Source: Brachyspira murdochii DSM 12563 (lineage in GTDB: Bacteria; Spirochaetota; Brachyspiria; Brachyspirales; Brachyspiraceae). Taken from it: 64,000 nt of DNA. The stretch spans positions 2,851,510 through 2,915,509 of the forward strand of contig NC_014150.1 of the NCBI RefSeq assembly GCF_000092845.1. The letters run 5' to 3'. Position 1 is the stretch's first letter; each line of letters begins with the position of its first letter. The notes beneath the pieces were generated by a model. It was not told the DNA's origin, made no database searches, and worked only from the letters and a program-made list of their open reading frames with translations. Shown here piece by piece: positions 1 through 64,000 of this stretch. The translations under genes and the position numbers were made by a program.

Positions 1-1
1 T

Positions 2-817
2 ATATTATCTACTAATTTAGGAATAAATTATTTAGAAACTCCTAATTTTACTAATACTCTTTTTAATGAAATATATAATGATTTAGATGAAGTTAATTTA
101 TTGGAATTTTATATAAGTTTAATAAAAATAGCTGATTTGGGTATAGATGATATTTCCTTTGAATTAGATGAAGAATATGAAAAAATTGAACATCTTACAA
201 AAGATATGAAAAAAAATTATGAGGAAAATAAAAGTAAATTAAGAGAAAATAAAGATTTTTTAGAGAAAGAAAAATATATTGATAACATAATTTCTTTGAT
301 TGAAAATTTAGAGGCATTGAATAATAAGAATGATAATGCTATAAAAAAACGTAAAAAAGTCATTTCATACAGAAATGGTAAAAAAGCTCCATTTGATGAG
401 ATAGAATCTGACGGAACTAAAATATATGCTTTTCATATGTATAACATCGTAAAGTCTTTAAAAAACGGTTCTCTATCGTTACATGATGAATTTTACGGAG
501 TTCAGCCTGATTTGATAAAAACTGCATTTTTGCTATTTAAAAAAAATAGATATAAAGAGATTGAACAAACTTCTCAGTTATTTATGACAACACATGATAT
601 AATGCTCATGGATTTTAAATATTTGATTTTGGAGCAAGTTAAATTTGTTGTAAAAGAAAATAACAAAACTTATGTTTATTCTGCTTCTGATATAAAAGGA
701 TTAAAAAAAGAAAATTTAATTGAAAATTATAAAAATAATAAATTAGGTGCAAAATATTTTCCTAGAGCTTATGATTTACCTATAAAAATGTATCTTAATA
801 ATAATAGTGAGTTATAA
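2..817 (+). CDS. AAA15-type ATPase, C-terminal part (cut by window edge)
   Basis: The frame is open from the first base, so this is the C-terminal part of a longer protein whose Walker A lies outside the window; the internal TTG near base 101 is not a convincing start. Visible are a Walker B-like segment SLSLHDEFYG near bases 464-500 and the switch motif TTHDIMLMD near bases 586-612, which together are typical of the AAA15/COG1106 ABC-type ATPases (RloA, AbiLi, AriA relatives). A long charged, probably coiled-coil stretch precedes them. The stop codon is directly followed by the ATG of the RloB-like gene, so the two are translationally linked. Inferred role: ATPase sensor of a two-gene anti-phage system. 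RloA, AbiLi and AriA cannot be told apart without the N-terminus. Confidence 0.7.
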   Translation: MLSTNLGINYLETPNFTNTLFNEIYNDLDEVNLLEFYISLIKIADLGIDDISFELDEEYEKIEHLTKDMKKNYEENKSKLRENKDFLEKEKYIDNIISLIENLEALNNKNDNAIKKRKKVISYRNGKKAPFDEIESDGTKIYAFHMYNIVKSLKNGSLSLHDEFYGVQPDLIKTAFLLFKKNRYKEIEQTSQLFMTTHDIMLMDFKYLILEQVKFVVKENNKTYVYSASDIKGLKKENLIENYKNNKLGAKYFPRAYDLPIKMYLNNNSEL

Positions 818-1531
818 ATGAGTTTTACTATACCTAATCTTTTAAAAGAAAGTAAAAAGAATAAACTAATATGTCTTTCAACTGGTATTTATGAGAAGAA
901 ATATTTATATTTTTTATTAGAGAATTATAGAGAAATAATAGATTATATTTGTAATCCTAGTGAATTAGAATTAATAGATAATATAAGAAAATATCCTAAT
1001 TTTAATAAAGATTTTAATCAAATAGATGATCGTTATAAAAATGCATATGAGGCTTATAAAGCAATAAATGAAATATTAGAAATTGTAAAATTAAAACTTG
1101 AAGATCAATTTGCATTAGTAAATGATAATTCCAATTATATATTAGTTATGGTAACAGATTGTGATAAGGGACCTTTAGATGCTTTTGTTAAATTAAAAAA
1201 TGATGTAATGGAAATTATAAATAGTAATAATTATAGAATTGATTATTATTTTATATTTTCTTATAGAGGCTTTGAAGATTGGATGAAATTTTATCTTAAT
1301 GATGAAAAAATTAATTCTAAATTAAAATATATAAAAAAAGAAATTGAATCACTTATAAAAGAAAAAAATGCTACTATTTTTAATAGGCATAGAGATGCTA
1401 TAAATAAATACAAACAATTTACAAATTATGATTTACCATTAAATAATTATGAAAGTATAAGTAATTATCCGTATTCTGACTTTCCGTACTTTTTAGAATA
1501 TTTAGAACAAAAATATCATGTACATATATAA
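818..1531 (+). CDS. RloB/AbiLii-like TOPRIM-type protein
   Basis: A 237-residue protein that starts immediately after the stop of the ATPase gene. RloB-like features are a beta-strand plus acidic opening, CLSTGIYEKKYLYFL (residues 19-33), an acidic VTDCDKGPLDAF motif (112-123) in the place of the metal-binding DxD of TOPRIM folds, and FSYRGFEDWMKFY (147-159), matching the SNPCFExWLL-type block of RloB. In RloAB, AbiL and PARIS systems the TOPRIM partner is thought to be the effector, probably a nuclease released by the ATPase. The acidic CEGxTE-type opening is weakly kept here (STGIYEKKY), so activity is uncertain. Family assignment is by motif order, not by a search. Confidence 0.6.
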   Translation: MSFTIPNLLKESKKNKLICLSTGIYEKKYLYFLLENYREIIDYICNPSELELIDNIRKYPNFNKDFNQIDDRYKNAYEAYKAINEILEIVKLKLEDQFALVNDNSNYILVMVTDCDKGPLDAFVKLKNDVMEIINSNNYRIDYYFIFSYRGFEDWMKFYLNDEKINSKLKYIKKEIESLIKEKNATIFNRHRDAINKYKQFTNYDLPLNNYESISNYPYSDFPYFLEYLEQKYHVHI

Positions 1532-1566
1532 TTTTAATATAAAAAAATAAAAAAATAAAAAAATGT

Positions 1567-1593
1567 TAAAGCAGTTTTTTAATAAACCGAGAA
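1567..1593 (+). promoter_or_regulatory. Sigma-28 (FliA)-like promoter of flgB-flgC-fliE
   Basis: TAAA at 1567-1570, a 15-base spacer and ACCGAGAA at 1586-1593 match the flagellar sigma-28 pattern TAAA-N15-GCCGATAA at 10 of 12 positions. The start codon of flgB lies 40 bases downstream. The same -10 type recurs before the FlgJ-like gene. Confidence 0.6.
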
Positions 1594-1633
1594 TAATTGT
1601 AAGTATTATTTTATTATTTAGGATTAAAAAACT

Positions 1634-2062
1634 ATGAATATGTTTGCTGATACAACTTATGCTAAAACTATGACAGTGGCTAAAAAGCTTTTAAATGTTT
1701 ACGGGCTTAGAGCGGAAGTTATAGCGGATAATATAGCAAATGTATCTACTCCGAATTTTAAAAGAAGCGATGTAACTTTTGAATATCAGCTTGCAAGAGC
1801 TTTAGACAGTGAGAAATATGACGGTATGGAAGCTAAAAGAACAGATTCCAGACATTTTCCTTTTCATATGCCTATGAATTATCAGGACGTTGCACCTACT
1901 CTTACAGTAGATTATGATACTAGCTATAGAAATGATAAAAATAATGTTGATATAGATAAAGAAATGGCAGAAGAAGCTAAAAATACTTTGCGTTATCAAA
2001 TGTTTACTCAAATAGTTAATGCTCAGTACAGAGAAATCAGAAGAATGATAGGTAATGCTTAA
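1634..2062 (+). CDS. flgB: Flagellar basal-body rod protein FlgB
   Basis: A 142-residue proximal rod protein, normal length for FlgB. The N-terminal rod signature LRAEVIADNIANVSTPNFKR spans residues 25-44, and the C-terminal helix (NTLRYQMFTQIVNAQYREIR) fits the coiled pair of rod proteins. It is exported by the flagellar type III apparatus and assembles into the rod of the periplasmic flagellum. It is first in a flgB-flgC-fliE operon, the conserved order in spirochaetes, with flgC starting 24 bases after its stop. A sigma-28-like promoter lies just upstream. Confidence 0.97.
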   Translation: MNMFADTTYAKTMTVAKKLLNVYGLRAEVIADNIANVSTPNFKRSDVTFEYQLARALDSEKYDGMEAKRTDSRHFPFHMPMNYQDVAPTLTVDYDTSYRNDKNNVDIDKEMAEEAKNTLRYQMFTQIVNAQYREIRRMIGNA

Positions 2063-2086
2063 TAGTTGGTATTAAGGAGAATAGAA

Positions 2087-2548
2087 ATGGGAATATTTTC
2101 AATTATCAATACATCAGGAAGCGGTTTAACGGCTCAAAGAACAAGATTGGATGTTATAGCTGATAATATAGCGAATGTTAATACTACAAGAACTACAGAA
2201 GGCGGAGCTTTCAGAAGAAGCAGAGTTATATTTAAGCCTAGAGATGACGGCAACAAATATAGAAGCCCATTTTTACCAGAGGCTTTACAGCCTAATGTTG
2301 GTACGGGGGTAAGAGTTTTCAGCATAGAAAAAGATATGGAAACTGCCACTAGATTTGTTTATGATCCCTCTCACCCAGACGCTATTAAATACGGCGAAAA
2401 GGCAGGTTATGTAGAAATGCCTAATGTTAACCCAGTTACAGAAATGGTTGATATGATGGAGGCTTCAAGAGCTTATGAGGCTAATTCTACTATGATTCAG
2501 TCGGCTAAAACTATGTTTGGAAGTGCTTTGAATATAATCAGATATTAA
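2087..2548 (+). CDS. flgC: Flagellar basal-body rod protein FlgC
   Basis: A 153-residue proximal rod protein. The ATG at 2087 is chosen because AAGGAG at 2074-2079 sits at ideal spacing; a longer reading from TTG at 2066 would put that Shine-Dalgarno inside the gene. The N-terminus GIFSIINTSGSGLTAQRTRL with DVIADNIANVNT, and the C-terminal NPVTEMVDMMEASRAYEANS, are hallmark FlgC segments. It follows flgB and precedes fliE, all three forming rod and MS-ring junction parts that are exported before the rod is complete. Confidence 0.97.
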   Translation: MGIFSIINTSGSGLTAQRTRLDVIADNIANVNTTRTTEGGAFRRSRVIFKPRDDGNKYRSPFLPEALQPNVGTGVRVFSIEKDMETATRFVYDPSHPDAIKYGEKAGYVEMPNVNPVTEMVDMMEASRAYEANSTMIQSAKTMFGSALNIIRY

Positions 2549-2591
2549 TTAAGATTTTATTTTTATAAATTTTTTATAAAAGGATATTTTT

Positions 2592-2921
2592 ATGAATGTT
2601 GGAAATGTTGGCGATAATTACGGATTTATATTAAAAACTACTGATCCTAGACATTACGGACCTGCTCAGCAGTTAAGAAGAAGTTCTAGTAATGATTTGA
2701 TAAGCAATTTTGGTACTATGCTAAGCGATGCTATTGAAGCTGTTAATCAGAAACAAGTTGACAGAGATAATATTATAGTGCAGGCAGGCATTAGACCAGA
2801 TCAGGTTGATGTATCCGATGTGATGAATGCTATTGCTGAGGCTGAATTATCACTTAGTTTTACAAAAGCAGTTGTAGACAGAGCAGTAAGAGCATATCAG
2901 GAAGTTACAACTTACAGATAA
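2592..2921 (+). CDS. fliE: Flagellar hook-basal body complex protein FliE
   Basis: A 109-residue protein of usual FliE length. The central and C-terminal region (residues 40-109: FGTMLSDAIEAVNQKQVDRD, then SDVMNAIAEAELSLSFTKAV and a closing RAVRAYQEVTTYR) is the FliE family pattern. FliE links the MS ring to the rod. It is the third gene of the flgBC-fliE run, 43 bases after flgC. No fliF follows; the next gene is an unrelated membrane protein. Confidence 0.95.
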   Translation: MNVGNVGDNYGFILKTTDPRHYGPAQQLRRSSSNDLISNFGTMLSDAIEAVNQKQVDRDNIIVQAGIRPDQVDVSDVMNAIAEAELSLSFTKAVVDRAVRAYQEVTTYR

Positions 2922-2957
2922 TTAGATAATAAAGTAAAATATAATAAATAAGAAATA

Positions 2958-3734
2958 ATGAACAATAATAAGCTGTTCTCCTTCAAAAAAGAGTTATTAA
3001 GGGCAAGCGTTTATGGTGTGATAGCCATAGCGTTTGCCAACTTAATTTTTTTCTCTATATACAATAATAATCAAATATATATCACAATTATTCTTATAAT
3101 TCTTGAAATAATCACAATTGTATTTTTATATTTGGATGCATCAAGCATAAACAAAAGAAAATTGATATTTATAAAAAATAATTCGCAGCTGGAACATATT
3201 TTAAATAAAAATGTAACTAAAGAGCATATTATAGACAGGCTTAGATATTTTGGATACAGTATGTATTCTATTAATTCATCAAGAGTGTTTATAAATGCCG
3301 ATGTAATAAAAAATAAAAAATCTATTACAATACATGCCTACTATTTCTTTTTAGCGGATATTGATAAAGACGGAGAAGCTGTTTTAAATAATATAAAAAA
3401 TGAAGTAAATGAAATATTTGATTTATATATAGATGATAATCAAAAACTTTTTAGAAAAGATGATGATAAAGATAAAATATTAAAAGCCAAATTGTATAAT
3501 CATGCTGTTTTTATTTTTTATGGAAATAATGTTTCAAACAGATTAATAGAGATGTCAGAATATGGATATACAAAAGAAAAATTATTAAATACTAATGCTC
3601 AGATATTTACCGTATCGTATTTGCCTAATGAAAATAAATTATATTTTGCAGAAGCTATAGAAAATGTTATAAATATATCTAAATTTCCAAAGAATGATTT
3701 TGTTTATATAATCAAAGATATTTTTTCATTGTAA
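2958..3734 (+). CDS. Hypothetical membrane protein with two N-terminal helices
   Basis: A 258-residue protein I do not recognise. Two hydrophobic helices (about residues 15-33 and 39-58) are followed by a roughly 200-residue polar domain rich in Lys, Asp and Asn, presumably cytoplasmic. No catalytic motif is evident. It begins 36 bases after fliE on the same strand and may be read from the flagellar promoter, but no conserved flagellar gene in this position comes to mind. The start is the first ATG; no strong Shine-Dalgarno is seen. Confidence 0.75.
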   Translation: MNNNKLFSFKKELLRASVYGVIAIAFANLIFFSIYNNNQIYITIILIILEIITIVFLYLDASSINKRKLIFIKNNSQLEHILNKNVTKEHIIDRLRYFGYSMYSINSSRVFINADVIKNKKSITIHAYYFFLADIDKDGEAVLNNIKNEVNEIFDLYIDDNQKLFRKDDDKDKILKAKLYNHAVFIFYGNNVSNRLIEMSEYGYTKEKLLNTNAQIFTVSYLPNENKLYFAEAIENVINISKFPKNDFVYIIKDIFSL

Positions 3735-3748
3735 ATAATTTTTATAAA

Positions 3749-3775
3749 TTGATTATTATGATTTACAAGTATAAT
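3749..3775 (+). promoter_or_regulatory. Possible sigma-70 promoter before murJ
   Basis: TTGATT at 3749-3754 and TATAAT at 3770-3775 are separated by 15 bases, slightly short. It lies 141 bases upstream of the murJ start, in an otherwise featureless AT-rich gap. Confidence 0.3.
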
Positions 3776-3916
3776 ATTGTTTTTTATTATTTTTCGATTT
3801 ATATTTTTATGATAGTTAATGTATACTGTTATTATATAGATAATTGGTATAAAGATTTTATTTTATAATTTGATTTATATAATTATATAGCTGCAATAAT
3901 AGATAATAGAGGAAAT

Positions 3917-5530
3917 ATGCCAGAAAATAAAAATGTAAGCAAAGAAAAAATAGCCAAATCATCATTAAAAATGTCGCTTGTAACAACAATAAGCAGAGTA
4001 TTTGGACTTGTCAGAGATCAGATACAGGCGGCATTACTTGGAACTACATTTATAGCTGATGCTTTTGCCATAGGATTTATACTTCCAAATCTTTTAAGGC
4101 GTTTATTTGCTGAGGGCAATATGGTGGCAAGTTTTATACCAGTATTTACAGAACTTGAGAAAGAAAAGGGTAAAGAGGAATCAAAAAAGTTTTTTAGAGC
4201 TGTTTTTACTCTTCTTGGATTAATACTTATAGGTGTTGTTGCTGTTGGTATCATAATTTCTCCTTTACTTGTTAATATACTTTATAAATCAGGCAAAGAT
4301 AATATAGAAGCATTAAGTTTGGCATCTGATTTATCAAGGATAATGTTTCCTTATCTTTTATTTATATCATTAGCAGCATTAATGCAGGGAGTTCTTAATA
4401 TAAGAGGATATTATTCCATTTCGGCAGCAAGTCCTATACTTTTAAATACAGTTATTATATCTATGGCACTGTTTTTTTATTTTTTTATGCCTAATTTTTT
4501 CAGCAATATGGCTTATGTATTTGCATTTGCTGTATTATTAGGCGGATTTGTGCAGTTTGTGTATCAAATGCCTTTTGTTCATAAACAGGGATTTAGTTTT
4601 AAGCCTTATTTTAATTTTAAAGATCCTTATGTTATAAAAATGATAAAATTATTTGCTCCGGGTATATTTGGGGCTAGTATATATCAGATTAATTTACTGG
4701 TATCTACTGCATTTGCAGGTGCTATCGGAGAGGGTAGGGTTTCTGCTGTTACATTTGCCACTAGAATACATGAATTTGTTTTAGGAGTTTTTGCTGTAAG
4801 TGTTGCAACTGTTATGCTTCCAACTCTAAGTAAACTTATAACAGACAACAAAAAAGATGAAGCTGTTGAAACTTTATCATATTCTTTAAGACTTGTAGCA
4901 TTAGTTACCATTCCAGCTACTTTTGGGTTTATAGTATTGGGTAAAGAAATAGTGAGAATGATATTTGAATACGGGGCTTTTTCTTCAAAGTCTACATATC
5001 TAGTATCAAGTGCTTTAAGGTATTTATCAGTTTCATTATTTTTTGTGGCTAGCTACAGAATACTTGTACAGTCATTTTATGCTATGAAAGATATGAAGAC
5101 TCCTGTTTATATAGCATTTTTTACATTTATAATCAATGCTGTTAGTAATTATTTGTGTGTTTATGTATTTAAATTTGATATTATTGGAATATCTATATCA
5201 AGTGTTATTGCAAATATTGTATCTTTTTGTATACTATATGTATTACTTATGAGAAAATTGGCTGTAAGGTCAATAATAAATAAAAAGATAGAAATAGTAA
5301 AAACGGCAGTATCCAGTTTATTTATGGCAGCAGCTGTTTACGGAGTTAAATATTATTTATTATCAAATGCGGCTGATTCTAGGATATTTTTCATATTTAA
5401 AGTATTTATAGTAATACTGTTGGGAGTTTTATCATATTCTATTATTAATATATTAATAAGAAATGATGATTTTATATCTTTTATTAATATGTTTATAGGC
5501 AGATTATTTAGAAAGTTTGTAAGAAAATAA
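3917..5530 (+). CDS. murJ: Lipid II flippase MurJ (MviN)
   Basis: A 537-residue polytopic membrane protein of the MOP superfamily. The N-terminus SSLKMSLVTTISRVFGLVRD and the following ADAFAIGFILPNLLRRLFAEG block, with its conserved Arg and Glu, are diagnostic of MurJ/MviN; about 14 membrane helices follow. It flips lipid-linked peptidoglycan precursor across the inner membrane. GAGGAA at 3909-3914 is the ribosome site. It stands alone between a hypothetical gene and a chemoreceptor. Confidence 0.95.
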   Translation: MPENKNVSKEKIAKSSLKMSLVTTISRVFGLVRDQIQAALLGTTFIADAFAIGFILPNLLRRLFAEGNMVASFIPVFTELEKEKGKEESKKFFRAVFTLLGLILIGVVAVGIIISPLLVNILYKSGKDNIEALSLASDLSRIMFPYLLFISLAALMQGVLNIRGYYSISAASPILLNTVIISMALFFYFFMPNFFSNMAYVFAFAVLLGGFVQFVYQMPFVHKQGFSFKPYFNFKDPYVIKMIKLFAPGIFGASIYQINLLVSTAFAGAIGEGRVSAVTFATRIHEFVLGVFAVSVATVMLPTLSKLITDNKKDEAVETLSYSLRLVALVTIPATFGFIVLGKEIVRMIFEYGAFSSKSTYLVSSALRYLSVSLFFVASYRILVQSFYAMKDMKTPVYIAFFTFIINAVSNYLCVYVFKFDIIGISISSVIANIVSFCILYVLLMRKLAVRSIINKKIEIVKTAVSSLFMAAAVYGVKYYLLSNAADSRIFFIFKVFIVILLGVLSYSIINILIRNDDFISFINMFIGRLFRKFVRK

Positions 5531-5543
5531 TAAATATCACTCT

Positions 5544-5570
5544 CAATAATAAATCATAAATATCCGATAA
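5544..5570 (+). promoter_or_regulatory. Possible sigma-28 promoter of the chemoreceptor gene
   Basis: TCCGATAA at 5563-5570 matches the sigma-28 -10 element at 7 of 8 positions, 40 bases before the ATG at 5611. The -35 is weak (CAAT at 5544, spacer 15), so this call rests on the -10 and on the chemotaxis function of the gene. Confidence 0.4.
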
Positions 5571-5610
5571 GTTAAGTAGTAATTTTTTTAATAAAGATAA
5601 GGTTTTTTCT

Positions 5611-8505
5611 ATGAGTCTAAAAAATAAGGTACTTTTATTAGTTATTATCGTTGTCATTTTAGCATTGTCTCCTACAATTTTTATAAATACAAAGACTAAT
5701 AAAGAAGCATTATACGATTCGGCTATGAATGTTTCGCAAAATTATTTTTATGATATAGGTTCAACATTTGATAGTATATTTTCTTCAACTACAGTAGGAA
5801 CAGTATCTTTAGCGGATATAGCTACAGTGTCTTATGATCTATACTCTACAGGAAGTGTTGCTGATGTTGCTACAAACCTCAGAAAAGTTATTTACCGTTT
5901 TCATAAATCTCAGACTGCTTTGCATCATATTATAGCAAACGGAATATATTTTGAACCTAATATTATAGAAAATAATCCCTATATGAGAGGTATTTATTCA
6001 TTATATTTATATGATGTAGGCAATACTGGAAATATGCAGCCTATAATAGAGAATGCAGGTGAGAACTATACTCAAGAGGAATTTTATTCTTTAGCATTGC
6101 CGGATAACTGGAACAGAGAATCAAGAAGACCTAGAAATATTTATTATTCTTCACCTTATCTTAAAAATATTGATAAGCCTCAGAAAGTTATTTCTTTTTC
6201 TTCTCCTATATATTCAAGTGTAAATGATAATCTTATAGGGGTTTCTTTATCAGACCTTTCTTTGGATATAGCTCATGAAATGCTTACTAATATAGTAAAA
6301 ACAGGTCCTTTTAATACTGTTATTTTTGATTCAAGAAATAAAAAGATAGTTTATCATGATAATCCTAATTATATATTAAGCAGTATAGAAGATATAGAAT
6401 GGATTAATAACGCTATCAATAACACCACATTTTATACTAATACAAGAATAAGAGAAAATTATCAGGTTGAAAACGAAAATTATACATTATTTTTCAGACA
6501 GTTTGATAACGGATTTTATAATATATTTATGTATGTTCCTACAACTTTCTTTTACAATGTGCTTACTACAACCAATAATACGATATTCTTAATATTAATA
6601 GTTGCAATACTTATTATTATAATAGTGTTAAATATAACAATACCTATATCATTAAAACCTTTGGATAAAATTTCTCAGGAATTGGAGTCTGGTGTATTTG
6701 ACAATAATATATTTGTCAATGTAACTAAGATTAATTCTAGGGATTCTTTAGGAGATTTAAGCACTTGGATAAGAATATTTTTTGATATGGTTCAGCATGT
6801 ATTTTCAAGCGTATCAAAAACACTTAAAGTATCAAAAGAACAGAGCAATGCTTTAAAAACTAAAATGACAGATATTTCTGAGGCAGCAGGAGCTATGACA
6901 GAGAGTGTAGGTTTGATAATAGATAATATTTCCTCTCAGCAGACAGAGTTTAAGCATGTGGAAAGCAGTAATTTGGAAATATATAAAATTATAGCATCAA
7001 GTTTGGCACAGCTTATATCTATTGATGATATGACGAATAATCTTCAAAGTAAAATAGATGATCAGTCAGTAAGTTTAAATCAGATAAACTCTCTTACTGT
7101 AACTATGCAGAAAGATATGCAGGAGGTATCTACTTCTGTCGGCAAAGCTAAAGAAGAATCAGAACAGGTTGTTTCTTTAGCACAGGACAGCAAAGATAAA
7201 ATAGTAAAAACAGAAAATATTACAAAATCTTTAATATCTTCAATAAGAGGTATTACAGACTTTGTAAACTCTACTATAGATATATCTCAGCAAACTAACA
7301 TGCTTGCGATGAATGCGGCTATTGAGGCAGCACATGCCGGAGAACAAGGTAAGGGTTTTGCGGTTGTTGCTGAAGAGATAAGAAAATTGGCTACTACTAC
7401 CAATTTGCAGTCTGAGAAGGCTTGGAAGATACTTAGAGATATAGAAAAAGAAATGAATCAGATTATGTCTAGTATGACAGAAAGAATATCAGCAACAGAA
7501 GACATGCTTGCCAAAATGCAGAATTTTGTTAATACTATGAATAAAGTGAAAAAAGTAGCTGATGAAAAATATGTTTCTACAAAAGAAATAAGTGTTTCTA
7601 TAGAGAGTTTATATGATGCTGTAAAAGTTATTAAAGAACAGTATACCGATTTGCATGGAAGAATATCAGTTGCTAAAGATGATTTAGTTAATTTGTCAGA
7701 TTTCTCTAAGAAAAATGATGAGGCTATGAAGCTGGTATCTCAGAATACGGACGATATAGTTTCTAAAACTCAGGATATGGGCGGTCAGATAGGAAATGTA
7801 TTTGACCTTATAAAAGAAATAGAACAGCTTTCTACTGTTGCAAGTGATTCTGTAGATGCACTTGAAAAAGAGATGTCTAACTATGTTATTAAAGACTTTG
7901 AAGAAGTGCTTAAAGAAAAAATTAAGATTATTAATGAAGGCGACAGAGCCTACAGCAGAAAACCATTTGTTCAGAGCATTTATAGGTTTGTAGTTGCTTC
8001 TTTTGGTAAAGATAAGTTTCAGAATCTATTGGAACAGATGCCTGATGAATGCAGATATATATTTAAAGATATTACTAAAACTAAATTTAGAAAGAAATAT
8101 CCTTTATCTTCTTCATTCTTTATTCCTATGACTTCTATAATGGACGAGTTTTATGATGGTGCTAGAGAAGGTATAAGAGAAAAAGCCAGATATGATTTTA
8201 AGAAATTTTCTTTCTTTACAAAAATGTTTATTAAAATATCATCTAAAAATGCTTTGGCTGATGTATTTGTTGACTTCAATAAAAAGATGTTCAAAAATAT
8301 AAATATTGAAGTGGTTAAGGCTGAAAAAAGACGTATAATTTACCATTTACAGTATTTCCCTAATTATGATTCTATGATAGAAACATATTATGATGAAATG
8401 ATAAAAAATATATTCAGATTCAAATATCCTAATGGTTCTAAAGTGAAAATGACAAAATCTATAAGTAAAGGATATATTTATACTGAATATATTATAACTT
8501 GGTAG
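5611..8505 (+). CDS. Methyl-accepting chemotaxis protein with C-terminal extension
   Basis: A 964-residue chemoreceptor. A membrane helix at about residues 7-25 leads into a roughly 300-residue periplasmic sensor of Cache-like size, then a second helix near 324-346 and a HAMP-like linker. The signalling hairpin tip is classic: [19 protein letters not shown] with [15 protein letters not shown] near 560-600. Unusually, about 190 residues follow the signalling domain (from near 775), ending in a compact domain with several aromatic residues and no CheR-binding pentapeptide. I suspect a DUF2378-like or other small-ligand domain but cannot confirm it. It probably signals to CheA and CheW. Confidence 0.92.
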
Positions 8506-8529
8506 TATATAAAAACAGAATATTTTAGT

Positions 8530-8572
8530 AAAGCCTAAATCTTAATAGATTTATAAGATTTGGGCTTTTTTA
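8530..8572 (+). terminator. Rho-independent terminator after the chemoreceptor
   Basis: The arms AAAGCCTAAATCTTA and TAAGATTTGGGCTTT form a long stem with a loop of about seven bases, followed by a T run. It lies 24 bases after the stop codon. Confidence 0.85.
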
Positions 8573-8576
8573 TTGC

Positions 8577-8603
8577 TAATAGCTTTATATATTTTTCCGA
8601 GAA
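8577..8603 (+). promoter_or_regulatory. Sigma-28-like promoter of the FlgJ-like gene
   Basis: TAAT at 8577-8580, an exact 15-base spacer and TCCGAGAA at 8596-8603 resemble TAAA-N15-GCCGATAA and nearly duplicate the element before flgB. The ATG at 8637 is 33 bases downstream. Confidence 0.55.
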
Positions 8604-8636
8604 AATAATATATAAATTTATTATTAGGGATAAATT

Positions 8637-9023
8637 ATGAACATAACTGATAAATATAATTTGAGCATAAATAGTGCCAATTTATCAAAATTAGAAAATA
8701 CCAAAAAACAGTATGGAAATGCAAAGTTTTCTATAGATGAAAATATACAAAATACATCTGATAATAATGCAGTTTCAAAGTATGGAAAGGATTTTGAGAA
8801 AAAACGTTTAAGACAAGTTTCAGAAGATTTTGAGGCTTTAATGATTAATCAAATGCTTAAAGAAATGAGAAAAACAGTAGATAAAAGCGGTTTGATAGAC
8901 GGCGGCATGGCTGAGCAGATATTTGAAGATATGCTTTATGATGAATATGCAAAAGAGTTCTCAAAAACAAAAACTTTCGGTCTTGCTGATATTATATATA
9001 ATCAAATGGAAAAATATGTTTAA
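8637..9023 (+). CDS. flgJ: FlgJ-type rod-binding protein (rod domain only)
   Basis: A 128-residue protein whose C-terminal half (SEDFEALMINQMLKEMRKTV to GLIDGGMAEQIFEDMLYDEY, about residues 60-106) is the Rod_binding domain of FlgJ. The muramidase domain found in proteobacterial FlgJ is absent, as is usual in spirochaetes, so it would act only as a rod scaffold. The first 50 residues are polar and probably disordered. It has its own sigma-28-like promoter. Confidence 0.88.
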   Translation: MNITDKYNLSINSANLSKLENTKKQYGNAKFSIDENIQNTSDNNAVSKYGKDFEKKRLRQVSEDFEALMINQMLKEMRKTVDKSGLIDGGMAEQIFEDMLYDEYAKEFSKTKTFGLADIIYNQMEKYV

Positions 9024-9054
9024 ATATTGTTTGTAATATCTGTAACATAAAGTT

Positions 9055-9492
9055 ATGAAGATATTAAAATTAATACTATTAGCTTTTTTAGCTTTATTTA
9101 TCATTTATGACAATAAAAATCATATTAAATATTATCATATAGAAGTAGGAGAACTTTGTTTAATAAAAAGAACTACAGGTTTTCCTTGTCCTGCCTGCGG
9201 TATGACTAGGGCACATATAGAAGCTTTTAGATTAAATTTTAAAAAGGCATTTTATTATCACCCTTTATTTGTACTTCCTGCCATTATATTTGCTGTTATT
9301 ATATTAAGAAATAAATCAAAAACAGCAAATTATATCTATAACAATAATTATATAATATTCACAGTTTTATTTATTTTTATTGCAGTATATATAGTAAGAT
9401 TTGTATTATTATTTCCGCATAAAGAGCCTTTTACATACAACTATGATAGTAATTTATATATAGTATTGAAAATTTTTAAAAATATATTTTAA
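9055..9492 (+). CDS. DUF2752 membrane protein
   Basis: A 145-residue protein with three hydrophobic segments (about residues 4-18, 75-92 and 100-122). The motif TGFPCPACGMTRAHIEAFRL at about 41-60 is the DUF2752 signature, with its paired cysteines. The family's function is unknown. It starts 31 bases after flgJ and could be cotranscribed, but nothing links it to flagella. No good ribosome site is seen before the ATG. Confidence 0.85.
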   Translation: MKILKLILLAFLALFIIYDNKNHIKYYHIEVGELCLIKRTTGFPCPACGMTRAHIEAFRLNFKKAFYYHPLFVLPAIIFAVIILRNKSKTANYIYNNNYIIFTVLFIFIAVYIVRFVLLFPHKEPFTYNYDSNLYIVLKIFKNIF

Positions 9493-9594
9493 TATTTTTA
9501 TAAGTTTTATATAGAAACTTTTTTCCAAAATATTATTTTTGGAGTTTATCTTTTATAGCTGTAAGTTTCTTTAAATAGAGTGTAGGAATATAAA

Positions 9595-10923
9595 ATGAGA
9601 AATATATTATTATTAATATTACTATGTATGTTTTTATATTCCCCTCTTTACTCACAAGAGGAAATTGATGATTATGAAAATGCTGATGATATTCAAGTAT
9701 TACATAAAGAAAAACAGCTTCTTATAGACAGAGCAATTATTATTAGAAAAAGTCAGATAAAAGCCTCAAAGTCAAAGAATATAGCAGAACTAATTAAAGA
9801 ATATGCAAATATAGATATAAAAAATAAAACCGTATATTCTCAGTCTACTTTTATACTAAATGGTGAAATATTAAATAATGAAGAGAAAAAGGTTTATCTT
9901 TTTTTGTATGATAAAAATAATATAGATTCCATAGATATAAATTATCATGTTTTAAGCGGATCTATAGTGTATAATATTTTAAGTAAAAAATATGCCGAAG
10001 CAGAAAAACTTTTATATGTCAATCTATCAAGAGATGTTCAGATGGATTCTGATAAAACTATTAAATATAAGAAAACTCAGACAAATGAAAGCAAAACTAC
10101 AGGAAAGATGAATTTACTTGAATATAATTTGAAGAATGAAAATAATAGTTCATTGAAATTTAATGTTAATACTTCTGGAGAAGAGCGTGGAGGAAGCACT
10201 AAAAAAAGCACATCTGCTGATTTTAGGTCTTATGTTAATGGAGATGTGAATTTTAATATAAATCCAATTAAACAAATAACATTTACAGGAAAATATTTTG
10301 TTAATATGCAGACAGATATTGCCCTTCTTAATAAGGGATATACTAATAATATAAAATCACAGAATCTATATCAGGGCGGAAATGTAGGACTTTCATTAAA
10401 GCCTCATGATATAGTAACTATAGAAGCTGTATATTTTATAAGTTCTAAGAAGAATCTATTGACTAATAATAATCAGTATTTAACTACTCAGGGAAGCAAA
10501 ACAAGCATAACATTCAGCATACCTATAAAAGATATTAACTCTACAATAAAAATAAAAGGAAATTATTCTTATTTGGTTGGTCAAAATCTATATAATGTTA
10601 GCGTACAAAATGACAGTCTTCCGGGGCTTCCTAAACATCAGTTTAATACTTCTCTTGAGTATATATACAGTAAAAACAGCAAATTTGAAGCAAGTATTCT
10701 TCTCAATGTTCAGTATATAGGAGATAAATACAATAATACAACTAAGTCAGAATCGGATAAGTCTTATACTACTTTTGATGTGATAAGTTCATTTGTGTTT
10801 AAAAAAGATATATCATTAAAATTGGGTATAAAAAATATATTGGATGTAAAGTATGAAACTATTAAAGGATATCCTATATCAAGCAGAGAATATTTTGTAA
10901 ATGTTTCTGCCAAATTACGATAA
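9595..10923 (+). CDS. Small TonB-dependent-receptor-like outer-membrane protein
   Basis: A 442-residue exported protein with a signal peptide over residues 1-20 (ending LYSPLYSQ). A plug-like region follows (about 50-110: KNIAELIKEYANIDIKNKTV then FILNGEILN), and the C-terminal part reads as beta strands, closing with LKLGIKNILDVKYETIKGYP, the usual last strands of BtuB-like receptors. At about 440 residues it is well below the normal 600-700 or more, so several barrel strands appear to be missing, and it ends in Arg rather than the usual aromatic residue. AGGAA precedes the ATG. A reduced receptor or non-transporting barrel is possible. Confidence 0.65.
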   Translation: MRNILLLILLCMFLYSPLYSQEEIDDYENADDIQVLHKEKQLLIDRAIIIRKSQIKASKSKNIAELIKEYANIDIKNKTVYSQSTFILNGEILNNEEKKVYLFLYDKNNIDSIDINYHVLSGSIVYNILSKKYAEAEKLLYVNLSRDVQMDSDKTIKYKKTQTNESKTTGKMNLLEYNLKNENNSSLKFNVNTSGEERGGSTKKSTSADFRSYVNGDVNFNINPIKQITFTGKYFVNMQTDIALLNKGYTNNIKSQNLYQGGNVGLSLKPHDIVTIEAVYFISSKKNLLTNNNQYLTTQGSKTSITFSIPIKDINSTIKIKGNYSYLVGQNLYNVSVQNDSLPGLPKHQFNTSLEYIYSKNSKFEASILLNVQYIGDKYNNTTKSESDKSYTTFDVISSFVFKKDISLKLGIKNILDVKYETIKGYPISSREYFVNVSAKLR

Positions 10924-10982
10924 TAATTAAGCTATAGTTTAATATTTATTAATCTATTAAAATAACAGTATATGGAAATATT

Positions 10983-13763
10983 ATGAAAAAAACTTTTCTT
11001 ATTATCGATGCCTTCGGGATACTTTACAGATACCACTTTATTTTTTTGAAAAGACCTCTTTTAAACTCTAAGGGGCAGAATGTTTCATCTATCAATGGTT
11101 TTATGAGAACTTATTTTTCTCTTATAAATACCTATCCAGCAGAATATACTGCTATAGCTTTAGACAGCTCAAGAAAAACATTCAGAAATGAAATATATAA
11201 AGAGTATAAAGAAAACAGAGAAAGTATGCCTGATGATTTGAGAAGTCAGATACCTATACTTTATAATTTGATAGATGCTTTGGGAATATCAAGAATAGTG
11301 CTTGATAATTATGAGGCTGATGATATTGTAGGAACTATTGCTGAAAAAAATAAAAAAGAGAATATTAAAACTATTATTTACTCTCCGGATAAAGATATAC
11401 TTCAGCTTGTATGCGATGATGTTAGGGTGGTTGCTAGTAATAAAGATAATGAACTTATGGAGTATGATGAAGAGACTGTTAAGGAGAAGAGAGGAGTTTA
11501 TCCTAATCAAATAATAGATTTACTTGCTTTAATGGGAGATGCTTCTGATAATATACCGGGAGTTAAAGGGGTAGGTGAGAAAACTGCTTTAAAACTTCTT
11601 GAAGAGTATAAGAGCTTGGACGGAATATATGAAAATATTGATTCTATAAAAGGAAAAGTGCAGGAAAAATTAATAGAATCAAAAGATATGGCATATATGA
11701 GCTATAAACTTGCTACTATAGAAAAAAATATAAAAGATTTTAATTTGGATTATAATGAGATAGCAAAAAATAAAATAAATATTGAAGAAGTTAATAAAAT
11801 ATTAGATGAACTAGAATTAAAACAAATAAGAGATAAAATTAATTCTTATATATACGGAGTAAGCAGCAAAAAAGAAGAAAAGGTAAAAATATTGAATAAT
11901 ACTGATGATTCATCTAAATCCGAAGAAAATAAAGAAGATAAAAAAGAAGAAAGCCCAATACTTAGTGCTAAAGATAATAAAGCAAGCTATTATTTAATAG
12001 AAAATGAAACAGAATTAAAAAATTTATTAAATGATATTAATAGCAAAAAATTAGTATGCGTGGATTTTGAAACTACAGGTCTTGATGTATTTAAAGATAC
12101 TATAATAGGAATATCTTTTGCAATAAGGTCTAATGAAGCATTTTATTTAGATGTAAGCGGAAGAACAAATATAGATAAAGATAAATGCATAGATATGGTA
12201 TTTGAAACTTTAGCCAAAGAAGATATAAAAGTTATAGGACATAATCTTAAATATGAATACAAAATGATGAGGGCTATTAATAAAAGTTTTGGAAATATGT
12301 ATTTTGATACTATGGTAGCAGCATATTTGATTAATCCTACAAGAGGAAGATATAATATGGACGATTTGGCTATTGCGTATCTTTCATACAATACTATAAA
12401 ATACAGCGATATAACGGATAATGCTAAAAAAACTTTATTGGACGTGCCTTTAAAAGATGTTGTTGAATATGCATGCGAAGATGCGGATATAACATTTAGA
12501 TTTTATGAATGCTTTGCTCCTCTTTTAAAAACACATAATCTTGAGGAATTATTTTTTAATATAGAAATGCCTCTTGTAAGCGTACTTGCTGATATGGAGT
12601 TTGACGGAGTATATATAAGCAGCGAAAAGATGAAAGCATTATCTGATGAATATTCTTCTCTTTTAGAAAAAACAAAGAAAAAAATATATGCAGAAGCAGG
12701 GGAGGAGTTTAATATTCAGTCTCCTAAACAGCTTGAATATATACTATTTGATAAAATGGGAATACCTCCTACCAAAAAAACTAAAACAGGATTTTCTACT
12801 GACGAGGAAGTATTAACAGAATTATCGCAGAAATATAAAATAGCTGAATATATGCTCACATACAGAAAATACGCAAAATTAAAAAATACTTATCTTGATG
12901 TATTTCCTACTTTGATAAATGAAAAAACCGGAAGAATACATGCTTCATTCAATCAGACAGTAACAGCTACTGGACGTTTATCATCATCAGAGCCTAATTT
13001 GCAGAATATTCCAGTGAGAGGAGAAGAGGGCAGAGAGATAAGAAATACATTCATAGCTGAAAAAGGAAATTTACTTATAGCAGCAGACTATTCTCAAATA
13101 GAATTAAGACTATTAGCACATTTCAGTAATGACCCTGCATTAGTAGAAGCATTTAAAAATAATGATGATATTCACAGAAAAACAGCAATGAAAATATATT
13201 CTGTAAGTAAAGAGCATGTAACTGCATCAATGAGAAATATTGCTAAAATAATAAACTTCTCTATTATTTATGGTAAAACAGCATTCGGACTTTCAAAAGA
13301 GTTGGGTATAAAACGTAAAGAAGCAGAGGATTTTATAAAAGGATATTTTTCTACTTATTCAAGAGTAAAACCTTTCTGTGAGGAAGTTGTTGAGGAGGTA
13401 AGAAATAAAGGCTATGTTCGTACTATGTGCGGAAGGATTAGAGATTTATCTAAGACTATAAACTCATCAAATGCTATGGCTAGAAATGAGGCTGAGAGAA
13501 TGGCTTTAAATACTCTTATTCAGGGAAGTGCTGCGGATATGATAAAGGTAGCTATGGTTGCTATACATAAAGAGTTTAAAAATCATTTTAAAACTGCCAA
13601 AATAGTTATGCAAGTTCATGATGAATTAGTAGTTGAAGTTTCTGAAAAAGAGGCAGATAAAGCCATGACTATAATGAAAGAGATAATGGAGCATTCAGTA
13701 AAAACTAATGTTCCTATAACAGTTGATATACATAAGGGCAACAGTTGGGGCGAGGTTCATTAA
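10983..13763 (+). CDS. polA: DNA polymerase I
   Basis: A 926-residue three-domain Pol I. The 5' nuclease domain (1 to about 290) has the NYEADDIVGTIAE and LLALMGDASDNIPGVKGVGE motifs. The proofreading domain keeps VDFETTGLD near 358, GHNLKYEYK and YACEDADITF, so the 3'-5' exonuclease should be active, unlike in many bacterial Pol I enzymes. The polymerase domain carries DYSQIELRLLAHFS near 701, RNIAKIINFSIIYGK and QVHDELVVEV near 877. A Lys/Glu-rich linker (about 295-330) joins the first two domains. It acts in Okazaki-fragment processing and repair. Confidence 0.98.
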   Translation: MKKTFLIIDAFGILYRYHFIFLKRPLLNSKGQNVSSINGFMRTYFSLINTYPAEYTAIALDSSRKTFRNEIYKEYKENRESMPDDLRSQIPILYNLIDALGISRIVLDNYEADDIVGTIAEKNKKENIKTIIYSPDKDILQLVCDDVRVVASNKDNELMEYDEETVKEKRGVYPNQIIDLLALMGDASDNIPGVKGVGEKTALKLLEEYKSLDGIYENIDSIKGKVQEKLIESKDMAYMSYKLATIEKNIKDFNLDYNEIAKNKINIEEVNKILDELELKQIRDKINSYIYGVSSKKEEKVKILNNTDDSSKSEENKEDKKEESPILSAKDNKASYYLIENETELKNLLNDINSKKLVCVDFETTGLDVFKDTIIGISFAIRSNEAFYLDVSGRTNIDKDKCIDMVFETLAKEDIKVIGHNLKYEYKMMRAINKSFGNMYFDTMVAAYLINPTRGRYNMDDLAIAYLSYNTIKYSDITDNAKKTLLDVPLKDVVEYACEDADITFRFYECFAPLLKTHNLEELFFNIEMPLVSVLADMEFDGVYISSEKMKALSDEYSSLLEKTKKKIYAEAGEEFNIQSPKQLEYILFDKMGIPPTKKTKTGFSTDEEVLTELSQKYKIAEYMLTYRKYAKLKNTYLDVFPTLINEKTGRIHASFNQTVTATGRLSSSEPNLQNIPVRGEEGREIRNTFIAEKGNLLIAADYSQIELRLLAHFSNDPALVEAFKNNDDIHRKTAMKIYSVSKEHVTASMRNIAKIINFSIIYGKTAFGLSKELGIKRKEAEDFIKGYFSTYSRVKPFCEEVVEEVRNKGYVRTMCGRIRDLSKTINSSNAMARNEAERMALNTLIQGSAADMIKVAMVAIHKEFKNHFKTAKIVMQVHDELVVEVSEKEADKAMTIMKEIMEHSVKTNVPITVDIHKGNSWGEVH

Positions 13764-13797
13764 AATTATGATATAGATTTTGAGTTTTCTATATGAT

Positions 13798-14100
13798 AGA
13801 CTTGTTTCAAGACTACTTGATAATATTAATTATAAAAATTATTTAATTTTAAAACTATAAATATAATGTTTTACATGTTGTGTAATTTGTTATTTGGGTA
13901 TATAAATATGCAGTCCTTTTGCTTCTACCCTGCCTACGGCACACAGAGTGAGGCGGGCTGTGTCTGGGCACCACCGAGTAGGTGCCTTGCCTACGGCACG
14001 CAGAGCGTCGGCAAAAGAAGTGGAGCCCCGCTTATAAAATAAAAAATACTAAAAATTAAAATAATATAATTACCTATTGATTTACTTTTTAAACAAGTCT
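13798..14100. repeat. Intergenic element R1, copy A, with terminal inverted repeats
   Basis: This 303-base element fills the gap between polA and miaA. It begins AGACTTGTTTCAA and ends in its inverted counterpart TTTAAACAAGTCT. Internally it has an AT-rich left part, then a GC-rich core beginning ATATGCAGTCCTTTTGCTTC and ending GCAAAAGAAGTGG, with a duplicated CCTGCCTACGGCAC / CTTGCCTACGGCAC. Copy B at 27066 shares both ends and the core edges. No gene is seen inside. It resembles a MITE-like non-autonomous element. Confidence 0.65.
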
Positions 14101-14119
14101 AATATTCTTATTTTTTTTA

Positions 14120-15043
14120 TCAAATATTATAAAAATTTTTTATTGTTTCAGCTGTTTTATCCAAATCATTTTCATTTATTCTTGTATGTTCTTCTCTTCT
14201 AAACCAAGTAAGCTGTCTTTTAGCAAAATTTCTAGTACGCTTTTTGATAAGTTCAATGGTTTCTTCCAAAGACATAAAATTATTAATCAAATAATCATAA
14301 ACTTCTTTATATCCTATAGCCTGCATAGATGTATAACTATTATCTATACCCATATCTATAAGTTTTTTTACTTCATCAACAAGCCCATTTTGAAACATTA
14401 TATCAACACGCTTGTTTATATTCTCATAAAGAATGTCCCTATCAATATCAATTATATAACTTAAATATTCTAAATCAATTACAGGTTTTCTTTCTTTTTT
14501 TAATTCTGAAAATTTTTTACCAGTGTTATAGTAAACTTCCAAAGCCCTTACAACTCGCCTGCTGTTAAACCTATCTATATTTTCAGCAGCTTCTTTATCT
14601 ATTTCTAAAAGTTCAGAATATATGTTTTCAAGCCCGTATTTATCTATCCTGTCATAAAGTTCTTTTCTAATTTTAATGGAATTTTCTTTATTGTCATTTT
14701 CTTCATCGAATATACCGTATTTTATAGCGTCTATATAAAATCCAGTACCTCCTACACCAAATATAGGTTTATTATCAATGCTTTCAATAACATTTTTAAA
14801 TATATCAAGGTATTCTTTTATATTGAAGTTGATATTTGGTTCAAGTATATCAACCATTTTGTAGTTATATTTATCAATTTCTGATTTGGTAGGTTTAGCC
14901 GAGCCTATATCCATATATCTATAAACTTGTATAGAGTCTATAGATATTATGGCGGCATTATTAAAATATTTGTCTATCAATTTATGAGCAAAACTGCTTT
15001 TTCCTGATGCTGTAGCACCAGATATAAAAACTATTTTTTTCAC
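14120..15043 (-). CDS. miaA: tRNA dimethylallyltransferase MiaA
   Basis: A 307-residue prenyltransferase that adds dimethylallyl to A37 of tRNAs reading UNN codons. The P-loop SGATASGKSSFA (8-19), the substrate motif ISIDSIQVYRYMDIGSAKPT and a late KKRTRNFAKRQLTWFRREE segment are family hallmarks, and the length is normal. It is last in a minus-strand run gmk-rpoZ-miaA, five bases after rpoZ. Confidence 0.97.
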   Translation of the reverse strand: MKKIVFISGATASGKSSFAHKLIDKYFNNAAIISIDSIQVYRYMDIGSAKPTKSEIDKYNYKMVDILEPNINFNIKEYLDIFKNVIESIDNKPIFGVGGTGFYIDAIKYGIFDEENDNKENSIKIRKELYDRIDKYGLENIYSELLEIDKEAAENIDRFNSRRVVRALEVYYNTGKKFSELKKERKPVIDLEYLSYIIDIDRDILYENINKRVDIMFQNGLVDEVKKLIDMGIDNSYTSMQAIGYKEVYDYLINNFMSLEETIELIKKRTRNFAKRQLTWFRREEHTRINENDLDKTAETIKNFYNI

Positions 15044-15048
15044 TTTAT

Positions 15049-15462
15049 TTATTCATCTTTCTTTTTAGAAGCTCTTTTCTTTTTTTTAGGTTTTTCATCA
15101 TCTTCCTGATAATCTTCATAATCATCATCAGAATCATCTATATCAGGAATTGTATATTCTGCTGCTGTTTCTTCTTCTGAAGTATCTTCATCAGATTTGT
15201 ATTCATTTTCATCATATACAGTTTCTGTATGTTTGAAAGGTGCTTCTTCATCTATAGTCATATCTACACCTTCTTCATATTCATACTTAATTTTTCCATC
15301 AAGTATATTTTTCATAACAGTAGGTATGTATTTTCCTCCTCTGTATTTAGTTTCACCTTTAAGAAGTGTAGAACCATTTTTAGCTAATTCTATCATAGCT
15401 CTGCTAAGTTCATAGCGGTTGCCTTTATATTCTATAAGTTTCTCTAACGGTATTATGCCCAT
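15049..15462 (-). CDS. rpoZ: RNA polymerase omega subunit with acidic tail
   Basis: A 137-residue protein. Residues 3-30 (IIPLEKLIEYKGNRYELSRA then MIELAKNG) match the first conserved helix-turn of omega in spirochaetal form, and its place directly after gmk is the typical omega location. About 70 residues beyond the fold are very acidic (many Asp and Glu) and end in a basic KPKKKKRASKKK stretch, longer than usual. Omega helps assemble the polymerase. Start is the ATG at 15462; gmk ends 25 bases upstream. Confidence 0.8.
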   Translation of the reverse strand: MGIIPLEKLIEYKGNRYELSRAMIELAKNGSTLLKGETKYRGGKYIPTVMKNILDGKIKYEYEEGVDMTIDEEAPFKHTETVYDENEYKSDEDTSEEETAAEYTIPDIDDSDDDYEDYQEDDEKPKKKKRASKKKDE

Positions 15463-15487
15463 ATATTAAACTCCATATAATTGATTT

Positions 15488-16039
15488 TTATAATTTAGAA
15501 TTGATAGCCTCTTCTAATTTTGTATAAGCTTCTTCAATATCATTATTTTCGATAATGATATCAAATTTATCTTTATATTCTAATTCTCTTTTGGCGTTCC
15601 ATATTCTAAGTTTGATGCTTTCTTCTGTTTCAGTACCTCTTTCTTCAAGTCTTTTCTTTAACTCTTCCATAGAAGGAGGTGTTATGAATATATAATTTGC
15701 GTCTATACCTTTTTCTTTTATATATAAAGCACCTTGAATATCTATATCGAGTATTAGTATGACATTTTCATCATCGGCTTTTTCTAATTCTTTGAAAGAT
15801 GTTCCGTAATAATTATCATGTACAGAAGCCCATTCTATAAAATCGCCTTCATTAATCATTTGTTCAAACTTTTCTTTATCTATGAAGTAATAGTCTTTGC
15901 CTTCAACTTCATTAGGACGCTGAGGTCTGGTGGTATAGGAAACGCTGAAAGTCGCGTTAGGGTGATTAGATAGATATTTTTTTATTAAAGTAGTTTTACC
16001 TGCAGCTGATGGGGCTGTAATAACAACGATATTGCTCAT
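15488..16039 (-). CDS. gmk: Guanylate kinase
   Basis: A 183-residue GMP kinase. The P-loop ITAPSAAGKTTLIKKYL (7-23), the GMP-binding SVSYTTRPQRPNEVEGKDYY and the lid-side FIEWASVHDNYYGTS are all intact, with RLEERGTETEESIKLR in the C-terminal half. It makes GDP from GMP and ATP. It is first in the gmk-rpoZ-miaA run, which diverges from gltX. Confidence 0.98.
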   Translation of the reverse strand: MSNIVVITAPSAAGKTTLIKKYLSNHPNATFSVSYTTRPQRPNEVEGKDYYFIDKEKFEQMINEGDFIEWASVHDNYYGTSFKELEKADDENVILILDIDIQGALYIKEKGIDANYIFITPPSMEELKKRLEERGTETEESIKLRIWNAKRELEYKDKFDIIIENNDIEEAYTKLEEAINSKL

Positions 16040-16232
16040 AGTACACCAAATATAGAATTGTGAATAAGTATATCATATTGCTTAAAAAAAAGCAAGTTTT
16101 ATATAATAAATTTCCATCAATATATAACTTATTCAATATATGCTGTAAATAAATATATTAAACCATAAATTAAGATATTTATAATGTATTATTTTGATTA
16201 AAATTTATTTTTGCATAAAGCATTTATATTAA

Positions 16233-16260
16233 TTGATATTTATTTGTTTTGATGTATAAT
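16233..16260 (+). promoter_or_regulatory. Sigma-70 promoter of gltX
   Basis: TTGATA at 16233-16238, a 16-base spacer and TATAAT at 16255-16260 lie 35 bases before the gltX ATG; an AAGGAG ribosome site follows at about 16281-16286. Confidence 0.6.
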
Positions 16261-16294
16261 TAGGAAAGTTTAAAAAGAACAAGGAGTAATTTTT

Positions 16295-17740
16295 ATGTCG
16301 GATATAAGAGTTCGTTTCGCTCCATCTCCAACAGGTTTTTTACATATCGGAAATGCTAGAACTGCATTATTTAATTGGCTGTACGCCAAAGCTATAAAAG
16401 GTAAATTAATTTTAAGAATAGAAGATACCGACCAAGAAAGAAGCACTAAAGAAGCTGTTGATATGGCTATCAAATCTTTAAAATGGCTTGGTATAGATTG
16501 GGACGAAGGTCCTGAAGTTGGAGGAGATTACGGACCATATTTTCAGTCTGAAAGACTTGATATATATAAAAAATACACTGAAAAACTAATGGAAGAGGGT
16601 AAAGCATACTATTGTTTTTGTACTTCTGAAGAGTTAGAAAAAAAATCTAATATGCAGAGAACTCTTAATCAGCCTATTATTTATGACGGCAAATGTAAGG
16701 ATATACCTTTAGAAGAGGCTAAAAGAAGGGTAGCTAACGGAGAGCCTGCTAAAATAAGATTTAGAGTACCTAAAGGTCAGATTGTTACTTTTGATGACTA
16801 TGTAAGAGGCATTGTAAAGACAAACAGTGATGAAATAGGCGATATTATTATTGTAAGAGAGAATGGTTTTCCTACTTACAATTATGCTGTAGTTATAGAT
16901 GACATGCTTATGAAAATTTCTCACATTATAAGAGGTGAAGATCATATATCAAACACCCCTAAACAGATACTTATTTATCAGGCATTAGGTGCAGAAGTTC
17001 CTAGATTTGCTCATACTTCTTCAATACTTGGAAATGACAGAAAGAAATTATCAAAAAGACATGGGGCAGCAACCTTAATGGAATATAAAGATGAAGGATA
17101 TCTTCCTCAGGCTATGAGAAACTTTTTGGCTTTGCTTGGCTGGACACACCCTGATGCTTTAGAGACTATGGTTGATGATGATATGATTAAAGCTTTTAAA
17201 TTAGATCGTTTTTCTAAAAGCCCTGCTATTTTTGATACGGCCAAATTAAGACATTTAAATGCTTGGCATATAAAAAATACTGATTTGGACGAAATAACTA
17301 AACTATTTATACCATATTTAGTTAATGGCGGATTTTTAAAAGAAAATTACACAGAAGCAGAATATGCTTGGGCTAAGAAACTGGTATCCGTTATAAGACA
17401 TAACTGCGTTGTTTTATCAGATATTGTTAAATATGTACCAGTATTTTTTGAAAATGATTTTGAGCTTACAGATGAAATGAAAGAGCTTGTCAATAAAGAA
17501 GAAAGTAAAAAACTTCTTCAATTTATTAAAAATGACATAGAAAATACTGATGAAATCACAGATGAATATATGAAAGCATTAATTAAAAAAGCACAGAAAG
17601 AAACAGGATTAAAAGGACCTAATCTATACCACCCAATACGTTATGTATTGACTGGAAGTGCCGCAGGAAGCGAATTATCTCATATATGCGAACTTCTGGG
17701 TAAAAAAAATGTTCTTTACAGACTATCTAAATACATTTAA
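16295..17740 (+). CDS. gltX: Glutamyl-tRNA synthetase
   Basis: A 481-residue class I synthetase. The HIGH-type motif is in RFAPSPTGFLHIGNARTALF (7-26), the RIEDTDQERS block follows, and the KMSKS equivalent is KKLSKRHGAA near 249-258. The C-terminal helical anticodon-binding domain is complete. It charges tRNA-Glu, possibly also tRNA-Gln if the organism uses the amidotransferase route. A receiver-domain gene follows 17 bases later and is probably cotranscribed. Confidence 0.98.
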   Translation: MSDIRVRFAPSPTGFLHIGNARTALFNWLYAKAIKGKLILRIEDTDQERSTKEAVDMAIKSLKWLGIDWDEGPEVGGDYGPYFQSERLDIYKKYTEKLMEEGKAYYCFCTSEELEKKSNMQRTLNQPIIYDGKCKDIPLEEAKRRVANGEPAKIRFRVPKGQIVTFDDYVRGIVKTNSDEIGDIIIVRENGFPTYNYAVVIDDMLMKISHIIRGEDHISNTPKQILIYQALGAEVPRFAHTSSILGNDRKKLSKRHGAATLMEYKDEGYLPQAMRNFLALLGWTHPDALETMVDDDMIKAFKLDRFSKSPAIFDTAKLRHLNAWHIKNTDLDEITKLFIPYLVNGGFLKENYTEAEYAWAKKLVSVIRHNCVVLSDIVKYVPVFFENDFELTDEMKELVNKEESKKLLQFIKNDIENTDEITDEYMKALIKKAQKETGLKGPNLYHPIRYVLTGSAAGSELSHICELLGKKNVLYRLSKYI

Positions 17741-17757
17741 TATTGGGGAATTAAAAT

Positions 17758-18150
17758 ATGATAAATGGTAAACCTTTAATACTTGCTGTAGATGACGAAG
17801 AGCCTATTAGGGATCTTATCACATACACTTTTGAACCTCATAATCTTGAAGTTGTTACAGCAGAAAACGGTAAATCTGCTATAACTATATTAGAACATAA
17901 TCCTGTAGATGTTATTATTACAGATTTGCTTATGCCTTCTATGACAGGGCTTGCTCTTATAAGAGAGATGAAGAAGAGAAAGAGTTCTATACCTATCATA
18001 ATAATTACTGCTTATGGCAATACAGAAATGGTAAAAGAGATTATTGCTGAGGGAGTATTCAGACTTATAGAAAAACCTCTTGACTTTGATGTATTAGTTC
18101 CAATAGTTCAAGAGGCTATAGAATATAAAAATAAGCAGGAAAATAAATAA
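17758..18150 (+). CDS. Single-domain response regulator (CheY-like receiver)
   Basis: A 130-residue receiver domain with no output domain. The acidic pocket is in AVDDEEP (about 10-16), the phosphoacceptor Asp is in DVIITDLLMPSMTGL (about residue 60), the Thr/Ala switch is in IIIITAYGN and the conserved Lys in RLIEKPLDFD. It follows gltX by 17 bases. Its partner kinase is not in the window; a role in a phosphorelay or in chemotaxis is possible. Confidence 0.93.
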   Translation: MINGKPLILAVDDEEPIRDLITYTFEPHNLEVVTAENGKSAITILEHNPVDVIITDLLMPSMTGLALIREMKKRKSSIPIIIITAYGNTEMVKEIIAEGVFRLIEKPLDFDVLVPIVQEAIEYKNKQENK

Positions 18151-18165
18151 ATTAGTTTTTAATTA

Positions 18166-18206
18166 TAAAAAGGCTTGAGTTTAATTAAAACTTGAGCCTT
18201 TTATTT
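18166..18206 (+). terminator. Rho-independent terminator after the receiver gene
   Basis: AAAAAGGCTTGAGTTT and AAAACTTGAGCCTTTTA form a stem around a short AATT loop, followed by T-rich sequence, 15 bases after the stop. A near copy occurs at 18587. Confidence 0.8.
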
Positions 18207-18255
18207 TTTATTTATATGCATTTTGCTGCATAAAAAGCTATGATTTATTTTAGAA

Positions 18256-18570
18256 TATACTAAAAATTTTTAAGTTTGTAATTTTTTTTATTCAACTTTT
18301 TCCAGCCGCACTTTCATTCGGTCGCAGGCAGACTTCGTCAAAGTTTTTATCTTTCGGATACGCTTCGCGAAAAACTCAATTGCTAGAACTTTATATCTTA
18401 AATATATGGTAATATTTAAAATTTGTACTAAAAATGCAGTTCTTTCACCGAAGGTGTACATCGTATGCTTCAGAGTGAGGCGGGATGTGCCTGTGTCACC
18501 AAAAGAAGTGGTGGTGTGCTTTGAGAGCTAGTCCCCGCAATTATAAATAAAAATAGTTTTGAAACAAGTA
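18256..18570. repeat. Mosaic intergenic element: R2-type left end, R1-type right end
   Basis: This sequence lies between two near-identical terminators in the convergent gap. It starts TATACTAAAAATTTTTAAG, as the end of the R2 copy at 46966-47111 does when read in reverse. Its middle (CAATTGCTAGAACTTTATAT then TTAAATATATG) matches the copy at 37592-37848 in inverse orientation. It then runs through AAATGCAGTTCTTTC and CACCAAAAGAAGTGG, and ends TTTTGAAACAAGTA like R1 copies A and B. No gene is seen. It appears to be a chimera of two repeat families. Confidence 0.55.
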
Positions 18571-18586
18571 TAATAGACTAGCAATA

Positions 18587-18627
18587 ATAAAAGGCTTGAG
18601 TTCAATTAAAACTTAAGCCTTTTTTAA
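18587..18627. terminator. Second, duplicated terminator hairpin
   Basis: AAAAGGCTTGAGTTC and AAAACTTAAGCCTTTTTT form a hairpin nearly identical to that at 18166 (two base changes in the stem). T runs exist on both sides, so it may serve the minus-strand lipoprotein gene ending at 18653. The duplication brackets the intergenic repeat. Confidence 0.7.
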
Positions 18628-18652
18628 TTTTCACAACAAAATATTAATCGTA

Positions 18653-18862
18653 TCAATCAAAAAGATTCTCTATCTTTTCTCCTGCTTCATCTAATGCCTT
18701 TTCAGCTTTTTCACCCGCTTTTTCCATATTTTCTTCTGCTTTATCCATTGACTTTTCTATTTTGTCAGTTACTTTATCAATTTTATTTTCAACTTTGTCA
18801 TCTTCGCATGATATAAAGATTATTGATATTATCATACAAAAAATAAAAATAATTTTTTTCAT
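18653..18862 (-). CDS. Small coiled-coil lipoprotein
   Basis: A 69-residue predicted lipoprotein. The signal peptide ends in IIFISC, a lipobox with Cys19. The mature part is a run of heptad-like repeats (IDKVTDKIEKSMDKAEENME and on) rich in Lys, Glu and Ala, so probably one long helix on the membrane surface. TAGGAG precedes the start. It resembles small entericidin-like or Lpp-like helical lipoproteins only in build; no family is assigned. It lies 23 bases downstream of the CAP-domain gene and is probably in its operon. Confidence 0.75.
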   Translation of the reverse strand: MKKIIFIFCMIISIIFISCEDDKVENKIDKVTDKIEKSMDKAEENMEKAGEKAEKALDEAGEKIENLFD

Positions 18863-18885
18863 ACATTTTTACTCCTAAAAAATAT

Positions 18886-19332
18886 TTATTCCGCTAATGA
18901 ACAGTAAAGTATAGCCCAATATGTGTTTTTAGCATTTTTATATATTCCAATGCCTATGTGAGTATAGTCGGTATCAAGTATAGAAGATGAATCGCTTTGG
19001 TCTTTAATCATAGCTTTGAATATACCGCTTGCTGTTTCATAGCCAGTTCTTATGGATTCTCCGTAATATGCAACTCTTATACCGTTTTCTGCATATATGG
19101 TATGCATTTCGCTTCCGTCTGGTCTTTTTGATTCAAATACTTTTGATATCTCTTCTGCTCTTACTGCTGCTGCATTTTGAAGTTCTTCATTTGTTTGATA
19201 CTCATAAAGTCCAGCCTTTTTTCTTTCGGCATTTATTAATTCAAGTAATTTAGCTGCCTCTTCAGGGTCTTGCGAAAACAAAGGTAAGGCAGATATCATC
19301 ATACATACTAAAATAAATATAGTTTTTTTCAT
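18886..19332 (-). CDS. Exported CAP (SCP/PR1) domain protein
   Basis: A 148-residue protein with a signal peptide (1-20, ending ALPLFSQ) and one CAP domain: LLELINAERKKAGLYEYQTN, then LQNAAAVRAEEISKVFESKR, RPDGSEMHTIYA and DYTHIGIGIYKN, the usual order of CAP motifs. The classic active-site His positions are partly kept. Function in bacteria is generally unknown. A small lipoprotein gene follows 23 bases later on the same strand. Confidence 0.88.
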   Translation of the reverse strand: MKKTIFILVCMMISALPLFSQDPEEAAKLLELINAERKKAGLYEYQTNEELQNAAAVRAEEISKVFESKRPDGSEMHTIYAENGIRVAYYGESIRTGYETASGIFKAMIKDQSDSSSILDTDYTHIGIGIYKNAKNTYWAILYCSLAE

Positions 19333-19419
19333 AGTATAAATCCTAATATAAACTTAATTATAATATATAAAAGCACATTTGTTTATAATAGTAAAAATAT
19401 TTTTATACTTTTTTATTAT

Positions 19420-20367
19420 TTACATTAAATATCCGCCGCTTTTTTCCAAAACTTCTGCATATTTTTTTACACCTGTATTAACATTCATAAAATCTTTATT
19501 ATATCCAGCTGCTCTTAATTTTTTCAAATCTGCCTGAGTATATTTTTGGTATTTACCTTTTAATGCTTGAGGAAATCCTATATATTCTATTTCAGAAGAT
19601 TTGTAAATCTCTCTCAAAGCCTTCGCTATTTCTACAAAACTTTCTGCATTTCCAGTACCGCAGTTAAATATACCGGATTTATTTTCATTTTCAAAAAAGA
19701 AATTATTAACTGCTGCTACATCATCAATATGTATAAAATCTCTTAAAAAGTTTTCACTTCCTTCAAATATTTTCATTTTTTCTCCGGCTTTTATTTGATT
19801 GAACAAGTGAAAAGCAACAGAAGCCATTCTTCCTTTATGATTTTCCTGCGGACCGTAAACATTAAAATATCTAAGTCCCACTACCTGACTTTGAACTTTA
19901 TTTTCTTTGAATAATTTATTTAAATATCTGTCAAACTGATATTTTGAAAAAGCATAAACATTTAAAGGATATTCATTTTTTTCATTCTCTTCAAAGCCGT
20001 TATCTCCGTTTCCATATACTGAAGCACTTGAAGCATAAAAAAGTCTTATTTTTTTATCCAAACATACATGTAAAATATTTTTAGTATATTCATAATTATT
20101 TTTCATCATATATTTACCGTCTGTCTCCATAGTATCAGAACAAGCACCCTGATGAAATATTGCTTCTATTTTATTATTATTTACAAAAGAGGCTGCATCA
20201 AAATCCTCTTTATCCATATAATCTTTAAACTTAATCCTATTTAAATTTTTGTGTTTTGAGGCATTTTTAAGATTATCTACTATTAATATATCATCAATGC
20301 CCAAATTGTTTAATCCTCTTACAATATTAGAGCCTATAAATCCAGCTCCTCCTGTTACTATAATCAT
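19420..20367 (-). CDS. hldD: ADP-L-glycero-D-manno-heptose 6-epimerase
   Basis: A 315-residue short-chain dehydrogenase-type epimerase. The NADP-binding TGGAGFIGSNIVRGLNNLG (5-23) and the catalytic ASSASVYG with YAFSKYQFDRYL motifs are present, and the F-x-D-Y-M-D element (FKDYMDKEDF) and GLRYFNVYGPQE are HldD-like. It makes the ADP-heptose used in lipopolysaccharide or lipooligosaccharide cores. The adenylyltransferase gene lies 22 bases upstream, giving a two-gene heptose unit. Confidence 0.92.
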   Translation of the reverse strand: MIIVTGGAGFIGSNIVRGLNNLGIDDILIVDNLKNASKHKNLNRIKFKDYMDKEDFDAASFVNNNKIEAIFHQGACSDTMETDGKYMMKNNYEYTKNILHVCLDKKIRLFYASSASVYGNGDNGFEENEKNEYPLNVYAFSKYQFDRYLNKLFKENKVQSQVVGLRYFNVYGPQENHKGRMASVAFHLFNQIKAGEKMKIFEGSENFLRDFIHIDDVAAVNNFFFENENKSGIFNCGTGNAESFVEIAKALREIYKSSEIEYIGFPQALKGKYQKYTQADLKKLRAAGYNKDFMNVNTGVKKYAEVLEKSGGYLM

Positions 20368-20389
20368 ATTAATAACTCCTAATTTTATT

Positions 20390-20860
20390 TTAGCTGTTAA
20401 TTTTTTTTATAATATTTGTAGTAGAATATCCATCTACAAAGTCTATAAGCACAGTTTCCTTAGAAAACTCTCTTCCAACAACATCTTCTATTTTATAGTC
20501 GCCGCCCTTTACTAATATATCCGGCTTTACTATTTTTATGAGTTCAAGCGGTGTATCTTCATCAAATATCGATATATAATTAATACATTCCAAAGCAGAT
20601 AAAACAATAGCTCTGTCTGTTTCATTGTTGATTGGTCTGTCATTACCTTTTAAGCGTTTAACGGAATTATCACTATTAAGTCCAAGTACGAGCAAATCTC
20701 CAAGTTCTCTTGCTTTTTGCAGATATTGAACATGTCCGCGATGAAGTATATCAAAACAGCCGTTTGTAAATACTATTTTTTTATTTTCTTTTCTATATTC
20801 TGATAATACATTATTTAACATTCTTCTTTCTATAAGTTTGTTATTCATATTTGTTTCCAA
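20390..20860 (-). CDS. rfaE2: D-glycero-beta-D-manno-heptose 1-phosphate adenylyltransferase
   Basis: A 156-residue nucleotidyltransferase of the cytidylyltransferase-like fold: VFTNGCFDILHRGHVQYL (with HRGH as the HxGH motif, about 30-47), then GLNSDNSVKRLKG, and a C-terminal ETVLIDFVDGYSTTNIIKKI. It corresponds to the second half of E. coli HldE as a separate protein. It produces ADP-heptose for the neighbouring HldD. The kinase half (HldA) is not in the window. Confidence 0.92.
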   Translation of the reverse strand: METNMNNKLIERRMLNNVLSEYRKENKKIVFTNGCFDILHRGHVQYLQKARELGDLLVLGLNSDNSVKRLKGNDRPINNETDRAIVLSALECINYISIFDEDTPLELIKIVKPDILVKGGDYKIEDVVGREFSKETVLIDFVDGYSTTNIIKKINS

Positions 20861-20934
20861 GTATAAAATTTATTCAATTATAGCATAGAACATATTAATA
20901 ACAACAATATAATATTGATGCTTCATGTTAAAAA

Positions 20935-21924
20935 TTATTTTTTTTCGCTGCCTCTTAAATTAAATTGTGCAGAATAATTATATATCTGTTTTGGAGTATT
21001 GAGACTTTTTTGTTCTAACAGTACATTTGTAGCATTAACTCCTATATCAAAAGCTGGAAATACAACTTCTGATATGTTATCATTTTCATAATATAATGAT
21101 GGGTAAAGATTTACTAATTTATCGAAAGTAATTATTGATACATCATTTGGTATCGATAATTTTAATTCTCTTAGAGCTTTTAATATTCCTATTGCTAATA
21201 TTTGATTTGCAGCCAAGATAGAATCAAATTCAACTTTTTCTTTTACTAAAGTTTTTATCATATCATATCCGCTGTAGCTGTTATTAAAGTCTCCGTAATA
21301 AACTCTATTAACGCCATTATCTAAATGATGATTTTTTATACTTTCCAAAAATCCTTCTTTTCTTTCTTGGGCATTACTGAGATTCAAACTTCCAGTTATT
21401 ATGATGGGATTTCTAGCTCCGCCTTCTATTAATAGGTCAGCTGCTTTTTTTGCAGCACTGAAGTTATTAGATAAATTTTTTATATATATATCTTCAAATT
21501 CTAAATTTCTATCAACCAATGATATGATATTAGTATTTTTATTATAAGGCAGTCTATCTCTTTTATCTGAAGCAGGAACCCATATTACACCTATCCCTTT
21601 ATCTTCTTCTATACGGGAAAAAATTTTTGTTTCTTCTTCTATTGATTCATTAGTTAAATATATTTCAAAAGGTATATTATTTTTTTGAACTACCGAAACT
21701 ATTCCGTTAAACAGATCCAAATAAAAAGTATTGCTCAAATCGGGAATGACTAATATTACTCTTTTTACACATTTTATACTAAAGCATTTATCCATGCCGT
21801 TATTTTTTAATATATTATTAACTTTATTTCTTGTAGATTCTTTTACAGAATTTGGGTCTTTTAGCATTCTAGAGATAGTGGCAGGAGAAATTCCGCTTAT
21901 CCTAGATAGTTCTCTTATTTTCAA
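20935..21924 (-). CDS. LacI-family transcriptional regulator
   Basis: A 329-residue repressor. Residues 1-45 form the LacI helix-turn-helix (KIRELSRISGISPATISRML, then KESTRNKVNNIL), and the rest is a periplasmic-binding-protein-like sensor domain with KRVILVIPDLSNTFY and DVSIITFDKL. The ligand is probably a sugar or nucleoside but cannot be named. No transport or catabolic gene adjoins it, so the regulon must be elsewhere or limited to itself. Confidence 0.9.
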   Translation of the reverse strand: MKIRELSRISGISPATISRMLKDPNSVKESTRNKVNNILKNNGMDKCFSIKCVKRVILVIPDLSNTFYLDLFNGIVSVVQKNNIPFEIYLTNESIEEETKIFSRIEEDKGIGVIWVPASDKRDRLPYNKNTNIISLVDRNLEFEDIYIKNLSNNFSAAKKAADLLIEGGARNPIIITGSLNLSNAQERKEGFLESIKNHHLDNGVNRVYYGDFNNSYSGYDMIKTLVKEKVEFDSILAANQILAIGILKALRELKLSIPNDVSIITFDKLVNLYPSLYYENDNISEVVFPAFDIGVNATNVLLEQKSLNTPKQIYNYSAQFNLRGSEKK

Positions 21925-22139
21925 TTTTATATTTCCTCAAAATTATTTACAAATGTAGTATTTGATGATAAATACCAAAAATATATTATAATATTAGATA
22001 AAAAAAATCAATCTATATTATTAGATAAAAAATTAATCAATATTAAAAATATTATACTTGTTTTTTACACTATATCAATAAATATTTATACTGTTTCATT
22101 TTTTATTATTTTATGATACCTATTTTCAATATAGTTTTG

Positions 22140-22330
22140 CATCTCTTACTTCAGTATTCCCATACGCCTCATAAAACGCCCCCCTAACGCGACCGAAGGA
22201 AGTACCTTTAGGTATGCGGCTGATTACTACTCGCCTAGCTAACGCACTCCCTACGGTCGGGGGCAATCCGCACGGTATTGCAAAACGTTATCAAACGCCC
22301 CCTATACGTGCGGCTGATTACCAAATATTA
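22140..22330. repeat. GC-rich intergenic island with internal direct repeats
   Basis: In the 448-base gap between the LacI and PIN genes, about 190 bases are far richer in G and C than their surroundings. AAACGCCCCC occurs twice (near 22176 and 22293), the unit TGCGGCTGATTAC occurs near 22216 and 22305, and CGACCGAAGG and CCTACGGTCGG are near-inverse. No ORF or RNA family is recognised. The rest of the gap (21925-22139) is plain AT-rich sequence. Confidence 0.5.
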
Positions 22331-22372
22331 AATATAATCTATAAAACAAAAACTTTATAATTTAAAATATTA

Positions 22373-22960
22373 TCATAAAGGAAGTACATCTTCAATTCCA
22401 AGATTTATTTTTGCATCCTTAAATGAGTAAATCTTTAAATTATTAGTTTTATATTTTTTCATATTTTTATCTTCTGTTAGTAACCAAAATTCAGAATATT
22501 TATCATTATTATAAATATTATTAGCATAGGCAGATGCTTGGGCTACTATTAAAGCATCAATTTTATGTTTATATTTTTTTGATTTACATACATCTTTTTT
22601 ATTATCACATTGACATTCTATTAAGAAGCTAGTATTTTTATATAGGTTTCTGTATTCTGTAATAGAGTCTTCATTAAGATCTATAATTTCAACTTTATCA
22701 ATACCAAAAAAATATTTAAAGAAGTTAAAAATTTTTTTTAATACTAAATTACTATCTTTGTTATCTTTGGCTTCAGGGATATTTATATTCAATGATAATT
22801 CATGCATTACTAGTGAAGATATTACAAAAACATCTATTTTATTTTTTATAAGCTCAAAACTATTATACCATTCTTTTTCACTCTCATTTAACTCACTTTC
22901 TTTTTCTAATAAAAAAGATAATGCACATGTATCTAATACGCAGCAAATTTTATTATTCAT
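22373..22960 (-). CDS. PIN-domain protein (probable RNase)
   Basis: A 195-residue protein with the PIN acidic set in order: VLDTCALSFLL (Asp10), MHELSLN (Glu54), IDALIVAQA (Asp135) and LLTEDKNMKKY (Asp164). PIN domains are metal-dependent RNases, usually toxins of VapBC-type pairs or parts of defence loci. A CxC-Cys-rich loop (ECQCDNKKDVCK, 115-126) is unusual. Its start overlaps the end of the preceding 239-residue gene by 8 bases, so the two are translationally coupled and the upstream protein may be its partner. Confidence 0.72.
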   Translation of the reverse strand: MNNKICCVLDTCALSFLLEKESELNESEKEWYNSFELIKNKIDVFVISSLVMHELSLNINIPEAKDNKDSNLVLKKIFNFFKYFFGIDKVEIIDLNEDSITEYRNLYKNTSFLIECQCDNKKDVCKSKKYKHKIDALIVAQASAYANNIYNNDKYSEFWLLTEDKNMKKYKTNNLKIYSFKDAKINLGIEDVLPL

Positions 22961-23654
22961 CTTTATGCCTCATATCTAAAATTCTTTCTGTCAAATTACT
23001 GAAATCTAACTCTTTAATTAGCTCTTGAAATTCTTTATAAACTTTTGTATTATCTATTTTTTCAATAGGTTCTAATTTAAATATTTCTATTCCTTCAGTA
23101 ATTGTTCCATCAGTACCTTTTTTTACTTTGGCATAAATTTTAACATCTTCATATAAATAAATACCCCATTTTTTAGCAATTTTTTTATCTTTAATTGGAA
23201 ATTTTACTGTTTGATTATTTATAAGAATATGAATATTAATATTAGGAATTTTACCGCCAACATCTGTAATATGCCCCACAAAATAACCAACATAATTATA
23301 TATAATATCATCGTATATATAATTATTTTTTACAGATTCAAGTAATACATCATTTTCTTCTATGTCTATTTTATCTATACCGTACCTTTCATTAGGGAAG
23401 AACTTAGTATTTAATACATCTTTTATTTTATTAATCCAATTTTCAGATTTTTTATTACTATCTTCTATAAATTCTCCCATATCTAATGAAATAAGCAGAG
23501 AGCCAGATTTTATATTATTAAGTTTAAAATTTTTATCAATTTTTCTTATTGTTTTCACAAAATTTTTAATAACAGAAATAGCATCTTCTGGCTTCATATC
23601 ATTAAGATTGATATTATTTCCTTGTAATTTAAAAGTAATAACTTTATTCTCCAT
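22953..23654 (-). CDS. Unrecognised protein coupled to the PIN gene
   Basis: The likely start is the ATG at 23654 (MENKVITFKLQG), giving 233 residues; a reading from 23672 adds six residues without a better ribosome site. I do not recognise it. The opening beta-rich stretch (ITFKLQGNNINLNDMKPEDA and IKSGSLLISLDMGEF) and a later beta-rich half suggest a small alpha/beta domain plus a barrel-like domain. No membrane segment is seen. It lies between the Eco57I-like enzyme (81 bases after that stop) and the PIN gene (8-base overlap), so it may be an antitoxin or specificity partner; this is inference from position. Confidence 0.6.
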   Translation of the reverse strand: MENKVITFKLQGNNINLNDMKPEDAISVIKNFVKTIRKIDKNFKLNNIKSGSLLISLDMGEFIEDSNKKSENWINKIKDVLNTKFFPNERYGIDKIDIEENDVLLESVKNNYIYDDIIYNYVGYFVGHITDVGGKIPNINIHILINNQTVKFPIKDKKIAKKWGIYLYEDVKIYAKVKKGTDGTITEGIEIFKLEPIEKIDNTKVYKEFQELIKELDFSNLTERILDMRHKDE

Positions 23655-23752
23655 ATAAAATATATTAATCAATAATAATAAAAAGTCAAATATTTTTTAT
23701 CTTATTTTGAGTCAAAAAAGAACAAGTAAAAGTTTGCCGTCTTTCCAAAGAA

Positions 23753-26700
23753 CTAACCCTCCACAACCTTAACCTCTTCATCACTCAACCCATAGAGCGA
23801 ATAAACAATCTCGTCAATTTGCTTTTCTAAAGCGGTAGTATCTTTATCTTGCTTTTTTAGTATTATAATCTGATCAACGAGTTTTGTTATATTATTTTTA
23901 GTCTTAGAGTCGGCTTCTGGGATAGGAATATTTGCAAAAAATATTGCAGATAATTCTCTAGTACCACCCTGTAACTCTGGACAATTCCACCTTATCCAAA
24001 AATGAGATACTTTAGAATTTAAAATACCCGTTAAATATTTTAAATTATTTTTATTGTTTTTGTTATCAATTATAAAAAAACACTTTTGATTAACATAAAA
24101 ATTATTTTCATCATATATGAACGGTAAATATTTTGTCATATTAGGATATATTATTTTATTATTTTCAAAATCTTTATAATAAGATATAGTATCTTGAGTT
24201 TCAAACCACTTGTTATTAGTTTTTTTACGGCAGCCTTTTTCTCCGCTTTGTTCTAATCTTTTACCAAAACTTTCTAAATATTTTTTTATAGCTTTATATT
24301 TATCTATATTTAGTTTTAAAGCAGGAAAAGTGCATATAAGGTATAAATTATTAAAATCGTATGAATACCTTTTAATATCACGCCCCCTAAGTAAAGGTTT
24401 TATTAATTCTGCACTCTTTTTATCCTCTTTAATAAGCCTATCTTTAGTTTCCTCATCTATGATAAACGCCTCATTATAACCAGTCTTGATACCATAATTA
24501 ATTTTTATATCCCAGTCCTTCAAAGCCTTGTGCCTGCTAATCTTGTTAAAAATGCTCCTCTCCAAGCCGCTCATTATCACCCATTCTCTGCCAGCCTCAC
24601 TGACCACAGCGTCAAACTCGGCACTTGCAATCTCTTTCAAACTGCCAGAATAGGTAACCCCTTCAAAACTACGCTCGCCCCGAGTATGTTTTTCTTTAGT
24701 TTTAGAATAAAAAATTATGTTAACATCCACCGTAGCACTTTCAAACCTGCCAGCCCCCAAATCTATGATACGAAACACATCGGCATTCTTATAAAAATAT
24801 TCCCTAGTACTAGCTCCATAACCTGCACGCATCCACTTATTAGAAGTTATCAAACTAGCCACCCCGTCATCGCTGAGAAGTCCCAAGCATTTTTCATAAA
24901 ACAGCTGATATATGTCCCCAGTCGATTTAAAACTCTCATAACCAGCATTCTGATACATCTCTTTTAATCCCTTAGCCATACCCTGAAGCTGTATATAAGG
25001 CGGATTTCCTATCACAATGTCAAAATCCCTATCAATACCAAACTGCACCAAAGGCGAAAAGAACTCTGCCGATTTATTGTCAAACGGACACCAAGACAAA
25101 ATTTTCGCTTTTATACTCTCATCTATAAAAGCAGAATTTTTTACAAACTCCCGAAACTCTTCAAATTTTATTTTTACCCTCTCTTTTTCTTCCAAAGACG
25201 AAGCCACATAAAACATTTCAGATATATTTTTCATCATTGTTTTTATGCCCTCTAATACGCTGTACTCAAAAGTTCCTTTCTTTATATTAAAATCCACCCC
25301 TATTAACGCATTGGTGCAAAGAAATTGAAACTCCAAATTCGGCAAAGTTCTAATACCCAAATTATGCTCTTTTTTCTCTTTTTTCTCATCAACTACCAAA
25401 GATAAAAACGCCCTCAATTTACTAACTTCAATCGCTATAGGCTGTATATCTACCCCATGTATCATACTCTGAAGTATATCAAGTTTATACGCATAGCTGA
25501 ATTTCTTTGCATCATACAATTTTTTAAACTCAGCCTTAGCCCCAGAAGGCAGCTTATCAATAACATAATTTTTATAATATTCATGATTAGGGTCTAGCTT
25601 ATCAATCACATTAAAAACCCTCTGTAGTATCCCCAAAGGAAAGGCACCGCTTCCGCAGGCAGGGTCTAATATTATCATGTCATGTATATTCTTCAAAATA
25701 CCCTTTCGCTCTTCGTCTGTATATTTTACGCTCTCATCAACATCAAAAATCCTGTCAATCTTGTTTTTCTCCATATCGGGCATTTTCTTATACAGATAAA
25801 GTTTTATAGCCTCCATTACCATATAGTCCACAATCTCACGAGGCGTATAAAATGATCCCGTCTCCTTCCTAGCACTCTCTTTTGTCTCTGGGTTTATCTC
25901 CGCAAGCAGATTTTCAAAAATACGTCCCAGCATCTCTGGGTCTATGCTTATCTCCACATCAAAAGGGGCACTCTCATCAACCGTGAAATTGTACATCTCA
26001 AAAAATTCAAACAACCCCTTTATTATCTCATCATCTATACTCTTTACAGCCTCATCGTCCTCCTTCTTTGAAAATAATCCCCCGTTCAAAAATGGTATAG
26101 CCTTCTCATAATTATATATCACTCTCTCTTTTGAAAATTTACGCTTTTCCATATCCATATTAAGAACATTAAAAAACAAATCCTCAAGCACATCGCTGTA
26201 ATAATTTTTCTTGTATTTAAGATTTTCAAAAACCCCGCTGTTTAATATCTCATTCGGTATCAATTCCTTCTCCCGTAAAAACCAGCAGAAAAGCACACGA
26301 CCCAAAAACCTTAATGCAAACTCTTTAGCCTTGTTTTCGTCCTTATCAAAATATTTTATGATATCATTATGTATCTTCTCAAAATATTCCTTAACCCCTT
26401 TATAAAACTCCTTATTAACACCCTCCACACTGAAAGCATTTTCTATACTCTCAACACTTCCAAAAATATCGCTTGTAATCCTGCTTGCTGGCGTATGTAC
26501 CTTTATTCCCTCCCCAAGCAAAAAAGTATATCTTTTAGGATTACTGTAATCATCTTTCATTATGATAAGACCATTTTCGCCTTTTATACCCATCTTGTCA
26601 TGCTTTACATACGATACCCTATAATTATTTTTATTATCTTCATAAAGTATAAAAAATATACCCTTACCATAACTGCCAGACATTAATATCCTGCTGCAAA

Positions 26701-26983
26701 TCCTAGAAATTTTTACTCTGCTAGCAAGCCTAGTATTTTTTATATATACTTCAAACACCCCGATAACTTCATTTTCATTTATATTCAAATCCCCAATCCA
26801 AATAATTTTATTTAAAAAATCTTTATTCTTTTCTATTATTTCTTCTTCGCCAGCCACAGAGCCATATTCTTCTTTAAAATTCTCTCCAAAATGCTCAGCC
26901 CATTTTTGTTTATTGTAAGGCTCATCAAATTTAAAATTATTATTTTGAGTATTAATATTTTTCACACTATTATTTTTTTTCAT
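23753..26983 (-). CDS. Eco57I-like (type IIG-style) restriction-modification enzyme
   Basis: A 1076-residue protein. The methyltransferase core has LDPACGSGAFPLGI near 437 (motif I) and IGNPPYIQLQG near 657 (motif IV, NPPY, adenine N6). DPEMLGRIFENLL and KETGSFYTPREIVDYMV (about 350-385) are the usual lead-in of Eco57I-like enzymes. The C-terminal third is TaqI-like and ends in a target-recognition-type region. The N-terminal part (VIGVFEVYIKNTRLASR near 80-96) could carry a PD-(D/E)XK-type nuclease, as in type IIG enzymes, but no clear D-ExK is seen. AAGGAA precedes the start. Two further genes follow on the same strand. Confidence 0.8.
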   Translation of the reverse strand: MKKNNSVKNINTQNNNFKFDEPYNKQKWAEHFGENFKEEYGSVAGEEEIIEKNKDFLNKIIWIGDLNINENEVIGVFEVYIKNTRLASRVKISRICSRILMSGSYGKGIFFILYEDNKNNYRVSYVKHDKMGIKGENGLIIMKDDYSNPKRYTFLLGEGIKVHTPASRITSDIFGSVESIENAFSVEGVNKEFYKGVKEYFEKIHNDIIKYFDKDENKAKEFALRFLGRVLFCWFLREKELIPNEILNSGVFENLKYKKNYYSDVLEDLFFNVLNMDMEKRKFSKERVIYNYEKAIPFLNGGLFSKKEDDEAVKSIDDEIIKGLFEFFEMYNFTVDESAPFDVEISIDPEMLGRIFENLLAEINPETKESARKETGSFYTPREIVDYMVMEAIKLYLYKKMPDMEKNKIDRIFDVDESVKYTDEERKGILKNIHDMIILDPACGSGAFPLGILQRVFNVIDKLDPNHEYYKNYVIDKLPSGAKAEFKKLYDAKKFSYAYKLDILQSMIHGVDIQPIAIEVSKLRAFLSLVVDEKKEKKEHNLGIRTLPNLEFQFLCTNALIGVDFNIKKGTFEYSVLEGIKTMMKNISEMFYVASSLEEKERVKIKFEEFREFVKNSAFIDESIKAKILSWCPFDNKSAEFFSPLVQFGIDRDFDIVIGNPPYIQLQGMAKGLKEMYQNAGYESFKSTGDIYQLFYEKCLGLLSDDGVASLITSNKWMRAGYGASTREYFYKNADVFRIIDLGAGRFESATVDVNIIFYSKTKEKHTRGERSFEGVTYSGSLKEIASAEFDAVVSEAGREWVIMSGLERSIFNKISRHKALKDWDIKINYGIKTGYNEAFIIDEETKDRLIKEDKKSAELIKPLLRGRDIKRYSYDFNNLYLICTFPALKLNIDKYKAIKKYLESFGKRLEQSGEKGCRKKTNNKWFETQDTISYYKDFENNKIIYPNMTKYLPFIYDENNFYVNQKCFFIIDNKNNKNNLKYLTGILNSKVSHFWIRWNCPELQGGTRELSAIFFANIPIPEADSKTKNNITKLVDQIIILKKQDKDTTALEKQIDEIVYSLYGLSDEEVKVVEG

Positions 26984-27065
26984 AAATACGTATTCCTTAA
27001 AAAGAAATTAAATATTAATCTAATAATATATTAAATCATCATAAAAATAAACAATATTTTATATA

Positions 27066-27299
27066 AGACTTGTTTCAAAAGTACTTGACAAGATTATGTA
27101 TAAAATTTTATAATTTATCAATTATAAAATTAATGTTTTAAATGTTGTATAATTTATTATTTAAGTATATAAATATGCAGTCTTTTTGCTTCTTTGGGTC
27201 ACCAAAAGAAGTGGGGTTTGGGGCAAAGCCCCAACTATAATTAAAAAATATTAAATAAAAATTTATAAATATTAATAAATTTAGTTTTGAAACAAGTCT
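27066..27299. repeat. Intergenic element R1, copy B, with terminal inverted repeats
   Basis: A 234-base element bounded by AGACTTGTTTCAAAA and TTTTGAAACAAGTCT, a perfect 15-base inverted pair. The core runs ATATGCAGTCTTTTTGCTTC, then a TTTGGGTCACCAAAAGAAG palindrome and a GGGGTTTGGGGC / GCCCC hairpin. The left half aligns with copy A at 13798 over most of its length. It lies between the Eco57I-like gene and the Sao operon promoter. No gene is seen in it. Confidence 0.75.
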
Positions 27300-27355
27300 A
27301 TAGTTTTAATGTATTAAAAATGTTTTATTTACAAACAAAAAGTAATAATATTTAA

Positions 27356-27383
27356 TTGACTTTACTATAATTTGTGTTAATAT
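27356..27383 (+). promoter_or_regulatory. Probable promoter of the Sao operon
   Basis: TTGACT at 27356-27361, a 16-base spacer and TAATAT at 27378-27383. The first gene starts at 27614, leaving a leader of about 220 bases. Confidence 0.45.
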
Positions 27384-27421
27384 ACACATATCACTTACAG
27401 GGTATAATTAATATGTGTATA
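27381..27421. promoter_or_regulatory. Inverted repeat over the Sao promoter (candidate operator)
   Basis: TATACACATAT at 27381-27391 and ATATGTGTATA at 27411-27421 are perfect 11-base inverted arms separated by 19 bases. The left arm overlaps the -10 and likely start point. There is no T run, so it is not a terminator. It could be a repressor site or the base of a leader-RNA hairpin. The rest of the leader (27422-27600) shows only a short GC-rich patch near 27460-27500. Confidence 0.4.
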
Positions 27422-27613
27422 ATTAATAATTTAAAGCTAACTTTATTTAATAATCAGTACGCTTTCCCCGAGACACACTCTCTATAATATACCGTGCGTA
27501 TATTCTAAAAATCATATCTAACAATAATAATCAAATTACATTATTTTAAAGAAATTTTTATATTATTTTTATTTTAGAAATTAAGTTTTATTAATATTTT
27601 ATAAGGATTTTTT

Positions 27614-27877
27614 ATGTCTAAAGTATTAGTTGAATTTATTAATACCTGCCCAACCTGCGACGGCTACTCATCATTTTTAAACGAATTGCAAAAACAGTAT
27701 AATGACCAAATAGAAGTAAAACTCTATTATGCAGGTAAAGATTTTGATTATTTAGAAAAATACGGAATGATAGACAGAGGTACATTAATTATAAACGGAA
27801 AAGACAGATACGATGTCTTAAGCAAAAAATTAATAGAAAAAGAAATTAAAAAGGCACTGGAAGTACAAAACGCTTAA
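27614..27877 (+). CDS. saoT: Thioredoxin-like protein SaoT (Cys form)
   Basis: An 87-residue thioredoxin-fold protein with the redox pair TCPTCDGY (Cys12 and Cys15). Small thioredoxin-like proteins of this type, some with selenocysteine at this site, head Sao operons in anaerobes; that knowledge and the naming are from memory of NCBIfam families. Here both positions are cysteine. It probably supplies or receives thiols for the organometal lyase at the operon's end. AAGGA lies before the ATG, and the permease follows 10 bases later. Confidence 0.75.
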   Translation: MSKVLVEFINTCPTCDGYSSFLNELQKQYNDQIEVKLYYAGKDFDYLEKYGMIDRGTLIINGKDRYDVLSKKLIEKEIKKALEVQNA

Positions 27878-27887
27878 TAAAACTATT

Positions 27888-28994
27888 ATGATAATGAATT
27901 TTTTGTATGTATTTTGGGACTTTCTCCTAATAAGTTCTGAATGGATTGTCATAAGTTTAATATTATCTGGTATAATACATGCTTTTGTACGTCCTCAAGT
28001 ACTGCAAAAATCAATAGGCAATAAAAAAATATCTTCTTTAATAAAGACTACAATATCAGGAGCAATTCTTCCTATATGCAGCTGCGGAGTACTTCCTTTG
28101 GCATTAAGTTTATACAGGACAGGTGCCTATTTAGGACCTACACTTTCATTTTTGGTATCAACCCCAATAATTAACCCAGCTGCAATAATAGTTGCTTTTG
28201 CTATGCTAGGTAAAGAAATTACTATTATATATATATTATGCGGAATATTTCTTCCTTTAATAATAGGAATATTAGGAAACACTTTCGGCGGCAAAGAATT
28301 AATAGCCCCTGAAGTTTTGAAATTGCAAAGTATGAATATTAAAATCCCAGAAACAAATTATGTAGATAAAACGCCTTGGTACAAAAAATTATACAATGGC
28401 ATTTTATGGGGATTTAATAATCTTGGAATAGAAATAAGCAGATTTATTTTAATAGGTACTTTATTTGGGGCATTGTTATTAACTGTAGTTCCTCAGTCAT
28501 TTGTTATGCAGTATTTAAGCAGCCCAAAATTAGTATCAATATTAGGTATAACTTTAGTAGGCTGTATGATGTATGTATGTGCTTTAGGTCATATACCATT
28601 AATAGCCGCTTTAATATCAGCAGGTGCTTCACCCGGTATAGCAATAACATTTTTGATTACAGGGGTAGCAACCAATATTTCCGAATTAATCAGCATATAT
28701 AAGCTCATAGGTAAGAGAACTTTAATCATATATTTAGTTTCTATGCTTTTTTTTGGTATCTTGATAGGTTACATTACAAATATTTTATTAACGGATAATT
28801 TTACGCCCATCTTTGATTTATCAAATTCTACTAAGCAGATAGAAATAGCCAATAATATAAATATCACTTTTCCAGATTGGTTTAAGAATATATGTGCTAT
28901 TGCAGTTTTATTTATGGGCTTATATTCATGGTTTATGATAATAGTAAAGAAAATAAAGCTGATTGTAAGCAGGGAAAAAGAAGTTCAATGCTGA
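27888..28994 (+). CDS. saoE: DUF318/ArsP-like permease SaoE
   Basis: A 368-residue membrane protein of the COG0701 permease family (relatives include ArsP, which exports organoarsenicals). The motif PICSCGVLPLALSLYRTGAY (63-82, with Cys64 and Cys66) and TPIINPAAI are diagnostic, and the second half repeats the pattern (MYVCALGHIPLIAAL). About 8-10 helices are visible. In Sao operons it is taken to be the exporter of a metal or metalloid product. It starts 10 bases after saoT, and its end overlaps saoC by 7 bases. Confidence 0.82.
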   Translation: MIMNFLYVFWDFLLISSEWIVISLILSGIIHAFVRPQVLQKSIGNKKISSLIKTTISGAILPICSCGVLPLALSLYRTGAYLGPTLSFLVSTPIINPAAIIVAFAMLGKEITIIYILCGIFLPLIIGILGNTFGGKELIAPEVLKLQSMNIKIPETNYVDKTPWYKKLYNGILWGFNNLGIEISRFILIGTLFGALLLTVVPQSFVMQYLSSPKLVSILGITLVGCMMYVCALGHIPLIAALISAGASPGIAITFLITGVATNISELISIYKLIGKRTLIIYLVSMLFFGILIGYITNILLTDNFTPIFDLSNSTKQIEIANNINITFPDWFKNICAIAVLFMGLYSWFMIIVKKIKLIVSREKEVQC

Positions 28995-29440
28995 GATTAT
29001 TTTTTGTTTTATGTGTTTTTATATTTGTTTCATGCGGTAATAATACACAGGATATAAAGAGTGCAGAAGGCATAAATAATGATGAGCTTTACAAATCCTA
29101 TATGAAAGAATACTCAGAAAAAGAACTTCTTACATTTTTGGAGGGCGATTTCAGCGGTGATGATAAAGATGATTTAATAATAATTTACAGAGAGTCAAAG
29201 TATTCAAATAAATTGATTGGTATATATAAAGACTATAACAGCGGAAAAATATTAATGACATCTCCTATACCTGCCCCTATAGAGAGTTATACTATGAAGT
29301 TTTATAATATAGACGAAAAAGTGCCAAATGAAATTTTGGTATCTGGTAAAAAGGGAGCACATATAGGTTTTGCTGTTTATAGGCTTGAAAACGGAGAGTT
29401 TATAAGTTTATTTGAAAACGGAATGGAAGATTGCTGTTAA
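28988..29440 (+). CDS. saoC: Cys-Cys-COOH lipoprotein SaoC (Cys form)
   Basis: A 150-residue lipoprotein. The start at 28988 is chosen because it gives a proper signal peptide with lipobox FVSC (Cys16) and a 7-base overlap with saoE; longer readings run back inside saoE. A DFSGDDKDDLIIIYR segment resembles calcium-binding FG-GAP/VCBS-type repeats. The protein ends in two cysteines right before TAA (MEDCC), the feature for which the SaoC family is named; relatives have selenocysteine there. The terminal pair may bind or transfer a metal outside the cell membrane. Confidence 0.78.
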   Translation: MLRLFFVLCVFIFVSCGNNTQDIKSAEGINNDELYKSYMKEYSEKELLTFLEGDFSGDDKDDLIIIYRESKYSNKLIGIYKDYNSGKILMTSPIPAPIESYTMKFYNIDEKVPNEILVSGKKGAHIGFAVYRLENGEFISLFENGMEDCC

Positions 29441-29475
29441 AAAAACATATATATAATTTTTTAAGGAGAACAATA

Positions 29476-30642
29476 ATGAAACAAACTATGATTATTTTGT
29501 CTATGTTTATTATGATGCTTTCATGCGGAAGAGGGAATAATTCTAAAGAAGCAGTTCAAATACCTGCAGATGTGCAGGCTATAATTGATGACTATAATTT
29601 GGAAGAATTAAGCGACGATGATAAAAAATATAAAATTAATTTGGGTTATTATAACTGCGACCATATGACAGCAGCTTGTGTAGGTGAGGATACTGGTATA
29701 TTTAAAGCATTAGGTTTGAATGTTACAGTAACAGGTAATGGTAATGTTCCAGAGGCTATGAGTGCAGGTCAGATGGATATGGCATATGCAGGTTTTACAA
29801 CTACTTTAAATGCTGTAAAAAATAAAGTACCTCTTTTTATAGCGGCAGAAAATCATACAGGCGGAGCTGAATATTTTGTTGTTTCTAAAGATATTAATAA
29901 ACCAGAAGACCTTTTAAATAAAAGAATATCTATGGGAGCAAATGCTGAAACAGTAAATTTAAACTGGGCTGAATGGACAGAACAATTAAATATACCAAGA
30001 GATACAACTTATTATGAAAACTTTTCTATGAGTGATTCTGATGCTTATTTTGCCTTTAAATTAGGTCAATTAGATGGTTACGGAGCATGCGATCCTTGGG
30101 GTTCTATGGCAGAATATGAGAATACTGGTAAAATATTAAAAAGACAAAATACCGATAGAGAAATAGACGGTCATGGAACTTGCTGTAAAGTTTGTATGAA
30201 TTATAACTTTGCTAAAGCTCATCCAAAATTGGCTGAACGTATACTTCTTGCTCATGCTATGTCTATAGAATATATGTATCTACACCCTTATAAAGCAGCT
30301 CAGATATTTGCTGAAAATTATAATGTTCCTTTGGAAGTTGGTCTTATGACTTTATGGAAAAAACTTAATGAGGAAGGAAGAACTATCACTTGGAAATTAA
30401 ATAGAGATTATGTTCATAACCAAATGAAAACCATGAAAAGATTAGGTGTAAGAGATGATATTAACTCCCTTGATATAGATGATTATATAGATTTATCATA
30501 CTTTGATAATTGCGGAGCCAAAGATTTTGATGTATTTCTTAAAGAAGAAGTTGACCCTATATTCCCTCTTGGTATGAGTTATGAAGAATGGAGAGCTAAA
30601 GCCGTAGAAGTAGATAACATCAAAGAAGAACCTGAAGTGTGA
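29476..30642 (+). CDS. NMT1/THI5-like substrate-binding lipoprotein of the Sao transporter
   Basis: A 388-residue lipoprotein. AAGGAG at 29463-29468 fixes the start at 29476; the lipobox is MMLSC (Cys17). The fold is the nitrate/taurine type: YYNCDHMTAACVGEDTGIFK near 57-76, then MDMAYAGFTTTLNAV. It is cysteine-rich in places where simple binding proteins are not (NCDHMTAAC, GACDPWG, HGTCCKVC), which suggests a metal or organometal ligand. It is one of two substrate-binding-like genes here; either could be the SaoB of published families, so no symbol is given. Confidence 0.75.
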   Translation: MKQTMIILSMFIMMLSCGRGNNSKEAVQIPADVQAIIDDYNLEELSDDDKKYKINLGYYNCDHMTAACVGEDTGIFKALGLNVTVTGNGNVPEAMSAGQMDMAYAGFTTTLNAVKNKVPLFIAAENHTGGAEYFVVSKDINKPEDLLNKRISMGANAETVNLNWAEWTEQLNIPRDTTYYENFSMSDSDAYFAFKLGQLDGYGACDPWGSMAEYENTGKILKRQNTDREIDGHGTCCKVCMNYNFAKAHPKLAERILLAHAMSIEYMYLHPYKAAQIFAENYNVPLEVGLMTLWKKLNEEGRTITWKLNRDYVHNQMKTMKRLGVRDDINSLDIDDYIDLSYFDNCGAKDFDVFLKEEVDPIFPLGMSYEEWRAKAVEVDNIKEEPEV

Positions 30643-30683
30643 AAATATAATAATAAATTATATATAGTAAATAAAGGAATGAG

Positions 30684-31511
30684 ATGGGGCATATAATAAA
30701 AAGAAATAAATATATTATTATATTTAGTATTGTTTTTATAATATGTTTCATCTTATTTCAAAACTATAAAATTTTATTAAACGATATAAATAAAGATAAA
30801 ATCACGGTAGCATGCGGTAATGATGCTTCTGGAATGCTCTTTGATTATATAATAAATGATAAAGATTCTAATATAGAGTTTTCAAATATTGATTATGTTC
30901 AGTTTTTGGATTGCTGCGGTTCTCAGGCCGAATTTGCTTTTATATCTGGAAGGATAGACATGGCTGTTTTATGTCCGGATGCGGCATTTCAATTAATTTA
31001 TACTGATACAAATTATTATATAGTAGGCTCTATAGTTAAAGGCTCTAATATATTGGTTTATTATAATGAAGATTATGATAATAATGTTGAACCTAAGAAT
31101 ATAGGATATATGAATAAAAGGCTTCTTCAGGAGGCTTTACTTAAATGTAGGTATTCTAATTCTAATTATTATCCTATGCTTTCAACAGCATTGCCTTATG
31201 CTTTAGAGAAAAAAACTGTTGATGCTATTTTTATTGATATTATATTGGCTTTAAAAATCAAGAATGCCAGATTTAAAAAAATTGATACTGAAGAATCCGA
31301 TTATTATTTGGTTGCTTCAAAAAAACTAAAAGACACTGTTATTCTTAATGATTTTATTAAAGTTTACAATGAAGCAGTTGATGATATAGAAAATGATACA
31401 ATATTATCTAATATACTCGTTAGTTATTTAGATATTTCAAACTCAGAAGGAGAAATGAATATATGGAAAACAATGGGCGTCAAGTTCAGCAAAATAAAAG
31501 CAGAGTTATAA
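30684..31511 (+). CDS. Second, membrane-anchored substrate-binding-like protein of the Sao operon
   Basis: A 275-residue protein with an N-terminal helix (about 10-27) that lacks a lipobox, so probably an anchored periplasmic protein. The body looks like one NMT1-type domain: KITVACGNDASGM, then VQFLDCCGSQAEFAFISGRI, a line where relatives carry redox cysteines, and DMAVLCPDAA. The Cys-Cys-Gly stretch near 78-80 recalls Sec/Cys sites of Sao binding proteins, making it a good SaoB candidate. The permease start lies 49 bases inside its end, in another frame. Confidence 0.65.
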   Translation: MGHIIKRNKYIIIFSIVFIICFILFQNYKILLNDINKDKITVACGNDASGMLFDYIINDKDSNIEFSNIDYVQFLDCCGSQAEFAFISGRIDMAVLCPDAAFQLIYTDTNYYIVGSIVKGSNILVYYNEDYDNNVEPKNIGYMNKRLLQEALLKCRYSNSNYYPMLSTALPYALEKKTVDAIFIDIILALKIKNARFKKIDTEESDYYLVASKKLKDTVILNDFIKVYNEAVDDIENDTILSNILVSYLDISNSEGEMNIWKTMGVKFSKIKAEL

Positions 31512-32290
31512 ATTTGGGAAATGCTGGAAATAGTATTTTTATGAAATTTTACAGTGTTTCTGTGCTTATAGTTATAATGGTAGTTTGGTATTTCCTTGCA
31601 AAAAAGATAGACAATAATTTACTTCTTCCAGATTTTTTATTAACCTGCAAAGAATTTTTTCTTTCTTGGGTAGACCCTTATACTGTTCAAAATTTGCTTA
31701 TAACATTAGAGCGTGTATTTAGAGGATTTATTATAGCTTGTATAATAGGATTGCCTTTAGGACTTATTATGGGATATTCAAAACCTATACTTTTGGCTGT
31801 TTCTCCGATTATAAACTCTATAAGACAAGTTCCTATAATGGCTTGGATACCATTAGCAATAGTATGGTTTGGTCTTGGCGACGGACCTACTATATTTTTA
31901 ATAACTATGAGTGCTATATTTCCTCTTATAATAAATACTATAGACGGAGTTAGAGGAATTGACCCAAATTATATTAATGCGGCTAGAAGTATGGGGGCTA
32001 GAAATATAGATATTATGTTTGATATAATTTTACCCGGTGCTTTGCCTTCATTTTTAACGGGATGCCGACTTGCTTTAGGTTTAGGCTGGATGAGTGTTAT
32101 TTGTGCAGAGTTTATTGCTACAAGTAAAGGTTTCGGCTTTATATTGGTTGAAGCTCAGCAGAGACTTGAAACACCTAAACTTTATGCTCTTATGATAGTA
32201 TCTGCTATTATAGGATTTAGTATGGATAGGGTGCTTGTTGTATTAGAAAAAATATTAACTTCTTGGAGATTTAAAAATGGCAATTCTTGA
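31463..32290 (+). CDS. saoP: ABC transporter permease SaoP
   Basis: A 275-residue permease of the SsuC/TauC type with about six helices. The EAA-type loop INAARSMGARNIDIMFDIIL then PGALPSFLTG couples to the ATPase. It forms the membrane channel for the two binding proteins encoded before it. The first ATG overlaps the upstream gene by 49 bases; an ATG at 31541 is a possible but shorter start. The ATPase gene begins 14 bases before its stop. Confidence 0.85.
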   Translation: MENNGRQVQQNKSRVINLGNAGNSIFMKFYSVSVLIVIMVVWYFLAKKIDNNLLLPDFLLTCKEFFLSWVDPYTVQNLLITLERVFRGFIIACIIGLPLGLIMGYSKPILLAVSPIINSIRQVPIMAWIPLAIVWFGLGDGPTIFLITMSAIFPLIINTIDGVRGIDPNYINAARSMGARNIDIMFDIILPGALPSFLTGCRLALGLGWMSVICAEFIATSKGFGFILVEAQQRLETPKLYALMIVSAIIGFSMDRVLVVLEKILTSWRFKNGNS

Positions 32291-33056
32291 AGTAAATAAC
32301 GTATGCAAATCTTTTAAAACTTCAAAAAAATCTCCTGAAGTTGAGGTATTAAAAGACATTAGTTTTACAGCGGAAAAGGGGGAGTTTGTAACTTTGCTTG
32401 GACCTTCAGGCTGCGGTAAAACTACACTTTTAACTATAATAGGAGGTTTTCAGAGTGCAACATCTGGAGAGGTACTGCTTGAAGGAGAGAGAATAGAAAA
32501 ACCTTCTTCAGACAGAGGGTATGTTTTTCAGAATTATGCATTATTTCCTTGGATGAATGTTGAAAAAAATATACTTTATTCTCTTAAATTTTCAAAGATG
32601 AGTAAAGAAGAAAAGAAAAAACGTTTGGAAGAGCTTCTTGAAATGTCGCATCTTAAAGGGCATGAAAAGAAGTATCCTATTTCTTTATCGGGTGGGATGC
32701 AGCAGAGGGTAGCTGTTGTAAGGGCATTAGCACCTTATCCTAAAATACTGCTTTTAGATGAACCGCTTGGAGCTATAGATTTGCAGATGAGAGAGCATAT
32801 GCAAAATGAGCTTTTACAGTTAGTTAAAGAGAGTAATAGCACTATACTTATGGTTACGCATGATGTTTCTGAGGCTGTTTATATGAGTGATAGGGTTATT
32901 GTTATGAGCTTAAATAAGGGTGAGATAGTGGCTGACATGAGAATAGATATTAAGCACCCTAGAGAAAGAGACAGTGAGGAGTATATAGAATGTGTTAGAG
33001 AACTTACTAATAATGTTAAAAAGGCTTTTATCAATAAAGTGCCTGTTTCGGTATAA
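32277..33056 (+). CDS. saoA: ABC transporter ATP-binding protein SaoA
   Basis: A 259-residue nitrate/sulfonate-type ATPase. The Walker A is LGPSGCGKTTLLT (about 41-53), the signature LSGGMQQRVAVVRAL, the Walker B ILLLDEPLGAID and the switch MVTHDVSEAVYMS. The Q-loop is FQNYALFPWMNV. It powers uptake through the permease whose gene overlaps it by 14 bases. Confidence 0.92.
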   Translation: MAILEVNNVCKSFKTSKKSPEVEVLKDISFTAEKGEFVTLLGPSGCGKTTLLTIIGGFQSATSGEVLLEGERIEKPSSDRGYVFQNYALFPWMNVEKNILYSLKFSKMSKEEKKKRLEELLEMSHLKGHEKKYPISLSGGMQQRVAVVRALAPYPKILLLDEPLGAIDLQMREHMQNELLQLVKESNSTILMVTHDVSEAVYMSDRVIVMSLNKGEIVADMRIDIKHPRERDSEEYIECVRELTNNVKKAFINKVPVSV

Positions 33057-33119
33057 GTAATTTCTTCTAAATACATAAATACATAAAAATAATATAAATA
33101 TTTTTGGAGGGGTAAATAA

Positions 33120-33452
33120 ATGAAAGTAGCTTATATTTTCAGTAGCCAAAATTCGCATATGATTTTGGACAAAATGATAATTCCGCAATTATTAAATGAT
33201 AAACATGGTGCGGAAGTTGTTGGTATGATGTTTTTTGCAGACAATACTTTTCTTCTTACAAAAGGAAGCAGTGTTGGAGATAGACTTGCAAAAGTATTAG
33301 AAAGCAAAAAAATTCTTCTTATGGCATGCAATATATGTGCTATAGAGAGAGGCATTGATGACAAACTTATAGATGGTGCTTGTATAGGTTGTTTCCCAGA
33401 CTTATATAAAGCTTTGGAAGGAAGCGGGGTTGAACAGGTTATAACTTTATAA
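33120..33452 (+). CDS. saoD: DsrE-like protein SaoD
   Basis: A 110-residue DsrE/F-fold protein (KVAYIFSSQNSHMILDKMII at the start). Four cysteines occur in its second half: MACNICAIERG (the position of the sulfur-relay Cys of DsrE relatives) and GACIGCFPDL. In Sao operons a DsrE-related protein accompanies the lyase, suggesting thiol-based carriage of the metal ion or alkyl donor. GGAGG at 33108-33112 is its ribosome site, and the lyase gene starts 9 bases after it. Confidence 0.78.
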   Translation: MKVAYIFSSQNSHMILDKMIIPQLLNDKHGAEVVGMMFFADNTFLLTKGSSVGDRLAKVLESKKILLMACNICAIERGIDDKLIDGACIGCFPDLYKALEGSGVEQVITL

Positions 33453-33461
33453 GGATTGTTT

Positions 33462-34082
33462 ATGTTTGATACTGATTTTATGGAGAGATATGGTATATCT
33501 GATAAATATCATAATTTACCTTCGGATATACAGAATGCTAGATTAAGATTGATGAATAGAGTTATAGATACAGGCTGCACTATTAACAAAGCTGAAGCTA
33601 TAGAAATATGTGGAGATGAAAGTTTGTATAAAACTCTGCTTGAAAAAGAAATTATCACTTTAAGCGGAGATGATGTTGCTTTTCTTTATCCTGTATCTGC
33701 TATGGAAACTAATCATAGGGTAAAACTTGCTGACGGAAGAGAATTCTGTTCAATGTGTGCTATAGATGCACTTGGCTCTTACAGTTTATTTCATCAGGAT
33801 ACTGAAATTAATTCTATATGCAGTCAGACTGGCGAAAAAATATATGTAAGAATTAAAGACAGATGTATTGTTGAACATTCGCCTGATGATATACATGTAA
33901 TACATGTTGATTTAAATAAAAATAAGAATTGGGCTAGCACCTGCTGAAATATCATGAATTTCTTTGGGTCAAAGAATGATATGAATGAATGGCTTAAAAA
34001 TCAAGATATAGATAATAATACTATATATCTTTTAGATTTAGAAACTGCTTTTAAAGTGGCAACTGCAATATTCAGACTATAA
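33462..34082 (+). CDS. saoL: MerB-like organometal lyase SaoL, predicted selenoprotein (TGA at 33945 read as Sec)
   Basis: A 206-residue protein when the in-frame TGA at 33945-33947 is read as selenocysteine, residue 162; a plain reading stops after 161 residues. AAGGA at 33451-33455 supports the ATG at 33462 over the TTG at 33456. Residues 96-105 (FCSMCAIDAL) hold Cys99 and Asp102, equal to MerB Cys96 and Asp99. The Sec is 60 residues after the Asp, exactly the Asp99-Cys159 spacing of MerB. After the TGA the frame reads NIMNFFGSKNDMNEWL, the MerB-type C-terminus, to TAA at 34080. MerB enzymes cleave carbon-mercury bonds; the SaoL substrate is unknown. It is the last gene of the operon. Confidence 0.88.
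33945..33982 (+). promoter_or_regulatory. Bacterial SECIS hairpin with its UGA codon
   Basis: Starting one base after the TGA, ATATCA (33949-33954) pairs with TGATAT (33977-33982), a five-base bulge follows, then TTCTTTG (33960-33966) pairs with CAAAGAA (33970-33976) around a GGT loop (33967-33969). A short apical loop with G, about 20 bases after the UGA, is the layout that SelB recognises in bacterial SECIS elements. The hairpin lies within the coding sequence, as bacterial SECIS elements must. Confidence 0.82.
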
Positions 34083-34111
34083 GCTGTTTCCTTAAAATTA
34101 ATTATATATTA

Positions 34112-34150
34112 TAGGTGATAGATATATTTTTTATATCTATCACCTTTTTA
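34112..34150 (+). terminator. Rho-independent terminator of the Sao operon
   Basis: AGGTGATAGATATA and TATATCTATCACCT form a 14-base stem followed by a T run, 30 bases after the TAA of the extended saoL. Its position beyond the read-through stop fits the selenoprotein reading. Confidence 0.85.
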
Positions 34151-34153
34151 TTT

Positions 34154-37100
34154 TTAATTGCTATATTTACTAAACTCTTCTTTTACTATCAAATAGGAAT
34201 CTTCGTATATGCTTTGAAGATTGTTTGAAGAATAATTGAATTTCTCATTTACCTCATCAGAAGATATAATATTCTGAAGTATTCCTACAGAACATCCGCT
34301 TTTTGATTTTAATGCTTTTTCTATTTCTTTTATAGTTTTATCAGACAAATATTTATTTTCTGTAATACTTATTAATTTTTTTACATAATCTCTCTCTTCA
34401 TCATTGTCAAGATATTGATAAAAATTATTAAGTGCACTGTGGCTGCTTGTAGACTTTTTAATATTTTTTCTTCTTTTTAATTCATCTTCAAAGTTTTTTA
34501 TATTTTCGCTTGGAGGAATATATTTTTCATTTTTATCAGCTTTTAGAGTTTTAAATATATTTTCTATATTAAAATCTATTTTTGAGTTTTTTAATAGAGA
34601 ACCGAATACTCCGTTTTTTGATTGTATTATCTCTAATAAACCGCTGAAATTTGACTCTCTTCTTATTACTATATTATTTTCTATTGATTTTATTCTTTCA
34701 AGAAGTTTATCATCATTTTTTATTTTATTATAAATATCTCTATATTCATTATCCCAGCTTACATCATCATCAGTTAGAATTTCATTTTCTCTTTTTAATG
34801 AGAATAGCGAATTAATTTCATCATCTTTTTTTAATATTTTTGTATCATTTCCGAATATAGCATTTATCAAGTTTAATTTAAAATTGGATATCTGCCAATT
34901 CTTTATATCTTTCTGAGCTTCAAGCCTAGGTATAAAGTTATGTATATATATTTTATCAAATAGTTTTTTGCCTATTCTGTTTATACGTCCCACTCTCTGT
35001 ATTACTCTTGTAGGATTGTAAGGAATATCATAATTTATTATTATACCAGCCCTATGAAGATTGATACCTTCTGACAGTGTATCAGTAGCTATTAGTAAAA
35101 AATAATCATCTTCTTGTTTATCAGTATTCAAAGAAGCATCAAAATTGGCTGCTATTATATCTCTGTTTTTTGACTGTGATGTTGATTTTATAGGTTTAAA
35201 TAGTTCTCTTAATTCATCATCTTTATACACAGATTCATATAAATAATCTGCTGTATCTTTAAACTCTGTAAATATTATAATTTTTCTTTTATCATTTTCT
35301 TTTTTGAATTTTTTTAATTCTTCTATTAGTTTAATAAATTTTTTGTCTTTATCTGATGATATATTATCCCAATCTTTTTTTATCTGTTTTAATATTTTCA
35401 AATCATTTTCAAAATCTTCAAAAAATTTATCTTCCAAAACTTCTTTAACATTTTCTATTATTTTTACATCTTTAATTTTTTTATTTGTCTTATTAAAATC
35501 TAATACTTCATCATATTCAATATCATTCTCATCATCTGCATTTTCATTATTATAAGAAAAGAAATCTTCTATATATAGAGTATCACCTTTTTTATAAATA
35601 GGGTATAAATCTTTATTAATCCAAGTTTTTATATTTTCGTATTTATCTATCATATTATCTATACTTTTTTTAAAAGCATAAAGAGAACTTTCAAATCTTC
35701 TTACAAGCAAATGTTTCATAAATTTAGTAAGGTTTCTTGAGGAAGTGGAGGCAAAATCTGCATTAATATTTTCTCCGTATACGTATTCTATTATTTTATC
35801 AGCATTTTTCTTTTCTTCTATCGTAGTATATTTAAGATAAGTTAAAGGCTCATAACGTACAGCTTTGAACTTATTATTATTTATTTCTGTACTATTGTTA
35901 TTATCATCAAATAGAGTTTTATCATTTCCTTTATTATTATATTCATCGTCATTTGGAGTAATTTTTTCAAATGTATCAGAGTATAATTTTGATATATCGC
36001 CTAAATTATAATCATGAAGTTTTGGGTCTTCTACATTATTAAACTCTGTTTTTTGCTCTTCTAAATCTTTTCTGTATTCCAAATCCTCTTTTAAATCTTT
36101 TCTTGTTCTTCTTATTATTATAGGATTAATCAAACCTAAAATTTGTTTTGATATATCTTTTATTTTTTCTTTAGTTTCTTTTTCATTATCATCTTTTTTG
36201 TATTTGCTTTTTATAATTCGCTCTTCTTTTAGAATAGATGATTTGATTTCTGCTATACTTTTATCTGTAGTGAGCATTCTGTCAAATATATCTATTAAAG
36301 AAAATATATCAGAAGTTGTATTATGCATAGGAGTTGCGGTAAGAAGCATAACTTTATTTGCTGAGCATATATTTTTTATAATATTGTAAGATTCTGTTTT
36401 GCTATTTACAAATCTATGAGCTTCATCTATTATAATAAGTCTTGTTTTTTTATGATTCTTCACATATTCGTATAATTCATCTAATTTACCAACACTTTTT
36501 ATTACAGCATTTAATTTGAACTCAGTATTATAATTTTCCCAAGAATATATTATTTTTGGAGGAGATACTATTATAATTTCTTCAGCAGCTTTCATTTCAA
36601 TCAAATTTTTAGCTATTGCCGAAGCTATTATACTTTTTCCAAGCCCTACAACATCAGATATTAAAACCCCGCCATATGTCATAATGCTTTTTATTCCGCT
36701 TTTTATAGCGTCTATCTGATATTTATAATTTGAATAATTAAAATCTTTAGGCGTGAATAATAATTTTTCATTGGTAAAAAAATTAAAATATTCGTATATA
36801 ACTTTTAAATATATTTCGTAAGGAGTAGCGTGTTTAGTAGTTTCTTCAGCTTCATTATTATTTTGTTTTATTTCTTCTTTATCTTTTATTCCCACTCTAT
36901 CAAAGAATTCTTTTTCATTTTCTTTGTCTAATATACTTGATGTGTTTTTCCATTCATCTTGAAAAAAGTTATAAAAATCTTCAAATCCGTCTTCTGTGTA
37001 TGCATTAATTTCTTTTCTTTGATGAAGACCTTCTCTTGAAAAATTGCTTGAACCTATTATTGCACAGCCGTGCATTTTCTTTATTGTACTTTTATCGTTA

Positions 37101-37507
37101 TATCTTAATACATAGAGTTTTGCATGAGTTTTATCGTTTGCACTTCTTATTTCAAGGGAGGAGTTTTGGCATTTTTCTTTAAATAGTTCCAATACTGTTT
37201 TATTGTTTGGATTTTTATTTAATTCACTAATTGTATACTCTATAAAGTCATTAAATTCTTCTTTATTTGTTTTTGTATTATTTTGATTATAATTAATATA
37301 TAAACACTGAATTTTAGGGTCAATATTCATACCCATGATAATTTTGACATTTGCTTTAAAAAATGTTTCTCTAGCTGTTTTGTCGTTTGATATATCATAA
37401 AATGCACTATAACTGCAGTAAGCAGAGAGTATTCCTATTTCTTTAATATTTTCTTCAGTTTTAAAAATTTCAAAAACTTTAGTATTAACATTATCCAATA
37501 TTTTCAT
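34154..37507 (-). CDS. PLD-domain SNF2-type helicase (defence-associated family)
   Basis: A 1117-residue protein. The first 200 residues form a phospholipase-D-like nuclease domain with DKTHAKLYVL and IIGSSNFSREGL (HxK and the SSN motif). A SNF2-type helicase follows: DVVGLGKSIIAS (Walker A), IIIDEAHRFVN (DEAH), LLTATPMHNTTSD, then, after a long charged insert, IIFTEFKDTADYLYE and RVIQRVGRINRIGK (motif VI). Related PLD-helicase proteins occur in restriction and anti-phage islands. It stands alone here, convergent with the Sao operon. No partner methylase adjoins it, so it may act by itself or be left over from a larger locus. Confidence 0.82.
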   Translation of the reverse strand: MKILDNVNTKVFEIFKTEENIKEIGILSAYCSYSAFYDISNDKTARETFFKANVKIIMGMNIDPKIQCLYINYNQNNTKTNKEEFNDFIEYTISELNKNPNNKTVLELFKEKCQNSSLEIRSANDKTHAKLYVLRYNDKSTIKKMHGCAIIGSSNFSREGLHQRKEINAYTEDGFEDFYNFFQDEWKNTSSILDKENEKEFFDRVGIKDKEEIKQNNNEAEETTKHATPYEIYLKVIYEYFNFFTNEKLLFTPKDFNYSNYKYQIDAIKSGIKSIMTYGGVLISDVVGLGKSIIASAIAKNLIEMKAAEEIIIVSPPKIIYSWENYNTEFKLNAVIKSVGKLDELYEYVKNHKKTRLIIIDEAHRFVNSKTESYNIIKNICSANKVMLLTATPMHNTTSDIFSLIDIFDRMLTTDKSIAEIKSSILKEERIIKSKYKKDDNEKETKEKIKDISKQILGLINPIIIRRTRKDLKEDLEYRKDLEEQKTEFNNVEDPKLHDYNLGDISKLYSDTFEKITPNDDEYNNKGNDKTLFDDNNNSTEINNNKFKAVRYEPLTYLKYTTIEEKKNADKIIEYVYGENINADFASTSSRNLTKFMKHLLVRRFESSLYAFKKSIDNMIDKYENIKTWINKDLYPIYKKGDTLYIEDFFSYNNENADDENDIEYDEVLDFNKTNKKIKDVKIIENVKEVLEDKFFEDFENDLKILKQIKKDWDNISSDKDKKFIKLIEELKKFKKENDKRKIIIFTEFKDTADYLYESVYKDDELRELFKPIKSTSQSKNRDIIAANFDASLNTDKQEDDYFLLIATDTLSEGINLHRAGIIINYDIPYNPTRVIQRVGRINRIGKKLFDKIYIHNFIPRLEAQKDIKNWQISNFKLNLINAIFGNDTKILKKDDEINSLFSLKRENEILTDDDVSWDNEYRDIYNKIKNDDKLLERIKSIENNIVIRRESNFSGLLEIIQSKNGVFGSLLKNSKIDFNIENIFKTLKADKNEKYIPPSENIKNFEDELKRRKNIKKSTSSHSALNNFYQYLDNDEERDYVKKLISITENKYLSDKTIKEIEKALKSKSGCSVGILQNIISSDEVNEKFNYSSNNLQSIYEDSYLIVKEEFSKYSN

Positions 37508-37591
37508 AAATATATTCCATATTCAAGTTTAAAAAATATTATAACATTAAATATCTTTTTTATGAAGTATAGAATATTGTTAATAATAGTG

Positions 37592-37848
37592 TATCCCTAA
37601 ACAAATATAGTTTGTCAAAATTAATTTTTTAATTTTAAATGTTTACAGGTGCCCTTACGAAGTACACAGCATGACAAAGCTATGTGCTGTATTTTTAGCC
37701 CAAATTTTAGGTGTTCCATATATTTAATACATATATTTAAAATATAAAGTTCTAGCAATTGCATTTTTAGTGAAACGTGCATGTGGCAAAAACTTTGGCT
37801 AAGCCCGCAGAGAGTGTGCGGCAAAAAAGTTGATAATACTTATCAAAA
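37592..37848. repeat. Intergenic element R2 copy
   Basis: This fills most of the gap between the helicase start and the end of the lipoprotein gene. It begins TATCCCTAAACAAATATAG, then TTTGTCAAAATTAATTTTTT, as do copies at 45771 and 46966. Its right half, read in reverse, matches 18291-18420 (ATATAAAGTTCTAGCAATTG here). A small minus-strand ORF at 37621-37824 lies wholly within the repeat and is not called a gene. Confidence 0.55.
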
Positions 37849-37849
37849 A

Positions 37850-39283
37850 TTAATCCACACTGTATTCAGCTTCACTGTCTCCGCTTATAACAAATCTGTA
37901 TGGGTTGGTAGGGAGTATTTTTATTAAATAGTTATATAATAGTGTAGAGCTTTGAAGAACATTGTTATTTGTATTATAATAAAAATATTTAGGATAATCC
38001 AGTACATATTCATAATAAGGGTTATTTTTAGAGCTTACAAGTTCTCCTATTTTATTATTAACTTTCCAAAGAAAATATACTGATTTGTCGGTAAAGTAAT
38101 TGGTCTGAGGGCTGTTTAATACATATGAAAAGAAATCAGATGATTTTAAATAATCATAATTTTTATATGAGTTCATAGCTGATTTATAATTTTCAAATAT
38201 ATCTTCTATATTCTGTATATTATTAGTCATATATCTTAAATAGCTCCAGCCCACTATAGGTCCGTAGTATGTATCATATCTTACTAAAGCCCAATCCTCT
38301 CTTTCTCTTTCTTTAGCATTGTATACATTAGTTTTATTTAATACAGTTACAAAATCATAATTATATAGTTTGTAAAGCTCTTTTTCTGTTCCTGAAGTTA
38401 CAGCAGGTATTCTGTCTCTTATGATAATACCATTTCCTATTACATAATATTCTTCTTCATATGCAGCTTTTATTCCGTCTATTCTGTTTTTGACAGCTTC
38501 TACGGTATCATCATAGTTTTTTTTCTCATTAGCAGTTAAAGTAAATGGAAGAACATCTGGAAAATATGCTTTATTATTTAATATGCTTTCTTGCAGTACA
38601 CTTGTTCTGTAGCGTTCAGAAAATCTTTTTAGGTATGTTATGTTAGTTATAAATTTTGCTTTATCATTTTCATTTTCTATATTACTGAATCTGTGCCTTA
38701 TACTAAAGTAGTAGGCAAAATCTTTTAATGGAAAAGCACTTTCTTCATCTTGGAGTATTCTGTCGAAAGTATATCCGTTAAAAGAGTAATTGCCGTCTTT
38801 TACAATAATTCCTAACTGACTGTATATATTATTTAAAGAAGCTGTGAGATTTGTAACATTATCATCGTTATTCTCTTCGCCTTCAACTATACCTTCTGAT
38901 AATAGCTGCGTATAAAACTCTTCTATATATGAAGGTTCATTTTCTACCATATATATTAAAGCCTGACCTAGTAAATAAGATGCCTCGCTTTCATAATAAC
39001 TTGAAGGATATGTGAATAAAAACCTTGCCAAAGTCTCAAAACCTTCTTTGTAGTTTGATGATAATATTTGATTTCTTCCTTTAATGAAGGCTGTTAATTC
39101 ATTATATGGAGATTGGGCATTTTCTTCTTCAGTTTTAGGCAGTGTTTTTAAGAAATCTCCCAAAGGTCCGTAATCCTCTGTTTTTTCTATTGTTTTTAAT
39201 TTTTGGTATTCATTTATAGATTTTGTTACTTTGCATGATATTAATATACATGCAGCCATTAATATTAATAAAATTTTTTTCAT
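37850..39283 (-). CDS. Lipoprotein with repeat-like helices and SH3-like segment
   Basis: A 477-residue predicted lipoprotein with a signal peptide ending CILISC (Cys17). Its first half looks like TPR-type helices (EGFETLARFLFTYPSSYYES, EASYLLGQALIYM). A later stretch (NVYNAKEREREDWALVRYDT, then YYGPIVGWSYLRYM) reads like an SH3-type beta domain. No family is recognised. Its start codon overlaps the stop of ptsI by 4 bases (ATGA), so it is translated with the PTS enzyme, an odd pairing. A structural or assembly role at the envelope is possible. Confidence 0.75.
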   Translation of the reverse strand: MKKILLILMAACILISCKVTKSINEYQKLKTIEKTEDYGPLGDFLKTLPKTEEENAQSPYNELTAFIKGRNQILSSNYKEGFETLARFLFTYPSSYYESEASYLLGQALIYMVENEPSYIEEFYTQLLSEGIVEGEENNDDNVTNLTASLNNIYSQLGIIVKDGNYSFNGYTFDRILQDEESAFPLKDFAYYFSIRHRFSNIENENDKAKFITNITYLKRFSERYRTSVLQESILNNKAYFPDVLPFTLTANEKKNYDDTVEAVKNRIDGIKAAYEEEYYVIGNGIIIRDRIPAVTSGTEKELYKLYNYDFVTVLNKTNVYNAKEREREDWALVRYDTYYGPIVGWSYLRYMTNNIQNIEDIFENYKSAMNSYKNYDYLKSSDFFSYVLNSPQTNYFTDKSVYFLWKVNNKIGELVSSKNNPYYEYVLDYPKYFYYNTNNNVLQSSTLLYNYLIKILPTNPYRFVISGDSEAEYSVD

Positions 39284-41046
39284 TCACTTATGCCTTTATA
39301 ATTTTTTATATCTATTTTTTTAATAAAACTATTTAAAATTGATTTAGAAAAATTGTTGTCGCATTTTTCAAGCATTTCATTTACCAATTTTGTGCATTCT
39401 TCTATAGTTATACTTCTTATGAGATTTTTTATTTTAGCAATAGAAGTAACAGACATAGAAAGTTCCCTTATTCCAAGACCAAGAAGAACAGGAATATACA
39501 TAGCAACACCAGCCATCTCTCCGCATAATGTTATAGGCTTATTACTCTTATTGGCTGTTTCTATTACTCTTTTTAATACTCTTAAAACAGATATATCTAT
39601 AGGGTTGTATAAATATGATAATTTCTCGTTAGTTCTGTCGCAGGCCATCATATATTGAACCAAATCATTAGAACCTATTGATATAAAGTCGGCTTCTTTT
39701 ATTATCAGGTCTATTATTACAGCAGCAGAAGGCGTTTCTATTAAAACTCCTATTTTTATATTTTCATTAAATGGCTGATTTTCGTTTCTCAATTCTTCTT
39801 TTATACTTTCAATAAATCTTTTAGTTTCGATAAACTCTTCTAAAGTGCTTATCATAGGAATCATAATTTCTATATTTCCATAATGTGAAGCTCTTAGTAA
39901 TGCTTTTATCTGGTCTTTAAATAACTGTCTGTTTGATAAGCAGAATCTTATAGCACGCCAGCCTAAAAAAGGATTATCTTCTTTAAAATTAAGCCCTAAA
40001 GCAGGAGATATTTTATCACCTCCTATATCTAAAGTCCTTATTATAACTCTTCCTTTCATTTTTGAGGCTATATTTTTATATACTTTGAATTGAACTTCTT
40101 CGCTAGGAAGTGTTGTAGCAATATCTTCTTCTGAAAAGATATATAAAAACTCCGTTCTATATAATCCTATTGAATCTATACCATGTTTTAATAAATTTTC
40201 TGTCTCTTCTGGGATATCTATATTGGCATGAACTTTTATTTCTATATTATCTTTTGTCAATGCTTTTTCTTTTGCATCTATTATAGACTGTTCTTTAAAT
40301 TGTTTTATATTTTCTGTAAGTATAGTGTAGTTGGCTATGTCTTTTTCATTTGGATTCATAATTACAATATTACTTCTGCAGTCTATAATTATTTTTCTTC
40401 CGTTTTTTATTTTGCTTGATATATCTGCTATATTAAATATAGTTGTTATGCTAAATGATTTTGCAAGTATAGCAGCATGCGAAGTATATCCGCCGCTTTC
40501 TATTATAAATCCAGATACTCCTATACTCTTAAACTTTAGTACGTCGCTTGGAGTAAGTGTTTTTGCTATTATAATACAATTTTCTGGTATTTGAGAGTAA
40601 TCTCCTGAATTAGGCTGTATTAGATTTCTTATTAGTCTTGATTTTATGTCTGCTATATCACTGCTTCTTTCGGAGAGCATTTTATTATTAACAGAAGACA
40701 GTTTATCAAGATATCCAGATATTATTGTGTCGTATATATGCTCTACATTAAATAGTTTTTCTTTTACTTCTTCTTTAACCTGTCTTATTATTACTCTGTC
40801 CTGAAGCATTAATATATGTGTATAGAGAATATTTTTAATATTATTATCCACATGATTTTGAAGCTGTTCAATTTCTTCTATTGATTTTTTAATAGCTTCA
40901 TCAAATCTTTTATATTCATCTTCTACATCACTTTCTTCGATTTTATAAACTGGGGTACTTAGCGAAGGTGTATAAAGAAAAGAATTTCCTATTGCAACAT
41001 CATCACCTACGCCATTACCGTTTAATATCGTTCTTTTATCAGGCAT
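39280..41046 (-). CDS. ptsI: Phosphoenolpyruvate-protein phosphotransferase (PTS enzyme I)
   Basis: A 588-residue enzyme I. The phosphorylated His lies in GGYTSHAAILAKS (near 191), where most enzymes have GGRTSHTAI. The C-terminal PEP domain has IGLYRTEFLYIF, RTLDIGGDK, FLGWRAIRFCL, SIGSNDLVQYMMACDR and TLCGEMAGV. It passes phosphate from PEP to HPr, but no HPr or sugar-specific enzyme II gene is near. The Arg-to-Tyr change before the active His is unusual, though the His itself is kept. It is followed by a lipoprotein gene overlapping by 4 bases. Confidence 0.93.
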   Translation of the reverse strand: MPDKRTILNGNGVGDDVAIGNSFLYTPSLSTPVYKIEESDVEDEYKRFDEAIKKSIEEIEQLQNHVDNNIKNILYTHILMLQDRVIIRQVKEEVKEKLFNVEHIYDTIISGYLDKLSSVNNKMLSERSSDIADIKSRLIRNLIQPNSGDYSQIPENCIIIAKTLTPSDVLKFKSIGVSGFIIESGGYTSHAAILAKSFSITTIFNIADISSKIKNGRKIIIDCRSNIVIMNPNEKDIANYTILTENIKQFKEQSIIDAKEKALTKDNIEIKVHANIDIPEETENLLKHGIDSIGLYRTEFLYIFSEEDIATTLPSEEVQFKVYKNIASKMKGRVIIRTLDIGGDKISPALGLNFKEDNPFLGWRAIRFCLSNRQLFKDQIKALLRASHYGNIEIMIPMISTLEEFIETKRFIESIKEELRNENQPFNENIKIGVLIETPSAAVIIDLIIKEADFISIGSNDLVQYMMACDRTNEKLSYLYNPIDISVLRVLKRVIETANKSNKPITLCGEMAGVAMYIPVLLGLGIRELSMSVTSIAKIKNLIRSITIEECTKLVNEMLEKCDNNFSKSILNSFIKKIDIKNYKGISE

Positions 41047-41242
41047 AGAAACTCCGATATTATGTTAATTAATAGTAAAGATTATATTATAAATGTATAA
41101 TATTTTCAATAGTAAATTTATTATAAGCAGTAATATTTTATATATGTATGATATGTATATATGAAAAAACTATTTAATTTTAAAAATTGTGAATCTGATT
41201 TATGCGGAAGATAAAACGTATGTAATACTTGAATTATAAACA

Positions 41243-41291
41243 AATAGAGCTATTTAAAACTTTATATATTTATTTTTTAAACAACTCTATT
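41243..41291 (-). terminator. Possible terminator of mtnN
   Basis: AATAGAG (41243-41249) and CTCTATT (41285-41291) are inverted arms with A/T-rich inner pairing (TTTAAAAC and TTTTTTAAAC). It lies just downstream of mtnN on its strand; the following T run is short. Confidence 0.35.
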
Positions 41292-41305
41292 ATTTATTTT
41301 GAAAA

Positions 41306-42022
41306 TTATTTCATATTCTCAAGCATTTCTACTACTATTTTCATAGAGTTTTGAGCAGATTTTACTACAAATTTAGGAAAATCTGCTACAGCATCGCTGT
41401 CAGCCTTATCGGATAATGAACGTATTACAACAAAAGGTATTTTATACATCAAAGCAGCATGAGCCACAGCAGCTCCTTCCATTTCTATAGCACCTGCTTT
41501 AAATTTATTATGTATCTGCTTAACTTTTTCATTATTACCTACAAATTGGTCTCCTGTAGCTATAGTGTCAATATATATTCTATTATCTGTAATAACTTTT
41601 TGTGCAGATTTTTCAGCAAGTTCTATTAATGATTTATCGGCAGGATAATAATTTTTATCATAGCCTTTTACAAGTACAGTAAGTTCATCTCCGTCTAAAT
41701 CGCTTGTGTCGAAATCATGCTCTATTAAATCTTTTGATATTACTATATCAGATATATCGTAATTTGGATTTCCAGAACCAGCAACACCAGTAAATATTAT
41801 TTTTTCTACATTAAATCTTTCTATGGCTATAGTTGTAGCAATGGCAGCATTAACTTTTCCTATTCCAGATTTTAATAATACCACATTTTTTCCGCATAAT
41901 ACCCCTTTATAATAAGTAATGTTAGCTATTTCAATTTCTTCTATGTTTTCTATCATACCTTTAAAATTGGTTATTTCAGAATCCATAGCTCCTATTATAG
42001 CAATTCTTTTTACCTCAGACAT
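41306..42022 (-). CDS. mtnN: 5'-methylthioadenosine/S-adenosylhomocysteine nucleosidase
   Basis: A 238-residue MTA/SAH nucleosidase. RIAIIGAMDSEITNF (6-20) with the catalytic Glu region, GIGKVNAAIATTIAIERF, FTGVAGSGN, and the C-terminal EMEGAAVAHAALMYKIPFVV then RSLSDKAD give the active site. It removes adenine from methylthioadenosine and S-adenosylhomocysteine, feeding methyl-cycle recycling. It is a single gene; GAGGAG lies before the ATG. Confidence 0.95.
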   Translation of the reverse strand: MSEVKRIAIIGAMDSEITNFKGMIENIEEIEIANITYYKGVLCGKNVVLLKSGIGKVNAAIATTIAIERFNVEKIIFTGVAGSGNPNYDISDIVISKDLIEHDFDTSDLDGDELTVLVKGYDKNYYPADKSLIELAEKSAQKVITDNRIYIDTIATGDQFVGNNEKVKQIHNKFKAGAIEMEGAAVAHAALMYKIPFVVIRSLSDKADSDAVADFPKFVVKSAQNSMKIVVEMLENMK

Positions 42023-42221
42023 AAAATAATCTCCTCAAAATAAGATAATATATAACATTATACATTAAAAATATTTTTTTATAAACTTATTATTTTATTT
42101 TTTTATTATATAGATAAATATAATACTTAATTAGTTTATTAGATGTTTTAAAAAATAAATAATTTTATTGTCATGAAAAAATAAAATGTTAAAATATTAA
42201 AAAAATATATATATAACTTTT

Positions 42222-43862
42222 ATGAGCATAGATATGAATATAACAAAACAAATTAATTCTGATATATTAATAGTAGGAGGAGGCATAGCTGGTCTTATTT
42301 CTGCCGAAAGAGCATTAAAGATTTTTAAAAATGTATGCATTGCTACTACTGGAAAAATTTGCGGCGGTGCTTCTTATTTTCCTCTTAAAGCTACATTAGG
42401 TATACAAGTTACAAAAGATAAAAATGATTATAATAAATATTATGAAGACATTACAAATATGGGTAAAGGTGTTGAAAATAAAGAGCTTATAAAAACATAT
42501 ATAAAAAATATTAAAAGAAATATTCATTTATTAAAAAAAGTAGGATTCAAACCTTGGCTTAGAAAAGATAAAAGACCTGCATGTTTTGCTAAATATTCAA
42601 GAGATATTTTTCTTATTAATAATTGGAATGGGGCTAGAGAAAGAGCAAAAAAGATATTTAGAAAAAATAAAAGACTAAAAATATTTGAAAACTCTTTATT
42701 AATAAGAATTATAAAAAATAATGATAAAGTGATAGGGGCGGTATTTCAAAATAATAATAATTTTTTCTTTATAAAGTCTAAAGTAATAATTTTAGCTGCT
42801 GGAGGAATTGCAGGAAATTATAAAAATAGCTTGTATCCCAAAAATATTAATGGTGCCGCTCTTACTGCAGCCTTAGATGCTGGAGCTTCGGCACAGAATA
42901 TGGAGTTTATACAGTTTATACCAGCGTATTTGAAACCTAAATATAATGTTTTATTCGGAGAGCATACACTTAAATATTGTACTGCTATGTATGATACAGA
43001 AAATAGATTAATTTTAGACGCTGAAACCGACGAAGAAAATAAAAAACTATTTATTGAAAGAAGTGCTTATGCTCCTTTCAGTAATGATTTTGAGAGCAGA
43101 AAAGTAGATTTTAAAATATCATCTGATGGAGTAAAATTAAAATATTCTGAAGATTTATATAAAGATAAAGAAGAGTTTTACACAGTATATTTGGATTGGC
43201 TTAAAAAAGATATAGGAATAGATTTAGTAAAAGATGAAACTGTAATAACGCATTTTGCTCATAGCTGTAATGGAGGTATAAAAATAGACAGCAATGCATT
43301 TACAGGTGTTGATGGTTTATATGCAGTAGGGGAGATATCATCATGTATAGAAGGGGCTAACAGATTAGGCGGCAATTCTGTGGGAGGGGCTTTAGTATTT
43401 GCAGATAATGCTGTAAAAAATGCTTATGAATATATTAAACAAAACAATTTCAATGATTTTGATAATATAAAATTAGATTATAAAGAGATTAATGATTGGA
43501 TTAATAATATTTCAAAAGATGATAAAGAAAATAATATTACAAAGATTGAAGTCTTAAAAAATATAAGAGAAATAGCAAGTGAGTATTTATCTGTTGTAAG
43601 AAACAAAGAAAAAATAAATACTGCCATTAATAAACTTGAAGAGATTAGAAGTAATTACAGTATAAAAGAAAATATTAATAAAGGTTCTATTGAAGTTTAT
43701 TTAATAATTGAAGCTGTAAAAATATTAGCTTTAAGTATGCTTGAAAGGGAAGAGAGCAGAGGTGCACATTACAGAGAAGATTTTGATTTTTCATTAGATA
43801 AAGTGTACAAACTTGAAGTAAGACGTGAGAACAATAAAACAATAATAGATAAGAAATATTAA
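42222..43862 (+). CDS. FAD-dependent oxidoreductase (fumarate reductase / L-aspartate oxidase-like)
   Basis: A 546-residue flavoprotein. The FAD-binding SDILIVGGGIAGLISAERAL begins near residue 13. FAHSCNGGIKIDSNAFTGVD then GLYAVGEISSCIEGANRLGG and NSVGGALVFA are the second FAD block of the succinate/fumarate/aspartate oxidase family. The His-x-x-x-x-GG substrate segment is present. It is close to NadB in length, but nadA and nadC are not adjacent, so fumarate reductase-like or another substrate remains open. No good ribosome site precedes the ATG. Confidence 0.82.
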   Translation: MSIDMNITKQINSDILIVGGGIAGLISAERALKIFKNVCIATTGKICGGASYFPLKATLGIQVTKDKNDYNKYYEDITNMGKGVENKELIKTYIKNIKRNIHLLKKVGFKPWLRKDKRPACFAKYSRDIFLINNWNGARERAKKIFRKNKRLKIFENSLLIRIIKNNDKVIGAVFQNNNNFFFIKSKVIILAAGGIAGNYKNSLYPKNINGAALTAALDAGASAQNMEFIQFIPAYLKPKYNVLFGEHTLKYCTAMYDTENRLILDAETDEENKKLFIERSAYAPFSNDFESRKVDFKISSDGVKLKYSEDLYKDKEEFYTVYLDWLKKDIGIDLVKDETVITHFAHSCNGGIKIDSNAFTGVDGLYAVGEISSCIEGANRLGGNSVGGALVFADNAVKNAYEYIKQNNFNDFDNIKLDYKEINDWINNISKDDKENNITKIEVLKNIREIASEYLSVVRNKEKINTAINKLEEIRSNYSIKENINKGSIEVYLIIEAVKILALSMLEREESRGAHYREDFDFSLDKVYKLEVRRENNKTIIDKKY

Positions 43863-43881
43863 TATATAATTTATCTATTAT

Positions 43882-44226
43882 AAAAAGTAAGCGGAGCTAT
43901 AAGCCGTATTCTGTCATTTAAGGTAAACATTTATCTTGATATTATATCACTATAATATTCTAGCGAGCCACCTGAAACTTAGGAAAAGGGCAATCCGTTT
44001 CTGTTTGCTCTTGCCTCTCATGGGGTTTACACTGCCATTTATGTCGCCACAAATGCGGTATGCTCTTACCATGCCTTTTCACCCTTACCAAATTGGCGGT
44101 ATATTTTCTGCTGCACTTTCCATAGACTTTCGTCTTCAAGCCGTTAGCTTGCATGATGCCCTTTAGAGGTACGGACTTTCCTCAGTATTAGTTACTTAAA
44201 TACCGCGTTTACCCACTCCGCATAGC
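43882..44226 (-). ncRNA. rnpB: RNase P RNA
   Basis: Read on the minus strand it contains GAGGAAAGTCC (44173-44183), the hallmark of conserved region I, and ends near GACAGAATACGGCTTATAG, holding the ACAGAA of region V. The ends pair as GCGGAG and CTCCGC (P1). A T run follows. It is the catalytic RNA that matures tRNA 5' ends. A 64-residue minus-strand ORF inside is not coding. Ends are approximate. Confidence 0.93.
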
Positions 44227-44230
44227 GATT

Positions 44231-44259
44231 ACTCTATTATGAAAATCATAAAATGTCAA
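44231..44259 (-). promoter_or_regulatory. Promoter of rnpB
   Basis: On the minus strand a perfect TTGACA (44254-44259) is followed after 17 bases by TAGAGT (44231-44236, 4 of 6 consensus), giving a start near the proposed RNA 5' end. Confidence 0.5.
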
Positions 44260-44284
44260 TCATAATTTTTTAATATTAAATTAA

Positions 44285-44313
44285 TTGATTTTTTTATATT
44301 TGATTATTATACT
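44285..44313 (+). promoter_or_regulatory. Promoter of the PD-(D/E)XK gene, leaderless geometry
   Basis: TTGATT (44285-44290), a 17-base spacer and TATACT (44308-44313). The ATG at 44320 is only six bases past the -10, so transcription should start at or next to the start codon. No Shine-Dalgarno is possible in so short a leader. Confidence 0.5.
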
Positions 44314-44319
44314 TAATAT

Positions 44320-45750
44320 ATGAATACAGAAATTATTGAAAACACATTATTAACTTTAATAAATGAATTTAAAAAAGATGAAAAAGAAAAATATAATGCA
44401 TTAGAAAATACTATAAAGTCTATACATAAATCATTTTTAGAGGAAGAAGAATTAAAAACGAATATATTAAATAAATTTCTTCCTCAAATAAAAATAGTAA
44501 TAAAAGAAGTAAAAGAGCAAATGAAAAAATATCCTCCGCAGATTTGTATATTTGAGGCAGTAAATTTACAAAGACATGAGAATTATAATAGTAATTTACT
44601 TGCCAATTTTCTTAAAATAAATATAAAGTATGGAGAAAATACTGAATTAAGTTTTGTTAAAGATTTTTTACTATATTTGCATAATAAATTTAATTGGGAT
44701 TATGGATTAAAAAGCATTGAAGAAATAAAGCATTCATATATAAATATAAAAAGAGAAGAAAAAGCAGACACTAGAAGAATAGATTTATTTATATCTTATA
44801 AAAAAGAGTTTGCAATTATTATAGAAAATAAAATATATGCTAAAGAGCAGACAAATCAGTTAGATGATTATTATAAGAATAAGAAAAAAGATAATTATAA
44901 AAACTTGTATATGATTTTTCTCAATCCTTCAGGTTATGAGGCTTCTACTTTATCAGAAGAATCAAAAAAGGAACTTGGAGATAATTTTCAAACATTAAAA
45001 CATAGCGATATAGCTTTATGGCTTGAGAATATTTTAGAAAATGAAAAGTATTATTTTTTGCATGAGAAAAATATTTTATTTAAAGATAATGATAATAAAT
45101 ATATAAGAGATTATAGGCTTTTGAAATCTGCTATGATACAGACTATACATAATGCCAATATGATAAGCAATAATACAGAGGAGCTTGATATGACAAGAGA
45201 AAAAATACAAAACCTATTAAAAGAAAATATTTTTAAAGACATACAAACAGTAGAGGACGCGGAAGAATATGAAAAAATATTTAATAGTGTTAATGAGCTT
45301 TTATATGAAAAGAAAAGAAAAATTATAATAGATAAAATTAACAATATTTATAGATTTACAATGGATATTGTTAATTATTTTATAAAAAATGATATAAAAG
45401 ATTATTATAAATTAAATTATGATGAAATTGTAGATAAAATGTTAGATAATAAAAATCCTTATCCTCATAATATAGAATTTAATACAATAAATGATAGCAA
45501 TATAATTTTAGAGAGTTTTTATCATAAAAATAATAATAATACCCAATTTTATTTCGGTATATACACAGAATCTGAAGATAGTAAAATTAAAATAAAAAAA
45601 TTAGAAGAGAAGATTAATAAAATATTTACTAGATTTGAAGAAGATGAGTATTGGATTTATTGGGCTTATATAGATACAGAAAAAGACAGCCCAGAAGAAA
45701 TTGCTGAGGCTATGATTAATCTTTATAATCTTTTGAAAGAGAATTTATAA
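44320..45750 (+). CDS. PD-(D/E)XK nuclease superfamily protein
   Basis: A 476-residue protein. RRIDLFISYKKEFAIIIENK holds Asp155 and the Glu169-x-Lys171 pair, a PD-(D/E)XK core of the PDDEXK_4 type; EQTNQLDDYYKN follows as in that family. The N-terminal 130 residues are charged helices, with FEAVNLQRHENYNSNLLANF as a conserved-looking lead-in; the C-terminal half is also helical with a beta-rich end. Members of this family are found as solitary nucleases, often near defence genes, and their target is unknown. It seems to be translated from a leaderless message. Confidence 0.75.
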   Translation: MNTEIIENTLLTLINEFKKDEKEKYNALENTIKSIHKSFLEEEELKTNILNKFLPQIKIVIKEVKEQMKKYPPQICIFEAVNLQRHENYNSNLLANFLKINIKYGENTELSFVKDFLLYLHNKFNWDYGLKSIEEIKHSYINIKREEKADTRRIDLFISYKKEFAIIIENKIYAKEQTNQLDDYYKNKKKDNYKNLYMIFLNPSGYEASTLSEESKKELGDNFQTLKHSDIALWLENILENEKYYFLHEKNILFKDNDNKYIRDYRLLKSAMIQTIHNANMISNNTEELDMTREKIQNLLKENIFKDIQTVEDAEEYEKIFNSVNELLYEKKRKIIIDKINNIYRFTMDIVNYFIKNDIKDYYKLNYDEIVDKMLDNKNPYPHNIEFNTINDSNIILESFYHKNNNNTQFYFGIYTESEDSKIKIKKLEEKINKIFTRFEEDEYWIYWAYIDTEKDSPEEIAEAMINLYNLLKENL

Positions 45751-45770
45751 TATTAAATATATACTTATTA

Positions 45771-46080
45771 TATACCTAAACAACTATATTTTGTCAAAAA
45801 TAAATTTTTAAGTTTGTCAACTGATGAACTTTATGTAAATTTTATCTACTTTTTTTGTCGAACAAAAAAGTATCAAAAAACGCACATACTACAGCTTAAT
45901 ATTTTAAGAATATCTATCAAATATAGTGTAATACATAATTTTAGTTCAAAAATGCAGTCTTTCGCGAAGCATATCCGAGTCTGCCGATGATATAGGTTCT
46001 TTGTGACAACAAAAGAACTGGGGTGAGGCACGGCTGTGTGCTTCGCAGCAAAGCTATGCATTATAGTTAAATTTAAAAAT
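45771..46080. repeat. Intergenic element R2 copy with GC-rich core
   Basis: It begins TATACCTAAACAACTATAT, then TTTGTCAAAAATAAATTTTT, as other R2 copies do, and continues into AAAATGCAGTCTTTCGCG, the segment shared with 18421. AACAAAAGAACTGGGGTGAG resembles the CAAAAGAAGTGG core of R1. It fills the 351-base gap between two convergent genes. A minus-strand ORF at 45873-46061 lies inside and is not called. Confidence 0.5.
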
Positions 46081-46101
46081 TTTCAGCACATGCTATATTT
46101 T

Positions 46102-46869
46102 CTATCTAATTATATCTATTAATATTTTTAATGTAGTAAGTAGTGATATAGTTACGAATATTGGTTTTATTACTTTTATCCCTTTTTTAATTGCAAACTT
46201 AGCACCAAAGTAGGTTGATATCATTATAAAAGGTATAACAAATATTCCAGCCATATAATTAACTTTTCCTTCTATAGCAAATATTATAAGTGAACATAAA
46301 TTGCTTGTAAGGTTCAAAGCCTTAGCATTGCCGGATGCAAGAAGAAAATCCATTTTATAATAAAGTACAAAAAACATTATTAAAAAACTTCCAGTACCGG
46401 GACCGAATACCGCATCATAAAAACCTAAAAGAAAAGCAAAAAACATACCAACTATATAATTTTTTCTTTTTAAATTATTTTCATCAAATAGGTTCTCGGT
46501 TCCAAAACTTTTTGAAAATAAAGTATAAATACCTACAGCTAAAATTAATATCATTATTAAAGGCTGTAATATTTTTGCATCTATTAGTACAATAACTTGC
46601 ACACCTACAATAGAACCTAATATTGTCATAGGTATTAAAAACTTTATTAGCTTAGTTGTAAGTTTCCCATTTTTGAAGAATGTAAAAGCAGAAACTATAG
46701 CCCCAGATGTTGAAGTGAATTTATTGGTAGCTAATGCAGTATGCGGAGGAATACCTGCTATTAAATATGCCGGAAGACTTATAAGTCCGCCTCCTCCTGC
46801 AGCAGCATCTACAAAACCTGCTATTGAACAGCCTATAATTATTATAATTAGATTCTCTATACTCAGCAT
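46102..46869 (-). CDS. TauE/SafE (TSUP) family membrane transporter
   Basis: A 255-residue protein with about seven to eight helices. GFVDAAAGGGGLISLPAYLI (18-37) and GFYDAVFGPGTGSFLIMFFV are the two TSUP half-repeat signatures. Members export sulfite, sulfoacetate and related organic anions. The substrate is not predictable here; no sulfur gene is adjacent. Confidence 0.9.
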   Translation of the reverse strand: MLSIENLIIIIIGCSIAGFVDAAAGGGGLISLPAYLIAGIPPHTALATNKFTSTSGAIVSAFTFFKNGKLTTKLIKFLIPMTILGSIVGVQVIVLIDAKILQPLIMILILAVGIYTLFSKSFGTENLFDENNLKRKNYIVGMFFAFLLGFYDAVFGPGTGSFLIMFFVLYYKMDFLLASGNAKALNLTSNLCSLIIFAIEGKVNYMAGIFVIPFIMISTYFGAKFAIKKGIKVIKPIFVTISLLTTLKILIDIIR

Positions 46870-46965
46870 AATACAACACCGATAATTTATTTTTTATTGA
46901 TGAAAAATATTATACCTATGATAAATTTTTGTCAAATTATATTTAAAATTTATTTATAGGAAATA

Positions 46966-47111
46966 TATACCTAAATAAATATAGTTTTTCAAAATTAATT
47001 TTTTAAATTTAAATATCTGCATGGCTTTAATGTGCCGACAATACCGCTTGTTTTACGAAAGCTGGAAAAAGAATAATAAAAAATTGACAAACTTAAAGAT
47101 TTTTAGTATAT
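46966..47111. repeat. Intergenic element R2, short copy with both ends
   Basis: It starts TATACCTAAATAAATATAG and ends, read in reverse, TATACTAAAAATCTTTAAG, so the ends are imperfect inverted repeats (TATAcCTAAA and AGTTTgTCAA on both sides). Inside it has CATGGCTTTAATGTGCCGAC and a TTTACGAAAGCTGG segment. It is the clearest full-length R2 copy, and it lies in the leader gap before the DegT gene. Confidence 0.55.
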
Positions 47112-47240
47112 ATTTTTTATATTAAGCTCATCGATAGTGAAAAATTATTATTGATTTATTTTTCACATACTATATATTATATAATTATGTAAAGTAAACA
47201 TAATATAGTTTAGGTTATATAAATAATAAAGGAAAAAATT

Positions 47241-48452
47241 ATGAATAAATCAATACCATTTTCACCTCCAGATATAACAGACAGTGAAATAGAAGCAGTA
47301 GTCAAGGTATTAAAATCAGGCTGGATAACAACAGGACCAGTTAATAAAGAGTTTGAAGAAGAGCTTTGTAAATATATAGATGTAAAAAGAGTGAAGCTAT
47401 TATCAAGTGCCACGTCAGCTATGGAGCTTGCCTTAAAAGTATTTGGAATAGGGGAGAATGATGAGGTAATAGTTCCAGCTTATACTTATGCTTCAACTGC
47501 AAATGTTGTTATTCATCTTGGAGCTAAAGTTGTATTTATAGATGCTAATGATAATAATTTTAATATAGACTTGGAAAAGTTGGAAAAAGCTATAACAGAT
47601 AAAACAAAAGCCGTTATTGCTGTAGACATTGGGGGAAAACCCTGCGATTATAACAGCATTATAAAAATACTTGAAAGTAAAAAAGAATTATTTAATGCTT
47701 CAGAAAATAAATATCAAAGAGAATTAAAAAGACCATTATTTTTACTTGATGCGGCTCATTCTATAGGTGCTGTTTATAAAGGAAAAAGAACAGGTTCTCA
47801 GGCGGATTTCAGTTCCTTTTCTTTTCATGCTGTTAAAAATGTTACTACTGCGGAGGGAGGGGCTTTATCTTTTAATGATATAGGCAGTATTAATGCTGAT
47901 GATATATATAAAGAGCTTTCTGTATTATCGCTTCATGGACAAAATAAAAGTGCATTAGATAAGAGCAAAGGAGGCAGAGGGGCTTGGAGATACAGCATTG
48001 AGTTAGCAGGATATAAGGCTAATATGAGCGATATTCATGCTGCCATTGGTTTGTCTCAGCTTAAAAGATATGATTCTATGCTTGACAATAGAAAAAAAAT
48101 AGTAAGCATTTATAATGATATTTTATCTAAAAATAAAAGAATAATACTTCCTAGTTGTAATGATAGCTTTAGTGAGTCATCTTATCATTTATATTTGATT
48201 AGAATAAAAGATTACGAAGAAGAAGATAGAGATTTGCTTATAGATAAAATGTCCGAAATTGGAATAACTTTAAATGTTCATTATCTTCCTCTTCCTGCCC
48301 AGAAGGCTTATATTGATTTGGGATATGATATTAATGATTATAAAAATGCTTTTAATTTATATAAAAATCAAATAACTCTTCCATTGTATAGTACATTAAA
48401 AGAAGAGGATGCCGTATATATTGCTGAAAATATTATTAAGTATTTGAATTAA
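47241..48452 (+). CDS. DegT/DnrJ/EryC1/StrS-type aminotransferase
   Basis: A 403-residue PLP enzyme of the sugar aminotransferase type. IPFSPPDITDSEIEAV, LLSSATSAMELALKVFGIG, VIVPAYTYASTANVV, LDAAHSIGAVY, and the PLP lysine in FSFHAVKNVTTAEGG (Lys near residue 197) are classic. The substrate is likely a keto-sugar nucleotide for surface polysaccharide or glycan synthesis. Partner sugar genes are not adjacent. AAAGGA lies before the ATG. Confidence 0.93.
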   Translation: MNKSIPFSPPDITDSEIEAVVKVLKSGWITTGPVNKEFEEELCKYIDVKRVKLLSSATSAMELALKVFGIGENDEVIVPAYTYASTANVVIHLGAKVVFIDANDNNFNIDLEKLEKAITDKTKAVIAVDIGGKPCDYNSIIKILESKKELFNASENKYQRELKRPLFLLDAAHSIGAVYKGKRTGSQADFSSFSFHAVKNVTTAEGGALSFNDIGSINADDIYKELSVLSLHGQNKSALDKSKGGRGAWRYSIELAGYKANMSDIHAAIGLSQLKRYDSMLDNRKKIVSIYNDILSKNKRIILPSCNDSFSESSYHLYLIRIKDYEEEDRDLLIDKMSEIGITLNVHYLPLPAQKAYIDLGYDINDYKNAFNLYKNQITLPLYSTLKEEDAVYIAENIIKYLN

Positions 48453-48462
48453 TGTTTTATTT

Positions 48463-48491
48463 TTGACAAAATACTATATTTTTAGTATAAT
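48463..48491 (+). promoter_or_regulatory. Consensus promoter of the Rpn-type gene, leaderless geometry
   Basis: TTGACA (48463-48468), a 17-base spacer and TATAAT (48486-48491) match the sigma-70 consensus perfectly. The ATG lies at 48498, six bases past the -10, so the message should begin at the start codon. Confidence 0.65.
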
Positions 48492-48497
48492 AAAATT

Positions 48498-49439
48498 ATG
48501 AAAGAGATCAACAGACTTAATGATTTATTTGTACGATATCTAATTGGTACTGAAGGTGATGAGGATATATTAGAAAATATTGTTAATGCTGTTTTAAATG
48601 ATGCAGGTTTTGAATCAGTAGGAAATCTCGAAATTATTAATCCTTATAACTTGGCAGAAAATGAGAATTTAAAGGAATCAATCCTTGATGTTAAAGCAAA
48701 AACTAAAGACGGCAAAAAGATACTTATTGAAATACAATTAGTTGGAAATAATAATTTTATAAAAAGAATATTATATTACATAGCAAAAAATATAGCTTCT
48801 GAGTTAAAAGAGAGTGATTTATATATTGGTATAAGTCAGATGATTAGTATTAGCTTTATAAATTTTAATTTGGATATAGGAAGCGAGACTGATATAAGAA
48901 GAGAGCATAAATGTTTAACCTTTTCTGATGTCAATAATCCTAATCTTAGACTTGACGATTTACAGATACATTTTATAGAGATTAAAAGATTTGTAGAAAT
49001 ATTAAAAAATGCTAGTATAGATAACTATAATGAAAATAAACTTTTATCTTGGATTGATTTTTTTACTACTAAAGATTTAGAGAAAGATATTAATAAACTC
49101 ATAGGAGGAAATACAATTATGAGTAAGGTCATAGATAAATATAAAAGATTTGTAGCTGATGAAAAAGAGATGTCAGCATATAATGAAAGAGATACTTTTC
49201 TTTATGGTCAGGCTGCTATGCTTCAATATGAGAGAGCAGAAGGAAAAAAAGAAGGCATAGAAATAGGATTTCAACAAGGTATAGAAAAAGGTATAGAAAA
49301 AGGTATAGAAAAAGGTATAGAAAAAGGTATAGAAAAAGAAAAATATTTATTAGCTAAAAATATGAAAAATAAAAATATGGATATTAACCTTATTAGTGAA
49401 TTAACAGGACTAAGTATAGAAAAAATAAAAAACTTGTGA
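48498..49439 (+). CDS. Rpn/PD-(D/E)XK family nuclease-transposase protein
   Basis: A 313-residue protein of the Rpn family (recombination-promoting nuclease). The order LNDLFVRYLIGTEGDEDILE, then SILDVKAKTKDGKKILIEIQ (Asp near 55 and Glu-x-Gln near 73-75), QLVGNNNFIKRILYY and KCLTFSDV follows the family. Near residues 261-280 five exact GIEK units, encoded by a 12-base repeat, form a variable-length helical tail. The last seven codons lie inside the first unit of the 82-base tandem array, so the array has been copied out of the end of this gene. Its -10 box is 6 bases from the ATG. Confidence 0.83.
   Translation: MKEINRLNDLFVRYLIGTEGDEDILENIVNAVLNDAGFESVGNLEIINPYNLAENENLKESILDVKAKTKDGKKILIEIQLVGNNNFIKRILYYIAKNIASELKESDLYIGISQMISISFINFNLDIGSETDIRREHKCLTFSDVNNPNLRLDDLQIHFIEIKRFVEILKNASIDNYNENKLLSWIDFFTTKDLEKDINKLIGGNTIMSKVIDKYKRFVADEKEMSAYNERDTFLYGQAAMLQYERAEGKKEGIEIGFQQGIEKGIEKGIEKGIEKGIEKEKYLLAKNMKNKNMDINLISELTGLSIEKIKNL
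49278..49337 (+). repeat. In-gene 12-base repeat GGTATAGAAAAA x5
   Basis: Five exact tandem copies of GGTATAGAAAAA encode Gly-Ile-Glu-Lys repeats in the C-terminal helix of the Rpn-type protein. As the unit is a multiple of three, slippage changes length without breaking the frame. Confidence 0.9.
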
Positions 49440-49720
49440 GTGCCTGCCATTCGTAAGAATGGTAGGGATTTTTGCGAGCAAGTTTTTTATGGTATAAATA
49501 GAAAAAATAAAAAACTTGTGAGTGCCTGCCATTCGTAAGAATGGTAGGAATTTTTGCGAGCAAGTTTTTTATGGTATAAATAGAAAAAATAAAAAACTTG
49601 TGAGTGCCTGCCATTCGTAAGAATGGTAGGGATTTTTGCGAGCAAGTTTTTTATGGTATAAATAGAAAAAATAAAAAACTTGTGAGTGCCTGCCATTCGT
49701 AAGAATGGTAGGGATTGTTA
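49417..49720 (+). repeat. Four-unit 82-base tandem array carrying a terminator hairpin
   Basis: Units start at 49417, 49499, 49581 and 49663, exactly 82 bases apart. Each has arms AAAAAACTTG and CAAGTTTTTT flanking TGCCATTC-GTAA-GAATGGTA, which together form a long hairpin with T run, a Rho-independent terminator. Units differ by about one base; the fourth lacks the second outer arm. The first unit overlaps the last codons of the Rpn-type gene. The remaining bases to 49875 hold only the promoter of the next gene. It is not a CRISPR. Confidence 0.9.
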
Positions 49721-49839
49721 GTTTTTTATATATAGATAAAAAATAGAAAAACTATAAATCAAATATATAAAATTTAATTAAAGGTTTATTTTGCTTCTAT
49801 CTTAAAGTACTAATTTTATAAATAATAAAATTAGTATAT

Positions 49840-49868
49840 ATGAAAATATTATATAAATAAAGTATAAT
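49840..49868 (+). promoter_or_regulatory. Promoter of the GH3 pair, leaderless geometry
   Basis: ATGAAA (49840-49845, 4 of 6), a 17-base spacer and TATAAT (49863-49868). The ATG at 49876 follows after seven bases, as in the other two leaderless candidates. Confidence 0.45.
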
Positions 49869-49875
49869 AAAAATA

Positions 49876-50835
49876 ATGATTTACATTGTTATAGTTTCAA
49901 TATTATTATTAATTTTATTTTTTATTTTTATTTATCTTTATGACAATTTTAATATTGTACTGAAAAATAATAATAAAGAAAGCATTAAAAATAAAAAAGA
50001 AATACCATTTATAATATCTGTAAAAAATTATGATGATAATTTAATAGATATAATAAATAAAACCAATATATCAGGTATAATAATAAATATAGATAATTTG
50101 TATATTGAAAGCCTTGATAAAATAATAAAAAAAATAAAAAGAAATATTAAAAGAAAAATATTTATAGCAATAGATCAGGATTATAAAAACACTTCCAGTA
50201 TATACTATGATAAGGAGTTTAAGGTATTTTCAAGCTATATAGGTGAGAGAAAAAGCGAAGAGTATGCATACAAAATAGCATATGAAAGAGCATCAAAATT
50301 AAAATCTATAGGTATTAATATGATTTTATCTCCAATATGTAATACCTATTGTAATGAAAAATCTCATCTAAAAGAGCATATATTTTCAGATGATAAAATA
50401 CTAGCCTCTAATCTTATATACCAAACAGTAAAAGCGTATAAAGATAATGGACTTATAACAGTATTAAAATATTTTCCAAAATACTATGATGATGAGTTAT
50501 ATATAGATGAAGATATAGATAATGTAGAAAGTATTATTGATAACAGAGAAACTTTTTTAGCTGCTATAAAGGCAAATGCTGATATTATAGTAATGCCTCA
50601 TATAAAAGATAATTATAAATACAGAGATTTTTTATTTAATAATATGAAGTTTAAAGGCATTATAATGACTGACTATATTAATAATGATAAAAATATTATT
50701 AATTATGCCGTTAATGTACTTTCTAGTAATTATTATAAAGATATAAATAAATTAAAAAATATTATAGAAACTAATATAAAAGAAACGGATATTGTGTTAT
50801 GCTCAAAGCTCTCAAAACTAATAAAAAAATTATAA
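49876..50835 (+). CDS. Degenerate GH3 (NagZ-like) paralogue, probable pseudoenzyme
   Basis: A 319-residue protein with an N-terminal hydrophobic helix (about 2-22). It aligns block for block with the next gene: FIAIDQDYKNTS for ISIDQEGGEVNR, VLKYFPKYYDDEL for VLKHFPGHGDTA, IVMPHIKD for VLAAHIKN and GIIMTDYIN for VVITDDLAM. The catalytic His-Gly-Asp loop and much of the substrate site are lost, so hydrolase activity is unlikely, although an Asp near the nucleophile position remains. It overlaps the active gene by 37 bases. It may be a scaffold, sensor or decaying copy. Confidence 0.72.
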   Translation: MIYIVIVSILLLILFFIFIYLYDNFNIVLKNNNKESIKNKKEIPFIISVKNYDDNLIDIINKTNISGIIINIDNLYIESLDKIIKKIKRNIKRKIFIAIDQDYKNTSSIYYDKEFKVFSSYIGERKSEEYAYKIAYERASKLKSIGINMILSPICNTYCNEKSHLKEHIFSDDKILASNLIYQTVKAYKDNGLITVLKYFPKYYDDELYIDEDIDNVESIIDNRETFLAAIKANADIIVMPHIKDNYKYRDFLFNNMKFKGIIMTDYINNDKNIINYAVNVLSSNYYKDINKLKNIIETNIKETDIVLCSKLSKLIKKL

Positions 50836-51902
50836 GCTGTATATTATATTTATTTATAATATTATTATTTTCGTATGCATGTAAAACTGCTTCAAATGTA
50901 CTTAAAGAAAAAGAATATATATTAAAATTAAAAAAGGATTATCCTGAATTATCATATTATATAGATGAAGTATCCAAAATGAGTAAGAAAGAAAGAAGAG
51001 GACTTTTACTTATGGTAGGAATAAAAGATAAGGTACTCTCTAAAGAAACTATTAAAACACTTAAAGATAATAATATAATTGGGGTAATACTTTTTGATTA
51101 TAACATAAAAGATGAAAAACAGCTTAAAGAGTTGACAAGCGATTTAAGAAAATATGTTAACTCAAATATGTTAATTTCTATAGACCAAGAAGGAGGCGAA
51201 GTAAACCGCATAGACTTTGACCCTCTTAAAGATATATCTCCTAAAAATATAGGGGATTCAAACAGTACTGAATATGCATATGATATAGCATACAAAAAAT
51301 CAAAGTTCTTACTTGATTTAGGCATTAATGTAATATTAGGATCATTATGTGATATACCTAGTGATAGTAATTCTTATTTATATAATAGAAGTTTTTCTGC
51401 TAATACAGATGTAGCTGCAAGAATGGCAGAGTATACAGTAAAGGCACAGAGAGATGCAGGAATTATAAGCGTATTAAAACATTTTCCGGGACATGGCGAT
51501 ACAGCAGTAAACTCTCATAATGATTTTCCTGTTATTGATAAAACCACAAATGAGCTTTTTTTGAAAGAGTTTGTTCCTTTTAAAAGAGCAATAGATGCGG
51601 GAGCTGAAATGGTTTTGGCAGCACATATAAAAAACAAATATATAGATAATGAAAAACCTGCCAGTATGTCAAGAGAGTATGCTTATATACTAGAAAATGA
51701 ATTAGGTTTTAATGGAGTTGTTATTACAGATGATTTAGCTATGACTGGCGATATTGATAAGGGAATTAATTTTGGTATAAACTTAATTAGTAATTTATAT
51801 GAGAATGTAGAATATATGTTTGAAGATATAGATGCGGATATTCTTTCATGTGCGAGAGTTCTAAAGATGGCTTCAGAAAATGTCCTTTCTTCCCGCACAT
51901 AA
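50799..51902 (+). CDS. GH3 beta-N-acetylhexosaminidase-like lipoprotein (NagZ-like)
   Basis: A 367-residue lipoprotein with lipobox FSYAC (Cys28). The NagZ pattern is intact: ISIDQEGGEVNRIDF near 126-140, VLKHFPGHGDTAVNSHND near 224-241 (catalytic His and Asp on the flexible loop) and GVVITDDLAMTGDI near 306-319, with the nucleophile Asp. NagZ removes N-acetylglucosamine from muropeptides or other chitobiose-like sugars; here it is anchored outside the inner membrane, unlike E. coli NagZ. It follows its degenerate paralogue with a 37-base overlap. Confidence 0.88.
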   Translation: MLKALKTNKKIISCILYLFIILLFSYACKTASNVLKEKEYILKLKKDYPELSYYIDEVSKMSKKERRGLLLMVGIKDKVLSKETIKTLKDNNIIGVILFDYNIKDEKQLKELTSDLRKYVNSNMLISIDQEGGEVNRIDFDPLKDISPKNIGDSNSTEYAYDIAYKKSKFLLDLGINVILGSLCDIPSDSNSYLYNRSFSANTDVAARMAEYTVKAQRDAGIISVLKHFPGHGDTAVNSHNDFPVIDKTTNELFLKEFVPFKRAIDAGAEMVLAAHIKNKYIDNEKPASMSREYAYILENELGFNGVVITDDLAMTGDIDKGINFGINLISNLYENVEYMFEDIDADILSCARVLKMASENVLSSRT

Positions 51903-51916
51903 AATTATCATTCATT

Positions 51917-52213
51917 TTAATTGACCTGTTTCTTTTTTCTATTGCTGTTTGGATTTCTTTTATATGTCAGCGTTTCATCTAATCCGGACTTGACATATTC
52001 ATTAATAATGTTTACTACAGTATGATATGTAACATTGTATTGTTTAGCAATATCAGTATGAGTAAGCCCTGTGTTTTTCTTATCATCTAAAGCAAGAATG
52101 ATATTTGCCCTAGAAATAAGTCTTTTAGATTTTCCTTCCTTTTTAATGAATTCTTTGATTTTTTCCTTTTCCTCTTCACTTAAGGATATCATATGTTTAG
52201 TTGTTATACTCAT
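51917..52213 (-). pseudogene. IS630-type transposase remnant (N-terminal HTH only)
   Basis: A 98-residue ORF matching only the start of IS630-family transposases: LSEEEKEKIKEFIKKEGKSK, then SRANIILALDDKKNTGLTHT, DIAKQYNVTYHTVVNII and SGLDETLTYKRNP. The DDE catalytic domain is missing; the frame stops 15 bases before the GH3 gene end. No terminal inverted repeats are seen. GGAGG precedes the ATG, so the HTH fragment may still be made. Confidence 0.65.
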
Positions 52214-52559
52214 TAAAGCCTCCTAATATAAAGAATAAATATAACTAACAAATTAAGGACAAAGAGATTTTTTAAGAATAAAATTATATTAAGATAAACA
52301 TATTGATAGAAGTTTCTAGTTGTTTAAGAAGAAAAAAATTACAGTAATTTAGATAAATTACATCAGCTATTTAAGAATAAAACATTAAAAACGTTCTATT
52401 ACTATATTTTTATTCTCATATATATATATTTTATAAACCCTTGTTGTCTGGAATTAAGATTATCATAATATAAATAAAATATCAATATGAAAAAACAAAA
52501 TTAGGATTTTGTATACAAAATATAGATATTAATAACATAATCTTTATCATTTGCAGCGT
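52214..52559. other. Gap with no recognisable feature
   Basis: About 345 bases of AT-rich sequence between the IS630 remnant and the end of the cyclodeaminase gene. No ORF, RNA or repeat copy is recognised. Confidence 0.5.
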
Positions 52560-53204
52560 TTATACATTAAATAATGAAATTACTTTTGATGTTTTTATGT
52601 AAATATTATCTATTTCATTAATATATTTTTTAGTATCGGTTTTAATATACTCTAAAAATACATTATCATCTATCATAGGTATATTAATGTTGATATTAAG
52701 TACAGAACCTTTAGCACAGGCATATATTAAAATGTAAGCAGCAGCAATATCGCTTATAACGGCACTATTTGCATATTTAGTAACAGTATCAAAAAGAGGC
52801 ATTAATTCATAACAATATTTCAAGGCATTAAAAGGTATTTCTATAGCTTTTTTTGAGGCTTCAGACATAGCCTTTTTTCTATTTTCTTTTTCAGCATCTG
52901 TTTCTTTAGGCATTTTCATAGCTTCCATAAATAAATTAAAACTTTCTGCATCTTTGTCTATTATATCAGCTAAGTGTGATTTTATTTCTTTTATTTTTTC
53001 TATTGCATTTTTAAAACTATTTTGATGTTCCTCTTCTAATTCTAAAAACTTTTTTTTGTTTACAGTAAGATGACCAACCATACCAGCCAAAGCACAGCCC
53101 AAACTTCCTACAAGCCCCATAACACTTCCGCCTCCCGGAGCAGGTAAGGAACTGTCTACATCATTTATATAATCAGCCAAAGTTTTATTTATTAATTCTT
53201 TCAT
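52560..53204 (-). CDS. fchA: Cyclodeaminase/methenyl-THF cyclohydrolase family protein
   Basis: A 214-residue protein with the family start LADYINDVDSSLPAPGGGSV (9-28), where the glycine-rich loop binds the folate. The rest is a helical bundle (LVGSLGCALAGMVGHLTVNK) as in FtcD C-terminal domains and FchA. FchA converts methenyl- to formyl-tetrahydrofolate; stand-alone members are common in anaerobes. The symbol is provisional because a deaminase role is possible. Confidence 0.85.
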   Translation of the reverse strand: MKELINKTLADYINDVDSSLPAPGGGSVMGLVGSLGCALAGMVGHLTVNKKKFLELEEEHQNSFKNAIEKIKEIKSHLADIIDKDAESFNLFMEAMKMPKETDAEKENRKKAMSEASKKAIEIPFNALKYCYELMPLFDTVTKYANSAVISDIAAAYILIYACAKGSVLNININIPMIDDNVFLEYIKTDTKKYINEIDNIYIKTSKVISLFNV

Positions 53205-53290
53205 AATATACCCTTATACCTTATATAGTAATAAATATTTTTAAGGCATTATTTTAATATAATATAAAATAAATATCAATATACATTTTA

Positions 53291-53538
53291 TCATTTTCTT
53301 TGAAGATGTTTAAATCTATTTTTTGTAAACTCTATTATTTCATCTTCAGTCATATTATCTATTCCAAGTCTTTTTTCTTCTTCAAGCAGTTTTTCTCTTT
53401 CTAGGAGTTTTTTCATTTTTAGCTTATCATATTTATATTTCTTATGGATTTCAATTACTTTATTATAATTTTTTTATTTTTTTACTTTATTGATAATCTC
53501 TACTATCTTTTTTTCTGATTTGTATTATATTGTTTCAT
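53291..53538 (-). pseudogene. Small charged-helix gene broken by frameshifts
   Basis: Read from ATG at 53538, the frame opens MKQYNTNQKK, then stops at a TAG; a second frame continues IVEIINKVKKIKK, and a third gives YNKVIEIHKKYKYDKLKMKK, then LLEREKLLEEEKRLGIDNMT and a stop at 53291. Joined, these make one protein of about 82 residues, so two small indels, both at runs of A, have split it (or are assembly errors). The protein would be a charged helix with no known family. Confidence 0.5.
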
Positions 53539-53716
53539 ATGTATTCCTTACATTTATTTCTAGTAATTTAAATTATAAGGAATACCTTCTTTTTTTAAAC
53601 TAAAAGTGTGCAATATCTATGGCTCTTAAACAACAAACTTAAAATTTATATATTGAATTTATAAGAAAATATTATATAATATTTATATTAAAATAGTATT
53701 TAATTTGGTAAAATAT

Positions 53717-53794
53717 ATGTTCAAGACAAGACAAGACAAGACAAGACAAGACAAGACAAGACAAGACAAGACAAAACTATTATCTAAGAAATAA
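53717..53794 (+). other. Short ORF carrying the (CAAGA)10 tract
   Basis: ATG at 53717 is followed by TTC and then the pentanucleotide tract read as KTRQD repeats, ending at TAA 53792 after 25 codons. A tract whose unit is not a multiple of three directly after a start codon is typical of phase-variable reading frames. No long frame opens downstream at any copy number that I can see, so it may be an old switch or only a spacer. Confidence 0.3.
53722..53771. repeat. Pentanucleotide tract (CAAGA)10
   Basis: Ten exact CAAGA units, 50 bases, the only long simple tract of its kind in the window. It lies about 125 bases upstream of the FkbM-type methyltransferase, with a terminator-like hairpin between. 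Confidence 0.95.
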
Positions 53795-53818
53795 TACATC
53801 ATAATTATATAAAGCTAT

Positions 53819-53863
53819 AACCAATGTTTCAGTTTAGAATTAAATTGAGGCATTGGTTTTTTT
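53819..53863 (+). terminator. Terminator-like hairpin before the FkbM gene
   Basis: AACCAATGTTTCA and TGAGGCATTGGTT pair over about 13 bases around an AT-rich loop, followed by seven T. It lies between the CAAGA tract and the FkbM-type gene, 32 bases before that ATG, so it may end a transcript from the tract or attenuate the gene. Confidence 0.65.
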
Positions 53864-53894
53864 GTGTTTTAAATAATAAAATATGGAGATATAA

Positions 53895-54968
53895 ATGAAA
53901 ACAGATTTAAATAAATTATATGATGACAATTTAAATGAATTTAATGAAATAGAAAAAATAATTAATAAAGATGGCATATCTTTATTTGGAGCAGGTGAAT
54001 TTGGATATAGATGTGCAAAATATTTAATGGACAATAATTACAAAATTAATTGCTTTATAGATAATGATATTAACAAACAAAATAAAGAAATATATGGTAT
54101 AAAAATTGTCCCTAAAAATGATATTTTATCAAAAAATAGCAAAGTTGTATTAATTAGTACAACTAAATATATTAATGAAATTATTAATGAAAATAAAGAT
54201 AATTATACATATATAATACCATTCGATAAATATTTTATAATGAAAAATTTTAATAGATTTATTTCTATATATGAATACTTGTATGATAATAAATCAAAGG
54301 AAATATTTGAGAAATTATTATATTGTAAATACAATGGATTCATAGAAAGACTTTCTGATATTTTTGAAAAATCTCATTATTTTTCTGTAAATGCATTTTT
54401 GTCAGATAGTAAAAAACAAATTTTTTTAGACTTAGGAGCTTATGTAGGAGACACTGTTGAAAAATTTATAGAACATTCTGAAGGAATATTTGATAAAATA
54501 TATGCTTTTGAACCAGGAGACAAACAGTTCTCTGCTATGAATATTAGAGTGTCAAGATTAATAAGAGAATGGGCTATAGACAGTAATTCTATAATACTTG
54601 AAAAGCTTGGAATTTCAGATACAAATAAAGAAGTATTTTTTGATGAATCTTGTGATATATTATCAAGTAATATTACTAACAATGAAACAGGAATAAAAAT
54701 AAAAGTTGTTTCTGTAGATGAATACCTAAATGGCAGACCGATAACATTTTTAAAATCAGATATAGAAGGTGAAGAATTAAATATGCTCAAAGGTGCTTCA
54801 GAAACTATAAAAAAGTACAAACCTAAAATGGCTATATCAATATATCATAGACCAGATGATTTTTTTACTATACCAGAATTTATAAAATCTTTAGTACCAG
54901 AGTATAAATTTTATTTAAGACATCATTCTATAACTTTTGCTGAAACTGTATTATATTGCTGCATATAA
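53895..54968 (+). CDS. FkbM-family methyltransferase with N-terminal Rossmann domain
   Basis: A 357-residue protein. Residues 25-60 (ISLFGAGEFGYRCAKYLMDN) form a Rossmann-type start with the feel of sugar-nucleotide or PglD-like domains. The second half is FkbM: IFLDLGAYVGDTVEKF (SAM loop, near 176-191), YAFEPGDKQ, VSVDEYLNG, FLKSDIEGEELNMLKGA, then IYHRPDDFFTIPEFI. Such two-domain proteins modify surface glycans or lipids. TGGAGA lies before the ATG, and expression may depend on the hairpin and tract upstream. Confidence 0.85.
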   Translation: MKTDLNKLYDDNLNEFNEIEKIINKDGISLFGAGEFGYRCAKYLMDNNYKINCFIDNDINKQNKEIYGIKIVPKNDILSKNSKVVLISTTKYINEIINENKDNYTYIIPFDKYFIMKNFNRFISIYEYLYDNKSKEIFEKLLYCKYNGFIERLSDIFEKSHYFSVNAFLSDSKKQIFLDLGAYVGDTVEKFIEHSEGIFDKIYAFEPGDKQFSAMNIRVSRLIREWAIDSNSIILEKLGISDTNKEVFFDESCDILSSNITNNETGIKIKVVSVDEYLNGRPITFLKSDIEGEELNMLKGASETIKKYKPKMAISIYHRPDDFFTIPEFIKSLVPEYKFYLRHHSITFAETVLYCCI

Positions 54969-55033
54969 TTATAAAATTGTTTTAAGTAATTCTTTATGCT
55001 ATTTTTTAATATATGTTTTTATATATTTTATTG

Positions 55034-55070
55034 TACTGTCTTTTTTATTAAAGGCAGTACTTTTTTATAT
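55034..55070 (+). terminator. Terminator after the FkbM gene
   Basis: GTACTGTCTTT and AAAGGCAGTAC form an 11-base stem with one mismatch, followed by a T run. Confidence 0.75.
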
Positions 55071-55168
55071 ATAAACTTTATTTTATAATTGAAAAATATT
55101 GTATATAGTATAAAATATAGTATCAATTTTTAGTATTAATTTGCTATTTTATCGGAGGAAAAAAGAAT

Positions 55169-57823
55169 ATGAAACATACTTTAGAAGGAGCATACACTCC
55201 TAAAAATATCGAGGACAAATTATATAATTTCTGGAAGGAAAGCGGATTTTTTCATGCTGTTATGGATAAAAATAAAGAACCATATTCTATAGTCATACCT
55301 CCTCCAAATGTTACAGGCGTACTTCATATGGGACATGGACTTAATAATACGCTTCAGGATATACTTATAAGATTTCACAGAATGCTAGGCAAATGTACTT
55401 TATGGATGCCGGGTACGGACCATGCAGGTATTGCTACACAGAATGTTGTTGAGAGAAGATTAAAAGCTGAAGGCAAAAATAAATATGATTTGGGAAGAGA
55501 GGCATTTGTTAAAAAGACTTGGGAAGTAGCTAATGAACATCACTCTATAATAGTAAAACAATTAGAAAAAATAGGCTGCTCCTGCGATTGGGAGAGGGAA
55601 AGATTTACTCTTGATGAAGGCCTAAGCAATGCTGTAAGAGAAGTATTTGTTGAGCTTTATAATCAGGGTTTAATATACAGAGGAAAATATCTTATCAACT
55701 ATTGTCCTAGCTGCGGCACTGCTTTAGCTAATGATGAAGTAGAACATGAAGAGGTTGCTGGTGCTTTGTATCATGTTAAATACCAAATAGACGGCACTAA
55801 TGATTATATTGAAATAGCTACAACAAGACCTGAAACTATTTTGGCAGACGTTGCTATTGCTGTTCACCCAGATGATGAAAGATATGCCCATCTTACAGAA
55901 GAGAATGTTTTGATACTTCCTATAGTAGGCAGAAAATTAAGACTTGTAAAAGATACTTATGTTGATAAAGAGTTTGGTACTGGAGCTTTAAAAATCACGC
56001 CTGCTCATGACCCTAATGACTTTGCTATAGCTAAAAGACATAATTTAGAGATTATTAATATCTTAAATCCAGACGGAACATTCAATGAAAATACTCCTTC
56101 TCATTATCAGGGTAAAACTGTAAAAGAAGCTAGAAGTATGATTATAAAAGAGCTTGAAGAGTTGGGAGCTTTTGTTGGAAAAGATAATATAAAGCACCAA
56201 GTGGGACACTGCTATAGATGTCATAATGTTGTAGAGCCTTATTACAGCGATCAATGGTTTGTAAAAATGAAGCCTTTAGCAGAAAAAGCATATAAGGCAG
56301 TTAATGACGGCAATACAAAAATTTATCCGGAAAGATGGATTAATACTTATAATCACTGGATGACTGATATTAGAGATTGGTGTATAAGCAGACAATTATG
56401 GTGGGGACATAGGATTCCAGTATGGTACTGCGATGACTGCGGCGAGATGATGGTGTCAAAAACTGATATTACAGAATGCAGTAAGTGTAAATCTAAAAAC
56501 ATTCATCAAGATGAAGATGTACTTGATACTTGGTTTTCTTCTTGGTTATGGCCTTTTTCTACTTTCGGCTGGCCTGAAGTTAATGAAGAATTAAAATATT
56601 TTTATCCTACTACTGCACTTGTTACAGGTTATGATATATTATTTTTCTGGGTTGCTAGAATGATTATGGCTGGAACTCATTTTATGAATGATGTACCTTT
56701 TAAAGATGTTTATCTTAACGGACTTATAAGAGATAAAATCGGAAGAAAAATGTCCAAAAGTTTGGGAAACGGCATTGACCCTATAGAAATTATTGATGAG
56801 CATGGGGCTGATGCTTTTAGATTTACTTTATCATTTATAACTTCATTAGGAGGTCAGGATATTTGGCTTGACAGAGAACTTTTCAAAATGGGAGGAAAGT
56901 TTGCTAATAAAATATACAATAGTGCTAAATATATTTTCGGCAGCATTGAAGATAATGCTGATATAAAAGATTTAGATAATTACACTCTTGAGAATAAAGA
57001 TAAATGGATATTATCAAGACTTCAGAAGGCTATTGATGATACTACTAAAAAATTAAAAGAATATAGATTTGATGAGGCTTCTCAGACTATTTATAAATTC
57101 TATTGGAATGAGTTCTGCGATTGGTATATAGAGATAAGTAAATTTGATTTAAAAGACGAAAGCAAAAAAGAAAAAACTATTGCTGTGTTATTGTATGTGC
57201 TTGAAGAGTCAATGGCTATGATTCACCCATTTATGCCTTTTATTACAGAAGAGATTTATTCTAATTTACCAAAGCATAATATTGATTCAAAGGCATTGAT
57301 GATTAGAGAATATCCTAAAGCTAATAGTAAATATATATATGAAGATATAGAAAAAGATTTTAACTTAATTCAGGATATAGTATCTGGAATAAGAAATGCA
57401 CGTTCATCATTTAATTTGCCTCCTAATAAAAAACTTGATGTTACAATACGTTATACTTCAGACTATTTCAAAGATACTACAGAAAGCTATAAAGATATTA
57501 TATCATCGCTTTCGCTTACTGAATCATTAAATATAGTTTCTTCAAAAGATACTCAAAGAAATAAAGGCTCATTTGTTAAAGTATTTGAAGGCGGGGAGAT
57601 AAATGTTAATCTTGTTGGCATAATAGATTTAGAAGCTGAAAAAAAGAGATTAGAAAAAGAGGCATCTAAATATAAAAAAGATTTGGAAGCAGTAAACAAA
57701 AAACTTTCGAATGAAAACTTTATTAATAAAGCTAAACAGGAAGCTATTGATACAGAAAACAGAAAGAAAAAAGAGTTTGAAGATAAATTAAAAGGTATAG
57801 AGGAAGTTTTGGCTTCTTTATAA
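55169..57823 (+). CDS. valS: Valyl-tRNA synthetase
   Basis: An 884-residue class I synthetase. The HIGH motif lies in PPPNVTGVLHMGHGLNNTLQ near 44-63, TDHAGIATQ follows, the editing domain holds ATTRPETILADVA, and KMSKS appears as GRKMSKSLGNGIDP near 527. A zinc-type cysteine cluster (WYCDDCGEM, CSKCKS) sits in the middle, and a C-terminal coiled coil (KKRLEKEASKYKKDLE) closes it. Length and order are normal. GGAGG precedes the ATG. Confidence 0.98.
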   Translation: MKHTLEGAYTPKNIEDKLYNFWKESGFFHAVMDKNKEPYSIVIPPPNVTGVLHMGHGLNNTLQDILIRFHRMLGKCTLWMPGTDHAGIATQNVVERRLKAEGKNKYDLGREAFVKKTWEVANEHHSIIVKQLEKIGCSCDWERERFTLDEGLSNAVREVFVELYNQGLIYRGKYLINYCPSCGTALANDEVEHEEVAGALYHVKYQIDGTNDYIEIATTRPETILADVAIAVHPDDERYAHLTEENVLILPIVGRKLRLVKDTYVDKEFGTGALKITPAHDPNDFAIAKRHNLEIINILNPDGTFNENTPSHYQGKTVKEARSMIIKELEELGAFVGKDNIKHQVGHCYRCHNVVEPYYSDQWFVKMKPLAEKAYKAVNDGNTKIYPERWINTYNHWMTDIRDWCISRQLWWGHRIPVWYCDDCGEMMVSKTDITECSKCKSKNIHQDEDVLDTWFSSWLWPFSTFGWPEVNEELKYFYPTTALVTGYDILFFWVARMIMAGTHFMNDVPFKDVYLNGLIRDKIGRKMSKSLGNGIDPIEIIDEHGADAFRFTLSFITSLGGQDIWLDRELFKMGGKFANKIYNSAKYIFGSIEDNADIKDLDNYTLENKDKWILSRLQKAIDDTTKKLKEYRFDEASQTIYKFYWNEFCDWYIEISKFDLKDESKKEKTIAVLLYVLEESMAMIHPFMPFITEEIYSNLPKHNIDSKALMIREYPKANSKYIYEDIEKDFNLIQDIVSGIRNARSSFNLPPNKKLDVTIRYTSDYFKDTTESYKDIISSLSLTESLNIVSSKDTQRNKGSFVKVFEGGEINVNLVGIIDLEAEKKRLEKEASKYKKDLEAVNKKLSNENFINKAKQEAIDTENRKKKEFEDKLKGIEEVLASL

Positions 57824-57866
57824 TTTTTATAATGCTTAAATAATATTTTTAATAAAAGTAAAATTA

Positions 57867-57912
57867 AAAACTTGGCTTATATTTATTGAAAAATGTAGGT
57901 CAAGTTTTTTTA
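57867..57912 (+). terminator. Terminator after valS
   Basis: AAAAACTTG(GC) and (GT)CAAGTTTTTT pair around a loop of AT-rich sequence and end in a T run, about 45 bases after the stop. The rest of the gap to 58100 shows no gene. Confidence 0.65.
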
Positions 57913-58100
57913 ATACTTAATAAAAAAATCAAGTATTAATCATACAAAAATTAATTTTTTATTAAGAAATTTCTAAGCTTTTTCTAAAGTATATAACAGA
58001 ATTATTATTTTTTATTATTGCTAATAAAAATTATTCGCTAAAAGTGTATAGCAAATGAATTTGCTATACGCTCATAATTTTTATATTTGGTTTCTAGTAT

Positions 58101-58315
58101 TTAAAAATTATTATTTTTATCTAAAAGTCTGTATACTGTATTCATTTTACTTGACAGATTTTGAAATATTTTCTTCTTCCATTATAGATTTTAATTGATA
58201 AACTATTAATTGATGATAACGATAAAGATTCTTCTAAAATATTTTCTTCTTTAAGATAATCAAAGAAATATCCTCCTATAGGATTATTTGTTTTTTTAGT
58301 ATTATTATTTTTCAC
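58101..58315 (-). pseudogene. Degenerate XRE/HigA-type antitoxin gene
   Basis: Three frames together spell an XRE-type antitoxin: from GTG at 58315, NPIGGYFFDYLKEENILEE; then in a second frame QLKSIMEEENISKSV; then in a third KMNTVYRLLDKNNNF to the stop at 58101. These match the usual order GSxFDDFLKEEGIxEE, AWQLxxxMxxxxxSKxxMA, KxMxTSRxxVxRLLD, with small deletions between. It is broken and cannot give a full protein. It lies 33 bases downstream of the intact yoeB on the same strand. Confidence 0.6.
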
Positions 58316-58348
58316 TGTATTTTTAATTATTATAAACTATTATAAAAT

Positions 58349-58615
58349 TTAATTATTTTTATAGTGGGTTTTACAGCCAACTATGAATAAATTATTATCT
58401 TCAATATAGTATACTAATCTATGTTCATAATTTATTCGCCTAGAATATAATCCGTTTAATTCACCTTTTAATCTCTCTGGTTTTCCTATACCAATCAATA
58501 AACCATTTCTTTCTATATCTTTTATGAGATCATTAATTTTCTGTAATATTTTTTTATCGTTCTTTTGAAAATAAATATAATCTTCCCAAGCTTTATCATA
58601 AAAAATTTTATTCAT
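58349..58615 (-). CDS. yoeB: YoeB-type toxin (ribosome-dependent mRNA endonuclease)
   Basis: An 88-residue toxin of the Txe/YoeB family: MNKIFYDKAWEDYIYFQKND, then GIGKPERLKGELNGLYSRRI, NYEHRLVYYI and CKTHYKNN. The conserved Glu, Arg and His sites (RRINYEHR and the final THY) are all present, so it should be active. It overlaps the antitoxin gene by 8 bases. YoeB normally pairs with a YefM-type antitoxin; here the partner is RelB/DinJ-like. Confidence 0.93.
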   Translation of the reverse strand: MNKIFYDKAWEDYIYFQKNDKKILQKINDLIKDIERNGLLIGIGKPERLKGELNGLYSRRINYEHRLVYYIEDNNLFIVGCKTHYKNN

Positions 58616-58874
58616 CTAATAACTCTCTTTTATGACCTAATCCAGACTTTAATTCCAAATATCCTTCTTTTAAAAATTTTATATTTTCATCATTGTAGAA
58701 ATTATCATTATCTAATTGTTTATTTTTTTCTATTTTAAATGGAATTGACTGAGTATTTATAGAAGTTCTTAAAAATATATTAATAGCTGTATTAAAGTCT
58801 AAACCTAAATCATTAAAAAGTTTATCGGCTTCATTTTTTAATTTATCATCGATTTTAATAGTTACTTCTGACAT
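58608..58874 (-). CDS. dinJ: RelB/DinJ-family antitoxin
   Basis: An 88-residue antitoxin; the ATG at 58874 is preferred because GGAG at about 58881-58884 lies before it. The ribbon-helix-helix SEVTIKIDDKLKNEADKLFN followed by GLDFNTAINIFLRTS and the IPFKI ending of the first domain are DinJ hallmarks. It should bind its own promoter and block YoeB. The C-terminal part (from about 55) is the toxin-wrapping tail and differs from YefM. Confidence 0.9.
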   Translation of the reverse strand: MSEVTIKIDDKLKNEADKLFNDLGLDFNTAINIFLRTSINTQSIPFKIEKNKQLDNDNFYNDENIKFLKEGYLELKSGLGHKRELLDE

Positions 58875-59044
58875 ATGAAACTCCATTATTATTTAATGAA
58901 ATTATATCTGTAAAAATATTAAAATACAATAGCATAATATTTTTAAATTATATTATTTATTCTATGCTATGTATCTGTTTACTTTATTTTTATATTTGTT
59001 ATAATCGCCTTCTATTAAAATATCAATTTTTAAGGAAACATAAA

Positions 59045-60082
59045 ATGAAAACTTTATTAAAAACAATATTGTGTTTTGCAGTCTCGTCTGCATCGGTATT
59101 TGGTATGTACGGTTTTAGCAATGATTGGATGGATTTTCTTACAGACAGCAGTCATCTTAGAGCTAGAACAGATCAATTAGGTTTTGTATTGGGTAATAGT
59201 GCAGTAAAAGGCACTTTTGGCTTTAAGGCAGATACTCTTTCTTTCGGCAATATAATGAGTTATATTGATAATGGAAAATTATCATTAGATGCAACTATTT
59301 CTGTAGGTTTGGCATACACTTCAGATATTATAAGTGTAGGACTTGGATATAATTATACTTATATAGATTCTTCTTTAGATGTTCATACTCCTGTTTTAAT
59401 GCTTAATGCTATGAATGACAGTTTGAGAATATGCGTGCCTTTTCAAATAGCTGATTCTAAAGACAATTCTGATTATTCTGCTTTTAGTACATCTAGTGAA
59501 ATTAGATATTATACCGGGCTTGATTCTGTTAATGCTGTAAGACTTTATATTAATTATGGTAAAAATAGTTATAATGGTAATAGTGCTTCTTCTTTTGGAT
59601 TTGAGTTAAGATTTTATTTTCTTCCTACTACTATTAATAATGTTTGGATTAACCCTTTTATAAAAGTGTTATATTCTTCATCATTGGATGCAAAGGGTAA
59701 AGATATTATTAATGAAAATACTGATACTTTAGTAAATATACAGTCTCAAGACAGGATATCATATACTTCAAATAATGCAAATGAAATATATGAGTCTAAT
59801 CCTTATATTGTGAGAATAACTCCAGCATTATCATTGTATGCTAATTCTGATTTTGTTAGTTTATATTTTGAACCTAGTATAGGCTATAAAATAATATATG
59901 ACGGTAAAAAAGTTGGTAATCTTAATCATACTCTTACTTGGGGAGCTTATTCTGAAGTGAGAGTATATCCTGTAAGTGATTTGGAATGGTATTTTGAAAT
60001 GGGTATAAACTCATCAAATAATCCAATACCAGTTAATTTTAGGTCTGCAACAGGTATAAATTGGTACTTTACTCAATTATAG
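59045..60082 (+). CDS. Vsp-like outer-membrane surface protein
   Basis: A 345-residue protein. The start at 59045 gives a proper signal peptide (MKTLLKTILCFAVSSASVFG) and has AAGGAA before it; the longer frame from 58964 does not. After the signal, MYGFSNDWMDFLTDSSHLRA, then LGFVLGNSAVKGTFGFKAD, closely follows the Brachyspira variable surface protein (Vsp) pattern as I recall it. The remainder is beta-strand rich. Vsp proteins are major, variable surface antigens; here a single copy is seen, without tandem paralogues. Confidence 0.75.
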   Translation: MKTLLKTILCFAVSSASVFGMYGFSNDWMDFLTDSSHLRARTDQLGFVLGNSAVKGTFGFKADTLSFGNIMSYIDNGKLSLDATISVGLAYTSDIISVGLGYNYTYIDSSLDVHTPVLMLNAMNDSLRICVPFQIADSKDNSDYSAFSTSSEIRYYTGLDSVNAVRLYINYGKNSYNGNSASSFGFELRFYFLPTTINNVWINPFIKVLYSSSLDAKGKDIINENTDTLVNIQSQDRISYTSNNANEIYESNPYIVRITPALSLYANSDFVSLYFEPSIGYKIIYDGKKVGNLNHTLTWGAYSEVRVYPVSDLEWYFEMGINSSNNPIPVNFRSATGINWYFTQL

Positions 60083-60102
60083 ATTATAAGTATCTAATTA
60101 TT

Positions 60103-60151
60103 TTATTGGCTTTGTATATTAATTTTTAGTGATATACAAAGTCAATAAAAA
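60103..60151 (+). terminator. Terminator after the Vsp-like gene
   Basis: TTTATTGGCTTTGTATAT and ATATACAAAGTCAATAAA form a long stem around a loop of about a dozen bases. It is T/A-rich on both sides, so possibly bidirectional. Confidence 0.7.
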
Positions 60152-60259
60152 TTAGCCGTTAATTATAATATCAGGATTTCTATTTTTATATAAAGCTGTC
60201 GATACAATTAATGTTATAATCTCGCTTAAAATATAATTAGTACGATTTAGTATTATTAT

Positions 60260-61093
60260 CTATTCTTTAGTCTTTCCGATAATCGCCTGCTGACATATAT
60301 CGTTATACCTTGTATCTCTTTTTCTTTTTTCTATGATAACAATTCCGTCATAATAATGGATAGAGTATGCACTGTCAGTAAAACTATTTGGGTATAAATC
60401 ATCTTCTTCGGTAGACCAATATGCATTTAAATAGTCTATTAAGTTTTTGGTATATTCTATAAATGAATTAGGATTTTTATAACCGCCTCCGAAATTAGGC
60501 CAGTATGAAGTGTATACATCTTCGCATAAATAAATACCATCATCTTTTATATGTCCGTACATCTCTTCAAAAGTTATTATCTGCTGATTCATTCTGTGTC
60601 CGCCGTCATCTATTAGTATGTCCAGCTTTGGTATTTGGCTTTTTACTTCATTTAAAAAATCTCTGTCATCTTGAGAGCCTATAAATATTTTTATATTGTC
60701 CCCTTCAAATTGTTTGCATTTTGGATTTTTGTCTATTGAGTATATATTAACATTAGCATTGGGGTTGTTATTTTTGAAATATTCTCTCCACATCTTCACA
60801 GCTCCTCCGCTTCCAACACCTATTTCCATCATGTTAATATCTTTTCCTCTGTATTTAGAAAAATGTCTTTCGTATATATCAAAAAAAGGAAGATGTTTAA
60901 ATATTGCTTCTCCTTTATTATTGAGAAAATAGTTATGCAAGTCTGCTTTATCTTTATTATCATCGTTTATTAGTATGTCTCTTATTATTTCAAGTTTTTT
61001 TTTATCTTCTTCGCTGTCGCTTTTTACTAATAATAGGTTCTTATGCGTTTTTACTCTCAATTTTTTTATTTCAGACTTTTTACCTTTTTTCAT
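60260..61093 (-). CDS. Class I SAM-dependent methyltransferase-like protein
   Basis: A 277-residue protein. The core holds INMMEIGVGSGGAVKMWREY (motif I, near 86-105), IYSIDKNPKCKQFEG and LDILIDDGGHRMNQQIITFE, as in the Methyltransf_24 and cephalosporin-hydroxylase-like group that is often found in glycan modification. The N-terminus is highly basic (KKGKKSEIKKLRVKTHK). The substrate is unknown. Confidence 0.78.
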   Translation of the reverse strand: MKKGKKSEIKKLRVKTHKNLLLVKSDSEEDKKKLEIIRDILINDDNKDKADLHNYFLNNKGEAIFKHLPFFDIYERHFSKYRGKDINMMEIGVGSGGAVKMWREYFKNNNPNANVNIYSIDKNPKCKQFEGDNIKIFIGSQDDRDFLNEVKSQIPKLDILIDDGGHRMNQQIITFEEMYGHIKDDGIYLCEDVYTSYWPNFGGGYKNPNSFIEYTKNLIDYLNAYWSTEEDDLYPNSFTDSAYSIHYYDGIVIIEKRKRDTRYNDICQQAIIGKTKE

Positions 61094-61309
61094 TTTTTGT
61101 TCCTTTTATTTGTATCCGTAATTTTATACAATAAAATTCTAATTTGTCAAGGATTATGTAACTTATAGTTTTATATAAAATGTAATCTTTTTTTATATAA
61201 ATAATATATGTTTGTAAAAAAATATTATAAATACAAGATTTTTTTATTGATAATTTTACTTTTAATGTTAAATTTTAAATATCATATAAATACGGTTGGA
61301 GTTCAATTT

Positions 61310-62065
61310 ATGAGAAGAATAATACTTTCTATTATGATGTTTGTATGTACAGCATCAGCGTCATTTGCTTTAGGCGGCGGATTTGAGTTTATATTAAATG
61401 TACCTGTTGGTATGAGCATAGGTGTTTATGATTATGAGTTAAGTGATTATGCTGAGAGAATGGACGCTATAAGCGGAGGAGCTATACGAAGTTCATTTGC
61501 TAGAAATGGAGGTATTGGTTTTGATATAGGAGCTTCTCTTCAGATTGGATATATGATAAAGTTTACAGATAGTATTGGTCTAAGTATACTAGCAGAAGCA
61601 GGATATAGTCATGATACTTATTCTTATATAAGCAGATTAGATAAAAATAATTCTTATTCATATTCTTTTGAAAGTTTGCAGTTGGGCGTTATACCTAAGT
61701 TTAATATCAAAAACTTTGCTATAGGTATTGGCGGAGGAGTAAAGATTCCTTTAGCTGGAAATATACATACAAAAACTTCATTGTTTGAAAGCAATACTAA
61801 ATTAACTTCAGATGATATAAAAAGACTATATGAAAAAGCCTTAATGCCTTATATTAAAGTTACTTTTGATTATTCTATATTCTTCACTCAGAAAACAGCA
61901 TTTAATATAGGATTATATTTAGGATATGATTTTGGTTTAGAGCCTAATATATATACTGTTGACGGTGCTATCGATGGAAACAGATTGGTTGTTGATGAGG
62001 TATCATATTCTAGTTTTGATGTGGGACTTCAGGTAGGATTAAAATTCGGACCTAGCACAAAATAG
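61310..62065 (+). CDS. Outer-membrane beta-barrel protein
   Basis: A 251-residue protein. The ATG at 61310, with GGAG at 61297-61300, gives a signal peptide (MRRIILSIMMFVCTASASFA) and is preferred to the frame from 61208. The mature part alternates short polar turns and amphipathic strands, opening LGGGFEFILNVPVGMSIGVY and ending SSFDVGLQVGLKFGPSTK. It is similar in build to small porin or OmpA-type barrels. No family symbol can be given. Confidence 0.75.
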   Translation: MRRIILSIMMFVCTASASFALGGGFEFILNVPVGMSIGVYDYELSDYAERMDAISGGAIRSSFARNGGIGFDIGASLQIGYMIKFTDSIGLSILAEAGYSHDTYSYISRLDKNNSYSYSFESLQLGVIPKFNIKNFAIGIGGGVKIPLAGNIHTKTSLFESNTKLTSDDIKRLYEKALMPYIKVTFDYSIFFTQKTAFNIGLYLGYDFGLEPNIYTVDGAIDGNRLVVDEVSYSSFDVGLQVGLKFGPSTK

Positions 62066-62090
62066 ATTGTTTTTAATTACTTGTACAAAG

Positions 62091-62132
62091 ATAAACAGCT
62101 TATTTATATATTTTTATAATAGGCTGTTTTTT
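62091..62132 (+). terminator. Terminator after the beta-barrel gene
   Basis: AAACAGCTTATT and AATAGGCTGTTT pair around an AT-rich loop of about 14 bases, then a T run. Confidence 0.8.
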
Positions 62133-62162
62133 TATTATATAAAATTTATTTAGGATTAAAAT

Positions 62163-62768
62163 ATGAATAATGATATTAATGCTATTATAGAGATTTCATT
62201 AAATAATCAAAAGAATGCTTTCAGTATTATAAAAGAGCTTAATATAGAAAATGCTTTTAAATCTATTGGTGCAAGAGTAAATTTAGTAGGTTCTCTAAAG
62301 ATGGGACTTTTAATGAAAAATAAAGATATAGACTTTCATGTATATACTTCTTCTCTTGATATAGAAAAGAGTTTTTTGGCCGTTTCAAAAATAGCAAAAA
62401 ATAAAAAAATAGAGAAAGTAACATATACTAATTTGATAGATACAGATGAGCATTGTATAGAATGGCATTTATTTTACAAAGATGATTGTAATTCTGATAA
62501 TATAGAAATTTGGCAGATAGATATTATTCATATATTAGAAGGTTCTTATTATGACGGGTATTTTGAAAAAGCTGCTGATGATGTAATAAATATGCTTACA
62601 CAGGAAAAAAGAAATATAATATTAAAATTAAAATATGAAACACCGGATAATATAAAAATAATGGGTATAGAATATTATAAGGCTGTGCTTAAAGATAATA
62701 TTCAAACTTTTGAAGAGTTCATCAAATGGAGAGATAAACAGTCATTTAATGGTATAATAGAGTTATAA
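62163..62768 (+). CDS. Nucleotidyltransferase-fold protein
   Basis: A 201-residue protein. LVGSLKMGLLMKNKDIDFHV (about 41-60) has the Gly-Ser and Asp-x-Asp pattern of the nucleotidyltransferase (pol beta) fold; the third acidic residue could be in EIWQIDIIH. The rest is helical. The family's roles range from antibiotic modification to toxin pairs; none is indicated here. AGGA precedes the ATG, and the terminator before it suggests a separate transcript. Confidence 0.65.
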   Translation: MNNDINAIIEISLNNQKNAFSIIKELNIENAFKSIGARVNLVGSLKMGLLMKNKDIDFHVYTSSLDIEKSFLAVSKIAKNKKIEKVTYTNLIDTDEHCIEWHLFYKDDCNSDNIEIWQIDIIHILEGSYYDGYFEKAADDVINMLTQEKRNIILKLKYETPDNIKIMGIEYYKAVLKDNIQTFEEFIKWRDKQSFNGIIEL

Positions 62769-62852
62769 TAAAAATTATTAAAATTACATATAGTATATTT
62801 ACATTTTTTATGTATTGAAGTATTATATTCTATAATTTTTTAAGGAATATTT

Positions 62853-64000
62853 ATGAATAATAAAAAAGTAACAGTTATTATATCTATACTTCTTTTAATT
62901 ATATCTATATGTTTAACCATTTTTACAAGAGTATATTCTTTTCCCAAAGCTGGAACAGACTTTGTGGATTTTCTTACACATTTTTATGATATGAAAAAAT
63001 ATTATGATAATAATACGATTCCTACAGTAGGTGCCAGATTTCAAATGGGACCATTAACTCAGGAAGTAGCTCCGCGTGTACCGGGAGGCTTTTTCTATAT
63101 TCATTATTTAATGTGTTATAAACTAGCTCATGAAAATATAGAATTAGCAAGAGTATTTAACTTTGTTACTATGTTTCTGCCTGCTATTATATTTTTGTTA
63201 TGGGTTTATAAAAGATTTGGTATTTCAATAATGTCAATATTATCTGTATTAACATTATTTAATGTGTATTTTGTATATACAAATAATATATTTTATAATC
63301 CAAATATTACGCTTTCTTTATCTTTTCTTCTTATACCATTACTAGGTGAATATATTATTGGAGATAGACCTTATATTCCAGCTATGATGTTTTTTCCATT
63401 GCTTGCATTAATGGGACAGGCACATTTTGCTGTTTATTATGGAATTGTCCCTACAATAATTGTTTATCTTATCATAAGATACAAATACACAATAAAAAAT
63501 ATTAAAGCACTTTCTGTAGGTGTGTTTTTAGCATTTTTGACATATCTGCCTTATCTAGTATCAGAAATAAAAAATGGTTTTTATAATACAAATAAAATGC
63601 TCAATTTTTCAGCAACTAGTGATTTAAGACAGGTATTTCCTTTTCCTCAGGTACATTCTTTATTAATGTTTCCTACAAATGAATTTTCGGTTATGTATTC
63701 TGCCAATAATTTTACAAAGATAATGAGTTTTTATTTGAATAATAATCCTTTTTTTGTATTTACTTTGGCTGTACTTATAATATCTATATTGGTAATATTT
63801 ATAGCTTTTTTATATTCAGCTATAAATTTTTTCAAAAATAAGCAGTATAAATTTGATATAAAAACTGATGATAAATTATTGTTTTTAACAAAAGAATTAA
63901 TGCTAATATTTTTATTATATTTCCCAGTAACTATAGCTGTAACATTTTTAGGCAGAGGAGTATCAGGACAATTCAGATATCATTTTGGAGCTTTTTCTTT
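62853..64000 (+). CDS. Polytopic membrane protein, glycosyltransferase-39-like (cut by window edge)
   Basis: An open frame of 382 codons that runs past the window end. AAGGAA precedes the ATG at 62853. A first helix (about 7-23) is followed by a periplasmic loop with AGTDFVDFLTHFYDMKKYYD, in which the acidic residues recall the first-loop motif of GT-C enzymes (PMT, ArnT, GT39). At least eight helices are seen. It probably moves sugar from a lipid carrier to a surface target. The C-terminal part is missing, so the family is tentative. Confidence 0.6.
   Translation, partial: MNNKKVTVIISILLLIISICLTIFTRVYSFPKAGTDFVDFLTHFYDMKKYYDNNTIPTVGARFQMGPLTQEVAPRVPGGFFYIHYLMCYKLAHENIELARVFNFVTMFLPAIIFLLWVYKRFGISIMSILSVLTLFNVYFVYTNNIFYNPNITLSLSFLLIPLLGEYIIGDRPYIPAMMFFPLLALMGQAHFAVYYGIVPTIIVYLIIRYKYTIKNIKALSVGVFLAFLTYLPYLVSEIKNGFYNTNKMLNFSATSDLRQVFPFPQVHSLLMFPTNEFSVMYSANNFTKIMSFYLNNNPFFVFTLAVLIISILVIFIAFLYSAINFFKNKQYKFDIKTDDKLLFLTKELMLIFLLYFPVTIAVTFLGRGVSGQFRYHFGAFS

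What the first reader, a model, noticed from the sequence alone, without database searches (positions are those of the whole stretch)
27614..34082. Nine-gene Sao-type organometal operon in a spirochaete, mixed Cys and Sec
Thioredoxin-like, DUF318 permease, Cys-Cys-COOH lipoprotein, two substrate-binding proteins, ABC permease and ATPase, DsrE-like and MerB-like lyase genes follow with gaps of 63 bases or less, several overlapping. This matches the Sao families defined in clostridia and other anaerobes (recalled, not searched). In this copy the SaoT, SaoC and binding-protein sites are all Cys, and only the lyase has Sec. The likely logic is uptake, bond cleavage with Cys-Asp-Sec, thiol transfer by SaoD and SaoT, and export by SaoE. 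The substrate is unknown.
Basis: partly seen in the sequence, partly recalled or inferred. Interest (0 to 1): 0.82.

Follow-up and report, generated by a model that had tools for sequence, protein, structure and literature searches.

The report
Spirochaete Sao operon with selenocysteine lyase
A gut spirochaete carries a complete nine-gene copy of a recently described but untested system thought to take in, cut and expel metal-carbon compounds; only its cutting enzyme uses selenium here, and relatives across six phyla place a strong electron-donating enzyme beside these genes, which makes the system's purpose easier to test.

Summary
All nine proteins pass the curated NCBIfam cut-offs for SaoT, E, C, X, B, P, A, D and L in a compact 6.5-kb operon. 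Only saoL has an in-frame TGA (33945-33947). Reading it as selenocysteine is supported: MerB homology continues past it, pN/pS is the same on both sides, all 11 Brachyspira copies keep it, a SECIS hairpin follows, and SelB and tRNA-Sec are present. The Sec aligns with MerB's catalytic Cys.

The family is known (Haft & Gwadz 2023), so this is a new member, not a new kind. Additions: (i) across 84 Sao loci TGA falls only on conserved Cys columns; (ii) a double-cubane-cluster reductase (NF040772) lies beside or inside 34 of 73 non-Brachyspira Sao loci in six phyla, and is present in all 24 further genomes tested and all 11 Sao+ Brachyspira (2 of 15 Sao-); (iii) a sao-specific leader occurs only in Sao+ Brachyspira; (iv) the operon probably came from Bacillota.

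Substrate and function remain inferred: organometal detoxification is favoured, a role in selenium metabolism is the main rival.

The parts
27356..27383 (+). Promoter-like site upstream of the leader (TTGACT-16-TAATAT)
   Evidence: Consensus scan only, about as many such sites as in shuffles; the TTGACT box is kept in most Brachyspira copies
27413..27487 (+). Possible 24-aa leader ORF, MCIINNLKLTLFNNQYAFPETHSL
   Evidence: Motif NQ[DY][AST]FP[ED] in 11/11 Brachyspira copies, pN/pS 0.48, ATG lost in B. innocens
27486..27504 (+). Hairpin or palindrome AATATACCGTGCGTATATT at the end of the leader ORF
   Evidence: Conserved with a compensatory change; upstream of sao in 11/11 Sao+ species, absent from the 15 Sao- species
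27614..27877 (+). saoT, thioredoxin-like; the site that can be Sec is Cys12 here
   Evidence: NF040730, 134 bits against cut-off 65; column survey
27888..28994 (+). saoE, ArsP_1/SO_0444-like efflux permease, CSCG motif (C64, C66) and C231
   Evidence: NF040736, 491 bits against 325; PF03773
28988..29440 (+). saoC, lipoprotein-like protein ending Cys-Cys-COOH
   Evidence: NF040734, 149.6 bits against 80; CC end invariant in 34 aligned sequences
29476..30642 (+). saoX, ABC substrate-binding protein, conserved C61, C205, C236, C237
   Evidence: NF040735, 498 bits against 300
30684..31511 (+). saoB, second substrate-binding protein, conserved C77, C78, C97
   Evidence: NF040727, 302 bits against 140
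31463..32290 (+). saoP, ABC permease, conserved C214 (Sec in 46 of 81 relatives)
   Evidence: NF040733, 386 bits against 295
32277..33056 (+). saoA, ABC ATPase
   Evidence: NF040729, 373.6 bits against 360
33120..33452 (+). saoD, DsrE-related protein, conserved C70, C73, C91
   Evidence: NF040732, 181.3 bits against 169
33462..34082 (+). saoL, MerB-like lyase, 206 aa with Sec162; C99, D102, C120, C161
   Evidence: NF040728, 181.3 bits against 140; PF03243 past the TGA; MerB fold
33945..33947 (+). In-frame TGA read as selenocysteine
   Evidence: Invariant in 11 Brachyspira, TGA in 42 and Cys in 5 of 47 SaoL
33960..33976 (+). SECIS-like hairpin, 6-bp stem with loop GGGTC
   Evidence: Fold -8.0 kcal/mol; 97.7% of cells paired with one compensatory pair; meets the bSECIS limits in PMC13188914
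34113..34145 (+). Terminator-like hairpin that ends the operon (14-bp stem, T tail)
   Evidence: Consensus scan

Best explanation
It is a complete Sao (selenocysteine-assisted organometallic) operon. Most likely working, inferred from families and conserved residues: SaoX and SaoB capture a thiol-seeking organometal(loid) with Cys clusters outside the membrane; SaoP-SaoA import it past a pore Cys (C214); SaoL, a MerB-fold enzyme with Cys99-Asp102-Sec162, binds the metal between thiolate and selenolate while Asp donates the proton that releases the carbon group; the inorganic metal is handed through SaoD/SaoT thiols to SaoE, an ArsP/SO_0444-like exporter, with the Cys-Cys tail of SaoC as an outside trap. 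A double-cubane-cluster reductase, encoded elsewhere in this genome, probably supplies strongly reducing electrons for a step of the same physiology. Shown here: gene identities, Sec codon and SECIS, position of the Sec at the MerB catalytic site, co-occurrence with the reductase. Inferred: substrate, direction of flow and every catalytic step.
For: Nine of nine curated models above cut-off. SaoL has the MerB fold and triad positions. SaoE falls in the ArsP_1 permease family. Sec codons across 84 loci fall only on conserved Cys columns in T, E, B, P and L, as expected if these sites bind one soft substrate along a path. The order T-E-C-X-B-P-A is kept in most loci of several phyla. The reductase NF040772 lies within 2.5 kb of 34 of 73 loci in six phyla and is present in 24 of 24 further Sao+ genomes and 11 of 11 Sao+ Brachyspira.
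Against: No substrate or activity is shown. SaoL is missing at the locus in 37 of 84 cases, some cut by contig ends, so C-metal cleavage is not shown to be the core reaction. An importer is an odd choice for pure detoxification. Sao tracks selenium use even where no Sao protein shows Sec. The reductase may follow selenium metabolism in general rather than Sao.
Confidence: 0.55

Rival explanations
1. Sao serves selenium metabolism: it acquires, recycles or protects selenium (for example from soft metals, or from organoselenium forms) in organisms rich in selenoproteins, and the double-cubane reductase is part of that pathway.
For: Of 20 genomes with no Sec seen in their Sao genes, 18 have SelB, against 42% of Clostridia as quoted in PMC10418091. 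In Brachyspira Sao tracks glycine reductase, 9/11 against 2/15. The reductase here sits with an EF2568-type desulfurase and an activase fused to a Se/S-carrier domain, a neighbourhood tied to selenium in PMC5322559. PMC10418091 shows DCCP and Sao genes in selenium-linked clusters.
Against: The lyase and exporter families handle metals and metalloids. All 26 Brachyspira have SelB but only 11 have Sao. Several of the 20 contigs are partial and many lineages are related. No selenium ligand is known for any Sao protein.
Confidence: 0.25
2. It is a plain mercury-resistance (mer-type) unit: SaoL frees Hg(II) from organomercury, and the rest moves Hg(II).
For: The MerB fold and triad positions.
Against: No MerA, MerR, MerT or MerP family among the nine. 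SaoL keeps an extra Cys161 next to the Sec in 44 of 47. Many loci lack SaoL.
Confidence: 0.1
3. The TGA is an ordinary stop and SaoL is a shortened protein ending in Cys.
For: The curated SaoL model ends at the residue before the TGA.
Against: MerB homology continues past it; pN/pS is 0.15 after it against 0.17 before; TGA kept in 11/11 Brachyspira and 42/47 loci, with Cys in the other 5; SECIS; SelB and tRNA-Sec present.
Confidence: 0.02

Closest known systems
Sao system of Clostridioides difficile and other anaerobes (Haft & Gwadz 2023; NF040727-NF040736)
   Same: All nine families above cut-off and nearly the same gene order.
   Different: C. difficile loci have order D-T-E-C-X-B-P-A-L with Sec in T, B, P and L; here D lies before L and only L has Sec. 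Saved by a Brachyspira-only leader.
MerB organomercurial lyase (PF03243; PDB 5c17, 3f0o)
   Same: Fold (Z about 20) and Cys-Asp-Cys/Sec triad positions.
   Different: About 16-22% identity to MerB structures; Sec at the second catalytic Cys; extra Cys before it; far below the MerB equivalog cut-off (65 against 193 bits).
Taurine/sulfonate ABC importers (TauABC, SsuABC)
   Same: SaoX, SaoP and SaoA are distant relatives.
   Different: Conserved Cys in X, B and P that other Sao copies can turn into Sec.
ArsP / SO_0444 efflux permeases (PF03773, NF033936)
   Same: SaoE has the ArsP_1 domain.
   Different: Below the SO_0444 cut-off (204 against 300 bits) and above that of SaoE.
Double-cubane-cluster reductase and its activase (NF040772, TIGR00241)
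   Same: Found beside or inside many Sao loci and at G000:C1:742073-743185 in this genome.
   Different: Not one of the nine Sao families; unlinked to sao in Brachyspira; also common without Sao.

Membership tests
Sao system | Each protein matches its own Sao equivalog model above the curated cut-off | tested here: met
   Nine of nine
Sao system | The genes form one compact cluster | tested here: met
   Gaps of 63 nt or less, three overlaps; terminator after saoL; co-transcription itself not tested
Sao system | At least one Sao protein is a selenoprotein in a Sec-decoding genome | tested here: met
   SaoL TGA with SECIS; SelB and tRNA-Sec; SelA-like ORF beside them
Sao system | Organometal substrate | not testable with these tools
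   No assay; the name rests on homology
MerB-like lyase | MerB fold | tested here: met
   pLDDT 93.6; MerB structures are the only clear matches
MerB-like lyase | Cys-Asp-Cys triad positions, Sec allowed for the second Cys | tested here: met
   C99, D102, U162 aligned with MerB2 and an alkylmercury-lyase-family protein
MerB-like lyase | Score above the MerB equivalog cut-off (true MerB) | tested here: not met
   65 bits against 193 (NF009710) and 57 against 200 (NF033555); it is a SaoL, not a MerB
[quoted passage not shown]
   Stem 6, loop 5 (GGGTC), spacing 18 nt, -8.0 kcal/mol; limits from PMC13188914
mer mercury-resistance operon | merA reductase and merR regulator next to the lyase | tested here: not met
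   None of the nine genes matches them; the two flanking genes are a type IIG-like methylase and a helicase

The most novel reading that the evidence does not exclude
Sao is not a stand-alone organometal detoxifier but a ten-part, reductase-dependent pathway: the double-cubane-cluster reductase is an obligate partner (physically linked in six phyla, co-occurring but unlinked in Brachyspira), and the whole serves selenium metabolism or its protection from soft metals, so it persists even where no Sao protein carries Sec.
Probability: 0.25. Interest if true: 0.75.

Novelty: new member of a known kind. Interest (0 to 1): 0.5.

Why it matters
None of the papers I could read here tests what any Sao system does. 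This spirochaete copy lies far from the clostridial ones, has Sec only at the catalytic lyase position, and belongs to a genus in which 11 of 26 species have the system and 15 lack it, so it offers a natural comparison. The constant company of a double-cubane reductase adds a tenth candidate component and a concrete redox hypothesis. The curated SaoL model stops just before the Sec, so annotation that relies on it may truncate the enzyme at its active site.

Tried and rejected
Ordinary stop at the TGA: rejected. Chance cluster: rejected. Rfam RNA in the leader: none, even at E up to 1. The leader as a whole does not fold better than shuffles (z 0.0). Leader motif in non-Brachyspira loci: none found. 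Plasmid relatives: SaoX gives only weak sulfonate-type hits, SaoL only MerB-type proteins in the rows shown. SaoL absence compensated by a linked reductase: not supported (11/16 against 14/28, Fisher p 0.34, opposite-strand cases L089 and L096 counted as unlinked). Phylogeny-aware test of Sao against the reductase inside Brachyspira: right direction, too few contrasts. SaoC fold: no clear PDB match, which does not show the fold is new. The source papers Haft & Gwadz 2023 and Haft & Tolstoy 2025 are not held, so I could not check whether they list Brachyspira or the reductase.

Full report
WHAT IS THERE. The window is G000:C1:2851510-2915509 of a one-contig 3,241,804-bp genome. Its nearest Sao copies are those of Brachyspira sp. 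G79 and B. innocens, so it is a Brachyspira; size and relatives point to B. murdochii DSM 12563 (recall, not tested). Nine co-directional genes run from 27614 to 34082 with gaps of 63 nt or less and three overlaps. A strong terminator-like hairpin follows saoL at 34113-34145; the other such sites are short and lie inside genes.

THE SELENOCYSTEINE. Only saoL has an in-frame TGA, at 33945-33947. Pfam MerB aligns over residues 81-206 of the read-through, past the TGA. In the 11 Sao+ Brachyspira species the TGA is invariant. pN/pS over ten of them is 0.17 before and 0.15 after it; B. alvinipulli has a frameshift downstream and was left out. In 47 SaoL from several phyla this column is TGA in 42 and Cys in 5. 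A hairpin 12 nt downstream pairs in 97.7% of cells over 29 sequences, against 56-79% when slid, with one compensatory C-G/U-A pair. The copy here folds at -8.0 kcal/mol and meets the bSECIS limits given in PMC13188914. SelB and tRNA-Sec are present beside a SelA-like ORF (named from its sequence, not scanned). The curated SaoL model ends at the residue before the Sec, which suggests that it was built on truncated proteins (inference).

WHERE THE SEC SITS. The phmmer alignment to MerB2 (PDB 5c17) puts the Sec on a Cys of MerB2, while the preceding Cys161 meets Thr. Alignment with an alkylmercury-lyase-family protein of Pseudomonas sp. K-62 keeps C99, D102, C120 and both positions 161 and 162. 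From established knowledge MerB uses C96, D99 and C159, so the triad here is Cys99-Asp102-Sec162 (ATG numbering; add 2 for the TTG start used). AlphaFold gives pLDDT 93.6, and all clear matches are MerB structures. Cys161 is conserved in 44 of 47: an extra soft ligand beside the Sec that might suit a three-coordinate metal(loid) such as As(III) or Bi(III) (inference).

SURVEY OF THE FAMILY. A scan of one genome for each of 84,980 species with SaoX gave 80 loci. With the Brachyspira copies this makes 84 non-redundant loci in Bacillota, Synergistota, Thermodesulfobacteriota, Fusobacteriota, Chloroflexota and others. TGA occurs only at conserved positions: T12 or T14 (24 of 73; T14 is the less conserved one), E64 (2 of 79), B78 (20 of 80), P214 (46 of 81) and L (42 of 47); none was seen in C, X, A or D. 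The lyase-only pattern of Brachyspira also occurs in L057, L084 and L119; C. difficile has Sec in T, B, P and L. SaoL is missing at the locus in 37 of 84, some of them cut by contig ends. On a tree of E, X, P and A, Brachyspira is one clade (support 100) inside a Bacillota-dominated group with Oribacterium, rumen clostridia and Fretibacterium. Of 138 spirochaete genera sampled only this one has SaoX. Transfer from Bacillota is the simplest reading.

A TENTH COMPONENT? Clustering of flanking genes turned up 2-hydroxyacyl-CoA-dehydratase-like genes and activases beside or inside Sao loci. All eleven that I scanned are NF040772, the double-cubane-cluster reductase (three, eight). A relative of it lies on the same strand within 2.5 kb in 34 of 73 non-Brachyspira loci, spread over six phyla. 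A molybdopterin oxidoreductase does so in 11. In 24 Sao+ genomes chosen mostly because their locus showed no linked copy, 24 have it. In a draw from the class of C. difficile 39 of 343 genomes have it over the cut-off, including all 3 with SaoX. In Brachyspira it is unlinked but present in 11/11 Sao+ and 2/15 Sao- species (Fisher p 2e-5). The tree allows only about 3 independent contrasts, all in the same direction or neutral, so within the genus this is suggestive, not proven.

THE SELENIUM ALTERNATIVE. The reductase here is followed by an EF2568-type desulfurase and an activase fused to a Se/S-carrier domain, a neighbourhood linked to selenium in PMC5322559. PMC10418091 groups DCCP and Sao genes with selenium genes in methyltransferase clusters. 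Of 20 genomes with no Sec seen in their Sao genes (some contigs partial), 18 have SelB, against 42% of Clostridia as quoted in PMC10418091. In Brachyspira Sao also tracks glycine reductase, 9/11 against 2/15, although all 26 species have SelB. Sao could therefore protect or feed selenium metabolism. The exporter and lyase families still speak for metal handling, so I keep this as the main rival.

LEADER. The block shared by the Sao+ Brachyspira starts near 27350, not at saoT. It holds a possible 24-aa ORF (27413-27487, motif NQ[DY][AST]FP[ED] in 11/11, start codon lost in B. innocens, pN/pS 0.48, so only moderate support) and a hairpin (27486-27504) with a compensatory change. Searched over 26 genomes with one mismatch allowed, the hairpin occurs upstream of sao in the 11 Sao+ species and in none of the 15 others; one further weak hit lies elsewhere in G007. 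It may be an operator or an attenuation element; I cannot tell which.

WHAT IS AND IS NOT NEW. Sao itself is known (Haft & Gwadz 2023, as cited in PMC13188914); the source paper was not readable here. This is a new member with a restricted Sec pattern. The reductase association and the leader were not found in the papers I could read, but PMC10418091 already shows DCCP and Sao together in a figure legend, and the novelty of both additions is unconfirmed.

Noticed in passing
window 27066-27299: A 234-bp insert with 18-nt, 94% complementary ends (MITE-like) just upstream of the sao leader; it is absent from the two closest relatives, G79 and B. innocens.
   Followed up: partly
window 23753-26983 (-) and 34154-37507 (-): The operon lies between a type IIG-like methylase and a DrmD-like SNF2/PLD helicase. 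Only G79 and B. innocens share these flanks; in the other Brachyspira the sao block sits in other neighbourhoods.
   Followed up: partly
window 27413-27504: Brachyspira-only leader: possible 24-aa ORF plus hairpin, present only in Sao+ species.
   Followed up: partly
L036, L037, L041 (three species of the B. pilosicoli group): saoD is missing from the operon although saoL is kept.
   Followed up: no
L034 (B. alvinipulli), 11627-12674: saoD is short and saoL has a frameshift after the TGA: decay or sequencing error.
   Followed up: no
L125:9035-12586 (G000:C1, about 742-746 kb): Double-cubane reductase, EF2568-type desulfurase and an activase fused to a Se/S-carrier domain in one cluster.
   Followed up: partly
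L076, L084, L090, L091, L107 and others: A molybdopterin oxidoreductase of about 710-770 aa lies directly beside Sao genes in 11 non-Brachyspira loci.
   Followed up: partly
L066 and L069 (rumen clostridia): SaoP has TGA at the Sec column, yet no SelB was found in these incomplete genomes.
   Followed up: no
L099, L101 and L106, SaoL: Three deltaproteobacterial-type SaoL have Cys at the Sec position and an inserted stretch before it, Cys-rich in two.
   Followed up: no
window 43884-44224 (-): RNase P class A RNA, 277.9 bits.
   Followed up: no

Follow-up and report, generated by a model that had tools for sequence, protein, structure and literature searches.

A MerB-like saoL gene of Brachyspira with a predicted selenocysteine at in-frame UGA codon 162, and two-TGA relatives in other Spirochaetota

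The window, the whole 64,000-nt stretch of DNA that was analysed, sits in a 3.24-Mb spirochaete chromosome, that of Brachyspira murdochii DSM 12563. It holds a complete sao operon at 27614-34082 with the gene order saoT-E-C-X-B-P-A-D-L, in which each gene scored above its NCBIfam cut-off and the eight Sao equivalogs besides SaoL are encoded on the same strand as saoL (Table 1). The saoL frame opens with ATG at 33462, meets a TGA at codon 162 (33945), continues for 44 sense codons and closes with TAA (34080-34082), a course proposed in an earlier sequence-only reading and confirmed by reading the sequence. Its neighbours on the two sides, both on the minus strand (23753-26983 and 34154-37507), are genes for a type IIG restriction-methyltransferase and for a PLD/SNF2-type helicase similar to DrmD/HKD+Snf2 defence proteins, and a class A RNase P RNA is found at 43884-44224 on the minus strand of the window.

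Table 1. Positions of the sao genes, of the features of saoL and of the two-TGA MerB-like genes (window positions, or locus:positions for other genomes).
Feature	Position	Strand	Basis or remark
saoT, thioredoxin-like, CPTC motif, Cys form	27614..27877	+	NF040730; motif from sequence
saoE, efflux permease	27888..28994	+	NF040736
saoC, Cys-Cys at end, Cys form	28988..29440	+	NF040734
saoX, ABC substrate-binding protein, Cys form	29476..30642	+	NF040735
saoB, substrate-binding protein, DCCG motif, Cys form	30684..31511	+	NF040727
saoP, ABC permease	31463..32290	+	NF040733
saoA, ABC ATPase	32277..33056	+	NF040729
saoD, DsrE-related	33120..33452	+	NF040732
saoL, full 206-residue reading, predicted Sec at codon 162	33462..34082	+	NF040728 and Pfam MerB
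Codons 99-102, Cys99 (MerB Cys96) to Asp102 (MerB Asp99)	33756..33767	+	Alignment
TGA codon, predicted Sec162, MerB Cys159 equivalent	33945..33947	+	Conservation; alignment with MerB catalytic Cys
SaoL C-terminal part, 44 codons past TGA	33948..34079	+	dN/dS; MerB C-terminus homology
SECIS-like hairpin UUCUUUG-GGU-CAAAGAA	33960..33976	+	7-bp perfect stem
Intrinsic-terminator-like hairpin 3' of TAA	34113..34145	+	14 pairs and T run
Two-TGA MerB-like gene, genome G165	L065:1186-1932		In-frame TGA x2
Two-TGA MerB-like gene, genome G142	L069:1162-1983		In-frame TGA x2
Two-TGA MerB-like gene, genome G119	L067:1180-2052		In-frame TGA x2
Two-TGA MerB-like gene, genome G069	L068:1237-1995		In-frame TGA x2

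Standard ORF calling ended the saoL ORF at 33947, as had been expected of an automatic annotation. The protein up to that point scored 181.3 bits against the NCBIfam SaoL model NF040728 (cut-off 140), with the match covering residues 14-161. The profile itself has 159 positions, the last of which falls directly before the predicted Sec, at residue 161, and it appears to have been built from truncated proteins. Both the ORF calling and the profile fit a rival reading of the locus, in which translation simply ends at the TGA, the product has 161 residues and the following 44 codons are untranslated remains; TGA is, moreover, a normal stop in this genome, closing 8 of the 41 long ORFs in the window. 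An open run of 44 codons behind a stop has a chance of about 3% in the AT-rich sequence of the window, and it is because of the comparative evidence that the longer reading of saoL goes beyond chance. Against an ordinary stop, the operon terminator sits behind the TAA: only one terminator-like site was found, a strong one 3' of the TAA and none after the TGA, in agreement with what the sequence-only reading had stated. A catalytic residue would also be missing from the truncated SaoL, as would the end of its fold.

Conservation of the TGA and of the frame behind it was examined across the genus. A saoL gene was found in 11 of 26 Brachyspira genomes, and ten of these 11 saoL-bearing species share the codon position of the TGA as well as the site of the stop that closes the frame beyond it. 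In the remaining one, B. alvinipulli (L016/L026, one assembly), the TGA is kept but the frame is broken by a tandem duplication of 10 nt, TGCTGAAATA, that spans the Sec codon. The saoD gene of the same assembly carries a second frameshift; the two frameshifts reflect either a decaying operon or assembly errors. Elsewhere, in B. pilosicoli and relatives (L008, L009, L010 and L023), neither the interval from saoA to saoL nor the rest of the examined stretches yielded a saoD gene. Pooled pairwise dN/dS of saoL was 0.137 before the TGA (codons 1-161) and 0.117 behind it (codons 163-206), while the same downstream DNA read in the other two frames gave an inverted pattern, with pN (0.14) exceeding pS (0.06). 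On this comparative evidence, the 44-codon part behind the TGA is predicted to be translated. Purifying selection on the downstream frame in ten species, together with the match of that part to the MerB C-terminus described below, makes an ordinary stop at codon 162 very unlikely. The nearest public relatives of the window are from Brachyspira (SaoL identity of 98% to B. innocens and 97% to Brachyspira sp. G79), and no SaoL above the cut-off was found outside this genus among 393 Spirochaetota genomes.

The Pfam MerB family (PF03243) matched SaoL at residues 79-204, a range that spans the TGA, and both this match and the alignments placed the residues beyond the TGA on the MerB C-terminus, bearing out the resemblance first seen by eye. 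In the alignment, C99, D102 and codon 162 of SaoL stand opposite Cys96, Asp99 and Cys159 of MerB with the spacings of 3 and 60 that had been noted earlier. Which of the two adjacent cysteines of MerB is Cys159 was decided from the C160S MerB entry 3f2g; the roles of Cys96 and Asp99 in MerB are covered in PMC4525700. The catalytic trio of MerB is thus matched in SaoL by C99/D102/Sec162, the third member being a predicted Sec instead of Cys. All Cys-type homologues in the comparison have Cys opposite codon 162: an ordinary spirochaete MerB (L019), four MerB-like proteins from plasmids, MerB2 (5c17) and the E. coli-type MerB. They all run through and past the TGA position; none of the SaoL orthologues found has Cys at 162, so that the Cys comparison relies on MerB at 17-31% identity. 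The AlphaFold model of full-length SaoL had a mean pLDDT of 86, and its 11 best PDB matches were all MerB structures (E 6e-11 to 2e-6), the next match having an E value of 0.09. Homology of SaoL to MerB is well supported; the two share the fold (PDB 3f0o, 5c17), the residue trio and the C-terminus past the Sec codon. SaoL nevertheless differs from MerB in having a predicted Sec for Cys159, in scoring far under the curated MerB cut-offs (65.2 against 193 bits for NF009710 and 56.7 against 200 bits for NF033555), and in its genetic setting, the sao operon itself being without merR, merT and merA.

A conserved downstream segment could also belong to a split gene, in which translation terminates at the TGA and begins anew with the ATG at 33954 (codon 165), so that MerB would be assembled from two pieces. 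This ATG lies 6 nt past the TGA, a spacing that fits coupled reinitiation, and the 42 codons downstream are conserved. Against it, conservation extends to codons 163-164 (Asn-Ile). Residue 162, which is Cys or TGA in every other MerB homologue, would be lost as well. In addition, the TGA of saoL is never replaced by TAA or TAG, while the true stops of saoE and saoX alternate between TGA and TAA, yet that of saoP is always TGA. Taken with the alignment, these observations make a split gene extremely improbable.

A SECIS-like hairpin was found behind the TGA, as the sequence-only reading had proposed, but not starting one base after it: the core 7-bp stem consists of 33960-33966 paired with 33970-33976, with loop GGU and a spacing of 19 nt from the UGA, and a weaker lower helix runs from 33952. 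The bacterial SECIS model quoted in PMC13188914 calls for a stem of 4-16 bp, a loop of 3-9 nt with G first, a distance of 16-37 nt from the UGA and an MFE of -7.5 kcal/mol or lower. With a stem of 7 bp, a loop of 3 nt starting with G, a distance of 19 nt and an energy of -8.0 kcal/mol in the window, the saoL hairpin lies within this model. Taken alone, its folding is unexceptional (z -1.2; 22 of 200 shuffled sequences folded equally well), the hairpins of several congeners reach no more than -4.2 to -5.8 kcal/mol, which falls short of the model limit, and an Rfam scan of the TGA region of saoL returned chance matches only. The position of the hairpin, not its energy, is the telling feature. 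It occurs at the same place in all Brachyspira saoL genes, where the stem is invariant and hence without covariation within the genus, and stems of its size at this offset were found for 0.2% of window positions. Four remote Sec-type MerB homologues carry a perfect 7-bp stem at exactly the same offset, with sequences such as UUCUUCC-GGUC-GGAAGAA and UUCUUCU-GGUC-AGAAGAA, in which the two top pairs are altered on both sides and pairing is kept. No such hairpin was present at this offset in six Cys-type MerB genes.

The selenocysteine machinery was then considered. All four genes that the sequence-only reading had proposed to look for were found in the genome: selA and selB are adjacent (L002; selB above the cut-off), the tRNA-Sec gene selC, with anticodon TCA, adjoins them, and selD is located at 999907. 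Among the 26 Brachyspira genomes, selB was above the cut-off in all 26, and tRNA-Sec and selD were each detected in 25. Production of selenoproteins by Brachyspira was already known (PMC2897892, PMC5330540).

Translation of the saoL frame could in principle also result from a non-Sec tRNA, for example one for Trp, reading the UGA and yielding full-length SaoL with a different residue at position 162. Low-level misreading of UGA is known in bacteria. Against this stand the complete Sec machinery, the SECIS-like hairpin, an aligned residue that is a metal-binding Cys, and remote spirochaete homologues that have TGA at the same position in genomes also carrying selB; readthrough of this kind is considered exceedingly unlikely. 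A plain stop, a split gene and non-Sec readthrough were all rejected on the dN/dS, alignment and hairpin evidence.

Translation of UGA 162 as Sec is strongly supported by the conservation of the TGA, dN/dS, the alignment, the hairpin and the sel genes, which together uphold the earlier proposal that the equivalent of the active-site Cys159 is Sec. It is thus very probable, judging from comparative sequence data, that the product of saoL is a lyase of the MerB fold, 206 residues long, with Sec from UGA codon 162 in place of the second catalytic Cys. An annotation ending at the TGA leaves out the final 45 residues of SaoL, and a catalytic residue with them, and since the curated SaoL profile ends there too, the annotation error perpetuates itself.

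SaoL already has an entry among the selenoprotein families, and the Brachyspira saoL is a well-supported new member of it, not a new kind. The 2026 review PMC13188914 lists a "MerB-like organometallic lyase SaoL" (NF040728, motif CU, one Sec), citing Zhang and Gladyshev 2008 and Haft and Gwadz 2023. The protein described here resembles that family in its score, in its CU motif (TCU at residues 160-162, with codons 161-162 reading TGC TGA) and in its complete sao operon with SaoT, E, C, X, B, P, A and D. The SAO operon of the review differs in containing six selenoprotein genes, whereas here SaoL alone has the predicted Sec. No in-frame TGA was found in the other sao genes of Brachyspira in any of seven further loci, all of them having Cys forms, and SaoL is the sole predicted Sec user among the nine sao genes in the Brachyspira lineage. 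No SaoB was found on plasmids.

By analogy with MerB and from the gene content of the operon, a course of action can be proposed for SaoL. UGA 162 would be decoded as Sec by SelB, Cys99 and Sec162 would grip the metal of an organometallic compound, and Asp102 would aid protonolysis of the metal-carbon bond by protonating the leaving carbon. The freed metal might then pass to another protein, SaoT or SaoD perhaps, before its export by SaoE, with the SaoA/P/X/B ABC transporter handling the substrate. Lyase activity, substrate (not necessarily mercury) and metal hand-over are all inferred from these two sources. These gut spirochaetes would have an SAO system with one selenoprotein only, the presumed bond-cleaving enzyme, which would allow a direct test of what Sec contributes chemically in place of MerB Cys159.

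The search of 393 Spirochaetota genomes also returned four MerB-like genes, in four genomes belonging to three families, with a conserved TGA at the positions of both Cys96 and Cys159 (Table 1). The encoded proteins, with motifs such as QUAFESL and YAUSTMVFF, matched Pfam MerB with E values of 2e-13 to 2e-24, and no NCBIfam model scored above its cut-off for them. In all four genomes selB was above the cut-off, but not in G042, a genome with an ordinary Cys MerB. The only pair close enough for dN/dS, L067 and L068, gave values of 0.20 before, 0.13 between and 0.04 after the two TGAs, indicating purifying selection on all three segments. These genes share with saoL the TGA for the Cys159 equivalent and, behind it, a hairpin with equal offset; they differ in having a second TGA, at the Cys96 position, and in lying outside sao operons, and their proteins are 22-28% identical to SaoL. 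Relatives of the two-TGA protein were not found in viral contigs. Several Spirochaetota lineages outside Brachyspira probably possess a MerB-like family, not described before, with Sec instead of both metal-binding Cys, a putative Sec/Sec organometal lyase outside the SAO operon, and this two-Sec family may be new. These relatives suggest that, in spirochaetes, both positions of the MerB active site have acquired Sec. The genome with L069 also encodes a Cys/Cys paralogue of the two-TGA protein (L066:1333-2172, G142), which adjoins a flavodoxin-like gene.
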